This document shows positions 1 to 64,000 of a stretch of 64,000 nucleotides of DNA, in pieces. The position numbers were made by a program, and so were the translations under genes. This DNA is from an uncultured Ruminococcus sp. (lineage in GTDB: Bacteria > Bacillota > Clostridia > Oscillospirales > Ruminococcaceae). The notes beneath the pieces were generated by a model. It was not told where the DNA came from. It did not search any database and saw only the letters and a list, made by a program, of their open reading frames with translations. The stretch's first letter is position 1. Every line of letters starts with the position of its first letter. Location: contig CANQVA010000005.1 in assembly GCA_947627175.1 (NCBI GenBank), forward strand, positions 1 through 64,000, read 5' to 3'.

Positions 1-445
1 TATGGTAAACTTATTATACCATATCTCGGTTGGAATTTCTATTTTTTTGGGTTCATATCATTTTAACACATACATTTACAAGAAAAAATCAGGACAACCT
101 CAATGTAAGAAAAAACGGTGAACTCTTTTTTCTGTTGTTGATTTTTTAACAACGTCTTTAGCCACTCCTTTATGTCACGGAAATCAATTTTCAAAAAACA
201 TCTGTTTTGTAACAGTGTTTTTATAGCATTTTGACGAGTAATTTCATTCAAAATCATCTGAAAATGATTCTAATTCTAACATAAACCATATAAAATTAAA
301 ATAATTAAATAATTTTATTAGCAAAATTGATTTCCGTGCCTTTATGTCAAGTATTATTGACAAAATCATCTTTGTTATGATATAATTTACTGTAATAAAT
401 ATCTGTAGATATTTCGTTAAATAAAAGTGTTTTTGGAGGAGAATT
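1..445. other. AT-rich upstream stretch with inverted repeat
   Basis: I see no convincing gene here. A small hairpin (TATGGTA/TACCATA) occupies 1-23. A perfect 16-bp inverted repeat, CACGGAAATCAATTTT at 176-191 and its complement at 323-338, brackets about 130 bp. Each arm is also flanked by the direct repeat CCTTTATGTCA (167-177 and 339-349). A 64-codon minus-strand open frame (63-257) covers the left arm but resembles nothing I recognise. The stretch could be an insertion or recombination scar. The right end carries the promoter of the following cassette. Confidence 0.5.
357..386 (+). promoter_or_regulatory. sigma-A promoter of the accessory cassette
   Basis: TTGACA at 357-362 and TATAAT at 381-386 are separated by 18 bp, about 60 bp before the first gene of the cassette. 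The gene has a strong GGAGGA ribosome-binding site. Confidence 0.7.
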
Positions 446-961
446 ATGTTTAAGGAAATAGAAATTGAAAGCACTCTCGAATTGCCTTATAAACTGATTG
501 ATATTCAAGATGATAACGAACAATTTATTTTATATTTTAAATCTTTTGATAAAAATCAAACAGATTATTCAATAAAAACAAAAGGAATAACCGGTAAATT
601 TGAAATAAAATATGAATGTTGCGGAATAGATAGTCAATTTGAAATTGATATTACAATTGGAAATCTATATTATTTTTATATAGAATTAGAAAATTCTTAT
701 GAGTGCTTACCAGGTAGTGAACCTATTGCAGTTCTTAATAATTACGGTGAAACGCTGAATCAAACTAACATGACATTTAGATTTGATAAATTGGGACATT
801 TTATTGTCAGTGGCTACTTTAAAAATAAGAATAATATGTATAAAAGCGGTATTATTTTTGATATTGAAGTTGATACAGTGTTTATATATGACATACTCCG
901 TTCTTTAAAAAGATTTTTTGATGAGTTAAGAAGAATACAAGGACATAGTAACTTCTTTTGA
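446..961 (+). CDS. Hypothetical protein, possibly an immunity-type protein
   Basis: This is a 171-residue acidic, aromatic-rich cytosolic protein with no signal peptide or membrane segment. I do not recognise a family with certainty. The C-terminal part, with a glycine-rich GHFIVSGYF stretch and a DELRRIQGH end, resembles in style the small single-domain immunity proteins of contact-dependent or polymorphic toxin systems. That is an impression, not an assignment. The start at 446 follows GGAGGAGAATT. It is the first of three closely spaced genes (12 bp to the next, then an overlap), all more AT-rich than the housekeeping genes beyond 2.3 kb. The cassette looks like laterally acquired accessory DNA. 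Confidence 0.6.
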   Translation: MFKEIEIESTLELPYKLIDIQDDNEQFILYFKSFDKNQTDYSIKTKGITGKFEIKYECCGIDSQFEIDITIGNLYYFYIELENSYECLPGSEPIAVLNNYGETLNQTNMTFRFDKLGHFIVSGYFKNKNNMYKSGIIFDIEVDTVFIYDILRSLKRFFDELRRIQGHSNFF

Positions 962-973
962 AAGGATATAATT

Positions 974-1600
974 ATGAAAGACATAAAAATAGATACAGAT
1001 AAAAATTTCTACTGTATAGGTGAACTTAAAGTAAATTTTTATTTTGATGAAGATTTCGACGGATATATTCTTGAATCGGCAGAGGGATTTTCAGAAATTT
1101 TGTACATTCTCAGCAAAATAAACGGAAAATATGTAATTGGTATAGAATTTTGTGATTGGAATGCCTACGGTTACAACGAGGTTGAAATTTTGGGAAATAG
1201 CAATTATTTCAGAACGGTTGACGGCGTTTTGTTTACATACGATATGAAAGAACTTTTAATTTATCCACCCGAAAAAACGGATAAAAATTACATCGTTCCA
1301 AATGGTGTCGAAATTGCAATGGAAGATTCGCTTAACAACAAATATATTGAAAATATTATTTTTCCGACAGGATTCACAGAATTTGCACAATATTCTATTG
1401 CTGTATGTAAAAATCTTAAAACGATTTTTATTCCCAAAAGTCTTGAAAGCGTATTATTGAAAGTTTTTTATTGGAATGAAAATTTAAAAGATGTTTTTTA
1501 TGAAGGTTCAAAATCAGATTGGAATAAAATTTTTATAGCCGACTGCAACGAAAGTCTTAAAAACGCAAATATTCATTTCAATAGTATATCAGGAGATTGA
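974..1600 (+). CDS. BspA-type leucine-rich-repeat protein
   Basis: A 208-residue protein without signal peptide. Residues from about 80 to 195 carry degenerate BspA/LRR_5 repeats: the pattern VDGVLFTYDMKELLIYPP, then VPNGVEIA, then LKTIFIPKSLESV, ending in VFYEGSKSDWNKI, a phrase typical of these repeats in Ruminococcus-like bacteria. The first 80 residues are an unrecognised domain. BspA repeats are usually on secreted surface proteins, so the lack of a leader is notable. Here the protein probably acts inside the cell, perhaps as a binding or immunity partner. It lies between two unknown small genes in one transcription unit. Confidence 0.65.
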   Translation: MKDIKIDTDKNFYCIGELKVNFYFDEDFDGYILESAEGFSEILYILSKINGKYVIGIEFCDWNAYGYNEVEILGNSNYFRTVDGVLFTYDMKELLIYPPEKTDKNYIVPNGVEIAMEDSLNNKYIENIIFPTGFTEFAQYSIAVCKNLKTIFIPKSLESVLLKVFYWNENLKDVFYEGSKSDWNKIFIADCNESLKNANIHFNSISGD

Positions 1601-1602
1601 TT

Positions 1603-2130
1603 ATGACATATCGAATTTCAAAATATCACCCTTTATTTTCAAAACACGTTGATGATTGGACGGCTTTTACAGATATTGGAAAAGAGCAATACAATTTAAC
1701 AATTGAAGAATATTTAGATATCGAAAATCGCTATATACAAGCTGTTACAGAACTTTTGACATTGGATAAACATGAGCAATTAAGAATCAGTAATTTTCAA
1801 AAAATAATTAAATGGAACAGCGTATCTTCAAAGTGTTACAATATAAATAAATTGGTGTTTGAATTGTATAAAAAAGATTATCAGGGAAAAGTTTATAGAG
1901 AATTATATGACGGAAAAAGAATTTTTAACGGTTCTGATTTTCCGGAACTTTTAAAAATTTTGTTAAGAGAGGAAGCATGGTTTGTAATATCTGTTGATGA
2001 TTATAAAATTGACGTTGGATATGATTATTATATTCACATAGATACCTCAAAAAATTTGATAAAAAATACAAATATGCTTCCTGATGGAATATATCTTGAG
2101 GAATTTTCAAAATATGAATTTCTTGATTAG
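1603..2130 (+). CDS. Hypothetical protein, third gene of accessory cassette
   Basis: A 175-residue protein that I do not recognise. It has no signal peptide and no membrane segment, and is rich in Tyr, Ile, Lys and Asp. I place the start at ATG 1603, six bases after AGGAGA, rather than at the in-frame TTG at 1597 that overlaps the previous stop. The translational coupling suggests co-expression with the BspA-like gene. The acidic DDYKIDVGYDYYIHID stretch near the C-terminus is reminiscent of small immunity proteins, but this is not evidence of function. No toxin gene is visible in the window. Confidence 0.55.
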   Translation: MTYRISKYHPLFSKHVDDWTAFTDIGKEQYNLTIEEYLDIENRYIQAVTELLTLDKHEQLRISNFQKIIKWNSVSSKCYNINKLVFELYKKDYQGKVYRELYDGKRIFNGSDFPELLKILLREEAWFVISVDDYKIDVGYDYYIHIDTSKNLIKNTNMLPDGIYLEEFSKYEFLD

Positions 2131-2301
2131 ACTTGTTCTAAAACTATATTGCCGAAATTTCCGCATATCTTTCTTTTCCCTGTTAATATATTCTGTTTCT
2201 ATGTTTGTCAATCACATGAAATATCTTTATATTATCACATTACGGTTTAAATGTCAATTGGCAACTGACATAAATAAGTGACAGTAATTTATATGTGGTT
2301 A

Positions 2302-3651
2302 TCAGTTTTTATTTCGTGACATAAGAACTACGCATTCAACGTGTTTAGTTCGTGGGAACAAATCTACACCACATACTTTTTCTATTTTGTATTCTGATTC
2401 TGAAAAAAGTTTTGCATCTCTTGCGGCGGTAGCAGGATTGCATGAAATCATAATTATTTTTTTCGGGGAAGATTTTGATATATTTTCAACTGTTTCATAT
2501 GAACAGCCTTTACGTGGTGGGTCAATAATTATTATATCGGGTGACATACTGAGTTTTTTAAATACTGTGCCAACATCTCCGCAATGAAATTCAGTGTTTG
2601 TGATATTGTTATAAAAAGCATTTCGGCGGGCATTTTCTACGGCTTCGGGTATTACTTCGATTCCGATAATTTTTTTTGCATATTTCGCCATAGAAAGACC
2701 GATTGTTCCTGCACCGCAATATAAATCTGCAATGACATTTTCAGAAGTCGGATTTGCAAATTCAAATGCTTTTCTGTAAATTTTTTCTGCCTGTACTGTA
2801 TTTACCTGATAGAATGACAGCGGTGAAATTTCTGTTTTATTTCCGCACATGGTATCTGAAATAGTGTCATTCCCATAAAGTGTAGTACATTTTTTTCCGA
2901 GAATAACATTTGTTTTATCTGGATTTACGTTCATTACAATACTTTTTACATCAGGAAATTTTTGTGTTATAATCCTGCATATCGGCATAAGTTGCCTGTA
3001 AATATCTTTCCTTACTACAAAACATAACATTATTTCATTTGAATAATTTCCTTTTCTGATATAAATATGACGCATAATTCCGGTGTTTGTTTTTTCTGAA
3101 TAAACTGATATTTTTTTTGAGTTTATATATTCAATAACTGTTTCAAGAATTTCTGAAAAAATTTTCGGCTGTAGCATACAGTCTGTTATCGGAATTATTT
3201 TGTGACTTCTTTCGGCGTAAAATCCGCATATTGCTTTTCCATCGACAATAGCAAGAGGATATTGTGCTTTGTTTCGGTATTCATAAATATTATCCGCACC
3301 TATAAATTTTTCAAATTCAGGATTCAGACCGCCTATGCGGTGAAAAGCGTTTTTCACTATATTTTCTTTTATTTTGCATTCTGATTCATAATTTATATGT
3401 CTGAATACACAGCCTCCGCACTGTCTGTAAACGGGACAATCTGTTTCTATTCTGTCGGGTGAAGATATTAAAATTCTGTTTACAATTCCGTAGGCGTAAT
3501 TTTTCAGAACTTTCACTATTTTAATTTCCGCAACATCTCCTATTGCTGTATCAGGTACAAAAACAGCCATACCGTCTACCCTGCATACACCGTTTCCGTC
3601 AGAGGAAATGTCTGTTATTTCAGCATTTATGAATTGATTTTTTTCAAGCAT
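2302..3651 (-). CDS. rlmD: 23S rRNA (uracil-C5) methyltransferase, RlmD/RumA type
   Basis: This is an S-adenosylmethionine-dependent RNA m5U methyltransferase of the TrmA/RumA family, 449 residues. An N-terminal TRAM RNA-binding domain covers roughly residues 1-60. Iron-sulfur ligands follow in CPVYRQCGGC, plus a fourth cysteine. The SAM fold shows ADLYCGAGTIGLSMA, and the catalytic region carries DPPRKGC and SCNPATAARD, with the nucleophilic cysteine in SCNP. The exact target base (U1939, U747 or a tRNA) cannot be told from sequence. Its start overlaps the end of hemZ by 25 bp, so it is translationally coupled as the last gene of the recJ-relA-hemZ run. Confidence 0.9.
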   Translation of the reverse strand: MLEKNQFINAEITDISSDGNGVCRVDGMAVFVPDTAIGDVAEIKIVKVLKNYAYGIVNRILISSPDRIETDCPVYRQCGGCVFRHINYESECKIKENIVKNAFHRIGGLNPEFEKFIGADNIYEYRNKAQYPLAIVDGKAICGFYAERSHKIIPITDCMLQPKIFSEILETVIEYINSKKISVYSEKTNTGIMRHIYIRKGNYSNEIMLCFVVRKDIYRQLMPICRIITQKFPDVKSIVMNVNPDKTNVILGKKCTTLYGNDTISDTMCGNKTEISPLSFYQVNTVQAEKIYRKAFEFANPTSENVIADLYCGAGTIGLSMAKYAKKIIGIEVIPEAVENARRNAFYNNITNTEFHCGDVGTVFKKLSMSPDIIIIDPPRKGCSYETVENISKSSPKKIIMISCNPATAARDAKLFSESEYKIEKVCGVDLFPRTKHVECVVLMSRNKN

Positions 3652-5096
3652 TCGGTTATCTCCTTCTTTTTGTTCATGAGCTGATTGAAATCTCTTATAT
3701 ACTCATACGGGAATTTATAATTATGTATACGTGAAATTTTTCCGTCAGGATATACAAGTTTTGTAGATGCCGTACAGCCTGCACCGAGTATTGTCTGTGT
3801 TTCGTCCATTATAAATATATTATAATAGCTTTCAAATCCTTTTTTTGAATATCCGACGTTTTCAAGATTGTCAACTGTATTTTTTTGTCTGTAAAGATAA
3901 TACGGCATATATTTGTTTTCAGTCATTTTTTCAATGCTGTATTCTACCATTTCCGAAACTGAAATATCTTTGCTTTCAGGTACATTCTGTCCGAAAAGAT
4001 TTGATGTGCGTTTTATTGTGAGTGTATGGACTGTTATATTTTCAGGAGAAAGTTCCGTTACCCTGTCGATTGTATTTTTGAAACTTGCGGTTGTTTCTGT
4101 AGGAAGTCCTGCTATAAGATCAGTGTTTATAGTTCTGAAACCTGTATTTTTTGCAAGTTCAAACGCCCTGAAAAATTCGTCTGCCGTGTGATGTCTGCCT
4201 ATTTTTTTCAGAACGTCATCATTAAGTGTCTGAGTATTTATTGAAATTCTCTGACCGCCGAGTTCTTTTATAACATGAAGTTTTTCAGCTGTAATTGTAT
4301 CAGGTCTGCCGGCTTCAAAACTATATTCACGTATCCGACTAAGGTCAAAATTTTTCTCTACACATTCCATAATGGTTTTTATATCTTCTGTCGGAATTGA
4401 TGTAGGAGTTCCTCCGCCGAAATAAACAGTATCTATTTTAGTATTCGTTTCACGGATGATATTTCCGATTATTTCAATTTCACTGCAAAGTGCTTTTACA
4501 TATTCGGGAATAAGTTTTACTGCTGTTTCCATAGAGTGAGAAACAAAAGAACAATAACTGCATCTTGTCGGGCAGAATGGTATTGAAATATACAGACTTA
4601 CAGCTTTACGGTCAATTTTTTGAAGTATCGGAATCTGATTTATTGCTGTATTATAGGCAAGTTCAAGTTTTTTGGGTGAAATTTCATATTTTTCAGTAAG
4701 AATACTGCTTATTTCATTGAAATTTTTACCTTGATTTATTAGTTCAATAACTTTCTTTACAGGTCGTATTCCCGTCATAAGTCCCCAGGGTGAAATTATA
4801 TTAAGTCTGTCACTTAAAATGTGATAAATCAGACGGCAAAGTTCATGTTCAGTTGTTTTACTGTCGGCATTTTTTATATTTTTTTCGGAATGAAAATTCA
4901 CGCCGTTTATTTTTATATCAGTGTAAATTTCTGAACCATTTACTCCTGCTGTTATACAGGTATCAGCCTCTGCGTTTTTTATATCATCTGAAAATGAAAA
5001 TCTCAATGAGGGAAAAAACATTTTCAGCGTTGATTCTATTTCATATTTAAAAGAATTGCCGATTAAGATAACCGGCATTTTAATATCATTATTCAT
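3627..5096 (-). CDS. hemZ: Oxygen-independent coproporphyrinogen dehydrogenase-like radical SAM protein HemZ
   Basis: A 489-residue radical SAM protein. The first 160 or so residues are the extension that separates HemZ from the shorter HemW/HemN. The cluster motif is CPTRCSYCSF at about residue 173, followed by VYFGGGTPT and SINTQTLNDDVLKKIGRHH, typical of the coproporphyrinogen oxidase family. In obligate anaerobes HemZ often stands without a full haem pathway, and its real substrate is not settled. The start at 5096 follows AAAGGAT. It lies 3 bp from the upstream MBL gene and overlaps rlmD. Confidence 0.85.
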   Translation of the reverse strand: MNNDIKMPVILIGNSFKYEIESTLKMFFPSLRFSFSDDIKNAEADTCITAGVNGSEIYTDIKINGVNFHSEKNIKNADSKTTEHELCRLIYHILSDRLNIISPWGLMTGIRPVKKVIELINQGKNFNEISSILTEKYEISPKKLELAYNTAINQIPILQKIDRKAVSLYISIPFCPTRCSYCSFVSHSMETAVKLIPEYVKALCSEIEIIGNIIRETNTKIDTVYFGGGTPTSIPTEDIKTIMECVEKNFDLSRIREYSFEAGRPDTITAEKLHVIKELGGQRISINTQTLNDDVLKKIGRHHTADEFFRAFELAKNTGFRTINTDLIAGLPTETTASFKNTIDRVTELSPENITVHTLTIKRTSNLFGQNVPESKDISVSEMVEYSIEKMTENKYMPYYLYRQKNTVDNLENVGYSKKGFESYYNIFIMDETQTILGAGCTASTKLVYPDGKISRIHNYKFPYEYIRDFNQLMNKKKEITECLKKINS

Positions 5097-5099
5097 AAT

Positions 5100-5729
5100 T
5101 TATCCTTTGAATCTCTTGAAATACGGATTTGAATTTCTTTCGTATTCAAGTTCTGTTTTATCGTCGTGTCCCGGGAAAATCTTGTAATTCCCATCAAGAT
5201 TATATATTTTTTCAAGTGATGAAACCATAAGTTTCGGGTTACTTCCGGGAAAATCAGTTCTGCCGATTGAACAGCAGAACAAAGTATCTCCGGAAAAAAT
5301 AACATCATCGCATATATAGCAGACACTGCCCATTGAATGACCGGGAGTATGAAGAACACGGAAAGTAAAATTACCATCATTTATTGTACTTCCGTCTTGT
5401 ATTTCTGTATATTTTTTTACGGGATTGAACGGCATACATGAAATCATAGAGGCGAGAGATGCAGACTCGCTTTCAAGCATTTCTGCATCATCAGAATGAA
5501 TGTATACTTCTGCCCCTGTACTTTCGGCGACTTCCTCAACACCACCTATGTGGTCAAAATGTCCGTGTGTGAGCAGGATTTTGTTAAGTTTAAGTTTTTT
5601 CATTTTAAGAAATTCAAGTAACATTTTCGGATGTCCGCCTATATCAACCGCAATACACTGATTCGGAGCAGTTTCAGCTATATAGCAGTTTGCACGGAGT
5701 TCACCGAGTTGAAGTGTGTGTATATTCAT
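5100..5729 (-). CDS. MBL-fold metallo-hydrolase (glyoxalase II-like)
   Basis: A 209-residue metallo-beta-lactamase-fold hydrolase. The metal-binding signature THGHFDHIGG is near residue 55, followed by HTPGHSMGS, FSGDTLF and a C-terminal PGHDDKT. This is the arrangement of the hydroxyacylglutathione-hydrolase-like (YcbL/GloB-type) subfamily. The protein lacks the long C-terminal domain of true GloB, so the thioester substrate is unknown. It sits 11 bp downstream of relA and 3 bp upstream of hemZ, an order often kept in clostridia, and is probably cotranscribed with them. Confidence 0.85.
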   Translation of the reverse strand: MNIHTLQLGELRANCYIAETAPNQCIAVDIGGHPKMLLEFLKMKKLKLNKILLTHGHFDHIGGVEEVAESTGAEVYIHSDDAEMLESESASLASMISCMPFNPVKKYTEIQDGSTINDGNFTFRVLHTPGHSMGSVCYICDDVIFSGDTLFCCSIGRTDFPGSNPKLMVSSLEKIYNLDGNYKIFPGHDDKTELEYERNSNPYFKRFKG

Positions 5730-5740
5730 GTTTTTTCTCC

Positions 5741-8014
5741 TTATATTGATGAACGGTCAACGGATATAACGCCCTTTATTTTTCTGAGCTTTTCAAAAAG
5801 ATTTTTTAATTGTTCAGTGCTGGAAATAATTATTGTACTTTCAAACAATGCGTTTCCGTTTTTCAGGGCTCTTGACGCTGAATGAACTATAGGCACTCTT
5901 GCTTCAAGTAAGACAGCAGATATGTCGTGTACAAGTCCTACACGGTCTGTTGCCGTGACTTCAAAGCTTGTCTGTAGCTGTGAATCGCTGTTTTCTGACC
6001 ACTGAATGTCACACCATCTTTCAAGTTCCTCCGGATTATTGCGGTTTACAGCGGCTTTATAATTTGTGCATTTTGTCGTATGCACGGAAATTCCGAAACC
6101 TCTTGTAATATATCCGACTATCTCATCTCCGGGCAGGGGATTACAGCATTGTGCAAATTTTACTGCAAGGTCATCTACCTTATCAAGAATAATACTGTTT
6201 CTTGCTGAATTTTTCGGCTTTACAAGCGGTACAACAGACGGTTCTTCTTTGTCTGCATAAATTTTATGATATTTGTCTTCAAGTCTCTGTATTATTTTAG
6301 GAAGTGAAATACCTCCATATCCTATTGATGCATAAAAATCATCAAGTGTTTCGCAATTATGGCGTTTGAAATCGTCCGAAAGAAAAGCATTGTATTCTGT
6401 TTCGGGAAGATTTATTTTGTGTCGCCTGAATTCACGTTCAAGTTGTGCTTTTCCCTCAACTATATTTTCTTCACGTCGTTCTTTCTTAAACCATGAACGT
6501 ATTTTAGAACGTGCTTCATTTGTCTGAACTATGTTAAGCCATGCACGGTTAGGGCCTTTATCTGCGTCTTTGCTTGTTATGATTTCGCAAATCTGTCCTG
6601 TTTGTAATTTGTAGTCAAGAGGGACAATTTTTCTGTCTACTTTTGCACCTATCGTCTTATGACCTATTTCTGTATGGATACGATACGCAAAGTCAATGAC
6701 CGTTGAGTTTACCGGCAAGGAAACGGGCATTCCTTTCGGTGTCATAACTACAATATCTTCCGGAGCAAGGTCTGTTTTTATAATGGAAACGATTTCTTCA
6801 ACGTCGTCTGAAGTTTGCTGTGCTTCAATTACTTGTCTTACCCATGCAAGACGCTTTTCCATTTTGTCTTTTCCCTGAATGCCCTCTTTATATTTCCAGT
6901 GTGCCGCAATGCCGTATTCTGCCGTTTCATGCATTGCCCATGTTCTTATTTGTACCTCAAAAGGAATACCTTCTTTTCCAAGTACCGTAGTATGAAGTGA
7001 CTGATACATATTTGATTTCGGGGCGGATATATAATCTTTAAATCGTGTGGGTATCGGTGAAAACATATCGTGTATAAAACCCAATGCACTATAACATTCC
7101 GGGGCGGTTGATACTATTATGCGGACTGCATATTTGTCATATATTTCGTCAATGCTTTTCTTTTTGAGAAAAATCTTTTTATAAATGCCGTATATACTTT
7201 TTACACGCCCTTCAACAACAGGCGGTTCTGAAAATATATCAGATGCTTGCAAGCGTTCTGATATACGTTTTTTTATTGCCTCTATAAACGATTCACGTTC
7301 TTCCTTTTTGCTTTCGAGTATGTTCTCTATTTCCTGATATGCGAATGGGTCAAGATAATGGAAAGCCAAATCTTCCAGTTCTTCTTTAACAGCTCTTATT
7401 CCGAGACGGTGAGCAATGGGTGCATATATATTCATAGTTTCAAGGGCTGTGTTTCTTCTTTTGTAGTCGGGACGATATTTCAGGGTACGCATATTGTGAA
7501 GTCTGTCGCTGAGTTTTATTATCATAACCCTTATATCCTGCGACATTGCAAGGAGAATTTTACGGATATTTTCTGCACGCTGTTCTTCCTTGTTGAACTT
7601 TGGTATCTTGCCGAGTTTTGTCACTCCGTCAACAAGCATTGCAACGTCCTGACCGAATCTTTTTTTAAGGTCTTTAAGCGTGACATCAGTATCTTCTACA
7701 ACATCATGGAGCAGTGCGGCACATATCGTGTCAGTATCCATTCCCAATTCAATAAGCGTAAACGCAACAGCCAAAGGGTGTATTATATAGGGTTGACCGG
7801 ACGAACGCTTCTGATTTTTGTGTGCTTCTGCGGCAAATTGATATGCGGAAATAATTTTGCTGAGGTCATACTGTTTGTCATCTGTCAGAATCTTCTGAAT
7901 AAGCATCTCAACCGTGAAATTGTCGTCAAAATCAGGAATACTTCTGAGGTATTCATCTGTCATTTCGTTATCGTCGGGGATAGGCACTATCGTTTCAGAT
8001 TTGTTTAAATCCAT
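5741..8014 (-). CDS. relA: Bifunctional (p)ppGpp synthetase/hydrolase, RelA/SpoT family
   Basis: The 757-residue long Rel protein makes and degrades the stringent-response alarmone. The domains are complete and in order. The HD hydrolase (about residues 55-205) has the ligands in IIHPLAVA and ALLHDVVEDTD, so hydrolysis should be active. The synthetase (about 245-365) has RFKDYISAPKSNMYQSLHT. A TGS domain (about 400-460), a zinc-finger/linker region with FAQCCNPLPGDEIVGY, and a C-terminal ACT domain follow. The start is preceded by AAAGGAGAATTATT. It lies between recJ and the MBL gene, a classical Firmicutes arrangement. Confidence 0.95.
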   Translation of the reverse strand: MDLNKSETIVPIPDDNEMTDEYLRSIPDFDDNFTVEMLIQKILTDDKQYDLSKIISAYQFAAEAHKNQKRSSGQPYIIHPLAVAFTLIELGMDTDTICAALLHDVVEDTDVTLKDLKKRFGQDVAMLVDGVTKLGKIPKFNKEEQRAENIRKILLAMSQDIRVMIIKLSDRLHNMRTLKYRPDYKRRNTALETMNIYAPIAHRLGIRAVKEELEDLAFHYLDPFAYQEIENILESKKEERESFIEAIKKRISERLQASDIFSEPPVVEGRVKSIYGIYKKIFLKKKSIDEIYDKYAVRIIVSTAPECYSALGFIHDMFSPIPTRFKDYISAPKSNMYQSLHTTVLGKEGIPFEVQIRTWAMHETAEYGIAAHWKYKEGIQGKDKMEKRLAWVRQVIEAQQTSDDVEEIVSIIKTDLAPEDIVVMTPKGMPVSLPVNSTVIDFAYRIHTEIGHKTIGAKVDRKIVPLDYKLQTGQICEIITSKDADKGPNRAWLNIVQTNEARSKIRSWFKKERREENIVEGKAQLEREFRRHKINLPETEYNAFLSDDFKRHNCETLDDFYASIGYGGISLPKIIQRLEDKYHKIYADKEEPSVVPLVKPKNSARNSIILDKVDDLAVKFAQCCNPLPGDEIVGYITRGFGISVHTTKCTNYKAAVNRNNPEELERWCDIQWSENSDSQLQTSFEVTATDRVGLVHDISAVLLEARVPIVHSASRALKNGNALFESTIIISSTEQLKNLFEKLRKIKGVISVDRSSI

Positions 8015-8049
8015 AATAATTCTCCTTTCGTTATGATTAAGCAGGTTTT

Positions 8050-10071
8050 TTAATTACTGATTTTTTCCTTTAAGGAAATAATAACAGGGGCAGAACAGAG
8101 GTCTGTTTTTTCATTTACCGCCACTCTTTTTATAACAGAATCGGATGATGAAACAGTAACAAGTCCAAGCTGTCTGAATGATTCAATTGCAACTAAAAAT
8201 TTGCAGTAGTTCATTTCCGAACACAATTTTATATAGAGGTTATCGGAATTTATTCCCGCATCGGGAATATGCTTATATATCAGTACTGATTCGTTGCGTG
8301 TCGGGAGCATGGATTTATAGTAATTTTCGGGAAGTTCTTCATTTCTCATGAACGATTCAAATGCACTGAGTGCGGAAAAATATTTATTCTGTTCAAATGC
8401 ATGAGGTCGAATGTCATTTACTATTATGCTTATACTTGTGTTGCCTCTGAATTCGTTTGTTTCAAGAGTTGCAATAATATCACAGATGTCATTTTTTCTG
8501 ACTATCAGTTCGGACGGTTCTTTGAAAAAAACGAGTGCGTCCAGCCTGATATTTCCGAATTTTATACGCAGTTTTGAATGCTTTCCTTCGGAAAGTGGGA
8601 CAATTTCAGTAATTTCCGCATTTTGAATATAAAACAGCGGTTTTTCATTTTCAAATCCATGTGGTTCAAGAATATTAAGTCCTTCAATGTTGTCTATTCT
8701 GATTTCTTCGGGAGATACTGCTGTATCTGCCGTAACTGTAAGAATAGGCATTATTTTATGATTTTCAAGAGCGTATTCTTCAATAAGTCTGTAAAATTCG
8801 TCTTTCATGCCGTTTTTTATAGTGAATCCTCCTGCACCGATATGTCCGCCGAATTTTTCAAGAGATTCGGACGCATACGACAACGCACCAAAAACTGAAA
8901 AATTTCCGAAAGACCGTGCAGAACCTCTTATTTCGCCGTTGTGTTCAGAGGCTATAAAACATGGTTTCCCGAAACGTTCCATAATACGTGATGCAACAAT
9001 TCCTATAACGCCGTGATGCCATTCATTTCCGCAGATAAAAATAACTCTTTTACGCACAACAGACGGGTCTTTGTCAATCATTTCATAAATTTCACTTATG
9101 ATTTCATTTTCTGATTTTTTTCTTTCATTGTTAAGTCTGTCAAGTTCCTGAGCCATAGAAAAAGCATCGTCATAATTTTCACATAAAAACAGTTCAGCAG
9201 CTGTTTTCGGAGAGCCGAAACGTCCGGAAGCGTTTATTCTCGGAGCAATGCCAAAACCTATTGAACGGGCATTTATTGGTTTTTTGTCAATACCGCATAT
9301 TTCTTTCATTGCAATAAGTGAGGGGCGTTCTGTATTATTTATCAACTCCATTCCGTACGAAACAAGAAAACGGTTTTCGCCTGTAAGGCTTACAATATCG
9401 GCAACAGTCGCTATTGCCGCAAGGTCGCCGAACTGTTCAAGAGCCACTGTATAGTCACCTTCAATTGCGGCTATAAGTTTAAGGGCAACGCCTGCACCGC
9501 ACAGATATTTGAAAGGGGAAAAACAGTCAAGCCTATGAGGGTCTACAACAGCTTCGGCACGTGGGAGAATTTCGCCCTGCTGGTGATGGTCAGTTACAAC
9601 AAGTTTCATTCCGAGAGAATATATGTATTCAGATTCATCAATTGCAGATATGCCATTATCAACTGTCACTATGAGTTTAACTCCGAGTTCTGAAATTTTT
9701 TCTATTGCACCGTTGTTAAGACCATATCCTTCTGAACGTTCAGGAATATAATATATAACGTCTGCACCTGTTTCATTAAGATATGAGTATAATATTACTG
9801 TCGACATAATACCGTCACAATCATAATCGCCATAAACACATATACGCTCATCGTTGTCAATCGCACTTGTTATTGTGTCAACGGCTTTTTTCATGTCTTT
9901 TATCAGAAGAGGGTCGGAAAGTTCTCTCATTTCAAGGCTGTCCATAACTGAATCAGAGGAGGAATAGCCCTTTGAGGCAAGAACAGAAGCTGTCAGTGAA
10001 CTTATTCCGCATTCTGTCATTAATTTTTGTACAATATTTCTGTCAGGTCTGCCAATAGTCCATTTTTTCAT
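8050..10071 (-). CDS. recJ: Single-stranded-DNA-specific 5'-3' exonuclease RecJ
   Basis: A 673-residue DHH-family nuclease that resects DNA during recombinational and mismatch repair. Motif I YGDYDCDGIMS is near residue 80, the VVTDHHQ motif near 160 and VDPHR soon after. The DHHA1 motif GGHIGAGGF is near residue 400, followed by an OB-like C-terminal domain. All catalytic acids and histidines appear present. The start at 10071 follows AGGAGG. It is probably the first gene of the minus-strand run down to rlmD. A sigE terminator lies just upstream, so it must have its own promoter in 10072-10180. Confidence 0.93.
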   Translation of the reverse strand: MKKWTIGRPDRNIVQKLMTECGISSLTASVLASKGYSSSDSVMDSLEMRELSDPLLIKDMKKAVDTITSAIDNDERICVYGDYDCDGIMSTVILYSYLNETGADVIYYIPERSEGYGLNNGAIEKISELGVKLIVTVDNGISAIDESEYIYSLGMKLVVTDHHQQGEILPRAEAVVDPHRLDCFSPFKYLCGAGVALKLIAAIEGDYTVALEQFGDLAAIATVADIVSLTGENRFLVSYGMELINNTERPSLIAMKEICGIDKKPINARSIGFGIAPRINASGRFGSPKTAAELFLCENYDDAFSMAQELDRLNNERKKSENEIISEIYEMIDKDPSVVRKRVIFICGNEWHHGVIGIVASRIMERFGKPCFIASEHNGEIRGSARSFGNFSVFGALSYASESLEKFGGHIGAGGFTIKNGMKDEFYRLIEEYALENHKIMPILTVTADTAVSPEEIRIDNIEGLNILEPHGFENEKPLFYIQNAEITEIVPLSEGKHSKLRIKFGNIRLDALVFFKEPSELIVRKNDICDIIATLETNEFRGNTSISIIVNDIRPHAFEQNKYFSALSAFESFMRNEELPENYYKSMLPTRNESVLIYKHIPDAGINSDNLYIKLCSEMNYCKFLVAIESFRQLGLVTVSSSDSVIKRVAVNEKTDLCSAPVIISLKEKISN

Positions 10072-10182
10072 ATAAAACCTCCTGATTTAAAGGTGGATAA
10101 GTACATTATATCATTATTCATCTTTTTTTTCAATAGTATCAGATGTAAAATTTTCACGAAAAAAACACGATGTTTTTTACAT

Positions 10183-10220
10183 AAAAAAAATTCGCACGGA
10201 ATCTTGACAATTCTGTGCGA
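10183..10220 (-). terminator. Rho-independent terminator of sigE
   Basis: An 11-bp stem (TCGCACAGAAT pairing with ATTCCGTGCGA on the minus strand, with one G-U pair) is followed on the minus strand by eight U. It lies 16 bp beyond the sigE stop. Confidence 0.85.
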
Positions 10221-10235
10221 TAATTATTTTAGATT

Positions 10236-10934
10236 TTATGTTATGCTTTCAAGTTTTACACGGAGTTTTTGTATAATCTTTTTTTCAAGACGTGATATAT
10301 ATGATTGTGAAATTCCTATCTGTTCAGCAACTTCTTTTTGAGTTTTTTCTTTGCCGTCGATAAGCCCGAAACGCATTTCCATTATTTCACGTTCACGATT
10401 TCCCAATTCAGCCACAGCATTTCTGAGTATTTCACGTTCCGCTTCTGTTTCAATTCCCTTGTTTACTATATCTTCATCAGTGCCGAGAACGTCAGACAAA
10501 AGCAGTTCATTTCCGTCATAGTCAATATTAAGCGGTTCATCTATTGAAAGGTCATTGCGGTACTGTGATGATTTCCTGAGAAACATAAGTATTTCATTTT
10601 CAATACAGCGTGAAGCATATGTAGCGAGTTTTATATTTTTTTTGGGACAGAAAGTATTTACTGCCTTGATAAGTCCGATAGTTCCTATTGAAACAAGGTC
10701 TTCAAGCCCTATTCCAGTTGATTCAAATTTTTTTGCTATATAGACTACAAGCCTTAAATTATGTACAATAAGTCTGTCACGGGCAGAGGGGTCATTTTTT
10801 ATAAGTCCCTCAAAAACTTCGTCTTCTTCCTGCCGTGAAAGCGGAGGAGGGAGTGTGTCAGAGCCGTTGATGTAGAATACATCGCAGTTAAAAATATCTT
10901 TGAATTTGTCAAAAATCATTTTTAGAATATTCAT
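10236..10934 (-). CDS. sigE: Mother-cell sporulation sigma factor SigE
   Basis: A 232-residue sigma-70 family factor that directs early mother-cell transcription during sporulation. Region 2 carries [17 protein letters not shown] and [17 protein letters not shown], and region 4 carries [12 protein letters not shown] and the helix-turn-helix [21 protein letters not shown]. The first 25 or so residues resemble the pro-sequence removed on activation. The gene immediately upstream encodes SpoIIGA, its processing protease, which fixes the identity as SigE rather than SigK. A strong terminator follows. Confidence 0.95.
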
Positions 10935-10961
10935 AATGTTTTCTCCTGTTTTCTGTATAAA

Positions 10962-11771
10962 TTATCTTTTTAAAAGTTTGGGGTTAAAAACCGCCTTTTC
11001 CGAGTTTTCGCCAAGTCCTATAACTGCATCAACCGCTTTCCGTTCACCGTTCAGATTATTAAGAATAAGAATTTCGTCAGGTCGGAAAATAGGTATAAGA
11101 CCGTTTCCGGATACGGTAGAGCAGGGGAGCAGACGGAAACTTTTCGGCACACTTCCGTTTTCTGTAATATCACTGAATTTTTCCTTGTCGCAGACTATAA
11201 CGGGCGAACCTGTAAAAAAGTCTGTAAGGGAATTTCCCGTATCAGCAAGACCGTTAAGTGTAATTACTTTGTCTTTATATCTTACTATTACATTGTAACA
11301 GTCTGTTCCGTCAGGGATTCTGTCAAGAAAAGTTTGGATAATATAGACAATGAAATACATAACGGCAGTTGTGACGACAAGAAGCAGGAGAGAAAAATCT
11401 ATATAAAAATATGAATTGTTGAAATGTACAAATTCAGGTTTCAGCCATGAGTATACAGCATAAACACTTCCGGCAAGTATAAAGTTCGCCGAAAAGAATG
11501 AAACAGTATTTATTAAGATACGTTTTTTTCCGTGAAATCCGAAAGCCGTTATTACAATAGTTACTGCCGCAAAAAATTTTATTATAATATTTAGATATGT
11601 ATTTAACTGTGGGGCAAGAATAAGAAGTGAGAAAAGACTACCGTAAACAGCCGAAAATATACACCTTACAGTACTTAACGGCGAATGTGTCAATTTTGCC
11701 GTGATACGAATCAGAAAATAATTGACATATATATTAAGTACTATTAAAACATCAATATAAATTGTCTGCAC
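10962..11771 (-). CDS. spoIIGA: Sigma-E processing peptidase SpoIIGA
   Basis: A 269-residue membrane aspartic protease that cleaves pro-SigE. The N-terminal half has five hydrophobic segments (about residues 5-150). The C-terminal cytoplasmic domain has the retropepsin-like active-site motif LADTGNSLTD near residue 175. In the known family this domain dimerises to make the catalytic site and is switched on by the forespore signal SpoIIR. It lies 27 bp upstream of sigE in the conserved spoIIG operon, evidence that the organism has the sporulation programme. Confidence 0.95.
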   Translation of the reverse strand: MQTIYIDVLIVLNIYVNYFLIRITAKLTHSPLSTVRCIFSAVYGSLFSLLILAPQLNTYLNIIIKFFAAVTIVITAFGFHGKKRILINTVSFFSANFILAGSVYAVYSWLKPEFVHFNNSYFYIDFSLLLLVVTTAVMYFIVYIIQTFLDRIPDGTDCYNVIVRYKDKVITLNGLADTGNSLTDFFTGSPVIVCDKEKFSDITENGSVPKSFRLLPCSTVSGNGLIPIFRPDEILILNNLNGERKAVDAVIGLGENSEKAVFNPKLLKR

Positions 11772-11861
11772 TGCATACCTCCTTTAACTCCTGCATTACT
11801 TGTCTATATTATTATAATGCAAGAGATTTGCGAAATATGTCGCAATTGATACTGTACTGAA

Positions 11862-11892
11862 AATAAAAAAGATGCAGTCCGAAAACTGCATC
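11862..11892 (-). terminator. Rho-independent terminator after the 34-aa peptide gene
   Basis: Stem GATGCAGT/ACTGCATC with a six-base loop, followed on the minus strand by a U-rich tract. It ends the helicase-peptide transcript before spoIIGA. Confidence 0.8.
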
Positions 11893-11901
11893 TTCTTGTT
11901 T

Positions 11902-12006
11902 TTAAAGAAACGGGAGTATTATTGCACCGATTATCATTAACCCCGCTACTATCAGTACAGCTATTCTTTTTATAGCTGATTTGTCTGAATTTTTTTTAAC
12001 ACTCAT
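11902..12006 (-). CDS. 34-residue single-pass membrane peptide
   Basis: This short gene begins at ATG 12006, preceded by GAGAGGTGATATAA, and ends with TAA followed at once by a terminator. The peptide begins MSVKKNSDKSAIKRI and continues as one hydrophobic segment of about 18 residues ending PFL. The basic N-terminus and single helix predict an inner-membrane peptide with its N-terminus in the cytoplasm. It lies 12 bp downstream of the DEAD-box helicase stop, so it is probably cotranscribed. I do not recognise the family. The ribosome-binding site, stop and terminator make a real gene likely. Confidence 0.65.
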   Translation of the reverse strand: MSVKKNSDKSAIKRIAVLIVAGLMIIGAIILPFL

Positions 12007-12018
12007 TTATATCACCTC

Positions 12019-13725
12019 TCAGTGTCTTTTCTTTGTACGGTTTTTGCGGTTCGGGATGTAGTCGCTGTAAATGTCTGATTTTTTTCTGTTGCCGTAAGCC
12101 GATTTTCTGCGGTCAAATTTAGGTTTTTCGGGGCGTTTTCCCTTCATTGCCGAAACATTGCCGTTATACAGCTTTACTTCTACTTTGTTTCCGTTGATTT
12201 TCATCGGGTTTGTGCTGTCAAGTATGTAATCTTTTTCAGTTTCGGGAATTTCAACAGTAGTATGTGTATCAAATATATCAATTTTTCCGAAATCACGACC
12301 TGACATTCCTGTTGCATCAACTAATGCCCCCAGTATAAAATTAGGTGCAATGCGTTTGTTTCGTCCGATGTTTATATCAATTTTCACTGTCTTTTCTTTT
12401 CTGCCTTTTTTAAGGGGCTGTGGTATATCAAATTCAGGTAGTGATTCAATATTGAGTTTTTCAGAAATAATTCTTGCGGCGGTTTCACGGTAGTCAATTC
12501 CTTTTGATGCAAGTCTATCTATTATATTGTAAGCATCTTTGGAAACGTTTTTACAATCGGAAATTTCATTTATAATATTCTCTTTTCTGATTGAAATTAT
12601 CTCTGATTTTTTCGGCAGTGATTTTTCTTGTATGTCTGCTTTTATATATTTTTCTATTTCACGGAGTTCGTAAAACTGTTTTCTTCCGCTGATAAGTGTA
12701 TAAGCTGTGCCTGTTCTCCCTGCACGTCCTGTACGTCCTATGCGGTGGATATAATATTCATTGTCCTGCGGTAAGTCATAATTGAAAACAGCATCAACAC
12801 CACTTACGTCAATACCTCTTGCGGCTACGTCGGTAGCAACAAGTATTTCTATTGACTTATTCTTGAAACCGTTCATTACCTGTGTACGCTGAGACTGTTT
12901 CATGTCACCGTGTATTCCCGACGCTTTGAATCCTGATTTAACAAGTTCTTCCGTCAGTTCATCAACCATTTTTTTAGTGTTGCAGAATACCATCGAAGAA
13001 GAAGGGGAGTATGCATAAAGAAGAAGTTTAAGAGCGTCTGTTTTTCGTCCCATAGCTACTTCAAAGTAAAATTGTTCAATAAGTTCAACTGTTTTCTGCG
13101 ACGATTTTATTTTTATGTGTATCGGATTATTTTGATACTTTTCAGTAATTGCAAGTATATCAGGGGGCATTGTTGCAGAAAAAAGAACGGTTTGTCTTTC
13201 TGTCGGAACTTCCGAAAGAATGGATTCAATATCTTCTCTAAAACCCATATTAAGCATTTCGTCCGCCTCGTCAAGTATTACACAACGGAGATTATTAAGT
13301 TTAAGAGTTTTACGTCTTATGTGATCCATAATGCGTCCGGGAGTTCCAATTACAATATTTGCCCCCCGTTTGAGTTCAAAAATCTGTCTTTCCATACTTG
13401 CTCCGCCGTAAACAGATACAGCTTTTACAATTCTTTTGAATTTTGCAAACTTGCGTATTTCTTCGTGTGCCTGCATAGCAAGTTCACGTGTCGGGCATAG
13501 TATAAGCACTGTTACATTTTTCTTGTCGGCTTCGGTTATGCTTTCAACAGCAGGTATTCCGAAAGCTGCCGTTTTGCCTGTTCCTGTGTTTGAACGTCCG
13601 ATAACGTCTTTTCCCTCAAGAAGAAGGGGAATACTTTTCTGTTGAATTTCGGTCATTTCCGTAAAACCGAGTTCTTCAACAGCCTGAATAAGTTCCTGTG
13701 ATAGATTCAATTCGTTAAAATGCAT
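12019..13725 (-). CDS. DEAD-box ATP-dependent RNA helicase (CshA/DeaD/DbpA type)
   Basis: A 568-residue RNA helicase. Residues 1-210 carry the Q motif (FTEMTEIQQKSIPLLL), Walker A SNTGTGKTA, PTRELA, DEADEML and SAT. Residues 215-365 carry the second RecA domain with VFCNTKK, ATDVAARGID and HRIGRTGRAG. Near residue 440-520 is a DbpA-type RNA-binding domain, which in that family binds 23S rRNA, followed by a basic Lys/Arg-rich tail. It probably helps ribosome assembly or cold adaptation. I start it at ATG 13725 after AAAGGAATTATA; an upstream in-frame extension to 13782 looks like leader. Confidence 0.9.
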   Translation of the reverse strand: MHFNELNLSQELIQAVEELGFTEMTEIQQKSIPLLLEGKDVIGRSNTGTGKTAAFGIPAVESITEADKKNVTVLILCPTRELAMQAHEEIRKFAKFKRIVKAVSVYGGASMERQIFELKRGANIVIGTPGRIMDHIRRKTLKLNNLRCVILDEADEMLNMGFREDIESILSEVPTERQTVLFSATMPPDILAITEKYQNNPIHIKIKSSQKTVELIEQFYFEVAMGRKTDALKLLLYAYSPSSSMVFCNTKKMVDELTEELVKSGFKASGIHGDMKQSQRTQVMNGFKNKSIEILVATDVAARGIDVSGVDAVFNYDLPQDNEYYIHRIGRTGRAGRTGTAYTLISGRKQFYELREIEKYIKADIQEKSLPKKSEIISIRKENIINEISDCKNVSKDAYNIIDRLASKGIDYRETAARIISEKLNIESLPEFDIPQPLKKGRKEKTVKIDINIGRNKRIAPNFILGALVDATGMSGRDFGKIDIFDTHTTVEIPETEKDYILDSTNPMKINGNKVEVKLYNGNVSAMKGKRPEKPKFDRRKSAYGNRKKSDIYSDYIPNRKNRTKKRH

Positions 13726-13804
13726 TATAATTCCTTTCATTATCAAAAAACGGGATTCAATCCTTATATAATATAATAACATATATTTTGAAAAAGGTCA
13801 ATAG

Positions 13805-13833
13805 AAAAAATAAAACACGGACAAATTTGTCCG
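13805..13833 (-). terminator. Terminator of the downstream sulfhydrylase gene
   Basis: CGGACAAATTTGTCCG is a self-complementary hairpin followed on the minus strand by a U-rich tract, 15 bp past the stop of the gene at 13849-15129. Confidence 0.75.
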
Positions 13834-13848
13834 CATTTTATATTTAAG

Positions 13849-15129
13849 TTATTTTACAGCTTTAAAACCGTTTTCAAGGTCTGCAATAATATCGTCTATA
13901 TGTTCTGTACCTATTGAAAGTCTTATTGTGTTTGGCTTTATTCCTGCTGAAAGAAGTTCTTCTTCGTTCATCTGTGAATGAGTAGTAGAGGCAGGGTGTA
14001 TTACAAGTGACTTAACGTCTGCAACGTTGGCAAGCAGTGAGAATAATTCAAGACTTTCTGTGAATTTCTTAGCTTTGTCAGCATCGCCTTTTATTTCAAA
14101 TGTAAAAATTGAACCTGCACCATCTGGAAAATATCTGTCATATAATTCTTTTGCTTTTCCTGTTTCAAGTGACGGGTGATTTACCTTTTCAACCTGTGGG
14201 TGATTATTAAGATAATCAACTATTTTCAGGGCGTTTTCCGTATGGCGTTCAATACGAAGTGAGAGAGTTTCAAGTCCCTGTAAAAGCAGAAATGAATTGA
14301 ACGGTGAAATAGTTGCTCCCTGGTCACGCATTAAAGTAGTGCGTATTTTCATAATATAGGCAATATTTCCGCACGCCTCTGTAAAAACTATTCCGTGATA
14401 TGAGGGGTTAGGTTTTGAAAGTGCGGGGAATTTGTCATTCTGTGACCAGTCGAATTTACCGCCGTCAATAATAACTCCTCCCATTACTGTGCCATGACCG
14501 CCTATGAATTTTGTTGCGGAATGTACAACTATATCCGCACCGTGTTCAATAGGTCTTAGTAAATAGGGGGTAGCAAATGTATTATCAACTATGAGCGGAA
14601 TATTGTGTCTGTGTGCCACTTCTGCAATAGCTTCAATGTCGATAATGTCGGAATTTGGATTTCCGAGAGTTTCGGCGTAAATTAACTTTGTATTCGGGCG
14701 TATAGCCTTTTCAAAGTTTTCAGGGTCGGACGGATTGACGAAAGTAGTTGTCAGCCCTTGTTCAACAAGAGTATTTGCAAAAAGATTATAAGTACCGCCG
14801 TAAAGGTTCGTTGACGAAACAATGTGGTCACCGGCTGTTGCTATATTCTGTACGGCATATGTTATTGCCGCAGAGCCGGAGGCAGTTGCAAGAGCTGCTG
14901 CACCGTTTTCAAGTGCTGTAATTCTTTTTTCAAAAACATCTGAAGTCGGGTTCATAAGCCTTGTATAGATGTTTCCGCTTTCACTGAGGGCAAAACGTCC
15001 TGCTGCCTGTGCGGAGTCCTTGAAAACATATGAAGTTGTCGCATAAATAGGCACTGCTCTTGCATCTGTGGCAGGGTCTGGGCTTTCCTGACCTGCATGA
15101 ACTTGTAATGTTTCAAATTTATAACTCAT
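13849..15129 (-). CDS. metY: O-acetylhomoserine sulfhydrylase family PLP enzyme (copy 2)
   Basis: A 426-residue Cys/Met-metabolism PLP enzyme. The signatures are the PLP-lysine motif [12 protein letters not shown] near residue 210, [22 protein letters not shown] and the substrate-end motif [13 protein letters not shown]. The length and [13 protein letters not shown] start match O-acetylhomoserine aminocarboxypropyltransferase, which makes homocysteine from O-acetylhomoserine and sulfide. Cystathionine or methionine gamma-lyase activity cannot be excluded. I start at 15129 (AAAGG upstream) rather than 15147. It has its own promoter and terminator, separate from the paralogue just upstream. Confidence 0.85.
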
Positions 15130-15180
15130 ATTTATCATACCTTTCATATTATATTCCTACTTTTTATATAGGATAAACAT

Positions 15181-15209
15181 ATTATATCATATGTTTTTAA
15201 GTTTGTCAA
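15181..15209 (-). promoter_or_regulatory. Promoter of sulfhydrylase copy 2
   Basis: On the minus strand TTGACA (15209-15204) and TATAAT (15186-15181) are spaced by 17 bp, about 50 bp from the start codon. It is a consensus housekeeping promoter lying just after the terminator of copy 1. Confidence 0.8.
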
Positions 15210-15216
15210 GCAATAT

Positions 15217-15247
15217 ATAAAAAAATGCGGATATTTTTGTTATCCGC
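15217..15247 (-). terminator. Terminator of sulfhydrylase copy 1
   Basis: Stem GCGGATA/TATCCGC with a seven-base loop and T-rich flanks on both sides, so it could act in either direction. It is 13 bp past the stop of the gene at 15260-16525. Confidence 0.8.
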
Positions 15248-15259
15248 TTTTTTTGATTA

Positions 15260-16525
15260 TTATTCTATTGCTTTAAAGGCTTGTTCAATATCTGCTATTA
15301 TGTCATCAACATTTTCAAGTCCGCATGAAAATCTTATCATACCGCCGTTTATTCCTGCCGCAACAAGTTGTTCATCTGTAAGTTGTCTGTGAGTTTCGCT
15401 CGCCGGGTGAAGAACACAAGTTCTTATATCTGCAACGTGTACTTCATTTGATGCAAGTTTAAGACTGTCCATGAACTTTATAGCATTAGGTCTTCCGCCT
15501 TTGATTACGAAAGATATTACACCACTACAACCACTAAGATATTTTTGTGCAAGTTCATATCCTTTGTCCGATTTAAGACCGGGATATTTAACTGATTCAA
15601 CTTTATCGGATTTTTCAAAGTATTCAGCAACTTTAAGTGCATTTTCGCAATATTGCTTCATTCTTACAGCAAGTGTTTCAAGACCGAGATTGAGCAGGAA
15701 TGAAGAATGTGCGGCAGGATAACAGCCAAAATCACGCATTAACTGCATTCTTGCTTTTATTATATATGCGGATTTTCCATATGTCTTTACATAAGAAATA
15801 CCATGATATGATTCGTCAGGTTCTGTAAATTCGGGAAAGTTTCCGTTTGACCAGTCAAAATTACCACTGTCAACAATTACACCGCCATTTTGTACCGCAT
15901 GACCGTCCATATATTTGCTTGTTGAATGAATTACAATATCTGCACCAAATTCAATAGGTCTGCAAAGAATAGGCGTTGCAAATGTATTATCAACGATAAG
16001 CGGAACGTTGTGAGAGTGTGCAATTCTTGCAAATTTTTCTATGTCAAGTACAGTAAGTGCAGGATTAGCAATAGTTTCGCCAAATACTGCTTTAGTGTTT
16101 GGCTTGAATGCCTTGTTTATTTCTTCTTCGCTTGCATTTGGGTCAATATATATACACTCAATGCCTAATTTTTTAAGTGTGAAAGAAAAAAGATTTATAG
16201 TACCACCGTAAATTTCAGGTGTACTTACAATGCTGTCGCCCGCTTTACAGATATTCAGGATAGAAAGAAGTGTTGCGGCTTGTCCTGAACTTGTACACAT
16301 GGCACCTATACCGCCTTCAAGTTTTGCTATTTTTTCCTCTACAGCCATTGTTGTAGGATTTCCAAAACGTGAGTATATAAGACTTTTTGTCGGGTCATCA
16401 AATACTGATGCTACTTCTTCAGTAGAATCATATACATATGTTGTACTCTGAACTATTGGTACAACTCCCGGTTCGCCGTTTTTTGGTTTATAACCCTCAT
16501 GCAAACACTGTGTTTCAATTTTCAT
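15260..16525 (-). CDS. metY: O-acetylhomoserine sulfhydrylase family PLP enzyme (copy 1)
   Basis: A 421-residue paralogue of the gene that follows it, clearly the same fold but well diverged. It shows [41 protein letters not shown], the PLP-lysine in IHSTSKYMDGHA near residue 208, and VLHPASETHRQL. The differences around the PLP lysine (TSKYMDGHAVQ against [11 protein letters not shown]) suggest the two paralogues may not share a substrate. One could be a homocysteine synthase and the other a lyase. Its ribosome-binding site AAGGAGAG lies directly after the terminator of an upstream structured RNA unit, so it is probably controlled by that leader. Confidence 0.85.
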   Translation of the reverse strand: MKIETQCLHEGYKPKNGEPGVVPIVQSTTYVYDSTEEVASVFDDPTKSLIYSRFGNPTTMAVEEKIAKLEGGIGAMCTSSGQAATLLSILNICKAGDSIVSTPEIYGGTINLFSFTLKKLGIECIYIDPNASEEEINKAFKPNTKAVFGETIANPALTVLDIEKFARIAHSHNVPLIVDNTFATPILCRPIEFGADIVIHSTSKYMDGHAVQNGGVIVDSGNFDWSNGNFPEFTEPDESYHGISYVKTYGKSAYIIKARMQLMRDFGCYPAAHSSFLLNLGLETLAVRMKQYCENALKVAEYFEKSDKVESVKYPGLKSDKGYELAQKYLSGCSGVISFVIKGGRPNAIKFMDSLKLASNEVHVADIRTCVLHPASETHRQLTDEQLVAAGINGGMIRFSCGLENVDDIIADIEQAFKAIE

Positions 16526-16549
16526 TTTTTAAAATCTCTCCTTGCATAA

Positions 16550-16574
16550 AATAAAAATCAGCCCATTCGGACTG
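16550..16574 (-). terminator. Intrinsic terminator of RNA unit 1
   Basis: CAGTCC-GAAT-GGGCTG hairpin followed on the minus strand by A and then a U-rich run. The GGGC arm could alternatively pair with GCCCA in the 5' domain of the same RNA, which would give a terminator/antiterminator switch; this is inference. Confidence 0.75.
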
Positions 16575-16727
16575 TCTTTCTTTATTAAAAATCCGCATAC
16601 GGAGTTTAACCGTAATTTTTCTCCTTAGCAGGGAGACTGTTCTGACGTTGAACTATGCGGAAGTGTCAGGCAGAAAACTGCACCACCCACTTGAGGAGTG
16701 GGCGTTCTGAACTTAAACTACTGACAA
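16551..16727 (-). ncRNA. Structured RNA leader, unit 1 (next to metY)
   Basis: Read on the minus strand this is a compact structured RNA. A 5' domain (16725-16665) is closed by GTCAG/CTGAC and contains hairpins CCCACT/AGTGGG and GCAG-TTTT-CTGC. A cloverleaf-like domain (16661-16592) is closed by TCCGCA/TGCGGA with three arms, GTTC/GAAC, TCTCC/GGAGA and TACGG/CCGTA, each with a seven-base loop. An intrinsic terminator follows. A near-identical unit lies upstream. The unit has a consensus promoter and ends 25 bp before a metY-type gene, so it may be an attenuating riboswitch or a stand-alone ncRNA. I cannot assign it to a known class. Confidence 0.7.
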
Positions 16728-16731
16728 TGTT

Positions 16732-16760
16732 ATTATATCATACTATTTTTAATTTGTCAA
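16732..16760 (-). promoter_or_regulatory. Promoter of RNA unit 1
   Basis: On the minus strand TTGACA (16760-16755), a 17-bp spacer and TATAAT (16737-16732) form a perfect consensus promoter firing into unit 1. The expected start is near 16726. Confidence 0.85.
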
Positions 16761-16770
16761 CAGAAAAATA

Positions 16771-16795
16771 AAAAAAAATCAGCCCATTCGGACTG
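16771..16795 (-). terminator. Intrinsic terminator of RNA unit 2
   Basis: The same CAGTCC-GAAT-GGGCTG hairpin as in unit 1, followed on the minus strand by a longer, almost uninterrupted U run. Confidence 0.8.
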
Positions 16796-16948
16796 TCTTC
16801 CTTTATTGAAAATCCGCATACGGAGTTTAACCGTAATTTTTCTCCTTAGCAGGGAGACTGTTCTGACGTTGAACTATACGGAAATGTCAGGCGGAAAACC
16901 GCACCACCCACTTGAGGAGTGGGCGTTCTGAACTTAAACTACTGACAA
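16772..16948 (-). ncRNA. Structured RNA leader, unit 2 (tandem copy)
   Basis: A second copy of the unit at 16551-16727, conserved over its whole length with scattered substitutions. Several changes keep pairing. GCAG/CTGC in unit 1 becomes GCGG/CCGC in unit 2, a covariation. The outer cloverleaf stem TCCGCA becomes TCCGTA, still able to pair through a G-U. It has its own consensus promoter and its own terminator, and the promoter of unit 1 begins directly after that terminator. A stand-alone small RNA, or a duplicated leader, both fit. Confidence 0.7.
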
Positions 16949-16952
16949 TATT

Positions 16953-16981
16953 ATTATATCACTATATTTTGAAGTTGTCAA
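16953..16981 (-). promoter_or_regulatory. Promoter of RNA unit 2
   Basis: On the minus strand TTGACA (16981-16976), 17 bp, and TATAAT (16958-16953). Its -35 region is back to back with the plus-strand promoter of the SDR gene. Confidence 0.85.
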
Positions 16982-16988
16982 GTAAAAT

Positions 16989-17017
16989 TTGACATTTTTT
17001 TTATTTTGTGCTAAAAT
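16989..17017 (+). promoter_or_regulatory. Promoter of the zinc-ribbon SDR gene
   Basis: TTGACA (16989-16994), 17 bp, TAAAAT (17012-17017), 33 bp before the start codon, which has an AGGAGG site at 17036. Confidence 0.75.
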
Positions 17018-17049
17018 AGTTTAAGTAATTTATTTAGGAGGATTTTTTT

Positions 17050-18075
17050 ATGAAAATTTGTTTAATGTGCCGTCAGCGTAATATGGAAAACTACGGAATA
17101 TGTCCTGAATGTTCTGCACTTAATGAAAAAATGAGATGTTTAACGTGTGACTTAACCGGGAAAACGGCTGTTGTTACGGGTGGAAGAATTAAAATAGGAT
17201 ATGCAGTTTGCCTTAAATTACTTAGAATGGGAGCGTCGGTAATAGCTATTACACGTTATCCGAAAAATGCACTTGAAAATTATTCAAAAGAACCTGATTT
17301 CGAGAATTTTCGGAGCAGGCTTTTTATTATCGGTTTCGACCTTATGAGAGTTGACCGCATAAATGAACTTATTTGTCAGATTGAAAAAATTTGTAACGGT
17401 CATCTTGATATACTTATAAATAATGCCGCCCAGACTGTAAAAAAATCTTCTGAATATTATTCTGAACTTGCAATGAAAGAAAATTCTATTGAAGATAAAC
17501 ACGATTTTAAAAGTATTTTGTCATTGTGTACTTCGGAAGAAAAATATTTTTCGATTATTCCAAATAATCAAATTGTCGATTATGGCGAACAGCCAAATAA
17601 AAATTCATGGGTTCGCAGACCTGAAGAAATTTCTCCGCAGGAACTCCTTGAAGTACAGCTTATCAATGTAACTGCTCCGTTCATTCTTACAAATGGTCTT
17701 AGAAAATATCTTGCACACGGTAGGGAAGAAAAGTCATGGGTGATAAATGTCAGCTCCGTTGAGGGACGTTTTAACACTAAACAGAAACTCGCACGTCATG
17801 TGCATACTAATATGGCTAAGGCTTCACTGAATATGATGACACATTCTATCGCTTCTGATTTCGTCCGTGACGGTATCTATGTTTATTCATGTGACCCTGG
17901 CTGGGTGTCAAATCAATTTCCTCCCGCTTATGAAATAAGTATAAACTTTAAACCTTATCTTACATATGAAGACGGTGCTATGAGAATACTTTATCCTATT
18001 ATTAAAAATTTTCATGAGAAAAAAATTAAAGATTATGGTATGTTTTATAAGGATTATAAAATCATTGATTATTGA
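17050..18075 (+). CDS. SDR-family oxidoreductase with N-terminal zinc ribbon
   Basis: A 341-residue protein. Residues 4-37 contain paired cysteines (CLMC, CPEC, and a later CLTC) that look like a zinc ribbon. From about residue 37 there is a Rossmann SDR domain: TGGRIKIG nucleotide-binding motif, NNAAQT, and INVSSVEGRF with the catalytic serine. The expected YxxxK is replaced: the segment reads HTNMAKASLNMM, so the lysine is kept but the usual tyrosine position is threonine. That sequence variant recurs in a little-studied SDR subfamily, so it may be a real variant rather than decay. Substrate unknown. It is probably a single-gene unit, with its own promoter and a terminator after it. Confidence 0.8.
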   Translation: MKICLMCRQRNMENYGICPECSALNEKMRCLTCDLTGKTAVVTGGRIKIGYAVCLKLLRMGASVIAITRYPKNALENYSKEPDFENFRSRLFIIGFDLMRVDRINELICQIEKICNGHLDILINNAAQTVKKSSEYYSELAMKENSIEDKHDFKSILSLCTSEEKYFSIIPNNQIVDYGEQPNKNSWVRRPEEISPQELLEVQLINVTAPFILTNGLRKYLAHGREEKSWVINVSSVEGRFNTKQKLARHVHTNMAKASLNMMTHSIASDFVRDGIYVYSCDPGWVSNQFPPAYEISINFKPYLTYEDGAMRILYPIIKNFHEKKIKDYGMFYKDYKIIDY

Positions 18076-18131
18076 TATTACTGCAAGAATGATTTGCCGA
18101 AAGTTCAAAAAGCTGAAATATAATGTAATAT

Positions 18132-18180
18132 AAAAGTCATTTTAAAAATAAACAAAAAATGACTTTATATTTATTTGTTG
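18132..18180 (+). terminator. Terminator of the SDR gene
   Basis: Inverted repeat AAAGTCATTTT/AAAATGACTTT with an A-rich loop, followed by a T-rich stretch, about 60 bp after the stop. Confidence 0.6.
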
Positions 18181-18227
18181 AAATATATCCTTATAATAAT
18201 GATTATACGAACTGATGACAAAAAAAT

Positions 18228-18506
18228 CTAAAAAAATAAAATACCAAAAGAGAATAAGACCATCAAAATAAAACTAATAAAACAGAATAAGACAAATAAA
18301 ACGAAATGAAGCTGATAAAAAAAGTATACTAAAATCAATAAGCATATCAAGACAATAAACGAAAAAACGTTATTATAAATAGGGGAATCAGAGTCGAACA
18401 GACAAACAGAATCGGCAGGGGAGTATGTGACTATTTTTTTAATATCTTTATTATTGATTTTATGATAAGTGAAATAAAACCATTTACTAATATACTTAAA
18501 ATGCAT
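18228..18506 (-). CDS. Hydrophobic open frame, likely -1 frameshift extension of the upstream membrane gene
   Basis: This 92-codon frame overlaps the end of the 18431-18679 gene by 76 bp in the -1 frame. Its own ATG at 18506 has no good ribosome-binding site. The part beyond the overlap encodes a polar stretch (SPADSVCLFDSDSPIYNN) and then two strongly hydrophobic segments. The most likely reading is that it is reached by slippage at the A7 run at 18440-18434, giving a product of about 150 residues. A pseudogene or a sequencing error in the homopolymer are the other readings. Confidence 0.4.
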   Translation of the reverse strand: MHFKYISKWFYFTYHKINNKDIKKIVTYSPADSVCLFDSDSPIYNNVFSFIVLICLLILVYFFYQLHFVLFVLFCFISFILMVLFSFGILFF

Positions 18507-18679
18507 TCTTCAAAGTATAGATTTCCAATTATCACACATATTGTTAATATAATACGGAAGAATAAACTTTCAATATATCCCCATATTATGTAGATAGCAA
18601 TTAAACATATAATTAAATAAATTATAAAATTTAAAATCAAATATATACTTGCAATTATTGAACCTTTTTTATCTTTCAT
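18431..18679 (-). CDS. Small multi-pass membrane protein
   Basis: An 82-residue protein beginning MKDKKGSIIASIYL, with an AGGAG site eight bases before ATG 18679. It has about three hydrophobic segments and a lysine-rich end (IIKILKK) that runs into TAG directly after seven A. I do not recognise the family. The minus-strand sequence A AAA AAA sits in the zero frame exactly as in bacterial -1 slippery sites, and the -1 frame stays open for another 68 codons. It lies downstream of the DUF2828 gene but is separated from it by a terminator. Confidence 0.5.
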   Translation of the reverse strand: MKDKKGSIIASIYLILNFIIYLIICLIAIYIIWGYIESLFFRIILTICVIIGNLYFEECILSILVNGFISLIIKSIIKILKK

Positions 18680-18699
18680 TATAAATCTCCTCTGCAATT

Positions 18700-18738
18700 A
18701 AAAAACAAGCATTCCCCAAATGAGAAGTGCCTGTTTTT
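18700..18738 (-). terminator. Terminator of the DUF2828 gene
   Basis: Stem AACAGGCA/TGCTTGTT with an inner CTTC/GGGG-type extension, followed on the minus strand by six U, directly after the stop of the gene at 18744. Confidence 0.7.
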
Positions 18739-18743
18739 TGAAG

Positions 18744-20210
18744 TTATACTATTTTTTTGTAACGTTCACTTGAAATTACTTTTTCCATAACTTTTAACGG
18801 AGAAATTTCTCCACTTAAAGCCATATCAAAAATAACAGGTGAAAATCCTGAAACTAAAGCCGCTCCTGTTTCAGACATAGTAACAGGCATATTTTTCTGT
18901 GAACTGTTCACATTCCAGAAAATAATATCCGGCAGTCTGTAGCCATAATGGGCATATTTATTTTTCATCAGGTCAAAGACAGGGGCGTTATTTCCGTCTT
19001 CTATGCAGCTATCAAATTCCATATCAGATATTATATAAATCTTAGTGGGCATTTCTTCTTGTGGGAGTTTATTCTTAACGGCTGTCATAAGAATAAGTTT
19101 GAAAACTGCTTCAACATCAGTATTTGATACTTCATTGAACCGTCTGCAATAATCTACTTTTTCATAGATGTCTTTACCCTTTATTTCAACAAGTTTTGGT
19201 CTTGTTGAGAATGTAATAAAGTGATTTGCAAAGTTGCCTTTATTGTGTTCTGCAAAATAAATGCCAAGAGAAAGTGCTACATCTATAGGTCTTACATTCT
19301 TTCCCCAGATCATAGAACCTGAACCGTCTACAACTGCAATAGCATTTTCGTTATTATCGGCATAAGAGGGGAGATTATTCCATGTTGTATCAAGGGACAT
19401 TTTTTCTTCATTCGTTTTTGGACCTTCACAACGCCGTACAATTTCATATGGATAAAGAACTGATGTATTAAGTTTTTCTTTGCCTTCCTGTACAGACTTC
19501 AAATAATTCATATATCGCTGCTCATCATTTCTTATAAAAGCATTGCGATATTTGAACATGGCACATGACGGTTGTTTTGAATAGTCGAAAGTATAATCCG
19601 AAGTTCTCAGTCGGTTTTCTATTATATCTATGTAACGTCTTAATTCTGAAAGAGTATGTCTGTATTTTTTCTCACTCATGCCGAGAAACTTCGCCATAGT
19701 TTTTCCGAGAGCCTTAGTTTCAGCCGATGAGGCATTAACGGACGGGAGCCATTTTGCAAGCAGTGAAACCTGTTCGTTTCGTTGCATTGCGTTTATATCT
19801 ACATCAAGTTGTTTCTTTATTTCGGCAACTGCCTCTTTTTCACATTTAGTGCCGAAAAGTACGAGTAAATCGTCAAAACGTCCATATTCAGCGAAAAAGG
19901 GGATATTTCTTTTTACAGCATCGGGTGCAAATTCAGAAAGATTTTTCATAGCTATCCTGAAAAATCTTCTTTCACCGAGACCGCCTCTTGCATCACGTGC
20001 ATAAAAAATTATTTTCATGGTTTTTGTTGGGTCTTCTGCATAAGATTTTATGACAGATGAATTGATTTTTCGTTCGTCGGCTTCACGCATTGCCCCTGCT
20101 CCGAAAAACAGGTCAAGACAAAACGAATTAGTTGAACTATGTGTCAAAGCTCCGTTTTCTGTATAGGTGAGATTGGATTCTTTTTTCAAAAGATTCAAAA
20201 AATTCATCAT
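18744..20210 (-). CDS. DUF2828 / Ro60 (TROVE)-like vWA protein
   Basis: A 488-residue protein of the DUF2828 type. The N-terminal two-thirds is a helical-repeat region like the TROVE/Ro60 RNA-binding ring (FLDLFFGAGAMRE-like start, FYARDARGGLGERRFFR near residue 70). The C-terminal third is a von Willebrand A domain with a complete metal site: DGSGSM near residue 295, a later Thr in SNTDVE, and Asp in SDMEFD. Ro60 proteins bind misfolded RNA and Y RNAs. I start it at ATG 20210 with AGAGG seven bases upstream. The 570 bp upstream contain a repeated hairpin RNA candidate on the same strand. Confidence 0.8.
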   Translation of the reverse strand: MMNFLNLLKKESNLTYTENGALTHSSTNSFCLDLFFGAGAMREADERKINSSVIKSYAEDPTKTMKIIFYARDARGGLGERRFFRIAMKNLSEFAPDAVKRNIPFFAEYGRFDDLLVLFGTKCEKEAVAEIKKQLDVDINAMQRNEQVSLLAKWLPSVNASSAETKALGKTMAKFLGMSEKKYRHTLSELRRYIDIIENRLRTSDYTFDYSKQPSCAMFKYRNAFIRNDEQRYMNYLKSVQEGKEKLNTSVLYPYEIVRRCEGPKTNEEKMSLDTTWNNLPSYADNNENAIAVVDGSGSMIWGKNVRPIDVALSLGIYFAEHNKGNFANHFITFSTRPKLVEIKGKDIYEKVDYCRRFNEVSNTDVEAVFKLILMTAVKNKLPQEEMPTKIYIISDMEFDSCIEDGNNAPVFDLMKNKYAHYGYRLPDIIFWNVNSSQKNMPVTMSETGAALVSGFSPVIFDMALSGEISPLKVMEKVISSERYKKIV

Positions 20211-20284
20211 ATAGATACCTCTTTTCATGGCTTTATAATTTTTTGGAATGACAAGGCACATAATAAAAAAATTACGTTATCATA

Positions 20285-20640
20285 TTAAAAGTATGAGCGT
20301 TCAGTTCATTGCTGTAAGTGCCTTTTTTTACACGGTACAAAGTTATTTCATAACAATATGATAAATTGCTGTACGTACCGTTTGTTTCATGGTTCTGTCT
20401 TTATCAGAGTGCCTAAGTATGGACTCAAGCGTTCTCTGCCCCTTACAAGAAAAAATTGCTGTCTGAACCATTCGACTTTAACACGGCTCTTTATAGATCA
20501 CGGTGATTACTTAATTAAAAGCATCCTCCGTATGGAATTCTATAACATGATTGCTGTCAGAGCCATTATTATATACCATTTTTCATGGCTTAAAATTTCA
20601 ATGATATGACGGTCACATTGTGACAAGTTATTACTCAATA
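20285..20640 (-). ncRNA. Repeated hairpin RNA candidate upstream of the DUF2828 gene (possible Y-RNA-like)
   Basis: On the minus strand the octamer ACAGCAAT occurs four times (plus-strand positions 20550-20557, 20455-20462, 20365-20372 and 20308-20315). Each is preceded by a short stem-loop, clear in the first two copies: AGCCAT/ATGGCT and AGCCGT/ATGGTT. Between copies a longer hairpin pairs CAGAG/CTCTG around GCTTGAGT/ACTTAGGC. The stems use G-U pairs on the minus strand where the plus strand would have A-C mismatches, which points to minus-strand transcription. Context beside a Ro60-like protein suggests Y-RNA-like RNAs; this is inference. It could instead be a long 5' UTR. Confidence 0.5.
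20612..20624. promoter_or_regulatory. Palindrome, possible operator in the DUF2828/WYL divergent region
   Basis: GTCACATTGTGAC is a 5-bp inverted repeat with a 3-bp centre, lying between the divergent genes. A WYL regulator is the obvious candidate to bind it, but nothing proves this. Confidence 0.35.
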
Positions 20641-20779
20641 CGATATAAAATAACTATGCGTCCATTTATCCACATAAACAAAATATGCTGTATAAGCCGT
20701 TCTGCTTGGTATGTACTAAGTATAGCACACATTTCCAGAATAATCATATAAAAAAATCTGCGAACTTATAATTTACTAC

Positions 20780-20808
20780 TTGAAACATCTGTAATTTTCT
20801 GTTATTAT
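20780..20808 (+). promoter_or_regulatory. Promoter of the WYL operon
   Basis: TTGAAA (20780-20785), 17 bp, TATTAT (20803-20808), 26 bp before the first WYL gene, which has an AAAGGAAG site. Confidence 0.65.
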
Positions 20809-20834
20809 TATAAGTAAGAAAGGAAGTAATCAAA

Positions 20835-22073
20835 ATGGGTGGATTTTCAGAACTGATAAAAAAATTTGACAAGACAAGGGACTATATACGTGATTTTTTT
20901 ATATATGGGTTTAAAGTAAGAAATGATTTTGACTTGAAAAGCTTACGTACTTATGACGACGAAAAAAGACGTATTGAAAGCTGGTTCAGTGATTATATAA
21001 GGTATGACCGTTCCGAAAGGGGACAAAAAGTTTCCATTACTGTTGACAGCGGTATTATTTCTGAAAATCCGCTTTATCAGGCGTATTATTCAAAAAGTTT
21101 CACAAATAATGATATTAAACTGCATTTCTTTCTTCTCGACGTACTGCATAATGGCGAAAGTCTTACACTTAAAGAAATAGTTTTCAGAATAGATATAAAT
21201 TATGATGAAATGTTTGATGTACAGACTATAAGAAACAAGCTGAAAGAATATGTAAAAGAGGGGATTGTTATTACTGAAAAAAAAGGAAAAACAGCATATT
21301 TTCGTTTATCTCCCGACAGAGCAGAAGAATTTCTATATGCTTATGACGGTTTAACCGATGCGGTAAAATTTTTTTCTGAAACACAGGAATTCGGAATTGT
21401 CGGAAACAGTCTGCTTAAATTCGCACATCTGAAAAATGACCTATTTGTAATGAAACATAATTACATTGTACATACTCTTGAAGATATAATTATTCCGGAA
21501 ATAATCAGTGCAATTGAAAATAAAAGGTATGTGTCGTTTATTTCTTTCAAATCTAAAAGCAATAAAGTCAAGAATGTCAATCAGGTAGTTCCACTGAAAA
21601 TTTTTTCATCTCTTCAAACGGGTAGGCGGTATGTTGTCGGGTATGTTCCGTCTATAGGGTGCTTTCATTCATTTCGCCTTGATTTTATCAAAATTGTAAA
21701 AACAGGGGATATATTCAGCGAATATGACAGTATATATGAAAAGTTTTCTCAGGATTTAAATTATTGTTTCGGCGTTTCTTTTGGTTCGGTAAATATTGAA
21801 ACTGTTGTAATTACTTTTTATATTGACGAAAAAAATGAAAAATTCGTTGTAAACAGACTTGAACGTGAAAAAAGAAACGGCATTCTTGAAAAAATTGATG
21901 ACAATTTATTCCGTCTTACCGTGAAATCTTTCGATTCATTCGAGGTCATGCAATGGGTAAAAAGTTTCACCGGCAGGGTTGTTTCCGTCACGGGAGATAA
22001 CAAACAGGCAATAGACCGTTTTTATAGCGATATAAATAAAATGTATAAGATGTATGAAAGGGGAGAGCAATGA
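20835..22073 (+). CDS. WYL-domain transcriptional regulator (first of pair)
   Basis: A 412-residue protein. Residues about 90-160 look like a winged helix (LTLKEIVFRIDINYDEMFDVQTIRNKLKEY, then GIVITEKKGKTAYFRL). Residues about 225-320 form a WYL-type SH3-like domain, with RRYVVGYVPSIGCFHSFRLDFI in the ligand-binding part, and a WCX-like C-terminal extension follows. WYL domains often sense nucleic acids or nucleotides and control defence or DNA-damage genes. It overlaps the second WYL gene by 4 bp and is divergent from the DUF2828 gene, which it may regulate. Confidence 0.75.
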   Translation: MGGFSELIKKFDKTRDYIRDFFIYGFKVRNDFDLKSLRTYDDEKRRIESWFSDYIRYDRSERGQKVSITVDSGIISENPLYQAYYSKSFTNNDIKLHFFLLDVLHNGESLTLKEIVFRIDINYDEMFDVQTIRNKLKEYVKEGIVITEKKGKTAYFRLSPDRAEEFLYAYDGLTDAVKFFSETQEFGIVGNSLLKFAHLKNDLFVMKHNYIVHTLEDIIIPEIISAIENKRYVSFISFKSKSNKVKNVNQVVPLKIFSSLQTGRRYVVGYVPSIGCFHSFRLDFIKIVKTGDIFSEYDSIYEKFSQDLNYCFGVSFGSVNIETVVITFYIDEKNEKFVVNRLEREKRNGILEKIDDNLFRLTVKSFDSFEVMQWVKSFTGRVVSVTGDNKQAIDRFYSDINKMYKMYERGEQ

Positions 22074-23059
22074 ATATATTTCATGAAATATACAGTACAT
22101 ATTTCCGCATTGCGTCTGAAATTCTGAAACTTCCGCATATAACAGAAAAAAGTATATACGAAATTATTAAAAGAGATGGTTTCCGTGATTCGATTCTTTT
22201 TCTTCCTCAAAAGTTCATTCCGCAGAATGACAATTCTGACTGGGGACTTCTTATTAAAAAAAATAATGAATTAGTTCCCGTTACAAAAAATAAGCCTGTG
22301 GAGATACTGACAGAAATTCAAAAACAATGGATAAAGGCAATTCTTGACGACCCTAAAATACATCTGTTTCTTGAAAATAATACTATTGTTTCACTGAAAA
22401 AACGTCTTGAAAATGTAAAGCCGTTTTACAACAGAAAACATTTCAGATATACGGATAAATTCAGTGACGGTGATAATTTCTGTAATCAGAATTATCAGGC
22501 AAATTTCCGTAAAATTATAAATGCGGTAAAAAGTCACGAAATACTTGAAATAACTTTCATCAGCGGAAACGGCAAAAAAATATGTAAAGAATATATTCCG
22601 CTTAAAATACAGTATTCAGCCAAAAATGACCGTTTCAGATTCTTTTGCTTTTCTGTTGAAAATGGTGAAATATCAACTGCCGGAATTATTAACATCGGCA
22701 GAATTAAATCTATTAAACCTACAGGGAAATATTGGAAAAATAATATCTCAACAGATGAATATTTTCAGAAAAGAAAATGTGTAAATCCTGTTATTGTACG
22801 CATATCAAATGAACGAAACGCAAAAGAACGTTTTTTCATGGAGTTCGCACCTTATGAAAAATGTACATTGTCAGATTCGACAGACGGAAAATGTACTGTT
22901 AAAATATGGTACGATTATCAGGAAGAAACAGAATTACTCATACGCCTGCTGAGTTTCGGGGCTGTTATTGAAATACTTGAACCGCATAGATTTCGTCGGC
23001 AAGTAAAAAAACGTATCACAAGACAGTATGATTTACTAAATAAAAACTGCCGGGATTAG
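22070..23059 (+). CDS. WYL-domain protein (second of pair)
   Basis: A 329-residue protein whose start overlaps the stop of the first WYL gene (ATGA), with a GGGGAG site inside that gene. Residues about 140-220 match a WYL core (EILEITFISGNGKKICKEYIPLKIQYSAKNDRFRFFCF) and the C-terminus a WCX-like extension ending in EPHRFRRQVKKRI. The N-terminal part is an atypical DNA-binding region at best. Paired WYL genes often work as hetero-oligomers. A short stem of CTGCCGG/CCGGCAG just after the stop (23048-23065) may end the transcript. Confidence 0.7.
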   Translation: MNIFHEIYSTYFRIASEILKLPHITEKSIYEIIKRDGFRDSILFLPQKFIPQNDNSDWGLLIKKNNELVPVTKNKPVEILTEIQKQWIKAILDDPKIHLFLENNTIVSLKKRLENVKPFYNRKHFRYTDKFSDGDNFCNQNYQANFRKIINAVKSHEILEITFISGNGKKICKEYIPLKIQYSAKNDRFRFFCFSVENGEISTAGIINIGRIKSIKPTGKYWKNNISTDEYFQKRKCVNPVIVRISNERNAKERFFMEFAPYEKCTLSDSTDGKCTVKIWYDYQEETELLIRLLSFGAVIEILEPHRFRRQVKKRITRQYDLLNKNCRD

Positions 23060-23073
23060 CCGGCAGTAGTTTT

Positions 23074-23706
23074 TTATACGCTTTTAACGTGAAAATCTAT
23101 AAAATCTTCTTTATTGAAATCGGGAATATTTCCGAAAGTATCAAGCATAAGCCTAATCAATGCGACAGATTTCGCCTGCGTATTTATACTTTTATTCGGG
23201 TTAAATTCAATATCCGTAAAATAATTATAATTCCGTATTTCCTGAATCTCTTCATCGGTAAGCGATTCTTTTACAGCTTTTATATAAATATAATCGTAAA
23301 AAACCGTTTTCGGAATTATCGGAAAAGTTTCACCATTATAAATAAATGACTTCAATGCACCTGAATTTTTCAGGCGTATATCTCTCTTTGCATCTTTTGG
23401 CGAAACTTCAAGTAAATCAATGTAAGCTCCTCCGCCGGTGAAAACTTTTGAACTTTGAAAAATATTCTCCAGTGGATAATTATTTAATTTGAGATTGAAC
23501 GCACTAAGTTTTACGCCAAGTGAATTTTTGCTTTTTGTACTCACTTCAAGGGGATTTGCGTTATTGTCGCTTTTTAAGACTGCATTGTGCAAGCTGTCTA
23601 TTGATTTCTGCTTCTGTGATACAGCAAATCCCGAAAACCATTCAAAAGAATAATTTCTGACGTTGACTTTTCCGTTTCTAACATAATATACCGGTCTTTC
23701 AGCCAT
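23074..23706 (-). CDS. NADAR-type (DarT1-associated antitoxin family) protein
   Basis: A 210-residue protein beginning MAERPVYYVRNGK. Its pattern, FEWFSGFAVSQKQKSIDSLH, KNSLGVKLSAFNL, IFQSSKVFTGGGAY, AKRDIRLKNSG, PKTVFYDYIY and FTDIEFNPNKSINTQAKSVAL, matches my recollection of the NADAR-domain family that reverses DarT1 DNA ADP-ribosylation. No DarT-like toxin is next to it: the upstream gene is DUF1015, with which it overlaps, and downstream is a convergent WYL gene. It may be a solitary immunity or repair enzyme. The family call rests on motif memory. Confidence 0.7.
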   Translation of the reverse strand: MAERPVYYVRNGKVNVRNYSFEWFSGFAVSQKQKSIDSLHNAVLKSDNNANPLEVSTKSKNSLGVKLSAFNLKLNNYPLENIFQSSKVFTGGGAYIDLLEVSPKDAKRDIRLKNSGALKSFIYNGETFPIIPKTVFYDYIYIKAVKESLTDEEIQEIRNYNYFTDIEFNPNKSINTQAKSVALIRLMLDTFGNIPDFNKEDFIDFHVKSV

Positions 23707-24974
23707 TATAAAACCTCTTTAATTTTTCTTGCCTCAATATAAAATCTCTTATCCTCGGCATGACCCATTGAAAAAGTTTTTCTCGGTAATGCACCGTCTT
23801 TTATGACGGTCGGAAAAAGCTGTGATTTATCCATATCGGGCAGTATAAATGCAATGCCATTGTGTTTTTCAGCAAGATTTCTGACGGTATCAGTGCCATG
23901 AATATAGTCGATTTTACCGCCGTTTTCCTTTATATAACCGTCAAGAAAATTCTGGAGGGAACCTACTGAAAGATTTGATGACTTTTTATTTATATAAAGT
24001 TTCTTTTCTGTTCCTTTGCAGGAAATTATTACATATTGGTCTGATTGATTATTTTCGGAAAGTTCAAGAGCGTTTGTAAGTTCTGAAATTAGTTTATCAC
24101 AATCTACATCGCAGACAAGTCTGTGTATTGCTTCAAATTTGAGTGCATCGCTATGCAGGTTGACTATTTCGGCAAGAGCATATCTTGCAGGATGATTTGA
24201 AAAATCTTTATCGGGATTTGCTTTTTTCAGTTGTTCGTAAAACTCTTTAGCTGTAGCAAGTGAATGATTTCCATCGCCCATAGCATAAAGAAGTACAGGA
24301 GTTTTTTCTAAATTATATTTTTTACAGAATTTTTCAGGTTCAGCAAGTTTACAGAGTGCGGAATTGATTTCTTCTTGTGTGTCATCGTCAACAAGATAGC
24401 CTTTTATACTTCCGCCATTCTGCATAAGTTCAAAATCATAAAGTTTCTGCATATCCTTTTCGGCAAGAGGTTCAATAACTGTATTATCAGGGTCATCAAT
24501 AAGAATCATTATATGGGGAAGTTCTAAACCTGCTCCCTGACGCACTTTAATGCGTGGCGGTATTCTTTCTATAACAGTAGCTTCTGTTGCACGTACTTCT
24601 GAAGTACTGCCTTTTGAGAAGTCATATTTTTCAAGGTCAATTGCTCCGACAATTCCCTTGCGGATAATACCGTTGCTTTGTACTCTTTCAACATAAACCA
24701 TTGCATTTTTATATTCTTGAAAAACACCGTCTGAAATGTATTTGTCCATAGCTTTATGAATATTGTCTATTCTTTCAGAAACGTCATTATTTTCAAGATA
24801 GATTTCAGGAAGAATCAAATTAAGTGCCGACGGAGCATTACCGACTGTTTTATATACTTCGTCCCAATATTCCGGCTCGCTTGTGTATTGGTCACAAGCA
24901 ATTACTGCCCATTTTTTCATGTCTGCGTTGTGTGGAATAAGAATGTCCGCATTGTGAAAAGCTGTTGTATTCAT
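23706..24974 (-). CDS. DUF1015 family protein
   Basis: A 422-residue protein with the DUF1015 hallmarks: an N-terminal IPHNADMKKWAVIACDQYTSEPEYWDEV, the segment LYAMGDGNHSLATAKE near residue 235 and a C-terminal GIAFILPDMDKSQLF. Function is not established for the family; the GDGNHS motif is conserved enough to suggest catalysis. It overlaps maf upstream and the NADAR gene downstream by a few bases each, so the three are translationally coupled in one operon. Confidence 0.8.
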   Translation of the reverse strand: MNTTAFHNADILIPHNADMKKWAVIACDQYTSEPEYWDEVYKTVGNAPSALNLILPEIYLENNDVSERIDNIHKAMDKYISDGVFQEYKNAMVYVERVQSNGIIRKGIVGAIDLEKYDFSKGSTSEVRATEATVIERIPPRIKVRQGAGLELPHIMILIDDPDNTVIEPLAEKDMQKLYDFELMQNGGSIKGYLVDDDTQEEINSALCKLAEPEKFCKKYNLEKTPVLLYAMGDGNHSLATAKEFYEQLKKANPDKDFSNHPARYALAEIVNLHSDALKFEAIHRLVCDVDCDKLISELTNALELSENNQSDQYVIISCKGTEKKLYINKKSSNLSVGSLQNFLDGYIKENGGKIDYIHGTDTVRNLAEKHNGIAFILPDMDKSQLFPTVIKDGALPRKTFSMGHAEDKRFYIEARKIKEVL

Positions 24975-25549
24975 AATAAATCATTCTCCTTGATAAAATT
25001 TTTTAATTCCTGATTAAGACGTGAAACGGGAAGCCCGACAACGTTGAAATAGTCACCATTGATTTTTTCAACAAGAAGAGAACCTTTTCCCTGTATACCA
25101 TAACCACCCGCCTTGTCAAACGGTTCACAAGTAGATATATACCATTTAATATCATTTTCCGATAATCTGCGAAATGTTACTTCTGTTATTTCCGAAAATA
25201 CACACCTGCTCCGTTTACTTAATATAACACATGAAGTAATTACTTTATGTGTTCTGCCTGAAAGTATTTCAAGATATTCACAACATTGATTACTGTCTTT
25301 TGGTTTGCCTAAGATTTTATTATCAATAATTACTGTAGTATCACAACCGATTATTATATCATCAGGAAAACTTTTAAGTGCTGATTGGGCTTTTATTCCG
25401 GCAAGATATTCAGACGCTTTAAAAGTATTGATATTTTCGGGGAGTGTTTCGTCTGTATCTGTCGAAACTGCTTTAAAATCTTCTGTAATAAGTTTCATAA
25501 GTTCACGCCGACGGGGTGAAGCAGATGCAAGTATTATTTTCATCGTCAT
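24971..25549 (-). CDS. maf: Maf family nucleoside triphosphate pyrophosphatase
   Basis: A 192-residue house-cleaning enzyme that hydrolyses dTTP/UTP or modified nucleotides to monophosphates. Signatures are LASASPRRRELMKL at the N-terminus, a conserved SxRR that binds the triphosphate, CDTTVIIDNKILGKP, and GGYGIQGKGSLLVEKINGDYFNVVGLP, which contains the catalytic acid region. The start at 25549 has an AAGGA site at good spacing; an in-frame ATG at 25543 is an alternative. It is first in the maf-DUF1015-NADAR operon. Confidence 0.9.
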   Translation of the reverse strand: MTMKIILASASPRRRELMKLITEDFKAVSTDTDETLPENINTFKASEYLAGIKAQSALKSFPDDIIIGCDTTVIIDNKILGKPKDSNQCCEYLEILSGRTHKVITSCVILSKRSRCVFSEITEVTFRRLSENDIKWYISTCEPFDKAGGYGIQGKGSLLVEKINGDYFNVVGLPVSRLNQELKNFIKENDLL

Positions 25550-25669
25550 ATCACGTCCTTTTCTTTAATAATTATATCATATACTTATTATGATGTCAAG
25601 AAATTTAATGTGAAATAATTGATTCAGGAAAAATTTACTGAAAATTCATGAAAAAATTTACAGAAGTAC

Positions 25670-25698
25670 TTGAAAAAATTATTTGAATAGTGTACAAT
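25670..25698 (+). promoter_or_regulatory. Promoter of the pgk-tpiA-gpmI run
   Basis: TTGAAA (25670-25675), 17 bp, TACAAT (25693-25698), 67 bp before pgk. The leader includes a short GCTGTTAATTAAATAACAG inverted repeat that could be regulatory. Confidence 0.65.
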
Positions 25699-25764
25699 AG
25701 TAATATAAGCTGTTAATTAAATAACAGTTGTTTATGCATATTATAACGAAAGGATGTCATACCA

Positions 25765-26985
25765 ATGGCAGGATTAAACAAAGTTACTGTAGAAGACATT
25801 AACGTATGCGGAAGAAAAGTACTTGTAAGAGTAGATTTTAACGTTCCGCTGAAAGACGGCGTTATCACCAACGATAACAGAATCCAAGCAGCTCTCCCCA
25901 CTATCAACAAGCTTGTTGAAAACGGTGCAAAGGTTGTCCTTTGCTCACATCTCGGCAAACCGAAGAACGGTCCGGAAGCTAAATTCTCACTCGCTCCCGC
26001 TGCTGCAAGACTTTCAGAACTCGTAAATACGAAAGTTGTTTTCGCTGCTGATGATACAGTAGTAGGCGAAAATGCTAAGAAAGCTGTAGCTGAAATGAAC
26101 AACGGCGAAATTGTAGTTCTTGAAAATACAAGATTCCGTGGTGCAGAAGAAACAAAGAACGGTGAAGAATTTTCAAAGGAACTCGCTGACCTCGTTGACG
26201 GTGAAGTATTTGTTATGGATGCTTTCGGTTCTGCTCACAGAGCACACGCTTCAACAGCAGGTGTTACAAAGTTCGTCAAGGAAACTGCTGTAGGCTATCT
26301 TATGCAGAAAGAAATTAAATATCTCGGAAATGCCGTTGAAGTTCCTGAAAGACCTTTTGTCGCTATTCTCGGCGGTGCTAAGGTTGCCGACAAACTCAAT
26401 GTTATTTCAAATCTCCTTGAAAAGTGTGATACTCTTATCATCGGCGGAGGTATGGCTTACACATTCCTTAAAGCACAAGGCTGTGAAACGGGTAAATCAC
26501 TCGTTGACAACGAAAAACTTGACTACTGTAAGGAAATGCTTGCAAAGGCTGAAAAACTCGAAAAGAAAATTCTTCTCCCCGTTGATACAGCTGTAGCACC
26601 TTCTTTCCCTGACCCGATTGACGCTGAAATAGCTGTAGAAAATGTTGATGCTGATAAAATCCCGGCTGATATGATGGGTCTTGACATCGGCACAAAGACA
26701 CAGGAAATTTTTGCAGATGCTGTAAAGACTGCAAAAACTGTTGTATGGAACGGTCCTATGGGTGTATTTGAAAATCCCGTACTTGCAAAGGGTACTATTG
26801 CTGTTGCACAGGCTCTTGCTGAAACTGATGCTACAACAATTATCGGTGGCGGTGACTCCGCAGCAGCAGTTATGCAACTCGGTTTTGCTGATAAAATGAG
26901 CCACATCTCAACAGGCGGCGGTGCATCTCTCGAATACCTCGAAGGCAAAGTATTGCCCGGTGTTGCTGTAATCGCTGAAAAGTAA
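25765..26985 (+). CDS. pgk: Phosphoglycerate kinase
   Basis: A 406-residue glycolytic kinase transferring phosphate from 1,3-bisphosphoglycerate to ADP. It shows [14 protein letters not shown] at the N-terminus, the SHLGKPKNG substrate loop, [34 protein letters not shown] and the C-terminal nucleotide motif GGGDSAAAV followed by [16 protein letters not shown]. Length is normal. Codon use in pgk, tpiA and gpmI is richer in C-ending codons than in the accessory genes, fitting high expression. It is first of a glycolytic set (pgk, tpiA, small gene, gpmI) typical of Firmicutes. Confidence 0.98.
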
Positions 26986-26997
26986 TTCAATATCAAA

Positions 26998-27027
26998 AAA
27001 AGGGCGGGTAGAAATATTCGCCCTTAT
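26998..27027. terminator. Intergenic hairpin between pgk and tpiA
   Basis: Stem AAGGGCG/CGCCCTT with a twelve-base loop. There is no good U-tract on the plus strand, so it may be a partial terminator or RNA-stability element rather than a full stop. Confidence 0.45.
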
Positions 27028-27066
27028 ATGAAAATACGGTAAATATTATATAAGGAGTTAATTAAA

Positions 27067-27843
27067 ATGAACAAGTCAACAAGAAAGGCAATTATTGCCG
27101 GTAACTGGAAAATGAACAAGACACGCCCTGAAGCTAAAGAACTTCTCGAAGCTATTAAACCACTCGTTGCTAACGCTGAAGGCAATGTTGAAGTTATTGC
27201 TTGCGTACCTTTCACAAACCTTGAAACTGCTATAAACACAACAGCAGGAAGCAATATAAAAATCGGTGCTGAAAACGTTCACTTTGAAAAGAGTGGTGCA
27301 TTCACAGGTGAAATTTCTGCTGATATGCTTTCAGAACTCGGCGTTGAATATGTTGTTGTTGGTCATAGCGAAAGAAGACAGTATTTCGGCGAAACTGACA
27401 AAACTGTAAACAAAAGACTTATCGCTGCACTTGAAGGCGGTTTAAAGCCTATTCTTTGTGTTGGTGAAACTCTTGAACAGAGAGAACAAGGAATTACAGA
27501 AGAAGTTATCGCTATGCAGACAAAAATCGCTCTTCAGGGTACTTGCCCTAAGTGCATAAAGAACGTTGTTATTGCTTATGAACCTGTATGGGCTATCGGT
27601 ACAGGAAAAGTTGCTACTCCCGAACAGGCTCAGGAAGTTTGTGCATTTATCCGTAAAACTATTGCAGGACTTTTCAATCAGGAAGTCGCTGACGGTATCA
27701 CAATTCAGTATGGCGGTTCTATGAATGCCTCTAACTGTGCTGAACTCCTTGCTAAACCTGACATTGACGGCGGACTCATCGGCGGTGCATCACTTAAAGC
27801 TAATGATTTTAATACAATCGTACAGGCTGCTGTAAACGGCTGA
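27067..27843 (+). CDS. tpiA: Triose-phosphate isomerase
   Basis: A 258-residue TIM-barrel isomerase of dihydroxyacetone phosphate and glyceraldehyde 3-phosphate. Visible signatures are AGNWKMNK with the catalytic lysine, VVGHSERRQYF with the electrophilic histidine, AYEPVWAIGTGK with the catalytic glutamate and the flexible loop, and YGGSMNASN plus GGLIGGASL at the phosphate site. Start preceded by AAGGAG. It lies 81 bp after pgk, across a hairpin. Confidence 0.98.
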   Translation: MNKSTRKAIIAGNWKMNKTRPEAKELLEAIKPLVANAEGNVEVIACVPFTNLETAINTTAGSNIKIGAENVHFEKSGAFTGEISADMLSELGVEYVVVGHSERRQYFGETDKTVNKRLIAALEGGLKPILCVGETLEQREQGITEEVIAMQTKIALQGTCPKCIKNVVIAYEPVWAIGTGKVATPEQAQEVCAFIRKTIAGLFNQEVADGITIQYGGSMNASNCAELLAKPDIDGGLIGGASLKANDFNTIVQAAVNG

Positions 27844-27853
27844 TAAAATAAAT

Positions 27854-28207
27854 ATGGGACTTGTGCATGATTTCGGCATAATAGAGAATTTTTCCGGAAA
27901 GATGTGTGAATATAAAGGATATACTCCCGAAAAATTCAGTTGCATTTCTATACATGATGACTTTATACTTCTCCTTGTGGAAGAATTTCAGAGTATTCCG
28001 ACAATAAACCCTTGCTGTGGAAATAATCTTAAAGGGGAATTGTGGCAAGGTCTTTGTTACTATGGCGTAACGCTTATTCCGTGGAACGTACTTTCTGAAT
28101 TTATAGATATATTTCAGCAGGAAAACAATGATGTTTATAAGCCGGTCATATATCTTATGAAAAAGGCTTATACAGAAAAAAAGTATGTCATCCACTACGG
28201 TATCTAA
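27854..28207 (+). CDS. Small hypothetical protein between tpiA and gpmI
   Basis: A 117-residue cytosolic protein that I do not recognise. It has a CEYKGYTPEKFSCISIHDDF segment, a CC pair in INPCCGNNLKG and a Trp in WQGLCYYG; no signal peptide or transmembrane stretch. The start is only 10 bp after tpiA, and it ends 25 bp before gpmI, so it is embedded in the glycolytic transcript. It could be a recent insertion or a lineage-specific helper. The ribosome-binding site is poor, so translation may be coupled to tpiA. Confidence 0.6.
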   Translation: MGLVHDFGIIENFSGKMCEYKGYTPEKFSCISIHDDFILLLVEEFQSIPTINPCCGNNLKGELWQGLCYYGVTLIPWNVLSEFIDIFQQENNDVYKPVIYLMKKAYTEKKYVIHYGI

Positions 28208-28232
28208 AATTATATGAAAGGTTTTGATAAAA

Positions 28233-29753
28233 ATGTCAAAGAAACCTGTAGCACTTATAATTATGGACGGTTTCGGTTATAATCCGTCAGATTACGGCAA
28301 TGCTATTTCTGCCGCTAAAACTCCGAACATTGATAAATATACGGCTGAATGCCCTCATACACTCATAGGTGCAAGCGGTCTTGATGTAGGACTTCCTGAC
28401 GGTCAGATGGGCAATTCCGAAGTAGGTCATACAAATATAGGAGCAGGACGAATTGTATATCAGATGCTCGTTAAGATTTCAAAGGATATAAAAGACGGTG
28501 TTTTCTTTGAAAATAAGGCTATACTCGATGCGATGAAAAACTGTAAGGAAAAAAACTCGGCACTTCACCTTATGGGACTTCTTTCACCCGGTGGTGTTCA
28601 CAGTCATATGGAACACCTTTTCGGTATAGTCGAAATGGCTAAGAAAAACGGTCTTGACAAAGTTTATATTCATGCTTTCCTTGACGGCCGTGACGTTCCG
28701 CCCTCATCTGCTTCTGAATTTATGGAACAGACAGTTGAAGAACTCAAAAAAATCGGTCTCGGAAAAATTGCTACTATTTCGGGCAGATTCTACGCAATGG
28801 ACAGAGATAACGCATGGGACAGAGTTGAAAAGGCTTATTCCGCTATGGTTTACGGTGAGGGCGTTAAGGAAACAGACCCCGTACAGGCTATAAAAAATTC
28901 ATACGCAAATGAAGTTACTGATGAGTTTATGCTCCCGACAGTTATTGAAGGCGGTGAACAGATTAAGGCTGATGACAGTATTATTTTCTTTAATTTCCGT
29001 CCTGACCGTGCAAGACAAATTACACGCTCATTTGTTGACCCTGATTTTACAGGATTTGAAAGAAAGAACGGTTTCTTTAATGTTCACTTTGTCTGCATGG
29101 CACAATATGATGCTTCTATGCCTAATGTAACAGTTGCATATCCTCCTGAACAGCTTGTTATGACTATGGGCGAATATCTCAGCAAATCAGGAAAAACACA
29201 ACTCCGTATTGCTGAAACACAAAAATATGCTCATGTAACTTTCTTCTTTAACGGCGGTGAGGAAAAACAATTTGAGGGTGAAGACAGGATTCTTATAAAG
29301 TCACCCGATGTTGAAACTTTTGACCTCAAACCTGAAATGAGTGCATATGAAGTATGCGACGCTGTTGTTGAGGCTATCAATTCAAATAAGTATGACGTTA
29401 TTATTCTCAATTATGCTAACTGTGATATGGTAGGTCATACGGGTATTTTTGATGCCGCTGTTGCAGCCGTTGAAGCTGTTGACACTTGCGTCGGCAGAAT
29501 GGTTGATGCAATTCTTGCAAAGGGCGGTGCGGCTCTCATTACAGCAGACCACGGAAACGCTGATAAAATGTATGAAGAAGACGGAAGTCCGTTTACTGCT
29601 CATACTACAAATCCCGTTCCGCTTTTCTGTGTTGGTTATGACTGCGAACTCCGTGAAGGCGGTGTTCTTGCAGACCTTGCCCCGACTATGCTCGAAATTC
29701 TTGAAATGCCACAACCTGCTGAAATGACAGGAAAATCACTCATTAAAAAGTAA
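28233..29753 (+). CDS. gpmI: 2,3-bisphosphoglycerate-independent phosphoglycerate mutase
   Basis: A 506-residue, manganese-dependent alkaline-phosphatase-fold mutase converting 3- to 2-phosphoglycerate. The phosphorylated serine lies in GQMGNSEVGHTNIGAG near residue 60. Other signatures are HAFLDGRDVPPSSA, ISGRFYAMDRDNAWDR, FFNFRPDRARQI, ANCDMVGHTG and ITADHGNADKM, with the metal ligands. I start it at ATG 28233 (MSKKPVALIIMDGFG) rather than at the TTG nine bases earlier. A terminator follows. It completes lower glycolysis with pgk and tpiA. Confidence 0.97.
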   Translation: MSKKPVALIIMDGFGYNPSDYGNAISAAKTPNIDKYTAECPHTLIGASGLDVGLPDGQMGNSEVGHTNIGAGRIVYQMLVKISKDIKDGVFFENKAILDAMKNCKEKNSALHLMGLLSPGGVHSHMEHLFGIVEMAKKNGLDKVYIHAFLDGRDVPPSSASEFMEQTVEELKKIGLGKIATISGRFYAMDRDNAWDRVEKAYSAMVYGEGVKETDPVQAIKNSYANEVTDEFMLPTVIEGGEQIKADDSIIFFNFRPDRARQITRSFVDPDFTGFERKNGFFNVHFVCMAQYDASMPNVTVAYPPEQLVMTMGEYLSKSGKTQLRIAETQKYAHVTFFFNGGEEKQFEGEDRILIKSPDVETFDLKPEMSAYEVCDAVVEAINSNKYDVIILNYANCDMVGHTGIFDAAVAAVEAVDTCVGRMVDAILAKGGAALITADHGNADKMYEEDGSPFTAHTTNPVPLFCVGYDCELREGGVLADLAPTMLEILEMPQPAEMTGKSLIKK

Positions 29754-29762
29754 AAAGAAAAA

Positions 29763-29790
29763 ACAGGCTGGCATATGTCAGCCTGTTATT
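29763..29790 (+). terminator. Terminator of the glycolytic run
   Basis: Stem ACAGGCTG/CAGCCTGT with an eight-base loop and a short T-rich tail, 10 bp after gpmI. Confidence 0.7.
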
Positions 29791-29805
29791 ATGGGAGGTA
29801 TATAT

Positions 29806-30033
29806 ATGAATCCTTTAGCTTTAGTAAAAATAAAACCCCTGCTTAAATCCTTTAAAGAAAATCATCCTAAATTTCTTATGTTTGTAAGAAAAGCACTGAA
29901 AGAAACAGATGAAGAAAGCGTTGTTGAAGTGAAAATCACCACCGCTGAGGGAAAAGAATTTTTCACTAATATTAAAATAAATAATCAGGATATGGAACTT
30001 ATCAAAGAAATGTGTAATTTTATGCATTCTTAA
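29806..30033 (+). CDS. Small conserved-looking protein of unknown function
   Basis: A 75-residue protein starting MNPLALVKIKPLLKSF, with GGGAGG eight bases before the ATG. The first half is a basic amphipathic helix and the second a short beta-rich region (VVEVKITTAEGKEFFTNIKIN). I do not recognise a family. Its end overlaps the convergent cobO gene by four bases. The strong ribosome-binding site and clean composition favour a real gene. Role unknown. Confidence 0.6.
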   Translation: MNPLALVKIKPLLKSFKENHPKFLMFVRKALKETDEESVVEVKITTAEGKEFFTNIKINNQDMELIKEMCNFMHS

Positions 30034-30533
30034 TATTCTATACCGATACGTGCAGTTATACCTTTTTCATAGGGATGCCTTACTGCCGTTATTTCGCTTA
30101 TATAATCGGCTTTTTCAATGAAAATTTCCGCCGGATTTCTGCCTGTAAGAATTATTTCCGTGTTTTCCACATTTTCAAATATAAATCTCTCCGCAAGACT
30201 TCTGTCAACCATTTTTTTATTATAGGCATCAAGAAATTCGTCAAGTATTATCATATCAGCATTACTTTCAAACGCTCTTTCAATCATCTGATTACTTTTT
30301 TCAGTTACAATATTCTTTTCATAACTATTCATTTGAAATGTGAATTTATTGCACTCTTTACAATATTCAACCGTTATATTCTCTATATCATTCAGTATCT
30401 TTATTTCAGATGAACTGCCATTTTTCAGAAACTGTATGAATATCACTTTAAGACCTGCTCCGGCTGCTCTGACTGCCAGACCGATTGAAGCAGTTGTCTT
30501 TCCTTTTCCGTTTCCATGATAAATATGAATCAT
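30030..30533 (-). CDS. cobO: Cob(I)yrinic acid a,c-diamide adenosyltransferase-type P-loop protein (CobO/BtuR)
   Basis: A 167-residue ATP:corrinoid adenosyltransferase of the CobA/CobO fold, which adds the 5'-deoxyadenosyl ligand to reduced corrinoids. The N-terminal P-loop is HGNGKGKTTASIGLAVRA, then VIFIQFLKNG, the Walker B-like DMIILDEFLDAYNK and LTGRNPA. It is slightly short and diverged, so cobalamin specificity is likely but not certain. I start at ATG 30533 rather than the GTG 18 bases earlier. No other B12 genes are nearby, suggesting scavenging. Confidence 0.82.
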   Translation of the reverse strand: MIHIYHGNGKGKTTASIGLAVRAAGAGLKVIFIQFLKNGSSSEIKILNDIENITVEYCKECNKFTFQMNSYEKNIVTEKSNQMIERAFESNADMIILDEFLDAYNKKMVDRSLAERFIFENVENTEIILTGRNPAEIFIEKADYISEITAVRHPYEKGITARIGIEY

Positions 30534-30611
30534 TTCATTTTTTCCTTTCACTTGACAAAATTATGTCATAGTATTATAATAAACTGTATTCTTTTTTAAG
30601 GAAGTGTTTTA

Positions 30612-31400
30612 ATGCCATCAGTTATTTTTTTTGACATTGATGGAACTATTGTTACAGAGGACGAACGGGCTTTTATTCCTGAAAGTACACGCATCGCTAT
30701 AAGAAAAACACGTGAAAAAGGTAATCTTACTTTTATAAATACAGGACGTACAGCATTTAATATATCACAAAAAATAAAAGAACTTAATTTCGACGGATTT
30801 CTTTGCGGTTGTGGTACATATATCGAGTATAACGGTGAAATTCTTCTTCATCATACTCCGAATCAGTCATTATGCCGTGAAATTGCGGGTATTATGAGAA
30901 AATGCCGTGTAACTCCCGTTTATGAATACAGTGACGGATATTTCTTTGATGACAAAGCAGTCTGGAATGAGGGACTTGACTATTTTATGAATGTCTTTGT
31001 TGATTCGGGAATTGATGTAAGCAAAAGAGCTGACGATTTGAATTTTATTTTTGACAAATTTGTTGTATGGTCAAATCCTGAAAGCGATATGGAACTTTTC
31101 AATAGGGAAGTGAGCAAGTATTTTTCAATCATAGACAGGGGAAACGGTTTCTATGAAAATGTTCCTATCGGATATTCAAAAGCTACTGCTGTAAAGCTAA
31201 TTCTTGAAAAACTCAATATTCCGCCCGAAAATGCCTATGCTATCGGCGACAGCATGAATGACCTGCCAATGCTTGAAGCAGTACCGAACAGTATAGCAAT
31301 GGGAGGAGCGGAAAAACTTTATTCCCATGTTTCATATATAACGTCGGAAATAGAAAATGATGGAATTTACAACGCACTTGAACATTTTCATCTGCTTTGA
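30612..31400 (+). CDS. Cof-type HAD-superfamily phosphatase
   Basis: A 262-residue HAD hydrolase, class IIB. Motif I FFDIDGTIVTED contains the aspartate nucleophile, motif II is FINTGRTA, and motif IV is AIGDSMNDLPMLEAVPNSIAMGGA near the C-terminus. A cap domain occupies roughly residues 80-185. Such enzymes act on sugar phosphates or cofactors such as FMN or PLP; the substrate cannot be read from sequence. A bidirectional hairpin separates it from the convergent trpR-like gene. Confidence 0.85.
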   Translation: MPSVIFFDIDGTIVTEDERAFIPESTRIAIRKTREKGNLTFINTGRTAFNISQKIKELNFDGFLCGCGTYIEYNGEILLHHTPNQSLCREIAGIMRKCRVTPVYEYSDGYFFDDKAVWNEGLDYFMNVFVDSGIDVSKRADDLNFIFDKFVVWSNPESDMELFNREVSKYFSIIDRGNGFYENVPIGYSKATAVKLILEKLNIPPENAYAIGDSMNDLPMLEAVPNSIAMGGAEKLYSHVSYITSEIENDGIYNALEHFHLL

Positions 31401-31410
31401 AGATACGACA

Positions 31411-31438
31411 AAAGACCGGCTGTATATTTCCGGTCTTT
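31411..31438. terminator. Bidirectional terminator between the HAD and TrpR-like genes
   Basis: Stem AAAGACCGG/CCGGTCTTT with a ten-base loop, placed between two convergent stops. Confidence 0.75.
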
Positions 31439-31451
31439 CATATCTTTTGAA

Positions 31452-31754
31452 TTATTTCAGAAGATTTTTCTTTTTCAGTCGGTCAAAAACAATATTATAT
31501 CCGTCGTTTCCGTCCTTTAAAGAACGGTGAACTCTGCTTATTGTTGCAGTACTCACGCCTGTTTCAGTTACTATACTGTTATAGACTTTGTGCTCGTTAA
31601 GAAGTCTGGCAACTTGTAATCTATGTGCAAATGACTCCAACTCAACGCTTGTGCAGAGGTCATCAAAAAACTTATAGCAATCATCAACAGAATCAAGTGT
31701 GAGAATAGCTTCAAAAAGCAAATCCATGCTTTCAGATTTTATTTTATCAATCAT
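31452..31754 (-). CDS. YerC/YecD-type TrpR-related regulator
   Basis: A 100-residue helical protein of the Trp-repressor-like YerC family. It contains the helix-turn-helix LLNEHKVYNSIVTETGVSTATISRVHRSLKDGNDGY, with ELESFAHRLQVA before it. No tryptophan-binding role is established for this branch, and its regulon is unknown. I start at MIDKIKSE (31754) with a GGAG site; the upstream 10-residue extension is likely leader. It is divergent from lon across about 240 bp. Confidence 0.85.
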   Translation of the reverse strand: MIDKIKSESMDLLFEAILTLDSVDDCYKFFDDLCTSVELESFAHRLQVARLLNEHKVYNSIVTETGVSTATISRVHRSLKDGNDGYNIVFDRLKKKNLLK

Positions 31755-31899
31755 AATATACAACTCCAGTCTGCCATTCGGCATAAAATAAAGAAACGAT
31801 TTCCTGCTTTACATTTTAACACATTATCTCATAAAAGTAAAGTACTTTTTTAAAACAAAAGTTTTTTCCGCAAAAAATTATCAGTACCAAAATTTACGC

Positions 31900-31928
31900 T
31901 TGCATTTAGGCGAGTTTTATAGTATAAT
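31900..31928 (+). promoter_or_regulatory. Promoter of lon
   Basis: TTGCAT (31900-31905), 17 bp, TATAAT (31923-31928). I saw no clear CIRCE or CtsR operator next to it. Confidence 0.65.
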
Positions 31929-31994
31929 ATTATGTACCGGCTATTGTCGGTATTTATCGAACATAACCATTAAAGAAAGAATCAGGTGATGAGT

Positions 31995-34337
31995 ATGGAA
32001 CAGGTTATTATAAGTGATAAAAATAATGAAAATGAAAAATTTTTCTATACTGTTACTATGCGTGGGCTTGTTGCGTTTCCTAAAATGGTCATGCACTTTG
32101 ATGTTGCACGCAAAAAGTCAGTAAAAGCAATTGAGTCAGCCATAAAAGGCAACGGAAAAATATTTCTTGTTGCTCAGAAAGAAGCCTATACGGAAAACCC
32201 GAAATTGTCTGATGTGTATAAAACGGGCGTTGTCGCCGAAATAAAGCAAATTCTCAGACTGCCGGATAATGTTATGAAAATTCTTGTACAAGGCGTTTAC
32301 AAGGCAAAAATTGTAAATTATGTCGATGACGGCGAAAAAATCATGGCAGAAGTAAAGCGTATGCCTTCATATTCAAAGGCAAAATATGATGAGGCAGAAG
32401 CGGAAGCACTTATGCGTTCAATTAAAAACGCTTTTGAACATTATGCATCTTTTTTCCCGAAAATGCCTAATGACCTTATGATTTCGGTTATGACACAAAG
32501 TTCCCCGATAAAACTTTTTGAATCAATCGTTTTCAGCTGTAATCTTGATTACAAAGATAAACAGGTTCTTCTTGAAGAAACGAATATTATCAGTAAGCTT
32601 ACATCTTTGTTATCATTCCTTATATCCGAAACTGAAATTCTTGAAATAGAACATGATATTAACGAACAGACAAGAAATAATATTGAAAAAACTCAGCGTG
32701 AATATTATCTGCGTGAACAGTTGAAAATTATTCAGGAACAACTCGGTGAAGAAGACGGAGATGAAAATTTCAGGTATATGACAAAGGTAATGACACTTGA
32801 ATGCGATGAAAAAAGCCGTGACAAACTTCTTAAAGAAGTTGAAAAACTCAGCAAATTACCACCGCTTTCACAGGAATCATTTGTTATAAAGAATTATCTT
32901 GATACCGTTCTTGAACTCCCGTGGGGAAAATATACAAAGGCAAAACTCTCCCTTGAAAAAGCCGAATCAGTCCTTGAAAAAGACCACTACGGACTTAAAA
33001 AAGTCAAAGAGCGTATACTTGAATTTCTTGCCGTGTATATGCTTAATCCAAAAATAAAGGGACAAATAATATGCCTTGCAGGCCCTCCCGGAATAGGAAA
33101 AACATCAATAGCAAAATCAATTGCTAAAGCTATGGGAAGAAAATATGCAAGAGTTTCCCTCGGCGGTGTACGTGATGAGGCTGATATAAGGGGTCATAGA
33201 AAAACTTATGTAGGTGCTATGCCGGGACGTATAATTACTGCACTTCAGCAGGCAGGTTCTGCAAATCCGCTTATTCTTTTTGACGAAATAGACAAGCTGT
33301 GCAGTGATATAAAGGGCGACCCATCGTCTGCGATGCTTGAAGTTCTTGACAGCGAACAGAATAACACTTTCCGTGACCATTTTATTGAAATTCCGTTTGA
33401 CCTCAGCAAAGCAGTATTCATTACGACTGCAAACAACATTTCCACAATTCCCGAACCGCTCCTTGACCGTATGGAAATTATTGAATTGCCGAGTTATACG
33501 GCAGAAGAAAAATTTCATATTGCAAAAGAGCATCTTCTCCCTAAGCAACTTAAAGAACACGGTCTTAAAGCCTCACAGCTTAAAATTACTGATGATGCAC
33601 TTCATGATATGATTCGATTCTATACGAAAGAAGCAGGAGTGCGTTCACTTGAAAGAATTATTGCGTCCGTCTGCCGTAAAACAGCTAAGAAAATAGCAGC
33701 TGAGGAAGTGAAAAAAGTTACTGTAAAATCTGATAATATCAATGAATATCTCGGAATAAAAAAATATCTCTCTGATTTATCATCAAAAGAAAATCAGGTC
33801 GGCGTTGTAAATGGTCTTGCATGGACTTCTGTAGGGGGAGTTATGATGCCTCTTGAAGTGCTTGTTCTTGACGGAAACGGAAAAACTGAAGTTACAGGCT
33901 CTCTCGGCGATGTCATGAAAGAAAGTTCAAAAATTGCTGTGAGTTATGTCAGAAGTGTTGCGGATAAATATAACATAAATAAAGATTTCTATAAAAATAA
34001 TGACATACATATTCATGCACCCGAAGGAGCAGTCCCGAAAGACGGCCCCTCCGCAGGCGTTACAATGACTACTGCCCTTGTTTCAGCACTTTCGGGCATT
34101 CCCGTAAGAGCAGATGTCGCAATGACAGGCGAAATAACTTTGCATGGAAAAGTTCTTGCAATTGGCGGACTTCGTGAAAAAACTATGGCTGCTTATAAAG
34201 CCGGAATAAAAACAGTCATTATTCCTGCTCAGAATAAGGCAGACCTTGAAGAAGTGGACAATGTTATAAAAGAAAATATAGAATTTGTATATGCTGAAAA
34301 CCTTACAGACGTTCTTGACACTGCACTAATGAATTAA
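31995..34337 (+). CDS. lon: ATP-dependent protease La (Lon)
   Basis: An approximately 780-residue AAA+ serine protease that degrades misfolded and regulatory proteins. The N-terminal substrate domain covers residues 1-200, followed by a coiled linker (TQREYYLREQLKIIQEQLGE). The ATPase domain has Walker A GPPGIGKTS near residue 355 and ILFDEIDK, and the protease domain has the catalytic serine in PKDGPSAGVTM near residue 680 and its partner lysine downstream. I choose ATG 31995 with AGGTG upstream; two start codons just before it (31986 and 31989) are alternatives. It is followed 27 bp later by engB, a common Firmicutes pairing. Confidence 0.95.
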   Translation: MEQVIISDKNNENEKFFYTVTMRGLVAFPKMVMHFDVARKKSVKAIESAIKGNGKIFLVAQKEAYTENPKLSDVYKTGVVAEIKQILRLPDNVMKILVQGVYKAKIVNYVDDGEKIMAEVKRMPSYSKAKYDEAEAEALMRSIKNAFEHYASFFPKMPNDLMISVMTQSSPIKLFESIVFSCNLDYKDKQVLLEETNIISKLTSLLSFLISETEILEIEHDINEQTRNNIEKTQREYYLREQLKIIQEQLGEEDGDENFRYMTKVMTLECDEKSRDKLLKEVEKLSKLPPLSQESFVIKNYLDTVLELPWGKYTKAKLSLEKAESVLEKDHYGLKKVKERILEFLAVYMLNPKIKGQIICLAGPPGIGKTSIAKSIAKAMGRKYARVSLGGVRDEADIRGHRKTYVGAMPGRIITALQQAGSANPLILFDEIDKLCSDIKGDPSSAMLEVLDSEQNNTFRDHFIEIPFDLSKAVFITTANNISTIPEPLLDRMEIIELPSYTAEEKFHIAKEHLLPKQLKEHGLKASQLKITDDALHDMIRFYTKEAGVRSLERIIASVCRKTAKKIAAEEVKKVTVKSDNINEYLGIKKYLSDLSSKENQVGVVNGLAWTSVGGVMMPLEVLVLDGNGKTEVTGSLGDVMKESSKIAVSYVRSVADKYNINKDFYKNNDIHIHAPEGAVPKDGPSAGVTMTTALVSALSGIPVRADVAMTGEITLHGKVLAIGGLREKTMAAYKAGIKTVIIPAQNKADLEEVDNVIKENIEFVYAENLTDVLDTALMN

Positions 34338-34364
34338 CACATCACACCGAAAGGAGGAATAATT

Positions 34365-34964
34365 ATAAAACTGAATTACAATAAAGCGAGTTTTTATTCG
34401 TCATATGGTGAGTTTTCACAGATTCCGCCGTCCGAAAAAATAGAAATTGCTTTTGCAGGTCATTCAAATGTCGGAAAGTCAACACTTATAAATAAAGTTT
34501 TCAACAGAAAAAATCTTGCAAGGGTTAGTTCCGTTCCGGGAAAAACTGCTACTATCAATTTTTATCAGCTTGAAAACATATATTTTGTTGACTTGCCCGG
34601 TTATGGATATGCAAAAGTTTCAAAATCTGAAAAAGAACGCTGGTCACGTCTTATTGAAGGATATTTCAATGCAGACCGTGATATACGTCTTGTGTTTATG
34701 CTTATTGATATACGTCACGCACCGACAAAAGATGATGTCAACATGGTCAACTATCTGATTGACATAGAAATGCCTTTCGTCGTTGTTCTTACAAAGGCGG
34801 ACAAACTCAATAAGTCTGAACGTGAAAAACGCATGGAGGCTTTTAAAAATGAAATTCCGTGTTTCAGTGATATTCATTCAATAATTTTTTCATCTCAGAC
34901 TTTTGAGGGCGTTGAGGAAATCAGACAGATTGTAGAGGATATTGCAGATGATGACAAAGAATAA
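34365..34964 (+). CDS. engB: Ribosome-biogenesis GTP-binding protein EngB/YsxC, non-AUG start
   Basis: A roughly 199-residue essential GTPase for 50S ribosome assembly. The G1 motif is AGHSNVGKST near residue 35, then the switch I threonine in PGKTATINF, G3 DLPGYGYAK and G4 TKADKL. No ATG, GTG or TTG can supply the N-terminal domain. After AAGGAGG the frame reads ATT ATA AAA CTG AAT TAC, so translation must begin at ATA 34365 (spacing 7) or ATT 34362 (spacing 4). The first plain start in frame would remove the P-loop. Either a rare AUA/AUU start or a recent G-to-A change of ATG explains it. Confidence 0.88.
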   Translation: MKLNYNKASFYSSYGEFSQIPPSEKIEIAFAGHSNVGKSTLINKVFNRKNLARVSSVPGKTATINFYQLENIYFVDLPGYGYAKVSKSEKERWSRLIEGYFNADRDIRLVFMLIDIRHAPTKDDVNMVNYLIDIEMPFVVVLTKADKLNKSEREKRMEAFKNEIPCFSDIHSIIFSSQTFEGVEEIRQIVEDIADDDKE

Positions 34965-34985
34965 TAAAAGAAAGGTTGTTTAAAA

Positions 34986-36284
34986 ATGTTTGTATCAGAA
35001 AATCTTAATGTAAATGAAAAAGGACATCTTACTATAGGCAATGCAGACACAGTTGAACTCGCTGAACAATATGGCACTCCGCTATATGTTATGGACGAAC
35101 AGACAGTAAGAAATGCCTGCCGACGTTTTAAAAACAGTATAGATAAATATTATGGCGGTCAAGGTCTTGTATGTTATGCAAGTAAGGCTTTTTCCTGCCT
35201 CGAAATGTGCCGTATAGTTGCAAGTGAGGGGCTTGGTCTTGACGCTGTTTCAATAGGTGAACTCTATACCGCCGTAAAAGCAGGTTTCGACGTTTCAAAA
35301 ATCGGTTTTCACGGCAATAACAAGACAGATGAAGAACTTGAATTTGCTGTTGACCACCAAATAGGTCATATTATCGTTGACAATATATCCGAACTTCTTA
35401 AACTTGAGGAAATCGCAAAATCAAAAAACGCAAAACCTGACATAATGTTCCGCATAAAACCCGGTATTGATGCACACACCCACGACTTTATAAAAACAGG
35501 TCAGATTGACAGTAAATTTGGATTTGCTCTTGAAACAGGTGAGGCTTTTGAAGCTGTAAAACAGGCAATAGCTTGTGAAAATGTAAATCTTATGGGACTT
35601 CACTGTCATATCGGTTCACAGATTTTTGACATTGACCCGTTTGAAGAAGCCGCTAAAGTTATGATTAACTTTATAGCAAAAATCAAAAATGAACTCAATT
35701 ATGAAATCAAAGGACTTAACCTCGGTGGCGGTTTCGGTATAAAGTACCTTAATGAACACGACCCTGCTCCGTTTGAAATGTATATGGAAAGAGTTTCAGA
35801 AGTCGTAAAAAATCTATGTTCAGAACTTTCAGTGAATCAGCCTTACATATTTATTGAACCGGGACGTTCAATTGCCGCACCCGCCGGAATTACTCTCTAT
35901 ACAGTAGGTGCAAGAAAAGAAATCCCCGATATTCGTACTTATGTATCTGTTGACGGCGGTATGGCTGATAGTCCGAGATATATTCTCTATAAATCAGAAT
36001 ATGAGGCAATTGTTGCAAATAAGGCAAATGAAGAACGTACTGAAAAAGTTACTATTGCCGGGAAATGCTGTGAAAGCGGTGACTTAATAGGCGAAAATAT
36101 GCCGTTACAACACGCCGAATCGGGCGACATTATCGCAGTATGTGCAACAGGTGCTTACAACTATTCAATGTCGTCCAACTATAACAGACTTCAGAAACCT
36201 GCTGTTATTTTTGTTAATAATGGTGAGTCAAGAATTGCTGTTAAGCGTGAAACTCTTGATGACATTATAAGAAATGATATATAA
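34986..36284 (+). CDS. lysA: Diaminopimelate decarboxylase
   Basis: A 432-residue PLP enzyme making lysine from meso-diaminopimelate. It has the PLP-lysine region LVCYASKAFSC near residue 65, GLHCHIGSQIFD, the glycine-rich phosphate loop GLNLGGGFGIKY, EPGRSIAAPAG and the active-site cysteine in KCCESGDLIGEN. Length is normal. The start at 34986 follows GAAAGG, 21 bp after engB, so it is probably the last gene of the lon-engB-lysA unit. Confidence 0.96.
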   Translation: MFVSENLNVNEKGHLTIGNADTVELAEQYGTPLYVMDEQTVRNACRRFKNSIDKYYGGQGLVCYASKAFSCLEMCRIVASEGLGLDAVSIGELYTAVKAGFDVSKIGFHGNNKTDEELEFAVDHQIGHIIVDNISELLKLEEIAKSKNAKPDIMFRIKPGIDAHTHDFIKTGQIDSKFGFALETGEAFEAVKQAIACENVNLMGLHCHIGSQIFDIDPFEEAAKVMINFIAKIKNELNYEIKGLNLGGGFGIKYLNEHDPAPFEMYMERVSEVVKNLCSELSVNQPYIFIEPGRSIAAPAGITLYTVGARKEIPDIRTYVSVDGGMADSPRYILYKSEYEAIVANKANEERTEKVTIAGKCCESGDLIGENMPLQHAESGDIIAVCATGAYNYSMSSNYNRLQKPAVIFVNNGESRIAVKRETLDDIIRNDI

Positions 36285-36321
36285 AATCTGAATTTAACAT
36301 AAATTTTATAATAAAAAGTTC

Positions 36322-36350
36322 TTGACATTTCAGAAAAAATGTGATATAGT
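36322..36350 (+). promoter_or_regulatory. Promoter directly upstream of a short hairpin terminator
   Basis: TTGACA (36322-36327), 17 bp, TATAGT (36345-36350). A terminator hairpin begins only about 10 bases beyond the expected start, so any product would be a tiny RNA of about 40 nt. Confidence 0.55.
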
Positions 36351-36366
36351 ATTTTATGTAAAACAA

Positions 36367-36397
36367 AGAGGTTGCTTTTATGTGACCTCTTTTTTTA
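36367..36397 (+). terminator. Terminator before aconitase
   Basis: Stem AGAGGT/ACCTCT, twelve-base loop, then seven T. It probably ends the lysA transcript as well as the tiny transcript from the promoter at 36322. Confidence 0.8.
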
Positions 36398-36416
36398 TTT
36401 TTAGTTTGTTTAAATC

Positions 36417-36445
36417 TTGACAAAGTATATGATTTGTTGTAAAAT
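36417..36445 (+). promoter_or_regulatory. Promoter of aconitase
   Basis: TTGACA (36417-36422), 17 bp, TAAAAT (36440-36445), 31 bp before the start codon. The GATTTGTTGTAAAA overlapping the -10 resembles half of a Rex site, but the other half is missing. Confidence 0.7.
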
Positions 36446-36476
36446 AAAATCAGTATATTGAAAGGAATGATAAAAA

Positions 36477-38414
36477 ATGGGTTTAACTCTAACTGAAAAA
36501 ATACTTAAAGCTCACCTTGTCGACGGTGAATATGTTAAGGGTCAGGAAATCGGAATAAAAATCGACCAGACCCTCACACAGGACGCTACAGGAACTATGG
36601 CTTATCTTGAATTTGAGGCTATTGGTGTACCACGTGTAAAAACAGAGCGTTCAGTTGCATATATTGACCACAATACACTCCAGAACGGCTTTGAAAATGC
36701 TGATGACCACAGATTTATTGGCAGTGTTGCTAAAAAGCATGGTATATATTTCTCACGTCCCGGAAACGGTATATGTCATCAGGTTCACCTTGAAAGATTC
36801 GGTATTCCCGGAAAAACTCTTATAGGTTCAGACAGCCACACCCCAACAGGCGGCGGTATCGGCATGATTGCTATCGGAGCAGGCGGTCTTGACGTTGCTG
36901 TTGCAATGGGCGGAGGTGCTTATTATATTACTTGCCCGAAAGTAGTAAAAGTTGAACTTACGGGAAAACTTCGTCCGTGGGTTTCCGCTAAGGACGTTAT
37001 ACTTGAAGTTCTTAAAAGACTTTCTGTCAAGGGCGGTGTAGGAAAAGTTATTGAATATTGCGGTGAGGGCGTTAAAACTCTCTCTGTTCCCGAACGTGCT
37101 ACCATTACAAATATGGGTGCGGAACTCGGTGCAACTACTTCTATTTTCCCGTCAGACGAAATAACAAAACAATTCTTGAAAGCACAGTGCCGTGAAGATG
37201 TATGGACTCCACTTTCAGCCGATGAAGATGCAGTTTACGATGAAGAACTCACAATTAACCTCAGTGAACTTGTTCCGCTTGCCGCTTGTCCGCATTCTCC
37301 CGACAATGTAAAGAGTGTTGAAGAAATCGGCAAACTTAAAGTTGACCAGGTTTGCATTGGTTCATGTACAAATTCTTCACTTCTTGATATGCTCAAAGTT
37401 GCATATATATTAAAGGGTAAAACAGTTAATCCCGATGTATCACTTTCAATTGCTCCGGGTTCAAAGCAGGTTCTCAATATGCTTGCACAGAATGGTGCAT
37501 TATCAGACCTCATTGAAGCAGGTGCAAGAATCCTTGAAAGTGCTTGCGGCCCTTGTATTGGTATGGGACAATCTCCAAATTCAAAGGGTATTTCTCTCCG
37601 TACTTTCAACAGAAACTTTGAAGGACGCTCCGGAACAAAAGACGGTCAGATTTATCTTGTATCTCCTGAAATGGCTGTTGTTTCCGCTCTTACAGGCTAT
37701 CTTACAGACCCCCGTGAACTCGGCGATATGCCTGAATTTAAACTCCCCGAAATCTTCACAATTAACGACAATATGGTTGTTCCGCCTGCTCCTGTTGAAG
37801 AAATGGACAGCGTTGAAATTCTCAGAGGGCCAAATATAAAGCCTTATCCTGAAACTTCACCACTGCTTGAAACTATTGACGCAAATGTTTCACTCAAAGT
37901 CGGCGACAATATCACAACAGACCACATTATGCCTGCGGGTGCTAAAATACTCCCTCTCCGTTCAAATATTCCGAAAATTTCACAGCACTGTTTCGCCGTA
38001 TGTGATGAAAGTTTCCCCGAAAGAGCGAAATCTCTCGGAAAGAGTATCATTGTAGGCGGTTCAAATTACGGTCAAGGCTCATCACGTGAACACGCTGCAC
38101 TTGCTCCGCTTTATCTCGGTGTAAAGGCTGTACTTGTAAAATCGTTTGCACGTATTCACAGAGCTAATCTTATAAATGCAGGTATTCTTCCGCTTACTTT
38201 TGTTAATGAATCAGATTATGATAACATCAATCAGGGCGATGAACTCATTCTTGCTGATGTTCGCAAGGCAGTTGAAGAAGGTAAGTCTGAACTTACTGTT
38301 ATAAATAAGACTAACGGAAAAGAAATTCCTGTACTTTGTGAACTTTCGGGACGTACTAAGGACATTATGCTTGCAGGCGGACTTCTCGACTACACAAGAG
38401 AATCAATGAAGTAA
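36477..38414 (+). CDS. acnA: Aconitate hydratase
   Basis: A 645-residue [4Fe-4S] hydratase isomerising citrate and isocitrate. The three cluster cysteines are in CIGSCTNSS and CGPCIGMG. Active-site pieces DSHTPTGGGIGM, TDHIMPAG, YGQGSSREHAALAP and FARIHRANLINAG are all visible. At 645 residues it is of the shorter mitochondrial-like aconitase group rather than the 890-residue IRP type, so an RNA-regulatory role is unlikely. With isocitrate dehydrogenase nearby it makes 2-oxoglutarate for glutamate synthesis. Confidence 0.95.
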   Translation: MGLTLTEKILKAHLVDGEYVKGQEIGIKIDQTLTQDATGTMAYLEFEAIGVPRVKTERSVAYIDHNTLQNGFENADDHRFIGSVAKKHGIYFSRPGNGICHQVHLERFGIPGKTLIGSDSHTPTGGGIGMIAIGAGGLDVAVAMGGGAYYITCPKVVKVELTGKLRPWVSAKDVILEVLKRLSVKGGVGKVIEYCGEGVKTLSVPERATITNMGAELGATTSIFPSDEITKQFLKAQCREDVWTPLSADEDAVYDEELTINLSELVPLAACPHSPDNVKSVEEIGKLKVDQVCIGSCTNSSLLDMLKVAYILKGKTVNPDVSLSIAPGSKQVLNMLAQNGALSDLIEAGARILESACGPCIGMGQSPNSKGISLRTFNRNFEGRSGTKDGQIYLVSPEMAVVSALTGYLTDPRELGDMPEFKLPEIFTINDNMVVPPAPVEEMDSVEILRGPNIKPYPETSPLLETIDANVSLKVGDNITTDHIMPAGAKILPLRSNIPKISQHCFAVCDESFPERAKSLGKSIIVGGSNYGQGSSREHAALAPLYLGVKAVLVKSFARIHRANLINAGILPLTFVNESDYDNINQGDELILADVRKAVEEGKSELTVINKTNGKEIPVLCELSGRTKDIMLAGGLLDYTRESMK

Positions 38415-39100
38415 TGAAAATAAAGTCTGAAAATGACAGAATTTTCAAAAACGGTAATTTCAATATGGTTTCGGAAACTGTTTTTTCAGTTTCCGAAATC
38501 CCTGAAATAAAACGGGAAAAATATTTCTCTGTTGCAGAAAATACAGTGAAAGAAACTACTATACAGGCAATTCTTTCACGTGCCGGACGTGGAAATATTA
38601 CTGCTCTGAATTTCGCTAATGCAATGTATGCAGGCGGTGCTTATGTACTCGGCGGAAATGCTCAGGAAGAAAGCCTTTGCCGTGCGTCAATGCTTTACTA
38701 TACTATAAGAAATCAGAAAGACTATTACCGCAGAAACAGACTTCACATTCTGCCTGATTATACTGATACTATGATTTATTCGGAAAATGTTCCGATTATC
38801 CGCAATGACTTCGGCGAACTACTCGAAAAAACCGTTTTATGCAACTTCATAACTTCTCCTGCGGTAAACAGAACATTTGCAAAGTTTATATTCTCACAAA
38901 AGAAAATAAATAATATTATGTATTCAAGAATCGAAAAAATTATCATGCTTTCACTTGAAAAAAAGACTGATATTTTAATACTCGGTGCTTTCGGGTGTGG
39001 TATGTTCGGAAACAGACGTGAAACAATTTTACCAATGTTTGAAGAAATTATAAACAAATATGTTTCCGACAGCATTGAAGTTATTTTCGCTATACCGTAA
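38414..39100 (+). CDS. TIGR02452-type macrodomain protein (microbial poly(ADP-ribose) glycohydrolase-like)
   Basis: A 228-residue macrodomain-fold protein. The core segment NFANAMYAGGAYVLGGNAQE with the following E fits the bacterial PARG signature, a GG(G/A) loop followed seven residues later by QEE. A later YTDTMIYSENVPIIRND and LGAFGCGMFGN also fit. Members remove ADP-ribose polymers or related modifications. Its start overlaps the aconitase stop (TAATG), so it is translationally coupled to a TCA enzyme, an unusual partner. Together with the NADAR gene at 23 kb, the window holds two enzymes that appear able to reverse ADP-ribosylation. Confidence 0.82.
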   Translation: MKIKSENDRIFKNGNFNMVSETVFSVSEIPEIKREKYFSVAENTVKETTIQAILSRAGRGNITALNFANAMYAGGAYVLGGNAQEESLCRASMLYYTIRNQKDYYRRNRLHILPDYTDTMIYSENVPIIRNDFGELLEKTVLCNFITSPAVNRTFAKFIFSQKKINNIMYSRIEKIIMLSLEKKTDILILGAFGCGMFGNRRETILPMFEEIINKYVSDSIEVIFAIP

Positions 39101-39121
39101 AAAATGGGACAGGGGATTTTT

Positions 39122-39598
39122 ATGAATAAAAACGAATTTAAAGACGATATTAAAAACGCTCTTCAAGACCTGAAAGACGATTACAAAACATATGAATATA
39201 AATGTAATGAAAATCTTCAGGAATTACAGAATGATAAAACAAATAATCTGAAAAAATATTTTTCAAAAAGTGAACTTGAAAAAATGGGCATTTCAAATAA
39301 TTTCAATACAGCAAACGATGAAACAACTTTCCGATATGCAGTATTTAAATTATTTTTTCCGCATATTGCCGGGGCTGTTATTGGTTGTGCAATTGGGAGA
39401 ATGTTTAAATTAGGACTTATAGGCTATGTTATTATGGGTGTTATATTTGCTTTTCTTGTCGGTGTACACAAAAGCACCTACGACGACCAAATAACATTGA
39501 AATATGCGGTGATTAAAAATATCGTTCTTATAACTATTGAAATCATATTTATTCTGCTGATTTTTGGAATTGGCGGTATAATATATATGATGGGATAA
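39122..39598 (+). CDS. Hypothetical membrane protein
   Basis: A 158-residue protein. The N-terminal 85 residues are charged and helical with coiled-coil character (NEFKDDIKNALQDLKDDYKTYEYK...). After that come three hydrophobic segments, AGAVIGCAIG, LIGYVIMGVIFAFLVGV and IVLITIEIIFILLIFGIGGIIYMM. I do not recognise the family. I start it at 39122 with AGGGGA upstream rather than 39104. It lies between the PARG-like gene and traX in an apparent operon. Confidence 0.6.
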   Translation: MNKNEFKDDIKNALQDLKDDYKTYEYKCNENLQELQNDKTNNLKKYFSKSELEKMGISNNFNTANDETTFRYAVFKLFFPHIAGAVIGCAIGRMFKLGLIGYVIMGVIFAFLVGVHKSTYDDQITLKYAVIKNIVLITIEIIFILLIFGIGGIIYMMG

Positions 39599-39623
39599 AA
39601 ATTACATATGAGGAGATGATATT

Positions 39624-40349
39624 ATACAGACTAAAAAATTCGGATTATCAGGCACAGATGTTAAATATATTGCTATTATCGCAATGTTCATAGACCATGT
39701 TGCAGGTACTTTTATTCCGTACGGTACACTTCTTTATAGTTTTATGCGGTTCATAGGCAGAACGACTGCTCCTGTAATGTGTTTCTTTATTTCGGAAGGC
39801 TACCATCATACAAGGAATCTGAAAAAATATTTTCAGCGAATGGCAATTTTTGCGTTTATATCGCATTTTGCCTTTGTATACCACTCAAAAGGGACTTTTG
39901 CATTTATAGGCAAATCAAGTATGATTACAACACTTTTGCTCAGTCTTACGGCAGTCTATATTATAAATTCCGAAAAAATTGATAAGGCATACAAACTCCC
40001 TGCGATACTTTTCATCACCCTGATTGCTAAAAGATGTGACTGGGGAAGCGAAGCTGTTATATATACTCTTGCCTTTGAACTCGCAAGGGAAAGCCGTAAA
40101 AAGCAGATAATTGCATATATAGGAGCAATTTCAGTTTTTAAGGTAATACCGTTTATTTGGGTGATAATCAAAGATATATCATATTTCCAAATAAATTGGC
40201 TGCAACTTGGCGTAATTCTTCCCATACCTCTTATTATGCTGTATAATGGTGAAAGAGGCGGAGGAAAATATACAAAATGGTTTTTCTACATATTCTATCC
40301 TGCACATCTTGTTCTGCTTACATGGCTGTATAACAGATATTTTGTATAG
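39624..40349 (+). CDS. traX: TraX-family membrane protein, non-AUG start
   Basis: A multi-pass membrane protein of the TraX family (about 241 residues), named after the F-pilin acetylase; the chromosomal Firmicutes members have unknown substrates. It has about seven hydrophobic segments. The conserved N-terminus reads KKFGLSGTDVKYIAIIAMFIDH, and the first usable ATG (39684) lies inside this and would remove part of the first helix. The frame is open back to AGGAGATGAT followed by ATT ATA CAG ACT AAA. The start is therefore ATA 39624 (spacing 8) or ATT 39621 (spacing 5), as in engB. Confidence 0.75.
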   Translation: MQTKKFGLSGTDVKYIAIIAMFIDHVAGTFIPYGTLLYSFMRFIGRTTAPVMCFFISEGYHHTRNLKKYFQRMAIFAFISHFAFVYHSKGTFAFIGKSSMITTLLLSLTAVYIINSEKIDKAYKLPAILFITLIAKRCDWGSEAVIYTLAFELARESRKKQIIAYIGAISVFKVIPFIWVIIKDISYFQINWLQLGVILPIPLIMLYNGERGGGKYTKWFFYIFYPAHLVLLTWLYNRYFV

Positions 40350-40404
40350 ATTTAACTATTAGTAGAAAAGCAGATAGTTTAATATTTTATGGAGGTAAAA
40401 AACA

Positions 40405-41616
40405 ATGGCAAAAATTATTATGAAAACTCCGCTCGTCGAAATGGACGGCGACGAAATGACAAGAATACTCTGGAAGTGGATTAAGGAAACACTCCTTGAA
40501 CCATATGTAGAACTTAATACAGAGTATTATGACCTCGGTCTTGAACACAGAGAACTTACAAAAGATAAGGTTACTATGGATTCCGCTGAAGCTACTAAGA
40601 AATATGGCGTTGCTGTAAAGTGTGCAACTATTACCCCGAATGCAGCAAGAATGCCTGAATATAATCTTACTCAGATGTGGAAATCTCCTAACGGTACAAT
40701 CCGTGCCGCTCTTGACGGTACTGTTTTCCGCACTCCTATCATAGTAAAGGGCATTGAGCCGTATATTCCTACATGGACAAAGCCTATTACAATTGCACGT
40801 CACGCTTACGGCGATGTTTACAAGAATACTGAAATGCGTGTAAACAAGGGAAGTAAAGCTGAACTTGTTGTCACTGACGAAAACGGAAACGAAACACGTG
40901 AACTTATTCACGACTTTTCAAAAAGTGACGGCATTATTCAGGGACTTCATAACATTGATGACAGTATTGCAAGTTTTGCAAGAACTTGTCTTAACTACGG
41001 TCTTGACCTGAAACAGGACGTATGGTTTGCAACAAAGGATACAATTTCTAAAAAATATGACCATAGATTCAAGGATATTTTCCAAGAAATTTACGATAAT
41101 GAATATAAGGAAAAATATGAATCAGCAGGAATTGAATATTTCTATACTCTCATTGACGACGCTGTTGCAAGAGTTATCCGTTCAAACGGCGGTTATATAT
41201 GGGCTTGCAAAAACTATGACGGTGATGTTATGTCCGATATGGTTTCAACAGCTTATGGCAGTCTTGCAATGATGACTTCTGTTCTTGTTTCTCCCGACGG
41301 TATCTATGAATATGAAGCTGCACACGGTACAGTTCAGCGTCACTATTACAAATATCTCAAAGGTGAAGAAACATCAACAAATTCTGTTGCTACTATTTTC
41401 GCATGGAGTGGTGCTTTAAGAAAAAGAGGAGAACTCGACGGTACTCTCGAACTTTGTGAATTTGCCGATAAACTTGAAAAAGCTACTATTCAGACTATTG
41501 AAGACGGCGTTATGACAGGCGACCTTTATCTAATCTCAAAACTTGAAAACAAGAAAAAAGTTGATTCAAAAACTTTCCTTGACGAAATCAAAATAAGACT
41601 TGATAAATTGATGTAA
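40405..41616 (+). CDS. icd: NADP-dependent isocitrate dehydrogenase
   Basis: A 403-residue homodimeric isocitrate dehydrogenase of the eukaryotic-like subfamily. It begins with [17 protein letters not shown], has TITPNAARM and the substrate serine region [38 protein letters not shown] with the metal aspartates, and [23 protein letters not shown]. The AAHGT-Q-RHYY pattern is that of the NADP-specific group. It oxidises isocitrate to 2-oxoglutarate, supplying NADPH and glutamate precursor. It lies 35 bp upstream of rex. Confidence 0.95.
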
Positions 41617-41650
41617 TTCGGATTTATCCGTATATGAAAGGCATGATAAA

Positions 41651-42310
41651 ATGTCAAAAAATGCAATATCGAACTCAGTTATACGAAGGCTTCCACGCTA
41701 TTACAGATTTTTAGGCGAACTTGAAGAAAACGGCTATGTCCGTATTTCTTCAAGGGAACTTTCCGAAAAAATGGGATTTACCGCTTCTCAGATACGACAG
41801 GATTTTAATTGTTTCGGTGAATTTGGTCAGCAGGGATACGGTTACAACGTCAGTGAACTCCGCCGTCAGATAGGGCTTATTCTCGGTCTTGACAGAAAAA
41901 CACCCATTATTCTTATGGGTGCGGGAAATCTCGGAAAAGCTATTGCAACTCATATTGATTTTAATAACAGGGGATTTGAACTTATAGGAGCATTTGACAT
42001 AAATTCCGATATAATAGGCAGACAGATAGGTAAAATTATTGTTATGCATATTTCAGAACTTGAATATTTCTGCAAAAAAAATAAACCGACTGCCGCTATT
42101 CTTTGCATACCGCAGGAAGCTGCCGAAAAAGAAACAGACAGACTTATAAGTTGCGGTATCCGTGCTTTCTGGAATTTCACTCACTATGATTTGCGTATAA
42201 AATACAGCGATGTTGTCGTTGAAAATGTACATCTCGGCGACAGTCTTACAACTCTTTCATATTCTTTAAACTCACTTGAGCAGGAGGAAAAACAAAATGA
42301 AGATTCTTAA
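41651..42310 (+). CDS. rex: Redox-sensing transcriptional repressor Rex
   Basis: A 219-residue repressor that binds DNA when NAD+ is high and releases it when NADH rises. The N-terminal winged helix shows ISSRELSEKMGFTASQIRQDFNCFGEFGQQGYGYNV. The Rossmann NADH domain shows LMGAGNLGKAIATHI and a C-terminal domain-swapped helix follows. The gene is between icd and an alpha/beta hydrolase and about 1 kb upstream of the fumarase-Hdr-fumarate reductase operon, whose promoter region carries a Rex-like palindrome. Confidence 0.95.
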   Translation: MSKNAISNSVIRRLPRYYRFLGELEENGYVRISSRELSEKMGFTASQIRQDFNCFGEFGQQGYGYNVSELRRQIGLILGLDRKTPIILMGAGNLGKAIATHIDFNNRGFELIGAFDINSDIIGRQIGKIIVMHISELEYFCKKNKPTAAILCIPQEAAEKETDRLISCGIRAFWNFTHYDLRIKYSDVVVENVHLGDSLTTLSYSLNSLEQEEKQNEDS

Positions 42311-42806
42311 TATTCATGGATATAAAGGTAGTTCGGAAAACAGTGCCTGCTCTGCGTTGAAAAATCTCGGCTTTGAAGTTATTTCACCTGAAATAAATTA
42401 TGATTCGCTTGCTCCTGAAAAGGTTTATGAAAATCTTTGCAGTATTATTTCAGAAAACGAAATAAGCATGATTTGCGGGACAAGTCTGGGAGGATTTTAC
42501 GGCACAGTTCTTTCAGCAGAACTTGATATGCCTATTATTCTTGTAAATCCCTGCCTTATGCCGTTTGTGTACCTGCCACGACTTGGATTTACAGGTGATA
42601 TTATGCCTTATATTAAAATGTTCGGAAAAATTTCAAATCTCAAAAAACATAATATAAGTGCCATTATCGGCGGACAAGACGAAATTATTGACTCTCACGA
42701 CTTTACAAAAAATCTTCTTGAAAACAGCCGTTTCCGCATTATTCCAAACGGTAAACATTCAGGTGCGACTTTACAGCTTGAATCATATTTCAGGGAAATT
42801 TTATAA
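42297..42806 (+). CDS. YqiA/YcfP-type alpha/beta-fold esterase
   Basis: A 169-residue small alpha/beta hydrolase. It starts MKILNIHGYKGSSENS, has the nucleophile elbow GTSLGGFYG near residue 65, VNPCLMP, an acid in GGQDEIID and the histidine in GKHSGA. This set matches the YqiA/YcfP esterase family, whose physiological substrate is unknown. I start at 42297 with AGGAGG inside the end of rex, giving a short overlap and likely translational coupling. Confidence 0.8.
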   Translation: MKILNIHGYKGSSENSACSALKNLGFEVISPEINYDSLAPEKVYENLCSIISENEISMICGTSLGGFYGTVLSAELDMPIILVNPCLMPFVYLPRLGFTGDIMPYIKMFGKISNLKKHNISAIIGGQDEIIDSHDFTKNLLENSRFRIIPNGKHSGATLQLESYFREIL

Positions 42807-43100
42807 AAAATTTAATGTAATTTGCAGTGAATGTGAAATAATTGTCAATCAATTGTACGCATTATATATTTATCTGAATTTAAATATGCATTTTTTATAT
42901 ATCATCATATGCACATTATATGTTACTTATTAGCATATTTATCTTATTATTACAAGACTAATCTGTGAAATTTATTATAATCATGTATGTTGTAGTGCTT
43001 TATATTTCAGTAAACCATACGCAACAAAACAATTTTTTTATGTATACTGATATTCATATGACATATAGCCTTGTGTATGTCATATGATGTTCAGAATCCA

Positions 43101-43118
43101 TTGTTAATATTATATCAA
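43101..43118. promoter_or_regulatory. Candidate Rex operator
   Basis: TTGTTAATATTATATCAA fits the clostridial Rex palindrome (TTGTTAA, four bases, TTAACAA). The left half is perfect and five of seven bases in the right half match. It lies 30 bp upstream of the -35 of the fumarase operon promoter, with rex itself nearby. Confidence 0.55.
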
Positions 43119-43148
43119 TATCTGAATATCAATATTCTTAAACTACAT

Positions 43149-43177
43149 TTGAATTTATTCCGACTTACTGTTATACT
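43149..43177 (+). promoter_or_regulatory. Promoter of the fumarase-Hdr-fumarate reductase operon
   Basis: TTGAAT (43149-43154), 17 bp, TATACT (43172-43177), about 90 bp before the fumarase start codon. I saw no clear terminator between fumarase and the end of the flavoprotein gene at 53431. Confidence 0.65.
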
Positions 43178-43267
43178 TATTATTGTATGAAAAAAACGTA
43201 CGTAACATTTTTTATCCTGTAATACAGATTAAAAAATAAACCAATAATTTTTGGGAGTGAATACTAA

Positions 43268-44644
43268 ATGGAATATCGTATTGAACACGACTCTATGGGC
43301 GAGGTTAAAGTTCCTGCCGACAAATACTGGGCTGCCCAGACTGAAAGAAGTCATGAAAATTTTCTTATAGGTGTAGGCATAGAAACAATGCCGAGGGAAA
43401 TAACTCATGCTTTCGGAATACTTAAAAAAGCTGCTGCTATAGCAAATCATGCTGTAAAACCTGAAAAAATGACAGATGAAAAACTTTCCGCAATCTCTCA
43501 GGCGTGCGACGAAGTTATGAGCGGTTCTCTTAATGAACATTTTCCGCTTGTTGTATGGCAGACAGGAAGCGGTACGCAGTCAAATATGAATGCAAATGAA
43601 GTAATTGCCAACAGGGGAAATGAAATCGCAGGTTCAAAACTTCTTCATCCGAATGATGACATAAATATGAGCCAATCATCAAATGATACTTTCCCGACTG
43701 CAATGCACATTGCCGCTGTTATTGCTGTTGAGGACAAGGTTATCCCGGCTGTTGATACTCTTATTGATACCTTTAAAAGACTTGAAAAAGAAAATGAAGG
43801 CATTGTAAAGAGTGGACGCACTCATCTTCAGGACGCAACCCCTATAAAGTTTTCACAGGAAATAAGCGGTTGGAGAGCATCACTTGAAAAAGACAAAAAA
43901 ATGCTTCTTTCTTCCGTTGAAGAATTGAGAGAACTTGCTCTTGGCGGTACAGCAGTAGGTACGGGTCTTAATGCACCTGTAGGTTTTGCTGAAAAGGCTG
44001 CTGAGGCTATCAGCGAAATTTCAGGAAAGAAATTTGTAACAGCACCTAACAAGTTCCATTCACTTACTTCAAAGGACGAAATTGTATTTGCTCATGGTGC
44101 TTTAAAGGCTCTTGCTGCTGATATGATGAAAATTGCAAATGATGTTAGATGGCTTGCTTCCGGTCCCCGTGACGGTCTCGGTGAAATCTTTATCCCTGAA
44201 AATGAACCCGGTTCGTCAATTATGCCCGGCAAGGTAAATCCTACACAGTGTGAACAAGTTACTATGGTTGCCGTTCAGGTAATGGGAAATGATGTTGCTG
44301 TAAGTATGGCTGCTTCTCAGGGTAATTTTGAACTTAACGTGTTTATGCCTGTATGTGCATATAATTTCCTTCAATCTGCACGTCTGCTTGCTGAATCAAT
44401 CGTTTCATTCAATAAGAATTGTGCTGTAGGAATAAAGGCAAACAAAGAAAAAATGCATCACAATCTTCATAACTCTCTTATGCTTGTTACTGCTCTTAAT
44501 CCGTATATCGGTTATGAAAACGCTGCAAAAACCGCAAAAAAGGCTTTCAAGGACAATATTTCCCTTAAAGATGCCTGCGTAGAACTCGGTTTCCTTACGG
44601 CTGAACGTTTTGATGAAGTTTTTCATCCGGAGGAAATGGCATAA
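43268..44644 (+). CDS. fumC: Class II fumarate hydratase
   Basis: A 458-residue oxygen-stable fumarase of the argininosuccinase superfamily. It shows RIEHDSMGEVKVPADKYWAAQTERS, TGSGTQSNMNANEV, the SQSSNDTFPTAMH segment, GRTHLQDATPIKF and the superfamily signature GSSIMPGKVNPTQCE. It interconverts malate and fumarate. Being first in the operon that ends in a fumarate reductase, it most likely runs in the reductive direction and feeds fumarate to that enzyme. It has a GGGAG site and a long regulatory region upstream. Confidence 0.96.
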   Translation: MEYRIEHDSMGEVKVPADKYWAAQTERSHENFLIGVGIETMPREITHAFGILKKAAAIANHAVKPEKMTDEKLSAISQACDEVMSGSLNEHFPLVVWQTGSGTQSNMNANEVIANRGNEIAGSKLLHPNDDINMSQSSNDTFPTAMHIAAVIAVEDKVIPAVDTLIDTFKRLEKENEGIVKSGRTHLQDATPIKFSQEISGWRASLEKDKKMLLSSVEELRELALGGTAVGTGLNAPVGFAEKAAEAISEISGKKFVTAPNKFHSLTSKDEIVFAHGALKALAADMMKIANDVRWLASGPRDGLGEIFIPENEPGSSIMPGKVNPTQCEQVTMVAVQVMGNDVAVSMAASQGNFELNVFMPVCAYNFLQSARLLAESIVSFNKNCAVGIKANKEKMHHNLHNSLMLVTALNPYIGYENAAKTAKKAFKDNISLKDACVELGFLTAERFDEVFHPEEMA

Positions 44645-44668
44645 AATTTATAGAAAGGAAGCGTACTA

Positions 44669-45466
44669 ATGAATACCTTCACGTATTATCCCGGCTGTAC
44701 GCTCAGAACCAAAGCAAAAGACCTTGACACTTATGCAAGGTCATCTGCCGAAGCTCTCGGAATTACTCTTGAAGAACCGGAGAATTGGCAGTGTTGCGGC
44801 GGTGCTTATACTACAGCCAAAGATGAAATTGCTACAAAACTTTCTGCGGTGAGAACTCTCAACGCCGCAAAAGAAGCCGGCAGACCGCTTGTAACAGTCT
44901 GTTCCGCCTGCCATAACGTTATAAAACAGACAAATTACGATATTTCCAAAGATGAGGAAATGGCAGCAAAGGTAAATAACTACCTTAAACTTGATGAACC
45001 TTATACAGGTGAAACTACTGTTTATCATTATCTTGAAATGCTCCGTGATGTTGTGGGTTTTGACAATCTTAAAAAACAAGTTGTAAATCCTTTCAAGGGA
45101 AAGAAAATTGCCGCTTATTACGGCTGTCTGCTTCTCCGTCCGAGTAAAGCTCTTGCTATGGACGACCCCGAAAATCCTACAATCATTGAGGACTTTATAA
45201 AGGCTATCGGCGGTACTCCTGTTATTTATGCACAGCGTAACGAATGTTGCGGAGGTTACATAACCATGGAGGACAAAGCACAGGCTTCAAAAAGAAGTTC
45301 AAAAGTTATGGATTCTGCTAAAGAACAAGGTGCAGACATGATTATTACTGCTTGTCCGCTCTGTCTTTACAACCTGAAAAAAAATTCCGGCTCCGACCTT
45401 CCTGTTTATTACTTCACTGAACTTCTTGCCGAAGCTCTCGGATTAAAGGAGGCTAATAATGAATAA
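44669..45466 (+). CDS. hdrB: Heterodisulfide reductase subunit B-like protein (two CCG domains)
   Basis: A 265-residue protein with two CCG domains, each of which in HdrB coordinates a non-cubane [4Fe-4S] cluster. The first has PGC near residue 10, WQCCGG and CSACHNV; the second has YGC near residue 150, NECCGG and CPLCLYNL. All ligands appear intact. Bacterial HdrB homologues pass electrons to varied disulfide or other acceptors. Here no heterodisulfide substrate is expected, so I infer that it relays electrons within the complex. It overlaps hdrC by 8 bp. Confidence 0.9.
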   Translation: MNTFTYYPGCTLRTKAKDLDTYARSSAEALGITLEEPENWQCCGGAYTTAKDEIATKLSAVRTLNAAKEAGRPLVTVCSACHNVIKQTNYDISKDEEMAAKVNNYLKLDEPYTGETTVYHYLEMLRDVVGFDNLKKQVVNPFKGKKIAAYYGCLLLRPSKALAMDDPENPTIIEDFIKAIGGTPVIYAQRNECCGGYITMEDKAQASKRSSKVMDSAKEQGADMIITACPLCLYNLKKNSGSDLPVYYFTELLAEALGLKEANNE

Positions 45467-45842
45467 TAATCTAAAAGAACAAGTTCTCCGTTCCAGCGGT
45501 GTAAACGTCCTGAAATGTATGCGATGCGGTAAATGCTCAGGCACTTGTCCGTCATATGATGAAATGGAATACCATCCGCATCAGTTTGTGTACATGGTGG
45601 AAAAAGGCGACATTGAAACTCTTATGAATTCAAAGTCAATTTATAAATGCCTTACCTGCTTTGCGTGTGTTGACAGATGCCCGAGAAACGTTGAACCGGC
45701 TAAGGTAGTTGAGGCTGTACGCCTTGCGGCTATCCGCAAGCAAGGTAATAATCATCTTATTGCCGACAGCATTCCCGAAATGCTGGACGAAGATTTGCCG
45801 CAGCAGGCAATTGTTACGGCATTCAGAAAATATACTAAGTAA
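45459..45842 (+). CDS. hdrC: Heterodisulfide reductase subunit C-like ferredoxin
   Basis: A 127-residue protein with two [4Fe-4S] motifs, CMRCGKCSGTCP and CLTCFACVDRCPRN, in the HdrC arrangement with a helical C-terminus. It would connect the clusters of HdrA to HdrB. There is 12 bp to hdrA with an AAGGAGGAG ribosome-binding site. Being a separate small protein rather than fused to B, it follows the hdrABC type seen in methanogens and sulfate reducers. Confidence 0.9.
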   Translation: MNNNLKEQVLRSSGVNVLKCMRCGKCSGTCPSYDEMEYHPHQFVYMVEKGDIETLMNSKSIYKCLTCFACVDRCPRNVEPAKVVEAVRLAAIRKQGNNHLIADSIPEMLDEDLPQQAIVTAFRKYTK

Positions 45843-45854
45843 GGAGGAGATAAT

Positions 45855-47861
45855 ATGCAGAGAATAGGAGTATTTGTCTGTCATTGCGGTACTAATATAG
45901 CCGCAACGGTAGATGTTAAGGCTGTCGCAGAGGCTCTCAGTCATGAATCCGGAGTAGTTATCTCTCAGGAATATCAGTATATGTGTTCTGAAGCCGGTCA
46001 GAATCTCATAAAGGATTCTATAAAAGAATATGGTCTTACAGGTGTTGTTGTATGTTCATGTTCACCAAGAATGCATGAAAATACTTTCAGAAAAGCTGCC
46101 GCTGCTGCCGGTCTTAATCCTTACCTTGTTGAAATCGCAAATATACGTGAACAGTGTTCATGGATTCACAAGGATATTGCAACGGCTACTGAAAAAGCTA
46201 TTATTCTCGGTAAAGCCGCTATTGCAAAAGTTCACCTCAATGCACCCCTTACAGCAGGCGAAAGCCCTGTTGCAAAAAGAGCATTGGTAATAGGCGGAGG
46301 CATCGCAGGTATTCAGACAGCTCTCGATATTGCCGAAGCAGGTTTTGAAGTTGATATAGTTGAAAAAGAAGCTACTATCGGCGGAAAAATGGCTCAGATT
46401 GATAAAACTTTCCCGACGCTTGACTGTGCCGCTTGTATTCTCACGCCTAAAATGGTTGAGGCTTCACAAAATGAACTTATCACTATTCATTCATATAGTG
46501 AAGTAAGTGCTGTAAAGGGATTTGTAGGAAACTTTACAGTTACTATAAAGAAAAAGACACGTTTTGTTGATGAGACAAAATGTACCGGCTGTGGACTTTG
46601 TACAGAGGCTTGCCCCATGAAAAAAGTTCCGAATGCTTTTAATCTCGGTCTTGATAACAGAAGTGCTATTTATATTCCGTTTGCACAAGCTGTACCGAAA
46701 GTTGCTACAATTGACCCGAATTACTGCCTTAAACTTAAAGGCGGTACTGTTAAGGAAAAAGTCTGCGGAAAATGTGCTGCGGCTTGTACTGTAGGTGCTA
46801 TCAATTATCATCAGCAGGACGAATACATTGAACAAAAATACGGTGCAATAATCGTTGCAACAGGTTTCAATCCGATTAAACTTGATAAATATGATGAGTT
46901 TGCATATAATCAGTGTCCCGACGTTGTAACTTCTCTTGAACTTGAAAGACTTATGAACGCCGCAGGCCCTAACGGTGGAACACTTCTCAGACCGTCCGAC
47001 AAAACTCATCCGCACAAAATTGTATTTGTACAGTGTGTAGGTTCAAGATGCGACGACAGCAAGGGAAAACCGTACTGTTCAAAAATATGTTGTATGTATA
47101 CAGCAAAACACGCTATGCTTATCCGTGAAAAATACCCGGATACAGAAGTTTATGTATTCTACATAGATGTACGTACCCCCGGCAAGAATTTTGATGAATT
47201 CTACCGCAGGGCAGTTGAACAATATAACGTTCATTATATAAAGGGCATGGTAGGCAAAGTTACCCCAAAAGCTGACGGTACTATAGATGTTCAGGCTTCT
47301 GACCTTCTTTCAAATGAACAGCTTCACATTGATGCTGATATGGTTGTTCTTGCAACTGCTATTGAACCAGACAAAACTGCACGTCCGCTTGCTACAATGC
47401 TTACAACTCAAATGGATACAAATGATTTCTTTACAGAGGCTCACGCAAAACTTCGTCCTGTAGAAAGTGCTACTGCCGGTATTTTCCTTTCGGGTGCTTG
47501 TCAAGGCCCTAAAGATATTCCGGAAACTGTTGCACAGGCAAGTGCTGCCGCTTCAAAAGCTATCGGTCTGCTTGTAAAGAACAGTATCACCTGCAACCCG
47601 TGTGTTGCTCATTCAAACGAACTTATGTGTAACGGCTGTTCAGCCTGTGAAAAAGTTTGTCCTTATGGTGCTATCACTTATCAGGACAAAGAATTCAGAA
47701 TGCCTGACCGCACAACAGCTATAAGACGTGTGGCAAGTGTAAATCCTGCCGTTTGTCAGGGTTGTGGTGCTTGTACAGTTGCCTGTCCGTCAGGTGCTAT
47801 GGATTTAAACGGCTTCTCTAACAGTCAGATTATGGCGGAGGTAGATGCAATATGCAAGTAA
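45855..47861 (+). CDS. hdrA: Heterodisulfide reductase subunit A-like flavoprotein (bifurcating type)
   Basis: A 668-residue flavoprotein, about the length of methanogen HdrA. In order there is an N-terminal cysteine-containing domain (VFVCHCGTNIA, VVCSCSPRMHENTF), a Rossmann FAD motif (ALVIGGGIAGIQTALDIAEAG), IGGKMAQIDKTFPTLDCAACILTPKM, an inserted [4Fe-4S] pair (CTGCGLCTEACP and CGKCAAACTVGAI), and two C-terminal ferredoxin motifs (CNGCSACEKVCPYGAI, CQGCGACTVACPSGAM). In the known family the FAD splits electron pairs between ferredoxin and a high-potential acceptor. All cluster ligands look present, so bifurcation is plausible. It overlaps the next gene by 10 bp. Confidence 0.92.
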   Translation: MQRIGVFVCHCGTNIAATVDVKAVAEALSHESGVVISQEYQYMCSEAGQNLIKDSIKEYGLTGVVVCSCSPRMHENTFRKAAAAAGLNPYLVEIANIREQCSWIHKDIATATEKAIILGKAAIAKVHLNAPLTAGESPVAKRALVIGGGIAGIQTALDIAEAGFEVDIVEKEATIGGKMAQIDKTFPTLDCAACILTPKMVEASQNELITIHSYSEVSAVKGFVGNFTVTIKKKTRFVDETKCTGCGLCTEACPMKKVPNAFNLGLDNRSAIYIPFAQAVPKVATIDPNYCLKLKGGTVKEKVCGKCAAACTVGAINYHQQDEYIEQKYGAIIVATGFNPIKLDKYDEFAYNQCPDVVTSLELERLMNAAGPNGGTLLRPSDKTHPHKIVFVQCVGSRCDDSKGKPYCSKICCMYTAKHAMLIREKYPDTEVYVFYIDVRTPGKNFDEFYRRAVEQYNVHYIKGMVGKVTPKADGTIDVQASDLLSNEQLHIDADMVVLATAIEPDKTARPLATMLTTQMDTNDFFTEAHAKLRPVESATAGIFLSGACQGPKDIPETVAQASAAASKAIGLLVKNSITCNPCVAHSNELMCNGCSACEKVCPYGAITYQDKEFRMPDRTTAIRRVASVNPAVCQGCGACTVACPSGAMDLNGFSNSQIMAEVDAICK

Positions 47862-48298
47862 ACGATAATAAAGAATTTCAACCGCTGATTGTCGCATTCT
47901 GCTGTAACTGGTGTTCATATGCAGGTGCTGACCTTTCAGGCACAAACAGACTTAACTATCCGACAAATGTTAAAATCATCAGAGTACCATGTTCTTGCCG
48001 TGTAAATCCGATGTTCATTTTAAGGGCATTTCAGAAAGGTGCAGACGGAGTTATTCTCTGTGGCTGTCACCCCGGCGACTGTCATTATACGTCGGGCAAC
48101 TACTTCACAAGAAGAAGAATGACACTTCTTTTCAGTATGCTCGATTTTCTCGGCATTGAACGTGACCGTACAAGAGTAGAATGGGTTTCTGCCGCTGAAG
48201 GTGCAAAGTTTGCGGCAACTATGAACGAATTTACAGAAGCTGTAAAGAAACTCGGCCCTAACCGCAGATTGGAGGATTTACGATGCAGGAAGCAATAA
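47852..48298 (+). CDS. mvhD: MvhD/FlxD-type iron-sulfur protein
   Basis: A 148-residue [2Fe-2S] protein of the MvhD family, which links an electron-donating module to HdrA. The cysteines lie in FCCNWCSYAGAD, VPCSCRVN and CGCHPGDCHY. In methanogens the partner is a hydrogenase; in Flx-Hdr systems it is an NADH-oxidising module. Here no hydrogenase gene is present and the next three genes encode NAD(P)H/iron-sulfur proteins, so the Flx role is the better reading. It overlaps both hdrA and the following gene. Confidence 0.9.
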   Translation: MQVNDNKEFQPLIVAFCCNWCSYAGADLSGTNRLNYPTNVKIIRVPCSCRVNPMFILRAFQKGADGVILCGCHPGDCHYTSGNYFTRRRMTLLFSMLDFLGIERDRTRVEWVSAAEGAKFAATMNEFTEAVKKLGPNRRLEDLRCRKQ

Positions 48299-49254
48299 TC
48301 AGCAAGGCAAAACAGCTCCTTGCAGATGGCACAGTAAACCGTGTTATCGGCTGGAAAAAAGGAGAATTTGCTTACGACATCACTCCGGCAATTTTTGAAA
48401 GTGCAGAGGAAATTGATGCAGAATTTGTATATGATGATTTTACCTCCGCAAACGTTTCAAAATATCTTGTCAAGGAAAGCAAAAAAGAAGGAAAAATCCT
48501 TGCTTTCCTCAAACCTTGCGATACTTACAGTCTTAACCAGCTTACTAAGGAACACAGGGTAAACCGTGACAATATTTATGTTGTCGGTATTCCAAGCGAC
48601 GGTAAACTTGACGCTGAAAAAATCAAGGCTAAGGGAATAACAGGTATTATCGGCGTTGAAAGAAACGGCGACACACTTAAAATAAATACCATTTACGGCG
48701 AGGAAACTATGCCCGTTTCAGAAGCTATGAGCAATAAGTGTTTAAGCTGTAAGAGTAAAAAACACGTTACTTATGATGAACTTATTGGTGAGGACGGCGA
48801 AGTTATTGAATCAGACCGTTTCGACATGGTTGAAAAACTTGAAAACATGACTTCTCAGGAGCGTTATGACTTCTGGAAAAATGAACTTTCAAAGTGCATC
48901 AGATGTAATGCGTGCAGAAATGTCTGTCCTGCTTGTACCTGTGAAAACTGTGTATTTGATAATCCCGATTCAGGTATTCAGAATAAAGCAGCATCAGACA
49001 GCTTTGAAGAAAATATGTTCCATATTATCCGTGCTTTCCACGTTGCAGGAAGATGTACAGACTGCGGTGAATGTTCAAGAGTTTGTCCTCAGAATATTCC
49101 GCTTCACCTCCTCAACAGAAAGTTTATTAAGGACATCAACTCCCTTTATGGTGAGTATCAGGCAGGAGAGGATACAACTTCAAGAGCACCTCTCAATGAT
49201 TATACACAGGACGACTGCGAAGCAAGTATCGTTCATGAAAGGGGTGTTGAGTAA
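48283..49254 (+). CDS. 4Fe-4S dicluster electron-transfer protein (FlxC-like)
   Basis: A 323-residue protein. The N-terminal 200 residues resemble the FrhB/FdhB-type hydrogenase-beta fold (LAFLKPCDTYSLNQLTKEHR, CLSCKSKK). The C-terminal part has two ferredoxin-like motifs, CIRCNACRNVCPACTCENC and CTDCGECSRVCP. It fits one of the two iron-sulfur subunits found between MvhD and the NADH-binding subunit in Flx-type clusters. The assignment as B or C is arbitrary. It starts inside the end of the MvhD-like gene. Confidence 0.8.
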   Translation: MQEAIISKAKQLLADGTVNRVIGWKKGEFAYDITPAIFESAEEIDAEFVYDDFTSANVSKYLVKESKKEGKILAFLKPCDTYSLNQLTKEHRVNRDNIYVVGIPSDGKLDAEKIKAKGITGIIGVERNGDTLKINTIYGEETMPVSEAMSNKCLSCKSKKHVTYDELIGEDGEVIESDRFDMVEKLENMTSQERYDFWKNELSKCIRCNACRNVCPACTCENCVFDNPDSGIQNKAASDSFEENMFHIIRAFHVAGRCTDCGECSRVCPQNIPLHLLNRKFIKDINSLYGEYQAGEDTTSRAPLNDYTQDDCEASIVHERGVE

Positions 49255-50273
49255 TGCTTAAAATATCTCTCGAAAATCTCGGTAAACTTTTTGACGCTGT
49301 AGCTGAAAAACAGACTCTTTATATTCCTACAGACCGTGAAGACGGTGCATCAGAATACAAAAAGTATGAATCAGGAATGAAACTCAGCAAAAATCTTAAT
49401 ACACTGCGTAGTGCAAAGGACTTTTTCTTTCCTCAGACTGAAAATCTCGCTGACTTCAAAATGGAGGGCAAAAAGATTGAAGTTATTGACGTGCGTAAAG
49501 AATCGGAAGATTTCGTTGTGTTTGGAGTTCGTGCTTGTGATGCAAGAAGTTTTACAATTCTTGATAAAGTTTTCCTTTGTGAACCCGTTGACAGCTATTA
49601 TAAAAACCGCCGTGACCACGGAACTGTTGTAACTATGGCTTGCACTAAACCTACTGAAACTTGTTTCTGCGGAACTTTCGGCATTGACCCGACTGCTCCC
49701 GAGGGTGATGCTGCTTGTTGGTCTGATGGTGAAAATCTCTTTATTCAGGCTAATAACGAAAAAGGTCAGGCGTTTATTGACTCTGTTTCTTCACTCCTTG
49801 AGGACGGCGACACCGCAAAACTCGATGAAGTAAAGGCTAAAACTAAAGAAATTCTCGGAAAACTCCCGCTTGCTAATCTCTCTACCGAATCATTCGGCGG
49901 TGATAAACTCATGGAACACTTCAATTCTGAAAAGTGGGCTGAACTCTCTGAAAGCTGTCTTGGCTGTGGTACTTGTACATTCGTATGCCCGACTTGTCAA
50001 TGCTATGATATTAAAGATTTCGATACGGGTCACGGAATAAAACGTTTCAGATGTTGGGATTCCTGTATGTATTCCGATTTCACAAAAATGGCTCATGGCA
50101 ATATACGTAATTCTCAGCTTGAACGTTTCCGTCAGAGATTCATGCACAAGCTGGTATATTTCCCTTCAAACAATAATGGCGAATTCGGCTGTGTAGGCTG
50201 TGGAAGATGTCTTTCTAAATGCCCTATTTCAATGAATATCGTCAAGGTAATGAAAGCATTGGAGGTTAAGTAA
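49254..50273 (+). CDS. AsrA-like 4Fe-4S electron-transfer protein (FlxB-like)
   Basis: A 339-residue protein resembling subunit A of anaerobic sulfite reductase. It has VFGVRACDARSFTILDKVF, CTKPTETCFCGTFGID, then CLGCGTCTFVCPTCQCYD and a final CVGCGRCLSKCPISM. A sulfite reductase catalytic (siroheme) subunit is absent from the operon, so these AsrAB-like genes are better read as the Flx electron-input module. Its ATG overlaps the TAA of the preceding gene and its end overlaps the next start. Confidence 0.85.
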   Translation: MLKISLENLGKLFDAVAEKQTLYIPTDREDGASEYKKYESGMKLSKNLNTLRSAKDFFFPQTENLADFKMEGKKIEVIDVRKESEDFVVFGVRACDARSFTILDKVFLCEPVDSYYKNRRDHGTVVTMACTKPTETCFCGTFGIDPTAPEGDAACWSDGENLFIQANNEKGQAFIDSVSSLLEDGDTAKLDEVKAKTKEILGKLPLANLSTESFGGDKLMEHFNSEKWAELSESCLGCGTCTFVCPTCQCYDIKDFDTGHGIKRFRCWDSCMYSDFTKMAHGNIRNSQLERFRQRFMHKLVYFPSNNNGEFGCVGCGRCLSKCPISMNIVKVMKALEVK

Positions 50274-51118
50274 TGAACACTAATGACACTTTAATTCCAC
50301 GCATCGGTGTTGTTACCGACATAAGAACAGATACTCCCGATGTAAAGACTTTCAGAGTAAATGCTATACAGGCAGACGGCACTGTAGGCGGTAAGGTTTT
50401 TGAACATATGCCCGGTCAGTGTGCAATGCTTTCTATTCCGGGTGTTGGTGAAGGTATGTTTTCTATAACTTCTTCACCTACAAACAAGGAATTTATGGAA
50501 TTCAGCATTAAAAAATGCGGTTGTCTTACTTCATGGCTTCACGCTATGGAAGTAGGTCAGCAGATTACTATCAGAGGACCTTACGGAAATCATTTTCCCG
50601 TTGAAACAGACCTTAAAGGCAAAGATTTACTCTTTATTGCCGGCGGTATTGGTCTTGCTCCGCTCCGCTCGGTAATTAACTATGTACGTGACAATCGTGC
50701 AAACTACGGTGATGTACAGATTATATACGGTTCACGTTCAAAAGATGACCTCGTTGATTATCAGGAAATTCTCGATGAATGGATGAACGATGACGGCGTT
50801 GAAGTGAATCTTACAATTGACAGAGAACAGGAGGGCTGGGACGGTCATGTCGGATTTGTTCCTAACTATGTAAAGGAACTTAACCCCTCACTCAGCAAAA
50901 CAGTACTTATATGCGGCCCTCCGATTATGATTAAGTTCACACTTGCTGGTCTTAAAGAACTTGGCTTTACTGAAACTCAGGTTTATACAACTATGGAACT
51001 TCGCATGAAATGTGCTGTCGGCAAATGCGGAAGATGTAATATCGGTGATAAATACGTCTGCAAAGACGGCCCTGTTTTCCGCTTTGACCAGCTCGACGAA
51101 CTGCCTGACGAATATTGA
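50273..51118 (+). CDS. flxA: FAD/NAD(P)H-binding oxidoreductase subunit (FlxA/AsrB-like)
   Basis: A 281-residue ferredoxin-reductase-fold protein. The FAD part has GQCAMLSIPGVGEGMFSITSSP (residues about 45-70), the nicotinamide part has LLFIAGGIGLAPLRSVI (about 122) and LICGPPIMIKF (about 210), and a C-terminal [2Fe-2S] loop has CAVGKCGRCNIG followed by a later cysteine. It is the expected site where NADH (or NADPH) donates a hydride. It is the closest to a defined electron donor in the operon, which points to NAD(P)H rather than H2 or formate. Confidence 0.88.
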   Translation: MNTNDTLIPRIGVVTDIRTDTPDVKTFRVNAIQADGTVGGKVFEHMPGQCAMLSIPGVGEGMFSITSSPTNKEFMEFSIKKCGCLTSWLHAMEVGQQITIRGPYGNHFPVETDLKGKDLLFIAGGIGLAPLRSVINYVRDNRANYGDVQIIYGSRSKDDLVDYQEILDEWMNDDGVEVNLTIDREQEGWDGHVGFVPNYVKELNPSLSKTVLICGPPIMIKFTLAGLKELGFTETQVYTTMELRMKCAVGKCGRCNIGDKYVCKDGPVFRFDQLDELPDEY

Positions 51119-51133
51119 TAAGGAGTATTGAAC

Positions 51134-51817
51134 ATGGAAAATATGTTAAACGTTTACCTGTTCGGCAAAAAATATCAGGTGCCGGCAGGGCTCACTATAA
51201 TGACGGCTATGGAATATGCCGGCTATGAACTTGTAAGAGGCTGTGGTTGCCGTAACGGTTTCTGCGGTGCTTGTGCAACTATCTACAGAATCAAGGATAA
51301 ACAGGAACTTCATGCCTGCCTCGCTTGTCAGACAGAAGTTCAGGAAGGTATGTACGTTGCTACACTTCCTTTCTTCCCGCTTGTAAAGAAAATTTACAAT
51401 ATTGAGGAAATCAAGCCCGACCAGCAGATTATGATGCAACTTTATCCTGAAATATACAGCTGTATCGGCTGTAACGCCTGCACTAAAGCTTGTACTCAGG
51501 AACTTAATACAATGCAATATATTGCTTATGCACAGAGAGGCGAATATGAAAAGTGTGCTGAAGAGTCTTTCGACTGCGTTATGTGCGGAGTATGTTCTTC
51601 ACGCTGTCCTGCCGGAATATCTCATCCACAGGTTGCTATGCTTGCAAGACGACTCAACGGTAAATATATAGCTCCCGAGTGCGGACACCTTGCTGACCGT
51701 GTAAACGAAATCAATGAGGGTATCTTTGATGAAAAAATGGCTGAACTTATGGCTAAATCAGTCGATAATGTTCAGGAAATAAAAGACCTTTATAATAATC
51801 GTGAGATTGAAAAGTAA
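51134..51817 (+). CDS. frdB: Fumarate reductase/TfrB-like iron-sulfur subunit
   Basis: A 227-residue protein with an N-terminal plant-type [2Fe-2S] loop (CGCRNGFCGACA and a later CLAC) and two cysteine motifs CIGCNACTKACTQ and CVMCGVCSSRCPAG. This is a succinate dehydrogenase/fumarate reductase B-type wire, but it differs from classical FrdB and lacks the CCG domains of methanogen TfrB. In this operon those CCG domains sit in the separate HdrB. I start it at ATG 51134 after AGGAG. It lies 12 bp before the flavoprotein gene. Confidence 0.8.
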   Translation: MENMLNVYLFGKKYQVPAGLTIMTAMEYAGYELVRGCGCRNGFCGACATIYRIKDKQELHACLACQTEVQEGMYVATLPFFPLVKKIYNIEEIKPDQQIMMQLYPEIYSCIGCNACTKACTQELNTMQYIAYAQRGEYEKCAEESFDCVMCGVCSSRCPAGISHPQVAMLARRLNGKYIAPECGHLADRVNEINEGIFDEKMAELMAKSVDNVQEIKDLYNNREIEK

Positions 51818-51829
51818 GGAGGAGCATAA

Positions 51830-53431
51830 ATGTATAAAATTGATAAGCTTAATGAGCTTGCAGAGATAGTTGCATCAAAAAGACCTGAAAATGCAAAGCT
51901 TGAACCAAGAAGAATGACAGCAGAAGAAAAGGATAGTCTCCTTGCTGAATTTCACCCCGACTACAGACAGGATCAATTCAGCGTTCTTGAAGTAGGCGTA
52001 AACAAGGGCGGAAAAGTTCCGACACAGCTTGCAGAACTTCTTCAGGGTCACAGCAGAATCAACCCGTCTGATATTGACCTCACCAATCCTGACTATGACA
52101 CAGACGTTCTTATAATCGGCGGCGGCGGAGCAGGTTCTTCATGTGCAATTGAAGCCGATGAAGCAGGCGTTAAGGCTATGATAGTTACAAAACTTCGTAT
52201 AGGCGATGCTAATACAATGATGGCTGAAGGCGGTATTCAGGCTGCTGACAAACCTAATGATTCCCCGGCTATTCATTATGTTGACGCTTTCGGCGGTGGT
52301 CATTTTGCTGCAAAGCCTGAACTTGTCAAAAAGCTTGTTACAAAAGCTCCTGAAGCTATTCAGTGGCTTAACAAACTTGGTGTTGAATTTGACAAAGAAG
52401 CTGACGGCACTATGATTACAACTCACGGCGGCGGTACTTCAAGAAAGAGAATGCACGCTGCAAAAGACTATTCCGGTGCTGAAATAATGAGAACTCTCCG
52501 TGATGAAGTTCTGAACAGAGGTATTCCTGTAATTGACTTCACTGCTGCTGTTGAAATCATTCTTGACGAAAACGGAAAAGCTGCCGGTGCTGTCCTTATG
52601 AACATGGAAACAAAGGAACTTATGGTTGCAAGAGCAAAGACTGTTGTTATTGCTACAGGCGGTGCAGGAAGAATGCATTATCAGGGATTCCCGACTTCAA
52701 ATCATTATGGTGCAACTGCTGACGGTCTTATTCTCGGTTACAGAGTAGGTGCAAAACTCCGTGATGTTGATACTCTCCAGTATCACCCGACGGGAACAGG
52801 CTATCCTGAACAGATTTTCGGTGCTTTGGTTACTGAAAAAGTTCGTTCACTTGGTGCAAAGCTTGTTAATATTGATGGTGAAGTCTTTATGAATCCGCTT
52901 GAAACACGTGATGTTACAGCTTCTTCAATTATCCGTGAATGTACAGCAAGAAACAAGGGCATTGAAACAAATCTCGGTAAAGCTGTATGGCTCGATACTC
53001 CTATGATAGAACTTATCCACGGTGAAGGAACTATTGAAAAGAGAATCCCCGCAATGCTCAGAATGTTCGGCAAATACGGAATTGACATCCGCAAAGAACC
53101 TATTCTTGTTTTCCCGACACTCCATTACCAGAACGGCGGTATTGATATAACCGATAAAAACGAAACAACTGTTGAAAACCTCTTTGCTGCCGGTGAAGTT
53201 GCAGGCGGTATTCACGGAAGAAACAGACTTATGGGTAATTCTCTCCTTGATGTTATCGTATTCGGAAGAAATGCCGGAATATATGCTGCTGAAAAGGCTA
53301 AGGAAACAGCAACCCCTGAAAAACTTACTCTTGAACATATCAATAAGTTTAATGCAGAACTCGCTGATGCCGGAATTGATACAGGCAAAGTTTCACCTAT
53401 GCTTCTGCCTCACTATGCAAGAAAGTCATAA
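51830..53431 (+). CDS. frdA: Fumarate reductase flavoprotein subunit (soluble, no membrane anchor)
   Basis: A 533-residue FAD protein of the SdhA/FrdA/TfrA family. After a unique N-terminal extension of about 90 residues comes the Rossmann motif TDVLIIGGGGAGSS, then MMAEGGIQAA, THGGGTSRKRMHAA (flavin-linking region; residue pattern TSRKRMH), LQYHPTGTGYP, NPLETRDVTA, LHYQNGGIDI and GGIHGRNRLMGNSLLD. The His and Arg residues that bind and protonate fumarate in known enzymes appear present. No FrdC/FrdD anchor is encoded nearby, so the enzyme should be cytosolic and take electrons from the preceding modules. Confidence 0.88.
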   Translation: MYKIDKLNELAEIVASKRPENAKLEPRRMTAEEKDSLLAEFHPDYRQDQFSVLEVGVNKGGKVPTQLAELLQGHSRINPSDIDLTNPDYDTDVLIIGGGGAGSSCAIEADEAGVKAMIVTKLRIGDANTMMAEGGIQAADKPNDSPAIHYVDAFGGGHFAAKPELVKKLVTKAPEAIQWLNKLGVEFDKEADGTMITTHGGGTSRKRMHAAKDYSGAEIMRTLRDEVLNRGIPVIDFTAAVEIILDENGKAAGAVLMNMETKELMVARAKTVVIATGGAGRMHYQGFPTSNHYGATADGLILGYRVGAKLRDVDTLQYHPTGTGYPEQIFGALVTEKVRSLGAKLVNIDGEVFMNPLETRDVTASSIIRECTARNKGIETNLGKAVWLDTPMIELIHGEGTIEKRIPAMLRMFGKYGIDIRKEPILVFPTLHYQNGGIDITDKNETTVENLFAAGEVAGGIHGRNRLMGNSLLDVIVFGRNAGIYAAEKAKETATPEKLTLEHINKFNAELADAGIDTGKVSPMLLPHYARKS

Positions 53432-53570
53432 TTAAACTTAATTATAATCTGCGGAAACCGACGGGCATATTATTTGTTCGTCGGTTTGTGCGGTTTATAC
53501 ATATTGTTGATATTGCACAAAATTTATGCAATATCGGTAAAAAATAACAAAGAAAGAGGTAATGTAAATC

Positions 53571-54812
53571 ATGGATTTAATTACGGTTGGAAGTTTTTCT
53601 ATCAGCATTAAAGAAATAACTTTCCTGATGTTTGCAGTCTTTTTTATAACGACTGTTGGCTATCTTATTGGCAGAATTACCGTTAAAGGCGTTTCGCTCG
53701 GCACTGCCGGTGTATTTATAATAGCCCTTCTTTACGGCTGTTTTTGCTACAGCAATCTCGGTGAAAACCTTATGCTTGAAGGCACGACGTATGTCAAGAA
53801 CGCACTTAAAGTTATCGAAAATATCGGACTTATTCTTTTCGTAACGTCTGTAGGATTCATTGCAGGTCCGAACTTCTTCGGAAATTTCAAAAAGAACTTC
53901 AAGTCATATGTACTTCTTGCACTTGTCGTAATTATTGCAGGCGGACTTGCCTGCGGTGGCTGTATCCTTATTGACAAGGGCGTTTCAGGTGACCCGACTG
54001 AAAACATCGCTGCAATGCTTGTCGGACTTCTTTCAGGAGCTCTTACAAGTACACCTGCTTTTTCAGCCGCAAAGGCAACTGTTGCATCACGTGCAAACGG
54101 TGAAGTGCTTGAAGACCTCGTAACAGTTGGTCATGGTATTGCTTATCTTTTCGGTGTAATCGGCGTTGTTCTTTTTGTTCAGCTTGTTCCGAAATTCATG
54201 AAAGCTGATATGAAAAAGGAACGTGAACAGCTTATAGCTGCTGATTCAGAAGGTTCAAAGAAAAAACCAAAGGGCAAACTTATTGAAATGGACGAATTCG
54301 GTTTCATGCCTTTTGCACTTGCTTCAATTCTCGGTATCTTTATTGGTTCAATAAAGTTTGGTAACTTCTCGCTTACCACAACAGGCGGTTGCCTGCTTGT
54401 TTCACTTTTATTCGGTCATTTCGGCAATTTCGGAAAAGTAAACATAATGCCGAAAGAAAGCACTCTTAAAGTTTTCAGGGAATTTGGACTTATGATGTTC
54501 CTTATCGGTGCAGGCGTTGCAGGCGGTGCAAGTTTCGTTGAACACTTCAAAGCTGTATACTTCCTCTACGGAATAATCATGACAATTGTTCCGATGATTG
54601 TCGGCTTCTTCTTTGCAAAATATGTTCTCAAACTCAGCCTCCTCAATAACCTCGGTTCAATTACAGGCGGTATGACTTCTACTCCCGCACTTGGTACTCT
54701 CATCAGTACAGCAGGTACAGAAAATGTTGCATCTGCTTATGCCGCTACATATCCTGTAGCACTTATTGCAGTAGTTATCATATCACAAGTTCTGCTTATG
54801 ATATTTAAGTAA
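53571..54812 (+). CDS. AspT/SucE-family (YidE/YbjL duplication) transporter, no RCK_C domains
   Basis: A 413-residue membrane protein with roughly ten hydrophobic segments. Each half carries the family's glycine/serine/threonine signature: GLLSGALTSTPAFSAAKA in the first half and GSITGGMTSTPALGTLIST in the second. The short charged linker (residues about 205-245) replaces the two RCK_C domains found in full-length AspT and SucE, which run to about 540 residues. Family members exchange aspartate and alanine or export succinate. Placed directly after fumarate reductase, a succinate exporter is the best guess. A terminator follows. Confidence 0.8.
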   Translation: MDLITVGSFSISIKEITFLMFAVFFITTVGYLIGRITVKGVSLGTAGVFIIALLYGCFCYSNLGENLMLEGTTYVKNALKVIENIGLILFVTSVGFIAGPNFFGNFKKNFKSYVLLALVVIIAGGLACGGCILIDKGVSGDPTENIAAMLVGLLSGALTSTPAFSAAKATVASRANGEVLEDLVTVGHGIAYLFGVIGVVLFVQLVPKFMKADMKKEREQLIAADSEGSKKKPKGKLIEMDEFGFMPFALASILGIFIGSIKFGNFSLTTTGGCLLVSLLFGHFGNFGKVNIMPKESTLKVFREFGLMMFLIGAGVAGGASFVEHFKAVYFLYGIIMTIVPMIVGFFFAKYVLKLSLLNNLGSITGGMTSTPALGTLISTAGTENVASAYAATYPVALIAVVIISQVLLMIFK

Positions 54813-54816
54813 ATAA

Positions 54817-54848
54817 TAAAACCGTTCCTTTCGGGGAACGGTTTTTTA
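54817..54848. terminator. Bidirectional terminator
   Basis: Stem AAACCGTTCC/GGAACGGTTT with T and A runs on opposite sides, between convergent transporter and pyrE genes. Confidence 0.85.
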
Positions 54849-54850
54849 CT

Positions 54851-55501
54851 TTATACTCCGTAAGTATTTCTGTATTCAAGCATTTTGTCAAGGTATTCTT
54901 TACCCGAAACAATGTCATTTTTAATAGCATTTATAATATCTTCCATAGTAACTATAGGATAGACTGTAACGCCAAAATCACGTTTCACTTCCTGCACTGC
55001 TGAAAGTTCGCCTGTACCTTTTTCCATGCGGTCAACGGTGATAACCATTCCGGTAACGTCAACATCTGCTGCTGATTTCAGCTTCGGCATAGATTCACGG
55101 AGAGCTTTTCCTGATGTCATAACATCATCAATAATAACGACCTTTTCGCCGTCTGTGAGTTTTTTTCCTACAAACATACCGCCTTCGCCGTGGTCTTTTG
55201 CCTCTTTGCGGTCAAAACAATATGAAACGTCAATATCATATTTATTGCTGAGTGCCACAACAGCCGAAACAGCAAGCGGTATGCCCTTGTAAGCAGGACC
55301 GAAAAGAGTTTCAACGGGGATATTATTTTCATGAATGCATTCAGCATAATATTCACCCAGTTTTGCAAGCTGTCTGCCTGTTTTGTAATTACCGCAGTTT
55401 ATGAAGTAGGGGGCTTTTCTTCCGCTTTTTAGTGTAAACTCACCGAATGTAAGCACTCCACATTCAACCATGAATTTTATAAAACTTTCTTTGTAAGTCA
55501 T
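54851..55501 (-). CDS. pyrE: Orotate phosphoribosyltransferase
   Basis: A 216-residue pyrimidine-pathway enzyme making OMP from orotate and PRPP. It has TLKSGRKAPYFINCG, the LFGPAYKGIPLA loop, KDHGEGGMFVG and the PRPP motif VVIIDDVMTSGKA. Length is normal. The gene is isolated from other pyr genes; two PIN-domain genes lie upstream on the same strand. Confidence 0.95.
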   Translation of the reverse strand: MTYKESFIKFMVECGVLTFGEFTLKSGRKAPYFINCGNYKTGRQLAKLGEYYAECIHENNIPVETLFGPAYKGIPLAVSAVVALSNKYDIDVSYCFDRKEAKDHGEGGMFVGKKLTDGEKVVIIDDVMTSGKALRESMPKLKSAADVDVTGMVITVDRMEKGTGELSAVQEVKRDFGVTVYPIVTMEDIINAIKNDIVSGKEYLDKMLEYRNTYGV

Positions 55502-55522
55502 TTTTTTAACTCCTGTTATTTT

Positions 55523-56017
55523 TTATTTTTTTCCTAAATGGGGAAATATTGAGGATTTTTTTGTTTTTTTGGTTTCTTTTTTCGGTTGGGATTTAGGCTT
55601 TTCAGAATTGGAATTTTCTGGATTGGGTTTTTCAGTATTAGTATTATCTTGATTTGATAATATTTTAATGTCAATTTCCATTACTTCCCAGAATTTTTTT
55701 AAAGTTTCAAATTCTTTGTTATTGCTTACAATATAATATTCAACATTGGAATTTGTTCTCATTATATCATATGCTAAGTATGATGCAAGAAAAATTTTCA
55801 GTGACATTGTACTGTCCATTTCCTGAAAATTTATTTCTGAAAGGCTTGAATGAATCTTTTTAAATAATGCAAAATCTATTGTACTCTTTCCGGTTGTGTA
55901 GAATATTGTCACTTTATCTTTTCCGGAAAGATACTCCATTATTATGTTAAGACCACTCTGTCCTACGCTGTCATAGTCCACAAGATAGTAATTAAAACTT
56001 GTTCCTCCTGAATCCAT
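55523..56017 (-). CDS. PIN-like domain protein, degenerate paralogue
   Basis: A 164-residue protein clearly paralogous to the next gene upstream: YYLVDYDSVGQSGLN aligns with its YYFIDYENVHKAGLH. Several acidic positions differ. The paralogue's ALDFQLASYIGY becomes SLKIFLASYLAY (Asp lost), and VISKDAGFE becomes IVSNNKEFE (Asp lost), so nuclease activity is doubtful. The C-terminal 45 residues are a low-complexity, Pro/Lys/Glu-rich tail that may bind nucleic acid or a partner. It lies 13 bp after the paralogue and may act as its partner. Confidence 0.65.
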   Translation of the reverse strand: MDSGGTSFNYYLVDYDSVGQSGLNIIMEYLSGKDKVTIFYTTGKSTIDFALFKKIHSSLSEINFQEMDSTMSLKIFLASYLAYDIMRTNSNVEYYIVSNNKEFETLKKFWEVMEIDIKILSNQDNTNTEKPNPENSNSEKPKSQPKKETKKTKKSSIFPHLGKK

Positions 56018-56030
56018 TTATTTTCACCTC

Positions 56031-56645
56031 CTATTTTATTAACGGCTTTATTGCCGAATAAATTGTCTTTGTCTTTTCACTGCCGAATCTTTTGCAAAGC
56101 TCCTGATTTATATCACATTTTATTTTCGGAATCGGAACATCATATCTTTCAACATTTTTCGTCAGTATATCTTTTACAAAGTCCAAATCTTCCTTTTCAA
56201 GTTCAAGTTGACTAAGAGCAGACTTTATTTCCGATTTTTTCAGTGAATCAAATTTCTTACTTTGTGATACATCAGAAGTACGACATATTTTTATTCCGTA
56301 TTTCCGCCAGAAATTGCATACATTTTCAAATCCTGCGTCTTTGCTTATAACATGACATATACATTTTGGATGCTGTCCTATTATGTAACCTATATATGAG
56401 GCAAGTTGGAAATCAAGTGCATTTTTTCCGACAGTATCAACTTCAAAATATGTAATTTTAGCTTTTGTTTCGATAATCTGACTATGCAGACTAAAAGGGA
56501 GTTTATCTGCATTTTTACTGTAAAAAATAATTACATTATCGCTTTTATTCAGTTCATCAATTCCGTGAAGCCCTGCTTTATGTACGTTTTCATAGTCTAT
56601 GAAATAATATCTTTTCTGCTTTTTTTCGCCTTTTTTATCAGACAT
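56031..56645 (-). CDS. PIN-like domain protein (putative ribonuclease)
   Basis: A 204-residue PIN/NYN-type protein. The candidate metal-binding acids are in FIDYENVHKAGLHGI (residue about 16), VDTVGKNALDFQLASY (about 70) and HVISKDAGFENVC (about 100), all in the order expected for such nucleases. The C-terminal helical part is unassigned. These proteins often cleave RNA, sometimes in defence or toxin settings; no target is evident. It shares a transcript with the degenerate paralogue and a zinc-ribbon gene upstream. Confidence 0.7.
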   Translation of the reverse strand: MSDKKGEKKQKRYYFIDYENVHKAGLHGIDELNKSDNVIIFYSKNADKLPFSLHSQIIETKAKITYFEVDTVGKNALDFQLASYIGYIIGQHPKCICHVISKDAGFENVCNFWRKYGIKICRTSDVSQSKKFDSLKKSEIKSALSQLELEKEDLDFVKDILTKNVERYDVPIPKIKCDINQELCKRFGSEKTKTIYSAIKPLIK

Positions 56646-56660
56646 AACAGCACTTCCTTC

Positions 56661-57014
56661 TTATATTGATTCATACAAATATCCGCAATGCGGACAACGT
56701 GGGTAATCTATATCAATTTCAGCATGGCATTCCGGGCATATTTTAACAGGGAGAATATCAATATTATCGTCGAAATCTTTGTTGAAACGTCCTATAAATC
56801 CGACCGGTTTCGTATACTGAAAAATTCCCGCCATCATTCCGCAGTCAGGGCAGTAGAACCCAAGTGTTGAACTTTGTGGAGTTTCACAATATTTTTCTCC
56901 GTTTTCGTACCATGCGGCAACAGGATAAGCACGATATATACCGTTATCTGTGCTATGTTGCTCCATTCTGAATTCACCCATTCGCATAGGTTTTCTGCAC
57001 TTTATGCAAATCAT
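56661..57014 (-). CDS. Zinc-ribbon protein of unknown function
   Basis: A 117-residue protein. It begins MICIKCRKPMRMGEF (first CxxC), has CPDCGMMAG in the middle and CPECHAE with CPHCGYLYESI at the end, so four cysteine pairs could make two zinc ribbons. No enzyme motif. I start it at 57014 with CAGGAGG upstream; the extra nine residues to 57041 overlap that site. It is the first gene of the run leading to the PIN pair. Confidence 0.65.
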   Translation of the reverse strand: MICIKCRKPMRMGEFRMEQHSTDNGIYRAYPVAAWYENGEKYCETPQSSTLGFYCPDCGMMAGIFQYTKPVGFIGRFNKDFDDNIDILPVKICPECHAEIDIDYPRCPHCGYLYESI

Positions 57015-57232
57015 AAAAAATACCTCCTGAAAGTACAGCATATTTCCGAATCGGTTTTATCATTTTAATTATATCATGACTGCCCGTTTAAGTCAAGAAA
57101 AAATTATAAACAGTCTGTTATGATAAGTTAAAAATAAAAATATTAAAAAAGACTTGAAAAAAACACCTGAACAAGGTATAATAAAATAGTGCTGTAGATA
57201 CAGCATTAAATTTATAGTTTTATGGAGAAGAT

Positions 57233-58090
57233 ATGGAAAAAAATAAAAATACAAGAACAGTATCAAACAGAAAGCGTAAAAGACCAAAAGTAAGATTTAG
57301 TTTCGGCGTTCTGTTAATAATTTTCATTTTGTCATTCAGTGCGTGCTTTGCTTTATATATAGCTGCGGCAAACATGAACGAAAATTTCTTTGAAGATGAA
57401 TTCAATTCAATTATTGTTGAAGAAAGTGAAGAACCTGAGCAGGAGGAAACAACGGAAATTGAAAATGAAGTAAGCGATGAACAACAGCCTGTTGAACAAA
57501 CTCCTGTAACAAATCCCGTCCCACAGTCAGCCGCCGCCGATTATGCGACATATTTCGACAACTGCTGTCTTATTACCGATTCGACACTTCTCGAAATAGG
57601 TCAATATACTTCATTTACTGATGTTATAGGCGACGCTGCACTAAATGCCGCCAACTGCACAACTGCTAAAGTTGAAAGCAATTACGGCACAGTTACAATA
57701 TATGACACACTTAAACTTAAAAAGCCCGAAAATGTATATATGATGCTCGGTAGTGACATCGGCGTAAGCCCGACAGAAGATATGATTGCAAACTATACAA
57801 CACTTATTGAAAATCTTACAGAAGTTCTGCCGAATATGAATATATATATTATGCAAATTCCTCCCGTTATTACAGACGCTGCCCCTGTTACAAATGAACT
57901 TATAAATACCTACAACGAACAGTTGCTTGCAATGGCAAACAGTAAAAATGTTCATTGTATCGACACAAGCACTGCCTTAAAATCTATTGACGGAAACTTA
58001 AAAGAAGAATACTGGTCATCAGAAGATAAAAAATTTACTGAAGATATGTATAAAGCAGTTGTTGAATATATTTTAACTCATGTTGCATAA
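57233..58090 (+). CDS. Membrane-anchored SGNH/GDSL-hydrolase-like protein
   Basis: A 285-residue protein with a basic N-terminus (NRKRKRPKVRFSF), one transmembrane segment at about residues 25-47, and an acidic Glu/Pro-rich linker (about 52-95). The extracellular domain resembles SGNH hydrolases: LITDSTLLEIGQYTSFTDVIG at the position of the GDS block, VYMMLGSDIG and MNIYIMQIPPV. The nucleophile block reads TDS rather than GDS and the C-terminal His block is unclear, so catalysis is uncertain. It may modify cell-wall polymers. A terminator follows. Confidence 0.65.
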   Translation: MEKNKNTRTVSNRKRKRPKVRFSFGVLLIIFILSFSACFALYIAAANMNENFFEDEFNSIIVEESEEPEQEETTEIENEVSDEQQPVEQTPVTNPVPQSAAADYATYFDNCCLITDSTLLEIGQYTSFTDVIGDAALNAANCTTAKVESNYGTVTIYDTLKLKKPENVYMMLGSDIGVSPTEDMIANYTTLIENLTEVLPNMNIYIMQIPPVITDAAPVTNELINTYNEQLLAMANSKNVHCIDTSTALKSIDGNLKEEYWSSEDKKFTEDMYKAVVEYILTHVA

Positions 58091-58098
58091 TCATATAT

Positions 58099-58131
58099 GC
58101 ACATCACTATATGTTGTGGTGTGCGTTTCTT
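58099..58131 (+). terminator. Terminator of the SGNH-like gene
   Basis: Stem GCACATCAC/GTGGTGTGC (nine pairs with one G-U), eight-base loop, then a T-rich run, directly after the stop. Confidence 0.8.
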
Positions 58132-58240
58132 TTTGATTTTCGTTACTGAATCAACGAAATATAGCCGAAAACTCATTTTTATTGTATATTATAAACAATT
58201 TTAAATTGAAATTTCCGTTTTTTATTGTTGAATTATACAA

Positions 58241-58269
58241 TTGACAACAAGCATTATTTGGATTATACT
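58241..58269 (+). promoter_or_regulatory. Promoter of nrdDG
   Basis: TTGACA (58241-58246), 17 bp, TATACT (58264-58269), 56 bp before nrdD. Confidence 0.75.
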
Positions 58270-58292
58270 ATTATAAGCACATACAAAGCAAG

Positions 58293-58308
58293 ATACAATA
58301 TATTGTGG
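58293..58308. promoter_or_regulatory. Candidate NrdR box
   Basis: ATACAATATATTGTGG contains the perfect palindrome ACAATATATTGT and fits the NrdR box pattern (ACA-A/T-rich-TGT). It overlaps the expected transcript leader of nrdD. A usual second box at about 31 bp is not clear. Confidence 0.6.
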
Positions 58309-58325
58309 CTGGAGGTATAGTCTAA

Positions 58326-60644
58326 ATGATAATTCATATTATTAAAAGGGACGGTCGTAAAGTTCCGTTCAATATTGAAAAGATTGCAAACGCAATTTTC
58401 AGGGCGGCTCAGTCATGCGGAGGTACTGATTTCAATAAAGCTATGGAAATAGCCGTTGAAGTATACGAAACGTATGAAAATGAAAATCCCGGAAAAGTTC
58501 CTACTGTTGAAGAGATTCAAGACCTTGTCGAAAAGACTCTCATTGAAAAAGGTCATGCAAGAACAGCAAAGGCTTATATACTTTATCGCTATGAACGTAC
58601 ACGTTCACGTGAGATGAAAACAAATCTCATGTGTGTACTTAATGAACTGACTTTCAGTTCTGCAAAGGACAGCGACATAAAGCGTGAAAATGCTAACATT
58701 GATGGCGATACGGCTATGGGTACTATGCTTAAATACGGTTCTGTTTCGGCGAAAGAGTATTATGAAATGTACGTTCTTGAACCTAAACACGCAAAGGCAC
58801 ACCGCAACGGAGATATTCATATTCATGACCTCGATTTCTATACTCTTACAACAACCTGTACCCAGATTGACCTTAAAAAACTCTTTACAAACGGTTTTTC
58901 AACCGGTCACGGATTTTTGAGAGAACCGAACGATATTTCAAGTTATTCCGCTCTTGCCTGCATAGCTATTCAGTCAAATCAGAATGACCAGCACGGCGGA
59001 CAAAGTATTCCGACTTTTGACTATGCAATGTCAGACGGTATAAAAAAGACATATTCTTCAAGATATACACAGAATATCGCAAGGGCGTTGTCACTTATCG
59101 GAGGCATTGAAAATGAATTTGAAGTTGCAGAAAACATAAAGAAAGAAGTTTATGAAAAATATAACCTTATTCCGAATCTTGCAAATGACAACGGCTATCA
59201 GCAGAAAGAATATGAAATTCTTTTGAATTATGTTGACAGAGAAACAGCCGAAAGAGTTCAGGAATTTGCCATAAAGAACGCAGTAAAGGAAACTGACCGT
59301 GCCACATATCAGGCAATGGAAGCACTTATTCATAACCTCAATACAATGAACAGCCGAGCAGGGGCTCAGACACCTTTCAGTTCAATAAACTATGGTACAG
59401 ATACTTCACCGGAAGGCAGAATGGTTATAAAGAATGTTCTGCTTGCTCAGGAAGCGGGATTAGGTAACGGCGAAACCCCGATTTTCCCTATACATATATT
59501 TAAAATAAAAGAGGGAGTAAATTATAATCCGACTGACCCGAACTATGACCTTTTCAAATTGGCGTGCCGTGTTTCCGCAAAACGTCTTTTCCCTAACTTT
59601 TCATTTATTGACGCACCGTTCAATCTTCAGTATTACAAAGAGGGAAACCCTGATACTGAAATTGCTTACATGGGTTGCCGTACAAGAGTTATCGGAAACA
59701 ATTATGACCCGTCAAGAGAAATAGTCACAGGCAGAGGAAACCTCAGTTTTACATCTATCAATCTTCCAAGGCTTGCTATAAAAGCAGACCATAATGTGGG
59801 TTTGTTTTTTGATATGCTTGATGATATGATGGATTTGACCATTGACCAGCTTATGCACCGTTTCAGAATACAGTGTCAGAAAAAAGTAAGAAATTTCCCG
59901 TTCCTTATGGGGCAGGGAATATGGATTGATTCAGACAAGCTTTCACCCGATGACAGCATTGAAGAAGTCCTTAAACACGGCACATTGTCAGTTGGTTTTA
60001 TCGGACTTGCAGAGGCTCTTAAAGCTCTTATCGGAGTTCACCACGGCGAAAGTGAAGAAGCACGTGAACTCGGTTTAGAAATAATAACAACAATGCGTAA
60101 ACGTCTTGACGAAGAGGCAAAGAGAACAGGGCTTAATTTCTCACTTCTTGCAACTCCTGCTGAGGGACTTTCCGGACGTTTTGTACGTATGGACGCTAAA
60201 AAATTCGGCATCATAGAGGGCGTAACAGACAGAGAATATTATACAAATTCTTTCCATGTGCCTGTTTACTATCCTATCAGTGCATTTGAAAAAATAAAAA
60301 TTGAAGCACCTTATCATGAACTCACAAATGCCGGTCATATAAGTTACATTGAACTTGACGGCGACCCGCTTGAAAATCTCAGTGCATTTGAAAAAATTGT
60401 ACGCTGTATGAAAGAATCGGGAATAGGCTATGGTGCTATAAATCATCCTGTTGACCGTGACCCGTGTTGCGGATATACCGGAATTATCGGAGAAACTTGC
60501 CCATGCTGTGGCAGACATGAAAGTGCAGGCAGTGTTTCATTTGACAGAATACGCCGTATTACAGGCTATCTCGTCGGAACTCTTGACCGCTTCAACAACG
60601 GAAAACGTGCCGAAGAGCGTGACAGAGTGAAACACAATGTCTGA
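58326..60644 (+). CDS. nrdD: Anaerobic ribonucleoside-triphosphate reductase
   Basis: A 772-residue class III ribonucleotide reductase. The N-terminal 95 residues form an ATP-cone (VIKRDGRKVPFNIEKIANAIFRAA-like, VEEIQDLVEKTL). The catalytic barrel has GDIHIHDLDFYT, QSNQNDQHGGQSIP and YMGCRTRV. The C-terminal zinc site has CCGYTG and CPCCGR, and the glycyl radical is in RRITGYLVGTLDRFNNGK. It supplies deoxynucleotides without oxygen. Its start follows GGAGG, and it overlaps its activase by 8 bp. Confidence 0.97.
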   Translation: MIIHIIKRDGRKVPFNIEKIANAIFRAAQSCGGTDFNKAMEIAVEVYETYENENPGKVPTVEEIQDLVEKTLIEKGHARTAKAYILYRYERTRSREMKTNLMCVLNELTFSSAKDSDIKRENANIDGDTAMGTMLKYGSVSAKEYYEMYVLEPKHAKAHRNGDIHIHDLDFYTLTTTCTQIDLKKLFTNGFSTGHGFLREPNDISSYSALACIAIQSNQNDQHGGQSIPTFDYAMSDGIKKTYSSRYTQNIARALSLIGGIENEFEVAENIKKEVYEKYNLIPNLANDNGYQQKEYEILLNYVDRETAERVQEFAIKNAVKETDRATYQAMEALIHNLNTMNSRAGAQTPFSSINYGTDTSPEGRMVIKNVLLAQEAGLGNGETPIFPIHIFKIKEGVNYNPTDPNYDLFKLACRVSAKRLFPNFSFIDAPFNLQYYKEGNPDTEIAYMGCRTRVIGNNYDPSREIVTGRGNLSFTSINLPRLAIKADHNVGLFFDMLDDMMDLTIDQLMHRFRIQCQKKVRNFPFLMGQGIWIDSDKLSPDDSIEEVLKHGTLSVGFIGLAEALKALIGVHHGESEEARELGLEIITTMRKRLDEEAKRTGLNFSLLATPAEGLSGRFVRMDAKKFGIIEGVTDREYYTNSFHVPVYYPISAFEKIKIEAPYHELTNAGHISYIELDGDPLENLSAFEKIVRCMKESGIGYGAINHPVDRDPCCGYTGIIGETCPCCGRHESAGSVSFDRIRRITGYLVGTLDRFNNGKRAEERDRVKHNV

Positions 60645-61143
60645 TTTAAGAATTGCCGGAACCGTCAATGATTCTATCGTTGACGGCGAAGGAATACGAT
60701 TTACAATATTTACTCAGGGCTGTCCGCATAATTGTAAAGGCTGTCACAATCCGCAGACTCATGACTTTAACGGTGGAAAAATTGTAAATACAGATGAATT
60801 GCTTGAAACAATAAAACAGAATCCACTGCTTGACGGTGTAACATTCAGTGGGGGAGAGCCTTTCTGTCAAGCAAAAGAACTTGCTGTTCTGGGTGAAAAA
60901 ATAAAATCCCTCGGTCTTAATATCACAACATACACGGGCTATACATTTGAGGAACTTTATAAAAACCGTGACAAAAATCACTGGGGGGAATTACTTTCAG
61001 TTACGGATATTCTTATTGACGGATTATTCATTCTTGAACTGAAAGACTGGACTATAAAATTCCGTGGCAGTTCAAATCAGCGTTATATTGATTGTCAGAA
61101 AAGTATTAAAGAGGGCAGAACAGTCGAAACAGAACCACAATAA
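60637..61143 (+). CDS. nrdG: Anaerobic ribonucleotide reductase-activating protein
   Basis: A 168-residue radical SAM activase that installs the glycyl radical on NrdD. The cluster motif is CPHNCKGCHNPQ near residue 29, followed by the SAM-binding VTFSGGEPFCQA. It begins inside the end of nrdD, giving translational coupling. Confidence 0.96.
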   Translation: MSDLRIAGTVNDSIVDGEGIRFTIFTQGCPHNCKGCHNPQTHDFNGGKIVNTDELLETIKQNPLLDGVTFSGGEPFCQAKELAVLGEKIKSLGLNITTYTGYTFEELYKNRDKNHWGELLSVTDILIDGLFILELKDWTIKFRGSSNQRYIDCQKSIKEGRTVETEPQ

Positions 61144-61146
61144 AAC

Positions 61147-61180
61147 AAAAAAACCGGAGTGTAATAACTTCGGTTTTTTA
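61147..61180. terminator. Bidirectional terminator between nrdG and the ncRNA candidate
   Basis: Stem AACCGGAGT/ACTTCGGTT with a seven-base loop; T-run on the plus strand and T-run on the minus strand. Confidence 0.8.
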
Positions 61181-61404
61181 TGTTAAATCAATAAAAAATA
61201 ATCCGCCTTGCCGTCATATAGTGTATAAAACCCGCACGAAGCAGGTGGGTAAACGCCCGAATGCTTCACGCTCCCTTCGTCCGCATATAAAAATATGTCA
61301 GGAGGTCTGCAATTCACAGTCGGAGCTGTATTCCCTAATGAGATGTGTTGGATTATAAAAACTATAATTACTCGAACAAGGCAGAATATTAACTTGTATT
61401 TACA
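61181..61404 (-). ncRNA. Candidate structured small RNA, class unknown
   Basis: A plus-strand gene-free region of 400 bp whose composition is much more balanced than other intergenic DNA here. On the minus strand it has a good promoter and a downstream terminator, giving a transcript of about 220-260 nt. Possible stems include GAAGCA/TGCTTC around GGG/CCC (near 61225-61255), AGCTCC/GGGAGC (61270-61330) and CATAT/ATATG. The small open frame on this strand (61183-61422) has no ribosome-binding site. A 6S-type or other housekeeping ncRNA is possible; I cannot assign it. Confidence 0.5.
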
Positions 61405-61410
61405 TAATCT

Positions 61411-61439
61411 ATTATAACACATGATTATAGAAAAATCAA
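61411..61439 (-). promoter_or_regulatory. Promoter of the ncRNA candidate
   Basis: On the minus strand TTGATT (61439-61434), 17 bp, TATAAT (61416-61411). Confidence 0.7.
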
Positions 61440-61485
61440 CCCCTGTTTACAGAAAATTTCAAAAAAATTTTTTATATGATTTCTG

Positions 61486-61514
61486 TTGATTTGTATTATG
61501 AAATATGTTATAAT
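61486..61514 (+). promoter_or_regulatory. Promoter of mtnN
   Basis: TTGATT (61486-61491), 17 bp, TATAAT (61509-61514), 35 bp before the mtnN start codon. Confidence 0.75.
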
Positions 61515-61549
61515 CATATAAGAATATTAAAGAAAGGGAGTATAATAAA

Positions 61550-62227
61550 ATGAATACACTCGCAATAATAGGTGCTATGCCGTCTGAGCTTGCAGATATA
61601 AGAAAAACGCTTGGAAAGGCTGAAACAAAAAAAATTTCAGGATTTGAATTTTTTGTGAATGAATACAAAGGAAAAACTATTATAAATGCCTGTTGCGGTA
61701 TTGCAAAAGTCAACGCCGCACTCTGTACGCAGGTTATGATTGACAACTTCAATCCCGACTGTGTTATAAATACAGGTATTGCAGGAGGAATGAATACAAA
61801 TGTAAAAGTTTGTGACATAGTTATTTCAACAGAAGTTCTTCCTCATGACCTTGACCTGCATTTCCTTAACGATTATCCGCCATACCGTGCAATTTTCAAG
61901 GCTGACGAAAAACTTATTGAATCGGCTGAAAAAGTATGTGCTGAATTTTCAGTAAAAAGTTTCAGGGGTAGAATAGTTTCCGGAGAGGCTTTTATTTCAA
62001 GCAATGAAGTCAAGGCTGAAATACAGAACAGGCTGAACCCATACGCCGTTGACATGGAAAGTGCCGCTGTTGGTCACTGCTGTTATCTTAACGGAAAACC
62101 ATATGTAAGTGTACGCTGTATTTCTGACAATGCTGACGATAACGGTGCTATGTCGTTTGAAGAATTTGAAAAAATCGCCGCAAAGAGAGTGGCAGAAATT
62201 GTCCTTAGAATGACCGAAATAATATAA
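61550..62227 (+). CDS. mtnN: 5'-methylthioadenosine/S-adenosylhomocysteine nucleosidase
   Basis: A 225-residue nucleosidase that cleaves adenine from methylthioadenosine, S-adenosylhomocysteine and 5'-deoxyadenosine, recycling SAM by-products. It shows IGAMPSELADIRK, CCGIAKVNAA, NTGIAGGMN, VSGEAFIS, the substrate-ribose motif DMESAAVGHCCY and a catalytic Asp in SDNADDNGA. Length is normal. It fits the SAM-radical-rich biology of the window (HemZ, NrdG). Confidence 0.95.
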   Translation: MNTLAIIGAMPSELADIRKTLGKAETKKISGFEFFVNEYKGKTIINACCGIAKVNAALCTQVMIDNFNPDCVINTGIAGGMNTNVKVCDIVISTEVLPHDLDLHFLNDYPPYRAIFKADEKLIESAEKVCAEFSVKSFRGRIVSGEAFISSNEVKAEIQNRLNPYAVDMESAAVGHCCYLNGKPYVSVRCISDNADDNGAMSFEEFEKIAAKRVAEIVLRMTEII

Positions 62228-62246
62228 AACAGAAAGGAAAATCACT

Positions 62247-63149
62247 ATGAAAAAAATACCTGTTTTTATGAGTGCTGTTATTGCATTGTCTGCCGTCACA
62301 CCGTTTTATGCAAGTGCAGAGTCAAATTATAGACCTGTTATGTATTTTTCTGTTGAGGACAATGACAAAATATCAATTCTTCCCGACGGAACTGTATACA
62401 TAAATACACAAGACCTGACAGAAGAAAATTCAATCCGTGTAAATGCTTATATACGTGACGATTCAAAAAGTTGTTGGACTGTTGCACCGAAAATAAAGAG
62501 TGCCGATATGTGCGTAAAATTTGCTGAAGATGCAATAGACCCTGCTGAAGTCGGTGAAAATTCGCCGTATGTTTCTTCTTCTTATGGTTTTTATAACACT
62601 CGTGATGAAGAATGCAATACACTCAATATGTCGTTTACAGCATCAATGTCAGATATGATTTCAGGCAATATTCAAGCCTTACCACTTACCGGTGATGCAA
62701 CAGATAATTACCCTCTTGCATATTTCAACGCCACTATTGATTCACAGATTGAATCGGGAGTTTATCGCATTTATTTCCTTACAGAAGCAGAGGATTATGC
62801 CGACCAACGCACTACAAGTGTATCACTTCTTGACGCTGACGGAAATTCTGTAACTATAACACCGGAAGTAAAAGAACAGAAAATTATTGTTTCTGACCGT
62901 ATGCTCGGCGATGTCAATAATGATGGTCTTGTTGATACAGTTGATGCGACAGCCGTGCTTATAGAATATGCAGCACTCTCGGCAAATAAAGATTCAACTC
63001 TTGAAACAGGTCAGTCAATGGCAGGAGATATAAATAATGACAATTTAGTTGATGCAGTTGATGCAGCAGGCATACTTACTTATTATGCATATCTTTCAAC
63101 AGGCGGAGAACTCGAATTTGCAGAGTATCTTTCATCTCAATCAGAATGA
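62247..63149 (+). CDS. Secreted dockerin-containing protein
   Basis: A 300-residue secreted protein. Residues 1-25 are a signal peptide (MKKIPVFMSAVIALSAV, ending ASAES). Residues about 27-215 form a beta-rich module of unknown type. Residues about 222-290 are a type I dockerin with two calcium-binding F-hand repeats, DVNNDGLVDTVDATAVL and DINNDNLVDAVDAAGIL, each followed by a helix. The dockerin would dock it to a cohesin of a cellulosome or amylosome scaffold. The N-terminal module has no glycosidase motif that I can see. Confidence 0.88.
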   Translation: MKKIPVFMSAVIALSAVTPFYASAESNYRPVMYFSVEDNDKISILPDGTVYINTQDLTEENSIRVNAYIRDDSKSCWTVAPKIKSADMCVKFAEDAIDPAEVGENSPYVSSSYGFYNTRDEECNTLNMSFTASMSDMISGNIQALPLTGDATDNYPLAYFNATIDSQIESGVYRIYFLTEAEDYADQRTTSVSLLDADGNSVTITPEVKEQKIIVSDRMLGDVNNDGLVDTVDATAVLIEYAALSANKDSTLETGQSMAGDINNDNLVDAVDAAGILTYYAYLSTGGELEFAEYLSSQSE

Positions 63150-63169
63150 TTTAAAATAATTTAATAAGT

Positions 63170-63205
63170 AAAAAGCGACTGTCTTTAACGGCAGTCGTTT
63201 TTTTG
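63170..63205. terminator. Bidirectional terminator between the dockerin and protease genes
   Basis: Stem GCGACTGTC/GGCAGTCGT with a six-base loop, A-run before and T-run after, between convergent stops. Confidence 0.8.
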
Positions 63206-63206
63206 A

Positions 63207-64000
63207 TTATTTTATTATTGCCTCTGACCAATATTCCTGATTGTATATATCAGTAAAACGGTACATAAGTTTTACTTCTCCGTCGCCTACATCAACGTTG
63301 CTTATCGTCATATTTTCCGAAACGGTAACAGGTTCGCTTAAATAATAACTGTCCTGATACTCACCGTCATAACTGTAAAAATCACAAAGAAAATCCAATT
63401 TATCACCGACATTTATTTCGGTCATACTTTTCGGAACTGTATCTGTTTCGCCGTCTGCATAGTCTGTTGATGCTCCTGCAATATATCCGTTTGGATTTTC
63501 ATTATCAAAAACTATAATTAGTTTCACTCTGTCACCGTTGAGCATTGCCGGAACATATCCCGTAATAGTATAATCATCACCGTTTTCAATTGTATCTGTA
63601 TGATAGTAAGCAACGGGCTGATTATTTATTGCAAGCCAATTTCTTTCAGTATCGGGAATAAGATTTCCGTCACTGTCAAAATCATATATATTGTCAAGAC
63701 CTAAATCAATATAACCGCTTCCGTCATCATAGAACATATTGAGGTCAATTTTATGAACAAGTTCCCACTGTGATTCAGGGAGAGACATAAAATATGTGCC
63801 GTCGTCTTTTTGTTCCCATACAAGATTACTTGTATCAAAGAAATTCTGTGAAACATATTCATTTGCACTTTCCTGTGATATTGATGTATCGTTCATATAG
63901 TCAATACTTTTTCCGGAAGAACTTAAAAATGTATTTATCAATCCGCCGATAATATCAATATTTCCGGAAGAAACGGTATTTCCCACAAGTCCGAAAAGTG
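63207..64000 (-). CDS. C-terminal part of a clostripain-like (peptidase C11) secreted protein, partial
   Basis: The reading frame is open to the window edge on the minus strand. The upstream residues read LFGLVGNTVSSG, so the true start lies beyond 64000 and the GTG near 63986 is internal. The visible 260 residues include WEQKDDGTYFMSLPESQW, FYDDGSGYIDLGLDNIYDFD and VAYYHTDTIENG, a beta-rich tail typical of clostripain-family proteins in Ruminococcus. The catalytic His/Cys region is not in this window. It converges on the dockerin gene. Family call by memory of the tail sequence. Confidence 0.65.
   Translation of the reverse strand, partial: LFGLVGNTVSSGNIDIIGGLINTFLSSSGKSIDYMNDTSISQESANEYVSQNFFDTSNLVWEQKDDGTYFMSLPESQWELVHKIDLNMFYDDGSGYIDLGLDNIYDFDSDGNLIPDTERNWLAINNQPVAYYHTDTIENGDDYTITGYVPAMLNGDRVKLIIVFDNENPNGYIAGASTDYADGETDTVPKSMTEINVGDKLDFLCDFYSYDGEYQDSYYLSEPVTVSENMTISNVDVGDGEVKLMYRFTDIYNQEYWSEAIIK

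Follow-up and report, generated by a model that had tools for sequence, protein, structure and literature searches.

A conserved Ruminococcus operon that probably encodes a soluble, electron-bifurcating NAD(P)H-dependent fumarate reductase

Introduction

Among the hydrogen sinks of the rumen and gut is the reduction of fumarate, a competitor of methane formation. A run of ten genes in an uncultured Ruminococcus sp. raises the question of whether fumarate might be reduced there by a soluble enzyme that draws on NAD(P)H and reduces ferredoxin at the same time. A sequence-only reading of the window (the 64,000-nucleotide stretch analyzed, from contig CANQVA010000005.1) took these genes to encode one complex coupling NADH oxidation to the reduction of both fumarate and ferredoxin, with an energy gain for the host. 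Our analysis upholds this in part: the genes appear to form one unit, fumarate is the likely acceptor and the system looks soluble; the idea itself is not new and the energy gain is doubtful. The operon, in our assessment, probably joins a Flx-Hdr module to a FrdBA module that it feeds; together they would act as a soluble, NAD(P)H-dependent fumarate reductase with bifurcation at HdrA.

Results

Organization, conservation and neighborhood of the operon

The ten open reading frames lie at 43268-53431 on the plus strand, as first read, in the order fumC, hdrB-hdrC-hdrA, flxD, two AsrA-like genes, flxA, frdB and frdA (Table 1), with successive intergenic gaps of 24, -8, 12, -10, -16, -1, -1, 9 and 12 bp (i.e., -16 to +24 bp). 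The transcription unit probably extends, across a gap of 139 bp after frdA, to the AspT/YidE-type transporter gene at 53571-54812 as an eleventh gene. For frdB, the ATG at 51134 is more likely the start than the TTG at 51128; it gives a product of 227 aa, like the database relatives, and AAGGAG lies 8 bases upstream of it. FumC is the only one of the ten proteins to pass an NCBIfam equivalog cut-off.

Among 391 Clostridia genomes, FrdB was found in 54 at E <= 1.2e-76 (next match 1.7e-12) and HdrB in 54 at E <= 1e-20, with 52 genomes in common. In 41 of the 53 loci fetched, the nine core genes lie on one strand in an unchanged order; of the remainder, 11 are cut by contig ends and one is permuted yet complete. 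The core genes stay contiguous, which supports the view of the ten as one functional unit. The carriers include R. flavefaciens FD-1 and ATCC 19208.

The genes around this core bear on its substrate. A class II fumarase is present in 20 of the 53 loci and a class I fumarase in 16, with 17 having neither and none both; these are unrelated enzymes, each of them linked to the core operon. An MDH-type gene accompanies 30/53 loci, and all 30 encode Arg at the position that determines the substrate. A relative of the permease, itself a candidate succinate exporter, follows frdA in 33 loci (within 400 bp in 31). GTP-PEP carboxykinase is also encoded in the genome from which the window comes.

The icd-rex-fumC-hdr order recurs in R. 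flavefaciens FD-1, ATCC 19208 and YAD2003 and in one MAG. Scored against what we take to be the Rex operator consensus, 17 of 41 promoters bear a Rex-like operator with at least 12/14 matches, as against a mean of 0.68 and a maximum of 4 promoters for 60 permuted palindromes. Rex probably ties expression of the operon to NADH/NAD+.

Table 1. Features of the operon and its flanks in the window.
Feature	Position	Strand	Evidence
Rex, NADH/NAD+-sensing repressor; likely regulator, outside the enzyme	41651..42310	+	NF003990, 288 bits (cut-off 233)
Candidate Rex operator TTGTTAA-TATT-ATATCAA	43101..43118	.	12/14 consensus bases
fumC, class II fumarase (malate <-> fumarate)	43268..44644	+	TIGR00979, 704 bits (cut-off 665)
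HdrB, two CCG domains, two predicted non-cubane [4Fe-4S]	44669..45466	+	PF02754 twice
HdrC, 2x[4Fe-4S] relay HdrA-HdrB	45459..45842	+	Profile match, two [4Fe-4S] motifs
HdrA, FAD and multiple [4Fe-4S]	45855..47861	+	666 bits, nearly full length, vs 5odc HdrA
FlxD/MvhD (FlpD/MvhD), input relay to HdrA	47852..48298	+	PF02662, 187 bits
AsrA-like/FlxB-C-type Fe-S protein 1	48283..49254	+	Two CxxCxxCxxxC; 93 bits vs 9t1s_M
AsrA-like/FlxB-C-type Fe-S protein 2	49254..50273	+	PF17179; 148 bits vs sulfhydrogenase 1 beta
FlxA/AsrB-like NAD(P)H:FAD:[2Fe-2S] entry subunit	50273..51118	+	PF00175, PF00970, PF10418; 191 bits vs sulfhydrogenase 1 gamma
FrdB-like wire, [2Fe-2S] and RnfC-like 2x[4Fe-4S]	51128..51817	+	12 cluster Cys, alignment; start probably ATG 51134
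FrdA-like flavoprotein, predicted fumarate reductase catalytic subunit, non-covalent FAD	51830..53431	+	TfrA model best, 348 bits
AspT/YidE/YbjL-type permease, candidate C4-dicarboxylate (succinate) exporter	53571..54812	+	PF06826, 193 bits; TIGR01625 over cut-off

The Flx-Hdr module

The subunit features of FlxABCD-HdrABC systems are present: an FAD-bearing HdrA whose ferredoxin clusters are inserted/C-terminal, a two-CCG HdrB, HdrC, FlxD and FlxA. The NCBIfam Hdr cut-offs were set on methanogens and the operon Hdr proteins score below them; HdrA reaches 793 bits against the HdrA2 model (cut-off 1100), a model that includes a fused MvhD part. The six or so Fe-S motifs at first ascribed to HdrA resolve into three canonical CxxCxxCxxxC motifs and further Cys, many aligned with those of 5odc; its assignment as a FAD-bearing, multi-cluster HdrA stands. 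The 8 Cys of HdrC and the 10 CCG Cys of HdrB are each invariant in 43/43 sequences. HdrB, the sole CCG protein found in this genome, gives 150 bits against the SdhE model (cut-off 500) and 141 bits against the HdrB model, and its match to the TfrB model falls in that model's C-terminal half. On the input side, both AsrA-like proteins are AsrA/sulfhydrogenase-beta-like, the first matching only weakly outside its clusters; its match 9t1s_M is a chain of an F420-formate dehydrogenase. FlxA is an AsrB/sulfhydrogenase-gamma-like FAD/NAD(P)/[2Fe-2S] protein, whose best solved match, sulfhydrogenase 1 gamma, is labelled NADPH-dependent by NCBIfam; by family only, it is predicted to bind NAD(P)H.

The FrdBA module and its acceptor

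The "FrdB-like wire" proves to be an Fe-S protein made up of a [2Fe-2S] domain and an RnfC-like 2x[4Fe-4S] domain, with all 12 cluster Cys invariant in 54/54 sequences; it is not a canonical SdhB/FrdB iron-sulfur subunit of complex II (29 bits against TIGR00384, cut-off 88). Its structure model (pLDDT 62) was too poor to use. TfrB has C-terminal CCG domains; family search and alignment found no CCG domain in FrdB.

These observations bear on the possibility that the operon encodes two co-regulated enzymes, namely an Flx-Hdr bifurcating to a disulfide at HdrB and a separate FrdBA fed by a thiol carrier or ferredoxin. HdrB keeps all ligands of both non-cubane clusters, i.e., those of a disulfide reductase, such that a thiol/disulfide step may occur there, and for the Hdr-Flx of Desulfovibrio, PMC4215793 gives DsrC as the presumed partner. 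However, FrdB lacks the CCG thiol site of TfrB, the genomes with FrdB and HdrB are nearly the same, and the nine genes remain contiguous even when permuted. Hence, we consider two separate enzymes improbable.

FrdA falls below the cut-off (718) of its best model, TfrA. It has an N-terminal extension of ~90 residues, and PF02910, presumably the accession of the FrdA-type C-terminal domain, went unmatched in the family search; the first match of its predicted structure is E. coli FrdA (1kf6). The residues with which fumarate reductases bind carboxylate and deliver protons, H233, T245, E246, R288, H356 and R391 of E. coli FrdA (translated CDS numbering), are conserved in 52/52 relatives. The flavin-linking His (E. 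coli H45) is Asn in all 52, which differs from the covalent FAD of complex II; this change favors fumarate reduction in E. coli Frd.

We rejected L-aspartate oxidase (NadB) as the identity of FrdA: the NadB model gives 281 bits (cut-off 453) and there are no NAD-biosynthesis neighbors. The second high-scoring FAD_binding_2 protein of the genome has NadB as its closest match, adjoins nadC on another contig and is likely NadB. The catalytic set is common to the FrdA family and NadB and so cannot by itself separate the two.

It is extremely unlikely that FrdA reduces another unsaturated acid, e.g., mesaconate or an acrylate: the FAD_binding_2 family does include other enoate reductases, with urocanate reductase among the solved-structure matches of FrdA, but the above fumarate reductase residues are kept, and two unrelated fumarases and MDH are linked to the operon. 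The same residues and linkages point to fumarate, as first proposed, as the likely acceptor, and NAD(P)H-driven fumarate reduction is very probably what the unit performs.

Quinones, ferredoxin and energetics

A search with one family, Sdh_cyt, found no membrane anchor in the genome; such an anchor would have counted against the first reading. With no UbiA-type quinone prenyltransferase detected either, these searches showed neither the anchor nor the quinone route of complex II. Likewise, neither RnfC nor a Complex1_49kDa protein (Ech/Nuo large subunit) was found. Across the survey, RnfC is present in 31/54 FrdB-positive genomes (five of these matches being weak, E 2e-63 to 1e-54) vs 272/337 FrdB-negative ones, counting one subunit at E <= 1e-40 with at most 4 candidates scored per genome and kinship uncorrected; a partnership with Rnf would predict the reverse. 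Thus, an Rnf route for energy gain is unlikely in this genome, and the proposed gain for the host becomes doubtful, there being no RnfC or Complex1_49kDa found through which reduced ferredoxin could build up an ion gradient. A gain, if there is one, would come indirectly, by way of H2 or biosynthesis, or from something outside the families searched.

The reaction of 2 NADH with fumarate and ferredoxin is computed to yield -33 to -53 kJ/mol for ferredoxin at -500 to -400 mV. If bifurcation were obligate with no route from ferredoxin to NAD, and acetate were fed by pyruvate formate-lyase, the ceiling on succinate would be 0.67/hexose with a ferredoxin hydrogenase and 0.50/hexose with a confurcating one. 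The succinate of R. flavefaciens was reportedly near 0.9 in the hands of Latham & Wolin in 1977. By this redox arithmetic, obligate bifurcation is awkward at high succinate yield.

A plain NADH:fumarate reductase with the same electron path would escape the cap: HdrA would be a mere wire, no ferredoxin would be reduced, and succinate would simply dispose of NADH, which fits a genome in which neither a quinone route nor RnfC nor an Ech/Nuo large subunit was detected. Against this, seven Flx-Hdr genes are a high price for such disposal, HdrA is close to the methanogen HdrA, and the ~350 mV span offers enough energy for ferredoxin reduction; we see this option as rather unlikely. Confurcation, by which succinate and reduced ferredoxin would be oxidized to make NADH, is conceivable as the reaction should be reversible in principle. 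However, it is exergonic in the reducing direction, the genes linked with the operon include MDH, fumarase and a permease of exporter type, GTP-PEP carboxykinase is encoded in the genome, and the flavin-linking His of FrdA is replaced by Asn, a change that favors fumarate reduction in E. coli Frd; further, succinate excretion by R. flavefaciens has been reported (PMC7174568, PMC4649033). This makes the reverse operation very unlikely. The coupling of fumarate reduction to ferredoxin reduction is, in our judgment, probable.

Discussion

We propose the following mechanism, in which the subunits would form a physical complex and NADH rather than NADPH would be the donor. A hydride from NADH would pass to the FAD of FlxA. 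From the [2Fe-2S] cluster of FlxA, electrons would reach the FAD of HdrA by way of both AsrA-like proteins and then FlxD. This flavin would split the electron pair: one electron would leave through the ferredoxin-type clusters of HdrA to ferredoxin, and the other would travel via HdrC and the non-cubane clusters of HdrB, by direct contact, to FrdB and FrdA, where fumarate would become succinate. Fumarate would be supplied by FumC; in relatives, a class I fumarase may take its place and malate dehydrogenase would contribute, with the permease probably exporting succinate and Rex probably coupling expression to NADH/NAD+. The literature searched contained no biochemical proof of such a bifurcating fumarate reductase, and we know of no activity, purification or mutant for any such complex.

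Such a fumarate reductase would dispense with quinone, with a membrane anchor and with a canonical FrdB. If it is ferredoxin-coupled, succinate formation in Ruminococcus and its relatives would be a source of low-potential electrons as well as an NADH sink, and ATP and H2 per succinate would be counted differently in rumen models. More tentatively, in gut Clostridia lacking quinones and Rnf, as this Ruminococcus seems to, succinate formation may even be a principal ferredoxin-reducing step: pyruvate would be handled mainly by pyruvate formate-lyase, leaving Hdr-Flx-Frd, as opposed to pyruvate oxidation, to supply the reduced ferredoxin for H2 and biosynthesis. If true, a bifurcating, Rex-controlled MDH-fumarase-Flx-Hdr-Frd branch would replace fumarate respiration in ~1/7 of the sampled Clostridia species. 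R. flavefaciens FD-1 and ATCC 19208, both cultured strains from the rumen, carry the conserved operon, which makes it a clear target for biochemistry.

Comparison with known systems

The nearest precedent for HdrB-to-FrdB transfer is the 8-methylmenaquinol:fumarate reductase SdhABE, where SdhE, an HdrB-like CCG subunit, serves a FrdB-type protein; that enzyme is quinol-linked at the membrane, and HdrB scores far below the SdhE cut-off. The methanogen TfrAB is soluble, as the operon's enzyme is predicted to be, and its TfrA is the model nearest to FrdA; it differs in that FrdA lies below the TfrA cut-off, FrdB has no C-terminal CCG and HdrB is a separate protein. With HdrABC-MvhAGD and HdrA2B2C2 of methanogens the operon shares an HdrA homologous over nearly its whole length; there, the donors are H2, F420H2 (bifurcation from which is described in PMC5296606) or formate, and the acceptor is CoM-S-S-CoB.

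The Desulfovibrio FlxABCD-HdrABC (Hdr/flox) offers the same kind of seven-subunit NAD(P)H-to-Hdr module, with bifurcation proposed; its acceptor is thought to be DsrC, and the fumarate reductase of D. alaskensis is separate and menaquinol-linked, according to PMC4215793. In the rTCA cluster of tubeworm symbionts, flxABCD-hdrABC is interspersed with korABCD and the thiol:fumarate reductase tfrAB, and direct electron delivery has been proposed; in contrast to the Ruminococcus operon, it is coupled to 2-oxoglutarate synthase and CO2 fixation, its bearers have Rnf, and tfrAB was not expressed in step with the cluster (PMC6315080, PMC11636981).

The closest counterpart is the "succinate operon" of Pseudoclostridium thermosuccinogenes (CDQ83_RS03365 to RS03315), for which PMC7282089 (2020) gives the same architecture and proposes ferredoxin coupling, crediting the idea of a bifurcating fumarate reductase to Koendjbiharie & van Kranenburg 2019 (Preprints 201912.0288). 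By that published gene list, the 1+7+2+1 plan of fumarate hydratase, Flx-Hdr, fumarate reductase and guessed succinate transporter is matched in the window by a fumarase, a seven-gene Flx-Hdr, a two-gene Frd and a transporter. When CO2 was limiting, expression of that operon rose about 4-fold, an increase that fell short of significance for some subunits. The physiology reported there is mixed: H2 abolished succinate, with sulfide having the opposite effect. Rnf and Ech are both ascribed to P. thermosuccinogenes; searches of the window's genome for RnfC and Complex1_49kDa detected neither. Thus, the idea is already in print, as a hypothesis in PMC7282089, and the Ruminococcus operon is a well-supported further member of this operon type.

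Organization of the operon and its neighborhood

The ten-gene description in the sequence-only reading is borne out, with its details amended: ten successive ORFs on one strand are spaced by -16 to +24 bp, a purine-rich stretch resembling a ribosome-binding site precedes the start codon of most of them, and the Pfam and NCBIfam assignments agree on fumC, hdrB (two CCG domains), hdrC, hdrA, flxD/mvhD, two AsrA-like Fe-S proteins (asrA1 and asrA2), an AsrB/FlxA-like NAD(P)H-FAD-[2Fe-2S] protein (flxA), and FrdB-like and FrdA-like proteins. Immediately upstream are genes for aconitase, NADP-isocitrate dehydrogenase and Rex, which sets the oxidative arm to 2-oxoglutarate beside the reductive C4 arm. 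A PARG-type protein (microbial ADP-ribose glycohydrolase) and an esterase-like one of UPF0227 are encoded between these TCA genes and the operon, and a 6S RNA (68 bits vs a gathering score of 46) is found elsewhere in the window.

Coordinates of the operon, its neighbors and two genes from other stretches
Stretch	Feature	Positions	Strand
Window	aconitase, NADP-isocitrate dehydrogenase, Rex	within 36477-42310	
Window	PARG-type protein	38414-39100	
Window	UPF0227 esterase-like protein	42276-42806	
Window	fumC-hdrB-hdrC-hdrA-flxD-asrA1-asrA2-flxA-frdB-frdA	43268-53431	+
Window	AspT/YidE/YbjL-type permease (family match), 139 bp after frdA	53571-54812	+
Window	6S RNA	61196-61390	-
L063 (locus of a relative)	lactate/malate dehydrogenase-type gene	12157-13101	
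L182 (window's own genome, G000:C1)	second [FeFe] hydrogenase-domain protein	4195-5871	

Conservation as a unit across Clostridia

In an evenly drawn sample of 391 Clostridia genomes, FrdB is recovered at E <= 1.2e-76 in 54, with a gap from there to 1.7e-12; at a looser E <= 1e-3 the number rises to 292, and the extra matches listed mostly cover the RnfC-like dicluster part. HdrB is likewise found at E <= 1e-20 in 54 of the same 391 genomes, and the two coincide in 52, a raw count that ignores relatedness. All four exceptions (G071, G379, G032 and G224) are incomplete genomes (62-88% complete), in which the match sits right at or close to the start of a contig, or a contig end truncates the locus.

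The surroundings of frdB were fetched for all 53 positive genomes other than that of the window. The nine core genes, i.e., all but fumC, occur in a single order on one strand at 41 of these loci (including one with frdA cut by a contig end and one with a split hdrA), while contig ends cut 11. One genome, G269, has all nine in the permuted order frdB-frdA-hdrB-hdrC-hdrA-flxD-asrA1-asrA2-flxA, at 33-60% identity. This contiguity despite rearrangement argues for the nine core genes forming a functional unit. Class II fumarase accompanies the core at 20 of the 53 loci; 16 have instead class I fumarase, a family unrelated to class II, none has both, and 17 have neither, eight of these being among the 11 contig-cut loci. 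Class I enzymes were detected by blastp to the G269 pair, with a Pfam check on three loci.

Among the matches listed, the closest FrdB relatives (89-97% identity) that carry names are nearly all from Ruminococcus, many of them R. flavefaciens; one of the 120 proteins listed, from a MAG, carries the name Prevotella. The relatives are mostly draft genomes, and all nine core genes are in order at 60 of 80 listed loci; another 19, on stretches 3.4-15.9 kb long, show fewer, and in L161 frdA is split into two pieces. R. flavefaciens FD-1 (L107), ATCC 19208 (L121) and YAD2003 (L115) share the order icd-rex-fumC-hdrBCA-flxD-asrA1-asrA2-flxA-frdB-frdA-transporter, thereby preserving the icd-rex-fumC order of the window. 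A locus from a MAG labelled uncultured Treponema (L151) combines ldh/mdh-fumC with the nine core genes, its FrdB being 78% identical; this may reflect gene transfer or a mis-binned contig.

Regulation and pathway context

The promoter of the window and those of 40 relatives, 41 in all, were searched for the 14-base consensus of the Rex operator. Of the 53 relatives, 13 were omitted from this set: 11 without hdrB, one with <250 bp upstream and the permuted one. In 17 promoters, a Rex-like site matching at least 12 of the 14 bases falls inside the roughly 400 bp preceding the operon's first gene, and the other 24 show none at that threshold; the 60 permuted palindromes used as a control averaged 0.68 promoters, with 4 at most.

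A lactate/malate dehydrogenase-type gene is present upstream of fumC or hdrB in 30 of the 53 loci (the L063 gene and 29 others among L042-L094). All four tested pass the NCBIfam L-lactate dehydrogenase cut-off, two of them also passing the malate dehydrogenase subfamily cut-off. The substrate-determining residue is Arg in 30/30, the malate dehydrogenase state, and the lactate dehydrogenase identity was rejected on this ground; judged by this residue, the L-lactate dehydrogenase model probably gives the wrong name to genes for malate dehydrogenases. Together with the fumarases beside the core genes, they place oxaloacetate -> malate -> fumarate -> succinate on one stretch in many relatives; in the window there is no mdh beside fumC. 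Relatives of the downstream permease follow frdA in 33 of the 53 loci; the permease is a candidate succinate exporter. At 413 aa it is shorter than the full-length AspT/YidE/YbjL models (553-562 positions). That family is best known for Asp/Ala exchange.

Fumarate as the likely substrate

Six catalytic residues of E. coli FrdA (H233, T245, E246, R288, H356 and R391, translated-CDS numbering) are retained in 52/52 proteins (the window and 51 others). The same six are present in E. coli NadB and hence mark a wider family. The flavin-linking H45 is replaced by Asn in 52/52. TfrA, NadB and flavocytochrome c3 have non-covalent flavin, and in E. coli, losing the flavin-linking His impairs succinate oxidation more than it does fumarate reduction. 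The predicted FrdA structure (pLDDT 78, pTM 0.82), adequate but informative on fold only, has E. coli quinol-fumarate reductase (1kf6, E 4e-28) as its first match, with NadB and flavocytochrome c among further matches.

A second FAD_binding_2 protein of the window's genome was considered as a rival fumarate reductase and set aside: it scores highest against NadB models (464 bits, cut-off 472; 430 bits, cut-off 453), with 327 bits to SdhA/FrdA, and nadC is adjacent. The gene for the nadB-type protein is distinct from frdA. A third match (L005), examined as an ORF only, reaches 42 bits.

Electron flow and energy metabolism

The claim that no membrane anchor serves FrdAB was followed genome-wide: the window's genome (98.7% complete) yielded no Sdh_cyt anchor (control positive in 7/14 genomes) and no UbiA prenyltransferase (control positive in 14/14), which together make a quinol route unlikely on gene content. 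The operon HdrB is the sole CCG protein found in this genome. Both CCG ligand sets are complete in 43/43 HdrBs. The 12 cluster Cys of FrdB are invariant in 54/54, but this protein shows neither a CCG nor a canonical SdhB match; its structure model (pLDDT 62) was set aside. HdrB scores similarly against methanogen HdrB (141 bits) and SdhE of methylmenaquinol:fumarate reductase (150 bits), both below cut-off. SdhE is the nearest known case of an HdrB-like protein serving a FrdB-type protein, and by this precedent we propose that HdrB might pass electrons to FrdB.

The bifurcating reaction would be 2 NADH + fumarate + Fd(ox) -> succinate + Fd(red) + 2 NAD+, for which we compute about -53 to -33 kJ/mol with ferredoxin (Fd) at -400 to -500 mV and the value of +33 mV that PMC5861303 gives for fumarate. 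Bifurcation is hence thermodynamically allowed. As for the fate of reduced ferredoxin, no RnfC was found in the window's genome, and RnfC is rarer in FrdB-positive (31/54, five weak) than FrdB-negative genomes (272/337), counted by one subunit at E <= 1e-40, with 283 of the 303 positive genomes reaching the family cut-off; some weak positives may be other proteins. Both observations count against an Rnf partnership. Nor was an Ech/Nuo-type large subunit found in this genome (control positive in 11/14).

The genome does have a HydABC-like set that includes an [FeFe] hydrogenase of group A6, pyruvate formate-lyase and a PorG-PorA-PorB set; nothing exceeds the cut-off of the single-chain PFOR model, whose two stronger matches are PorA and PorB of that set. 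Its PEP carboxykinase is of the GTP-type, the ATP-type not being found. A second [FeFe] hydrogenase-domain protein (558 aa, with a PF04060 FeS domain) adjoins pyruvate formate-lyase, has no NCBIfam match at E <= 1e-40 and is possibly a sensory hydrogenase.

If all ferredoxin exits as H2 and pyruvate uses formate-lyase, succinate is capped at a computed 0.67 or 0.50 per hexose. R. flavefaciens on cellulose reportedly yields about 0.9, above this cap, implying another route from ferredoxin to NAD(P), or that bifurcation is partial or absent. Mainly because of this conflict, we hold the coupling of fumarate reduction to ferredoxin reduction by the operon complex to be a reasonably probable but far from secure reading.

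Relationship to known systems

We regard the operon as real, strongly conserved and of an already published kind, here in a Ruminococcus. New, as far as our literature searches show, are the count of co-occurrence across Clostridia, the exchange between two fumarase families that are unrelated, the renaming of the upstream dehydrogenases as malate dehydrogenases, Asn in place of the flavin-linking His, the Rex-like sites, and a host in which neither Rnf nor quinone genes were detected. Among the papers listed by full-text searches of a collection with few subscription papers, no later one announces a biochemical test of this operon kind in its title or abstract opening. Two reviews, PMC7174568 and PMC4649033, note that R. 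flavefaciens produces succinate, and less of it when a methanogen is present. The HdrA can be aligned over nearly its whole length with the solved methanogen HdrA. A like operon type in P. thermosuccinogenes is described in PMC7282089, and a related idea, there with tfrAB and korABCD, exists for tubeworm symbionts.
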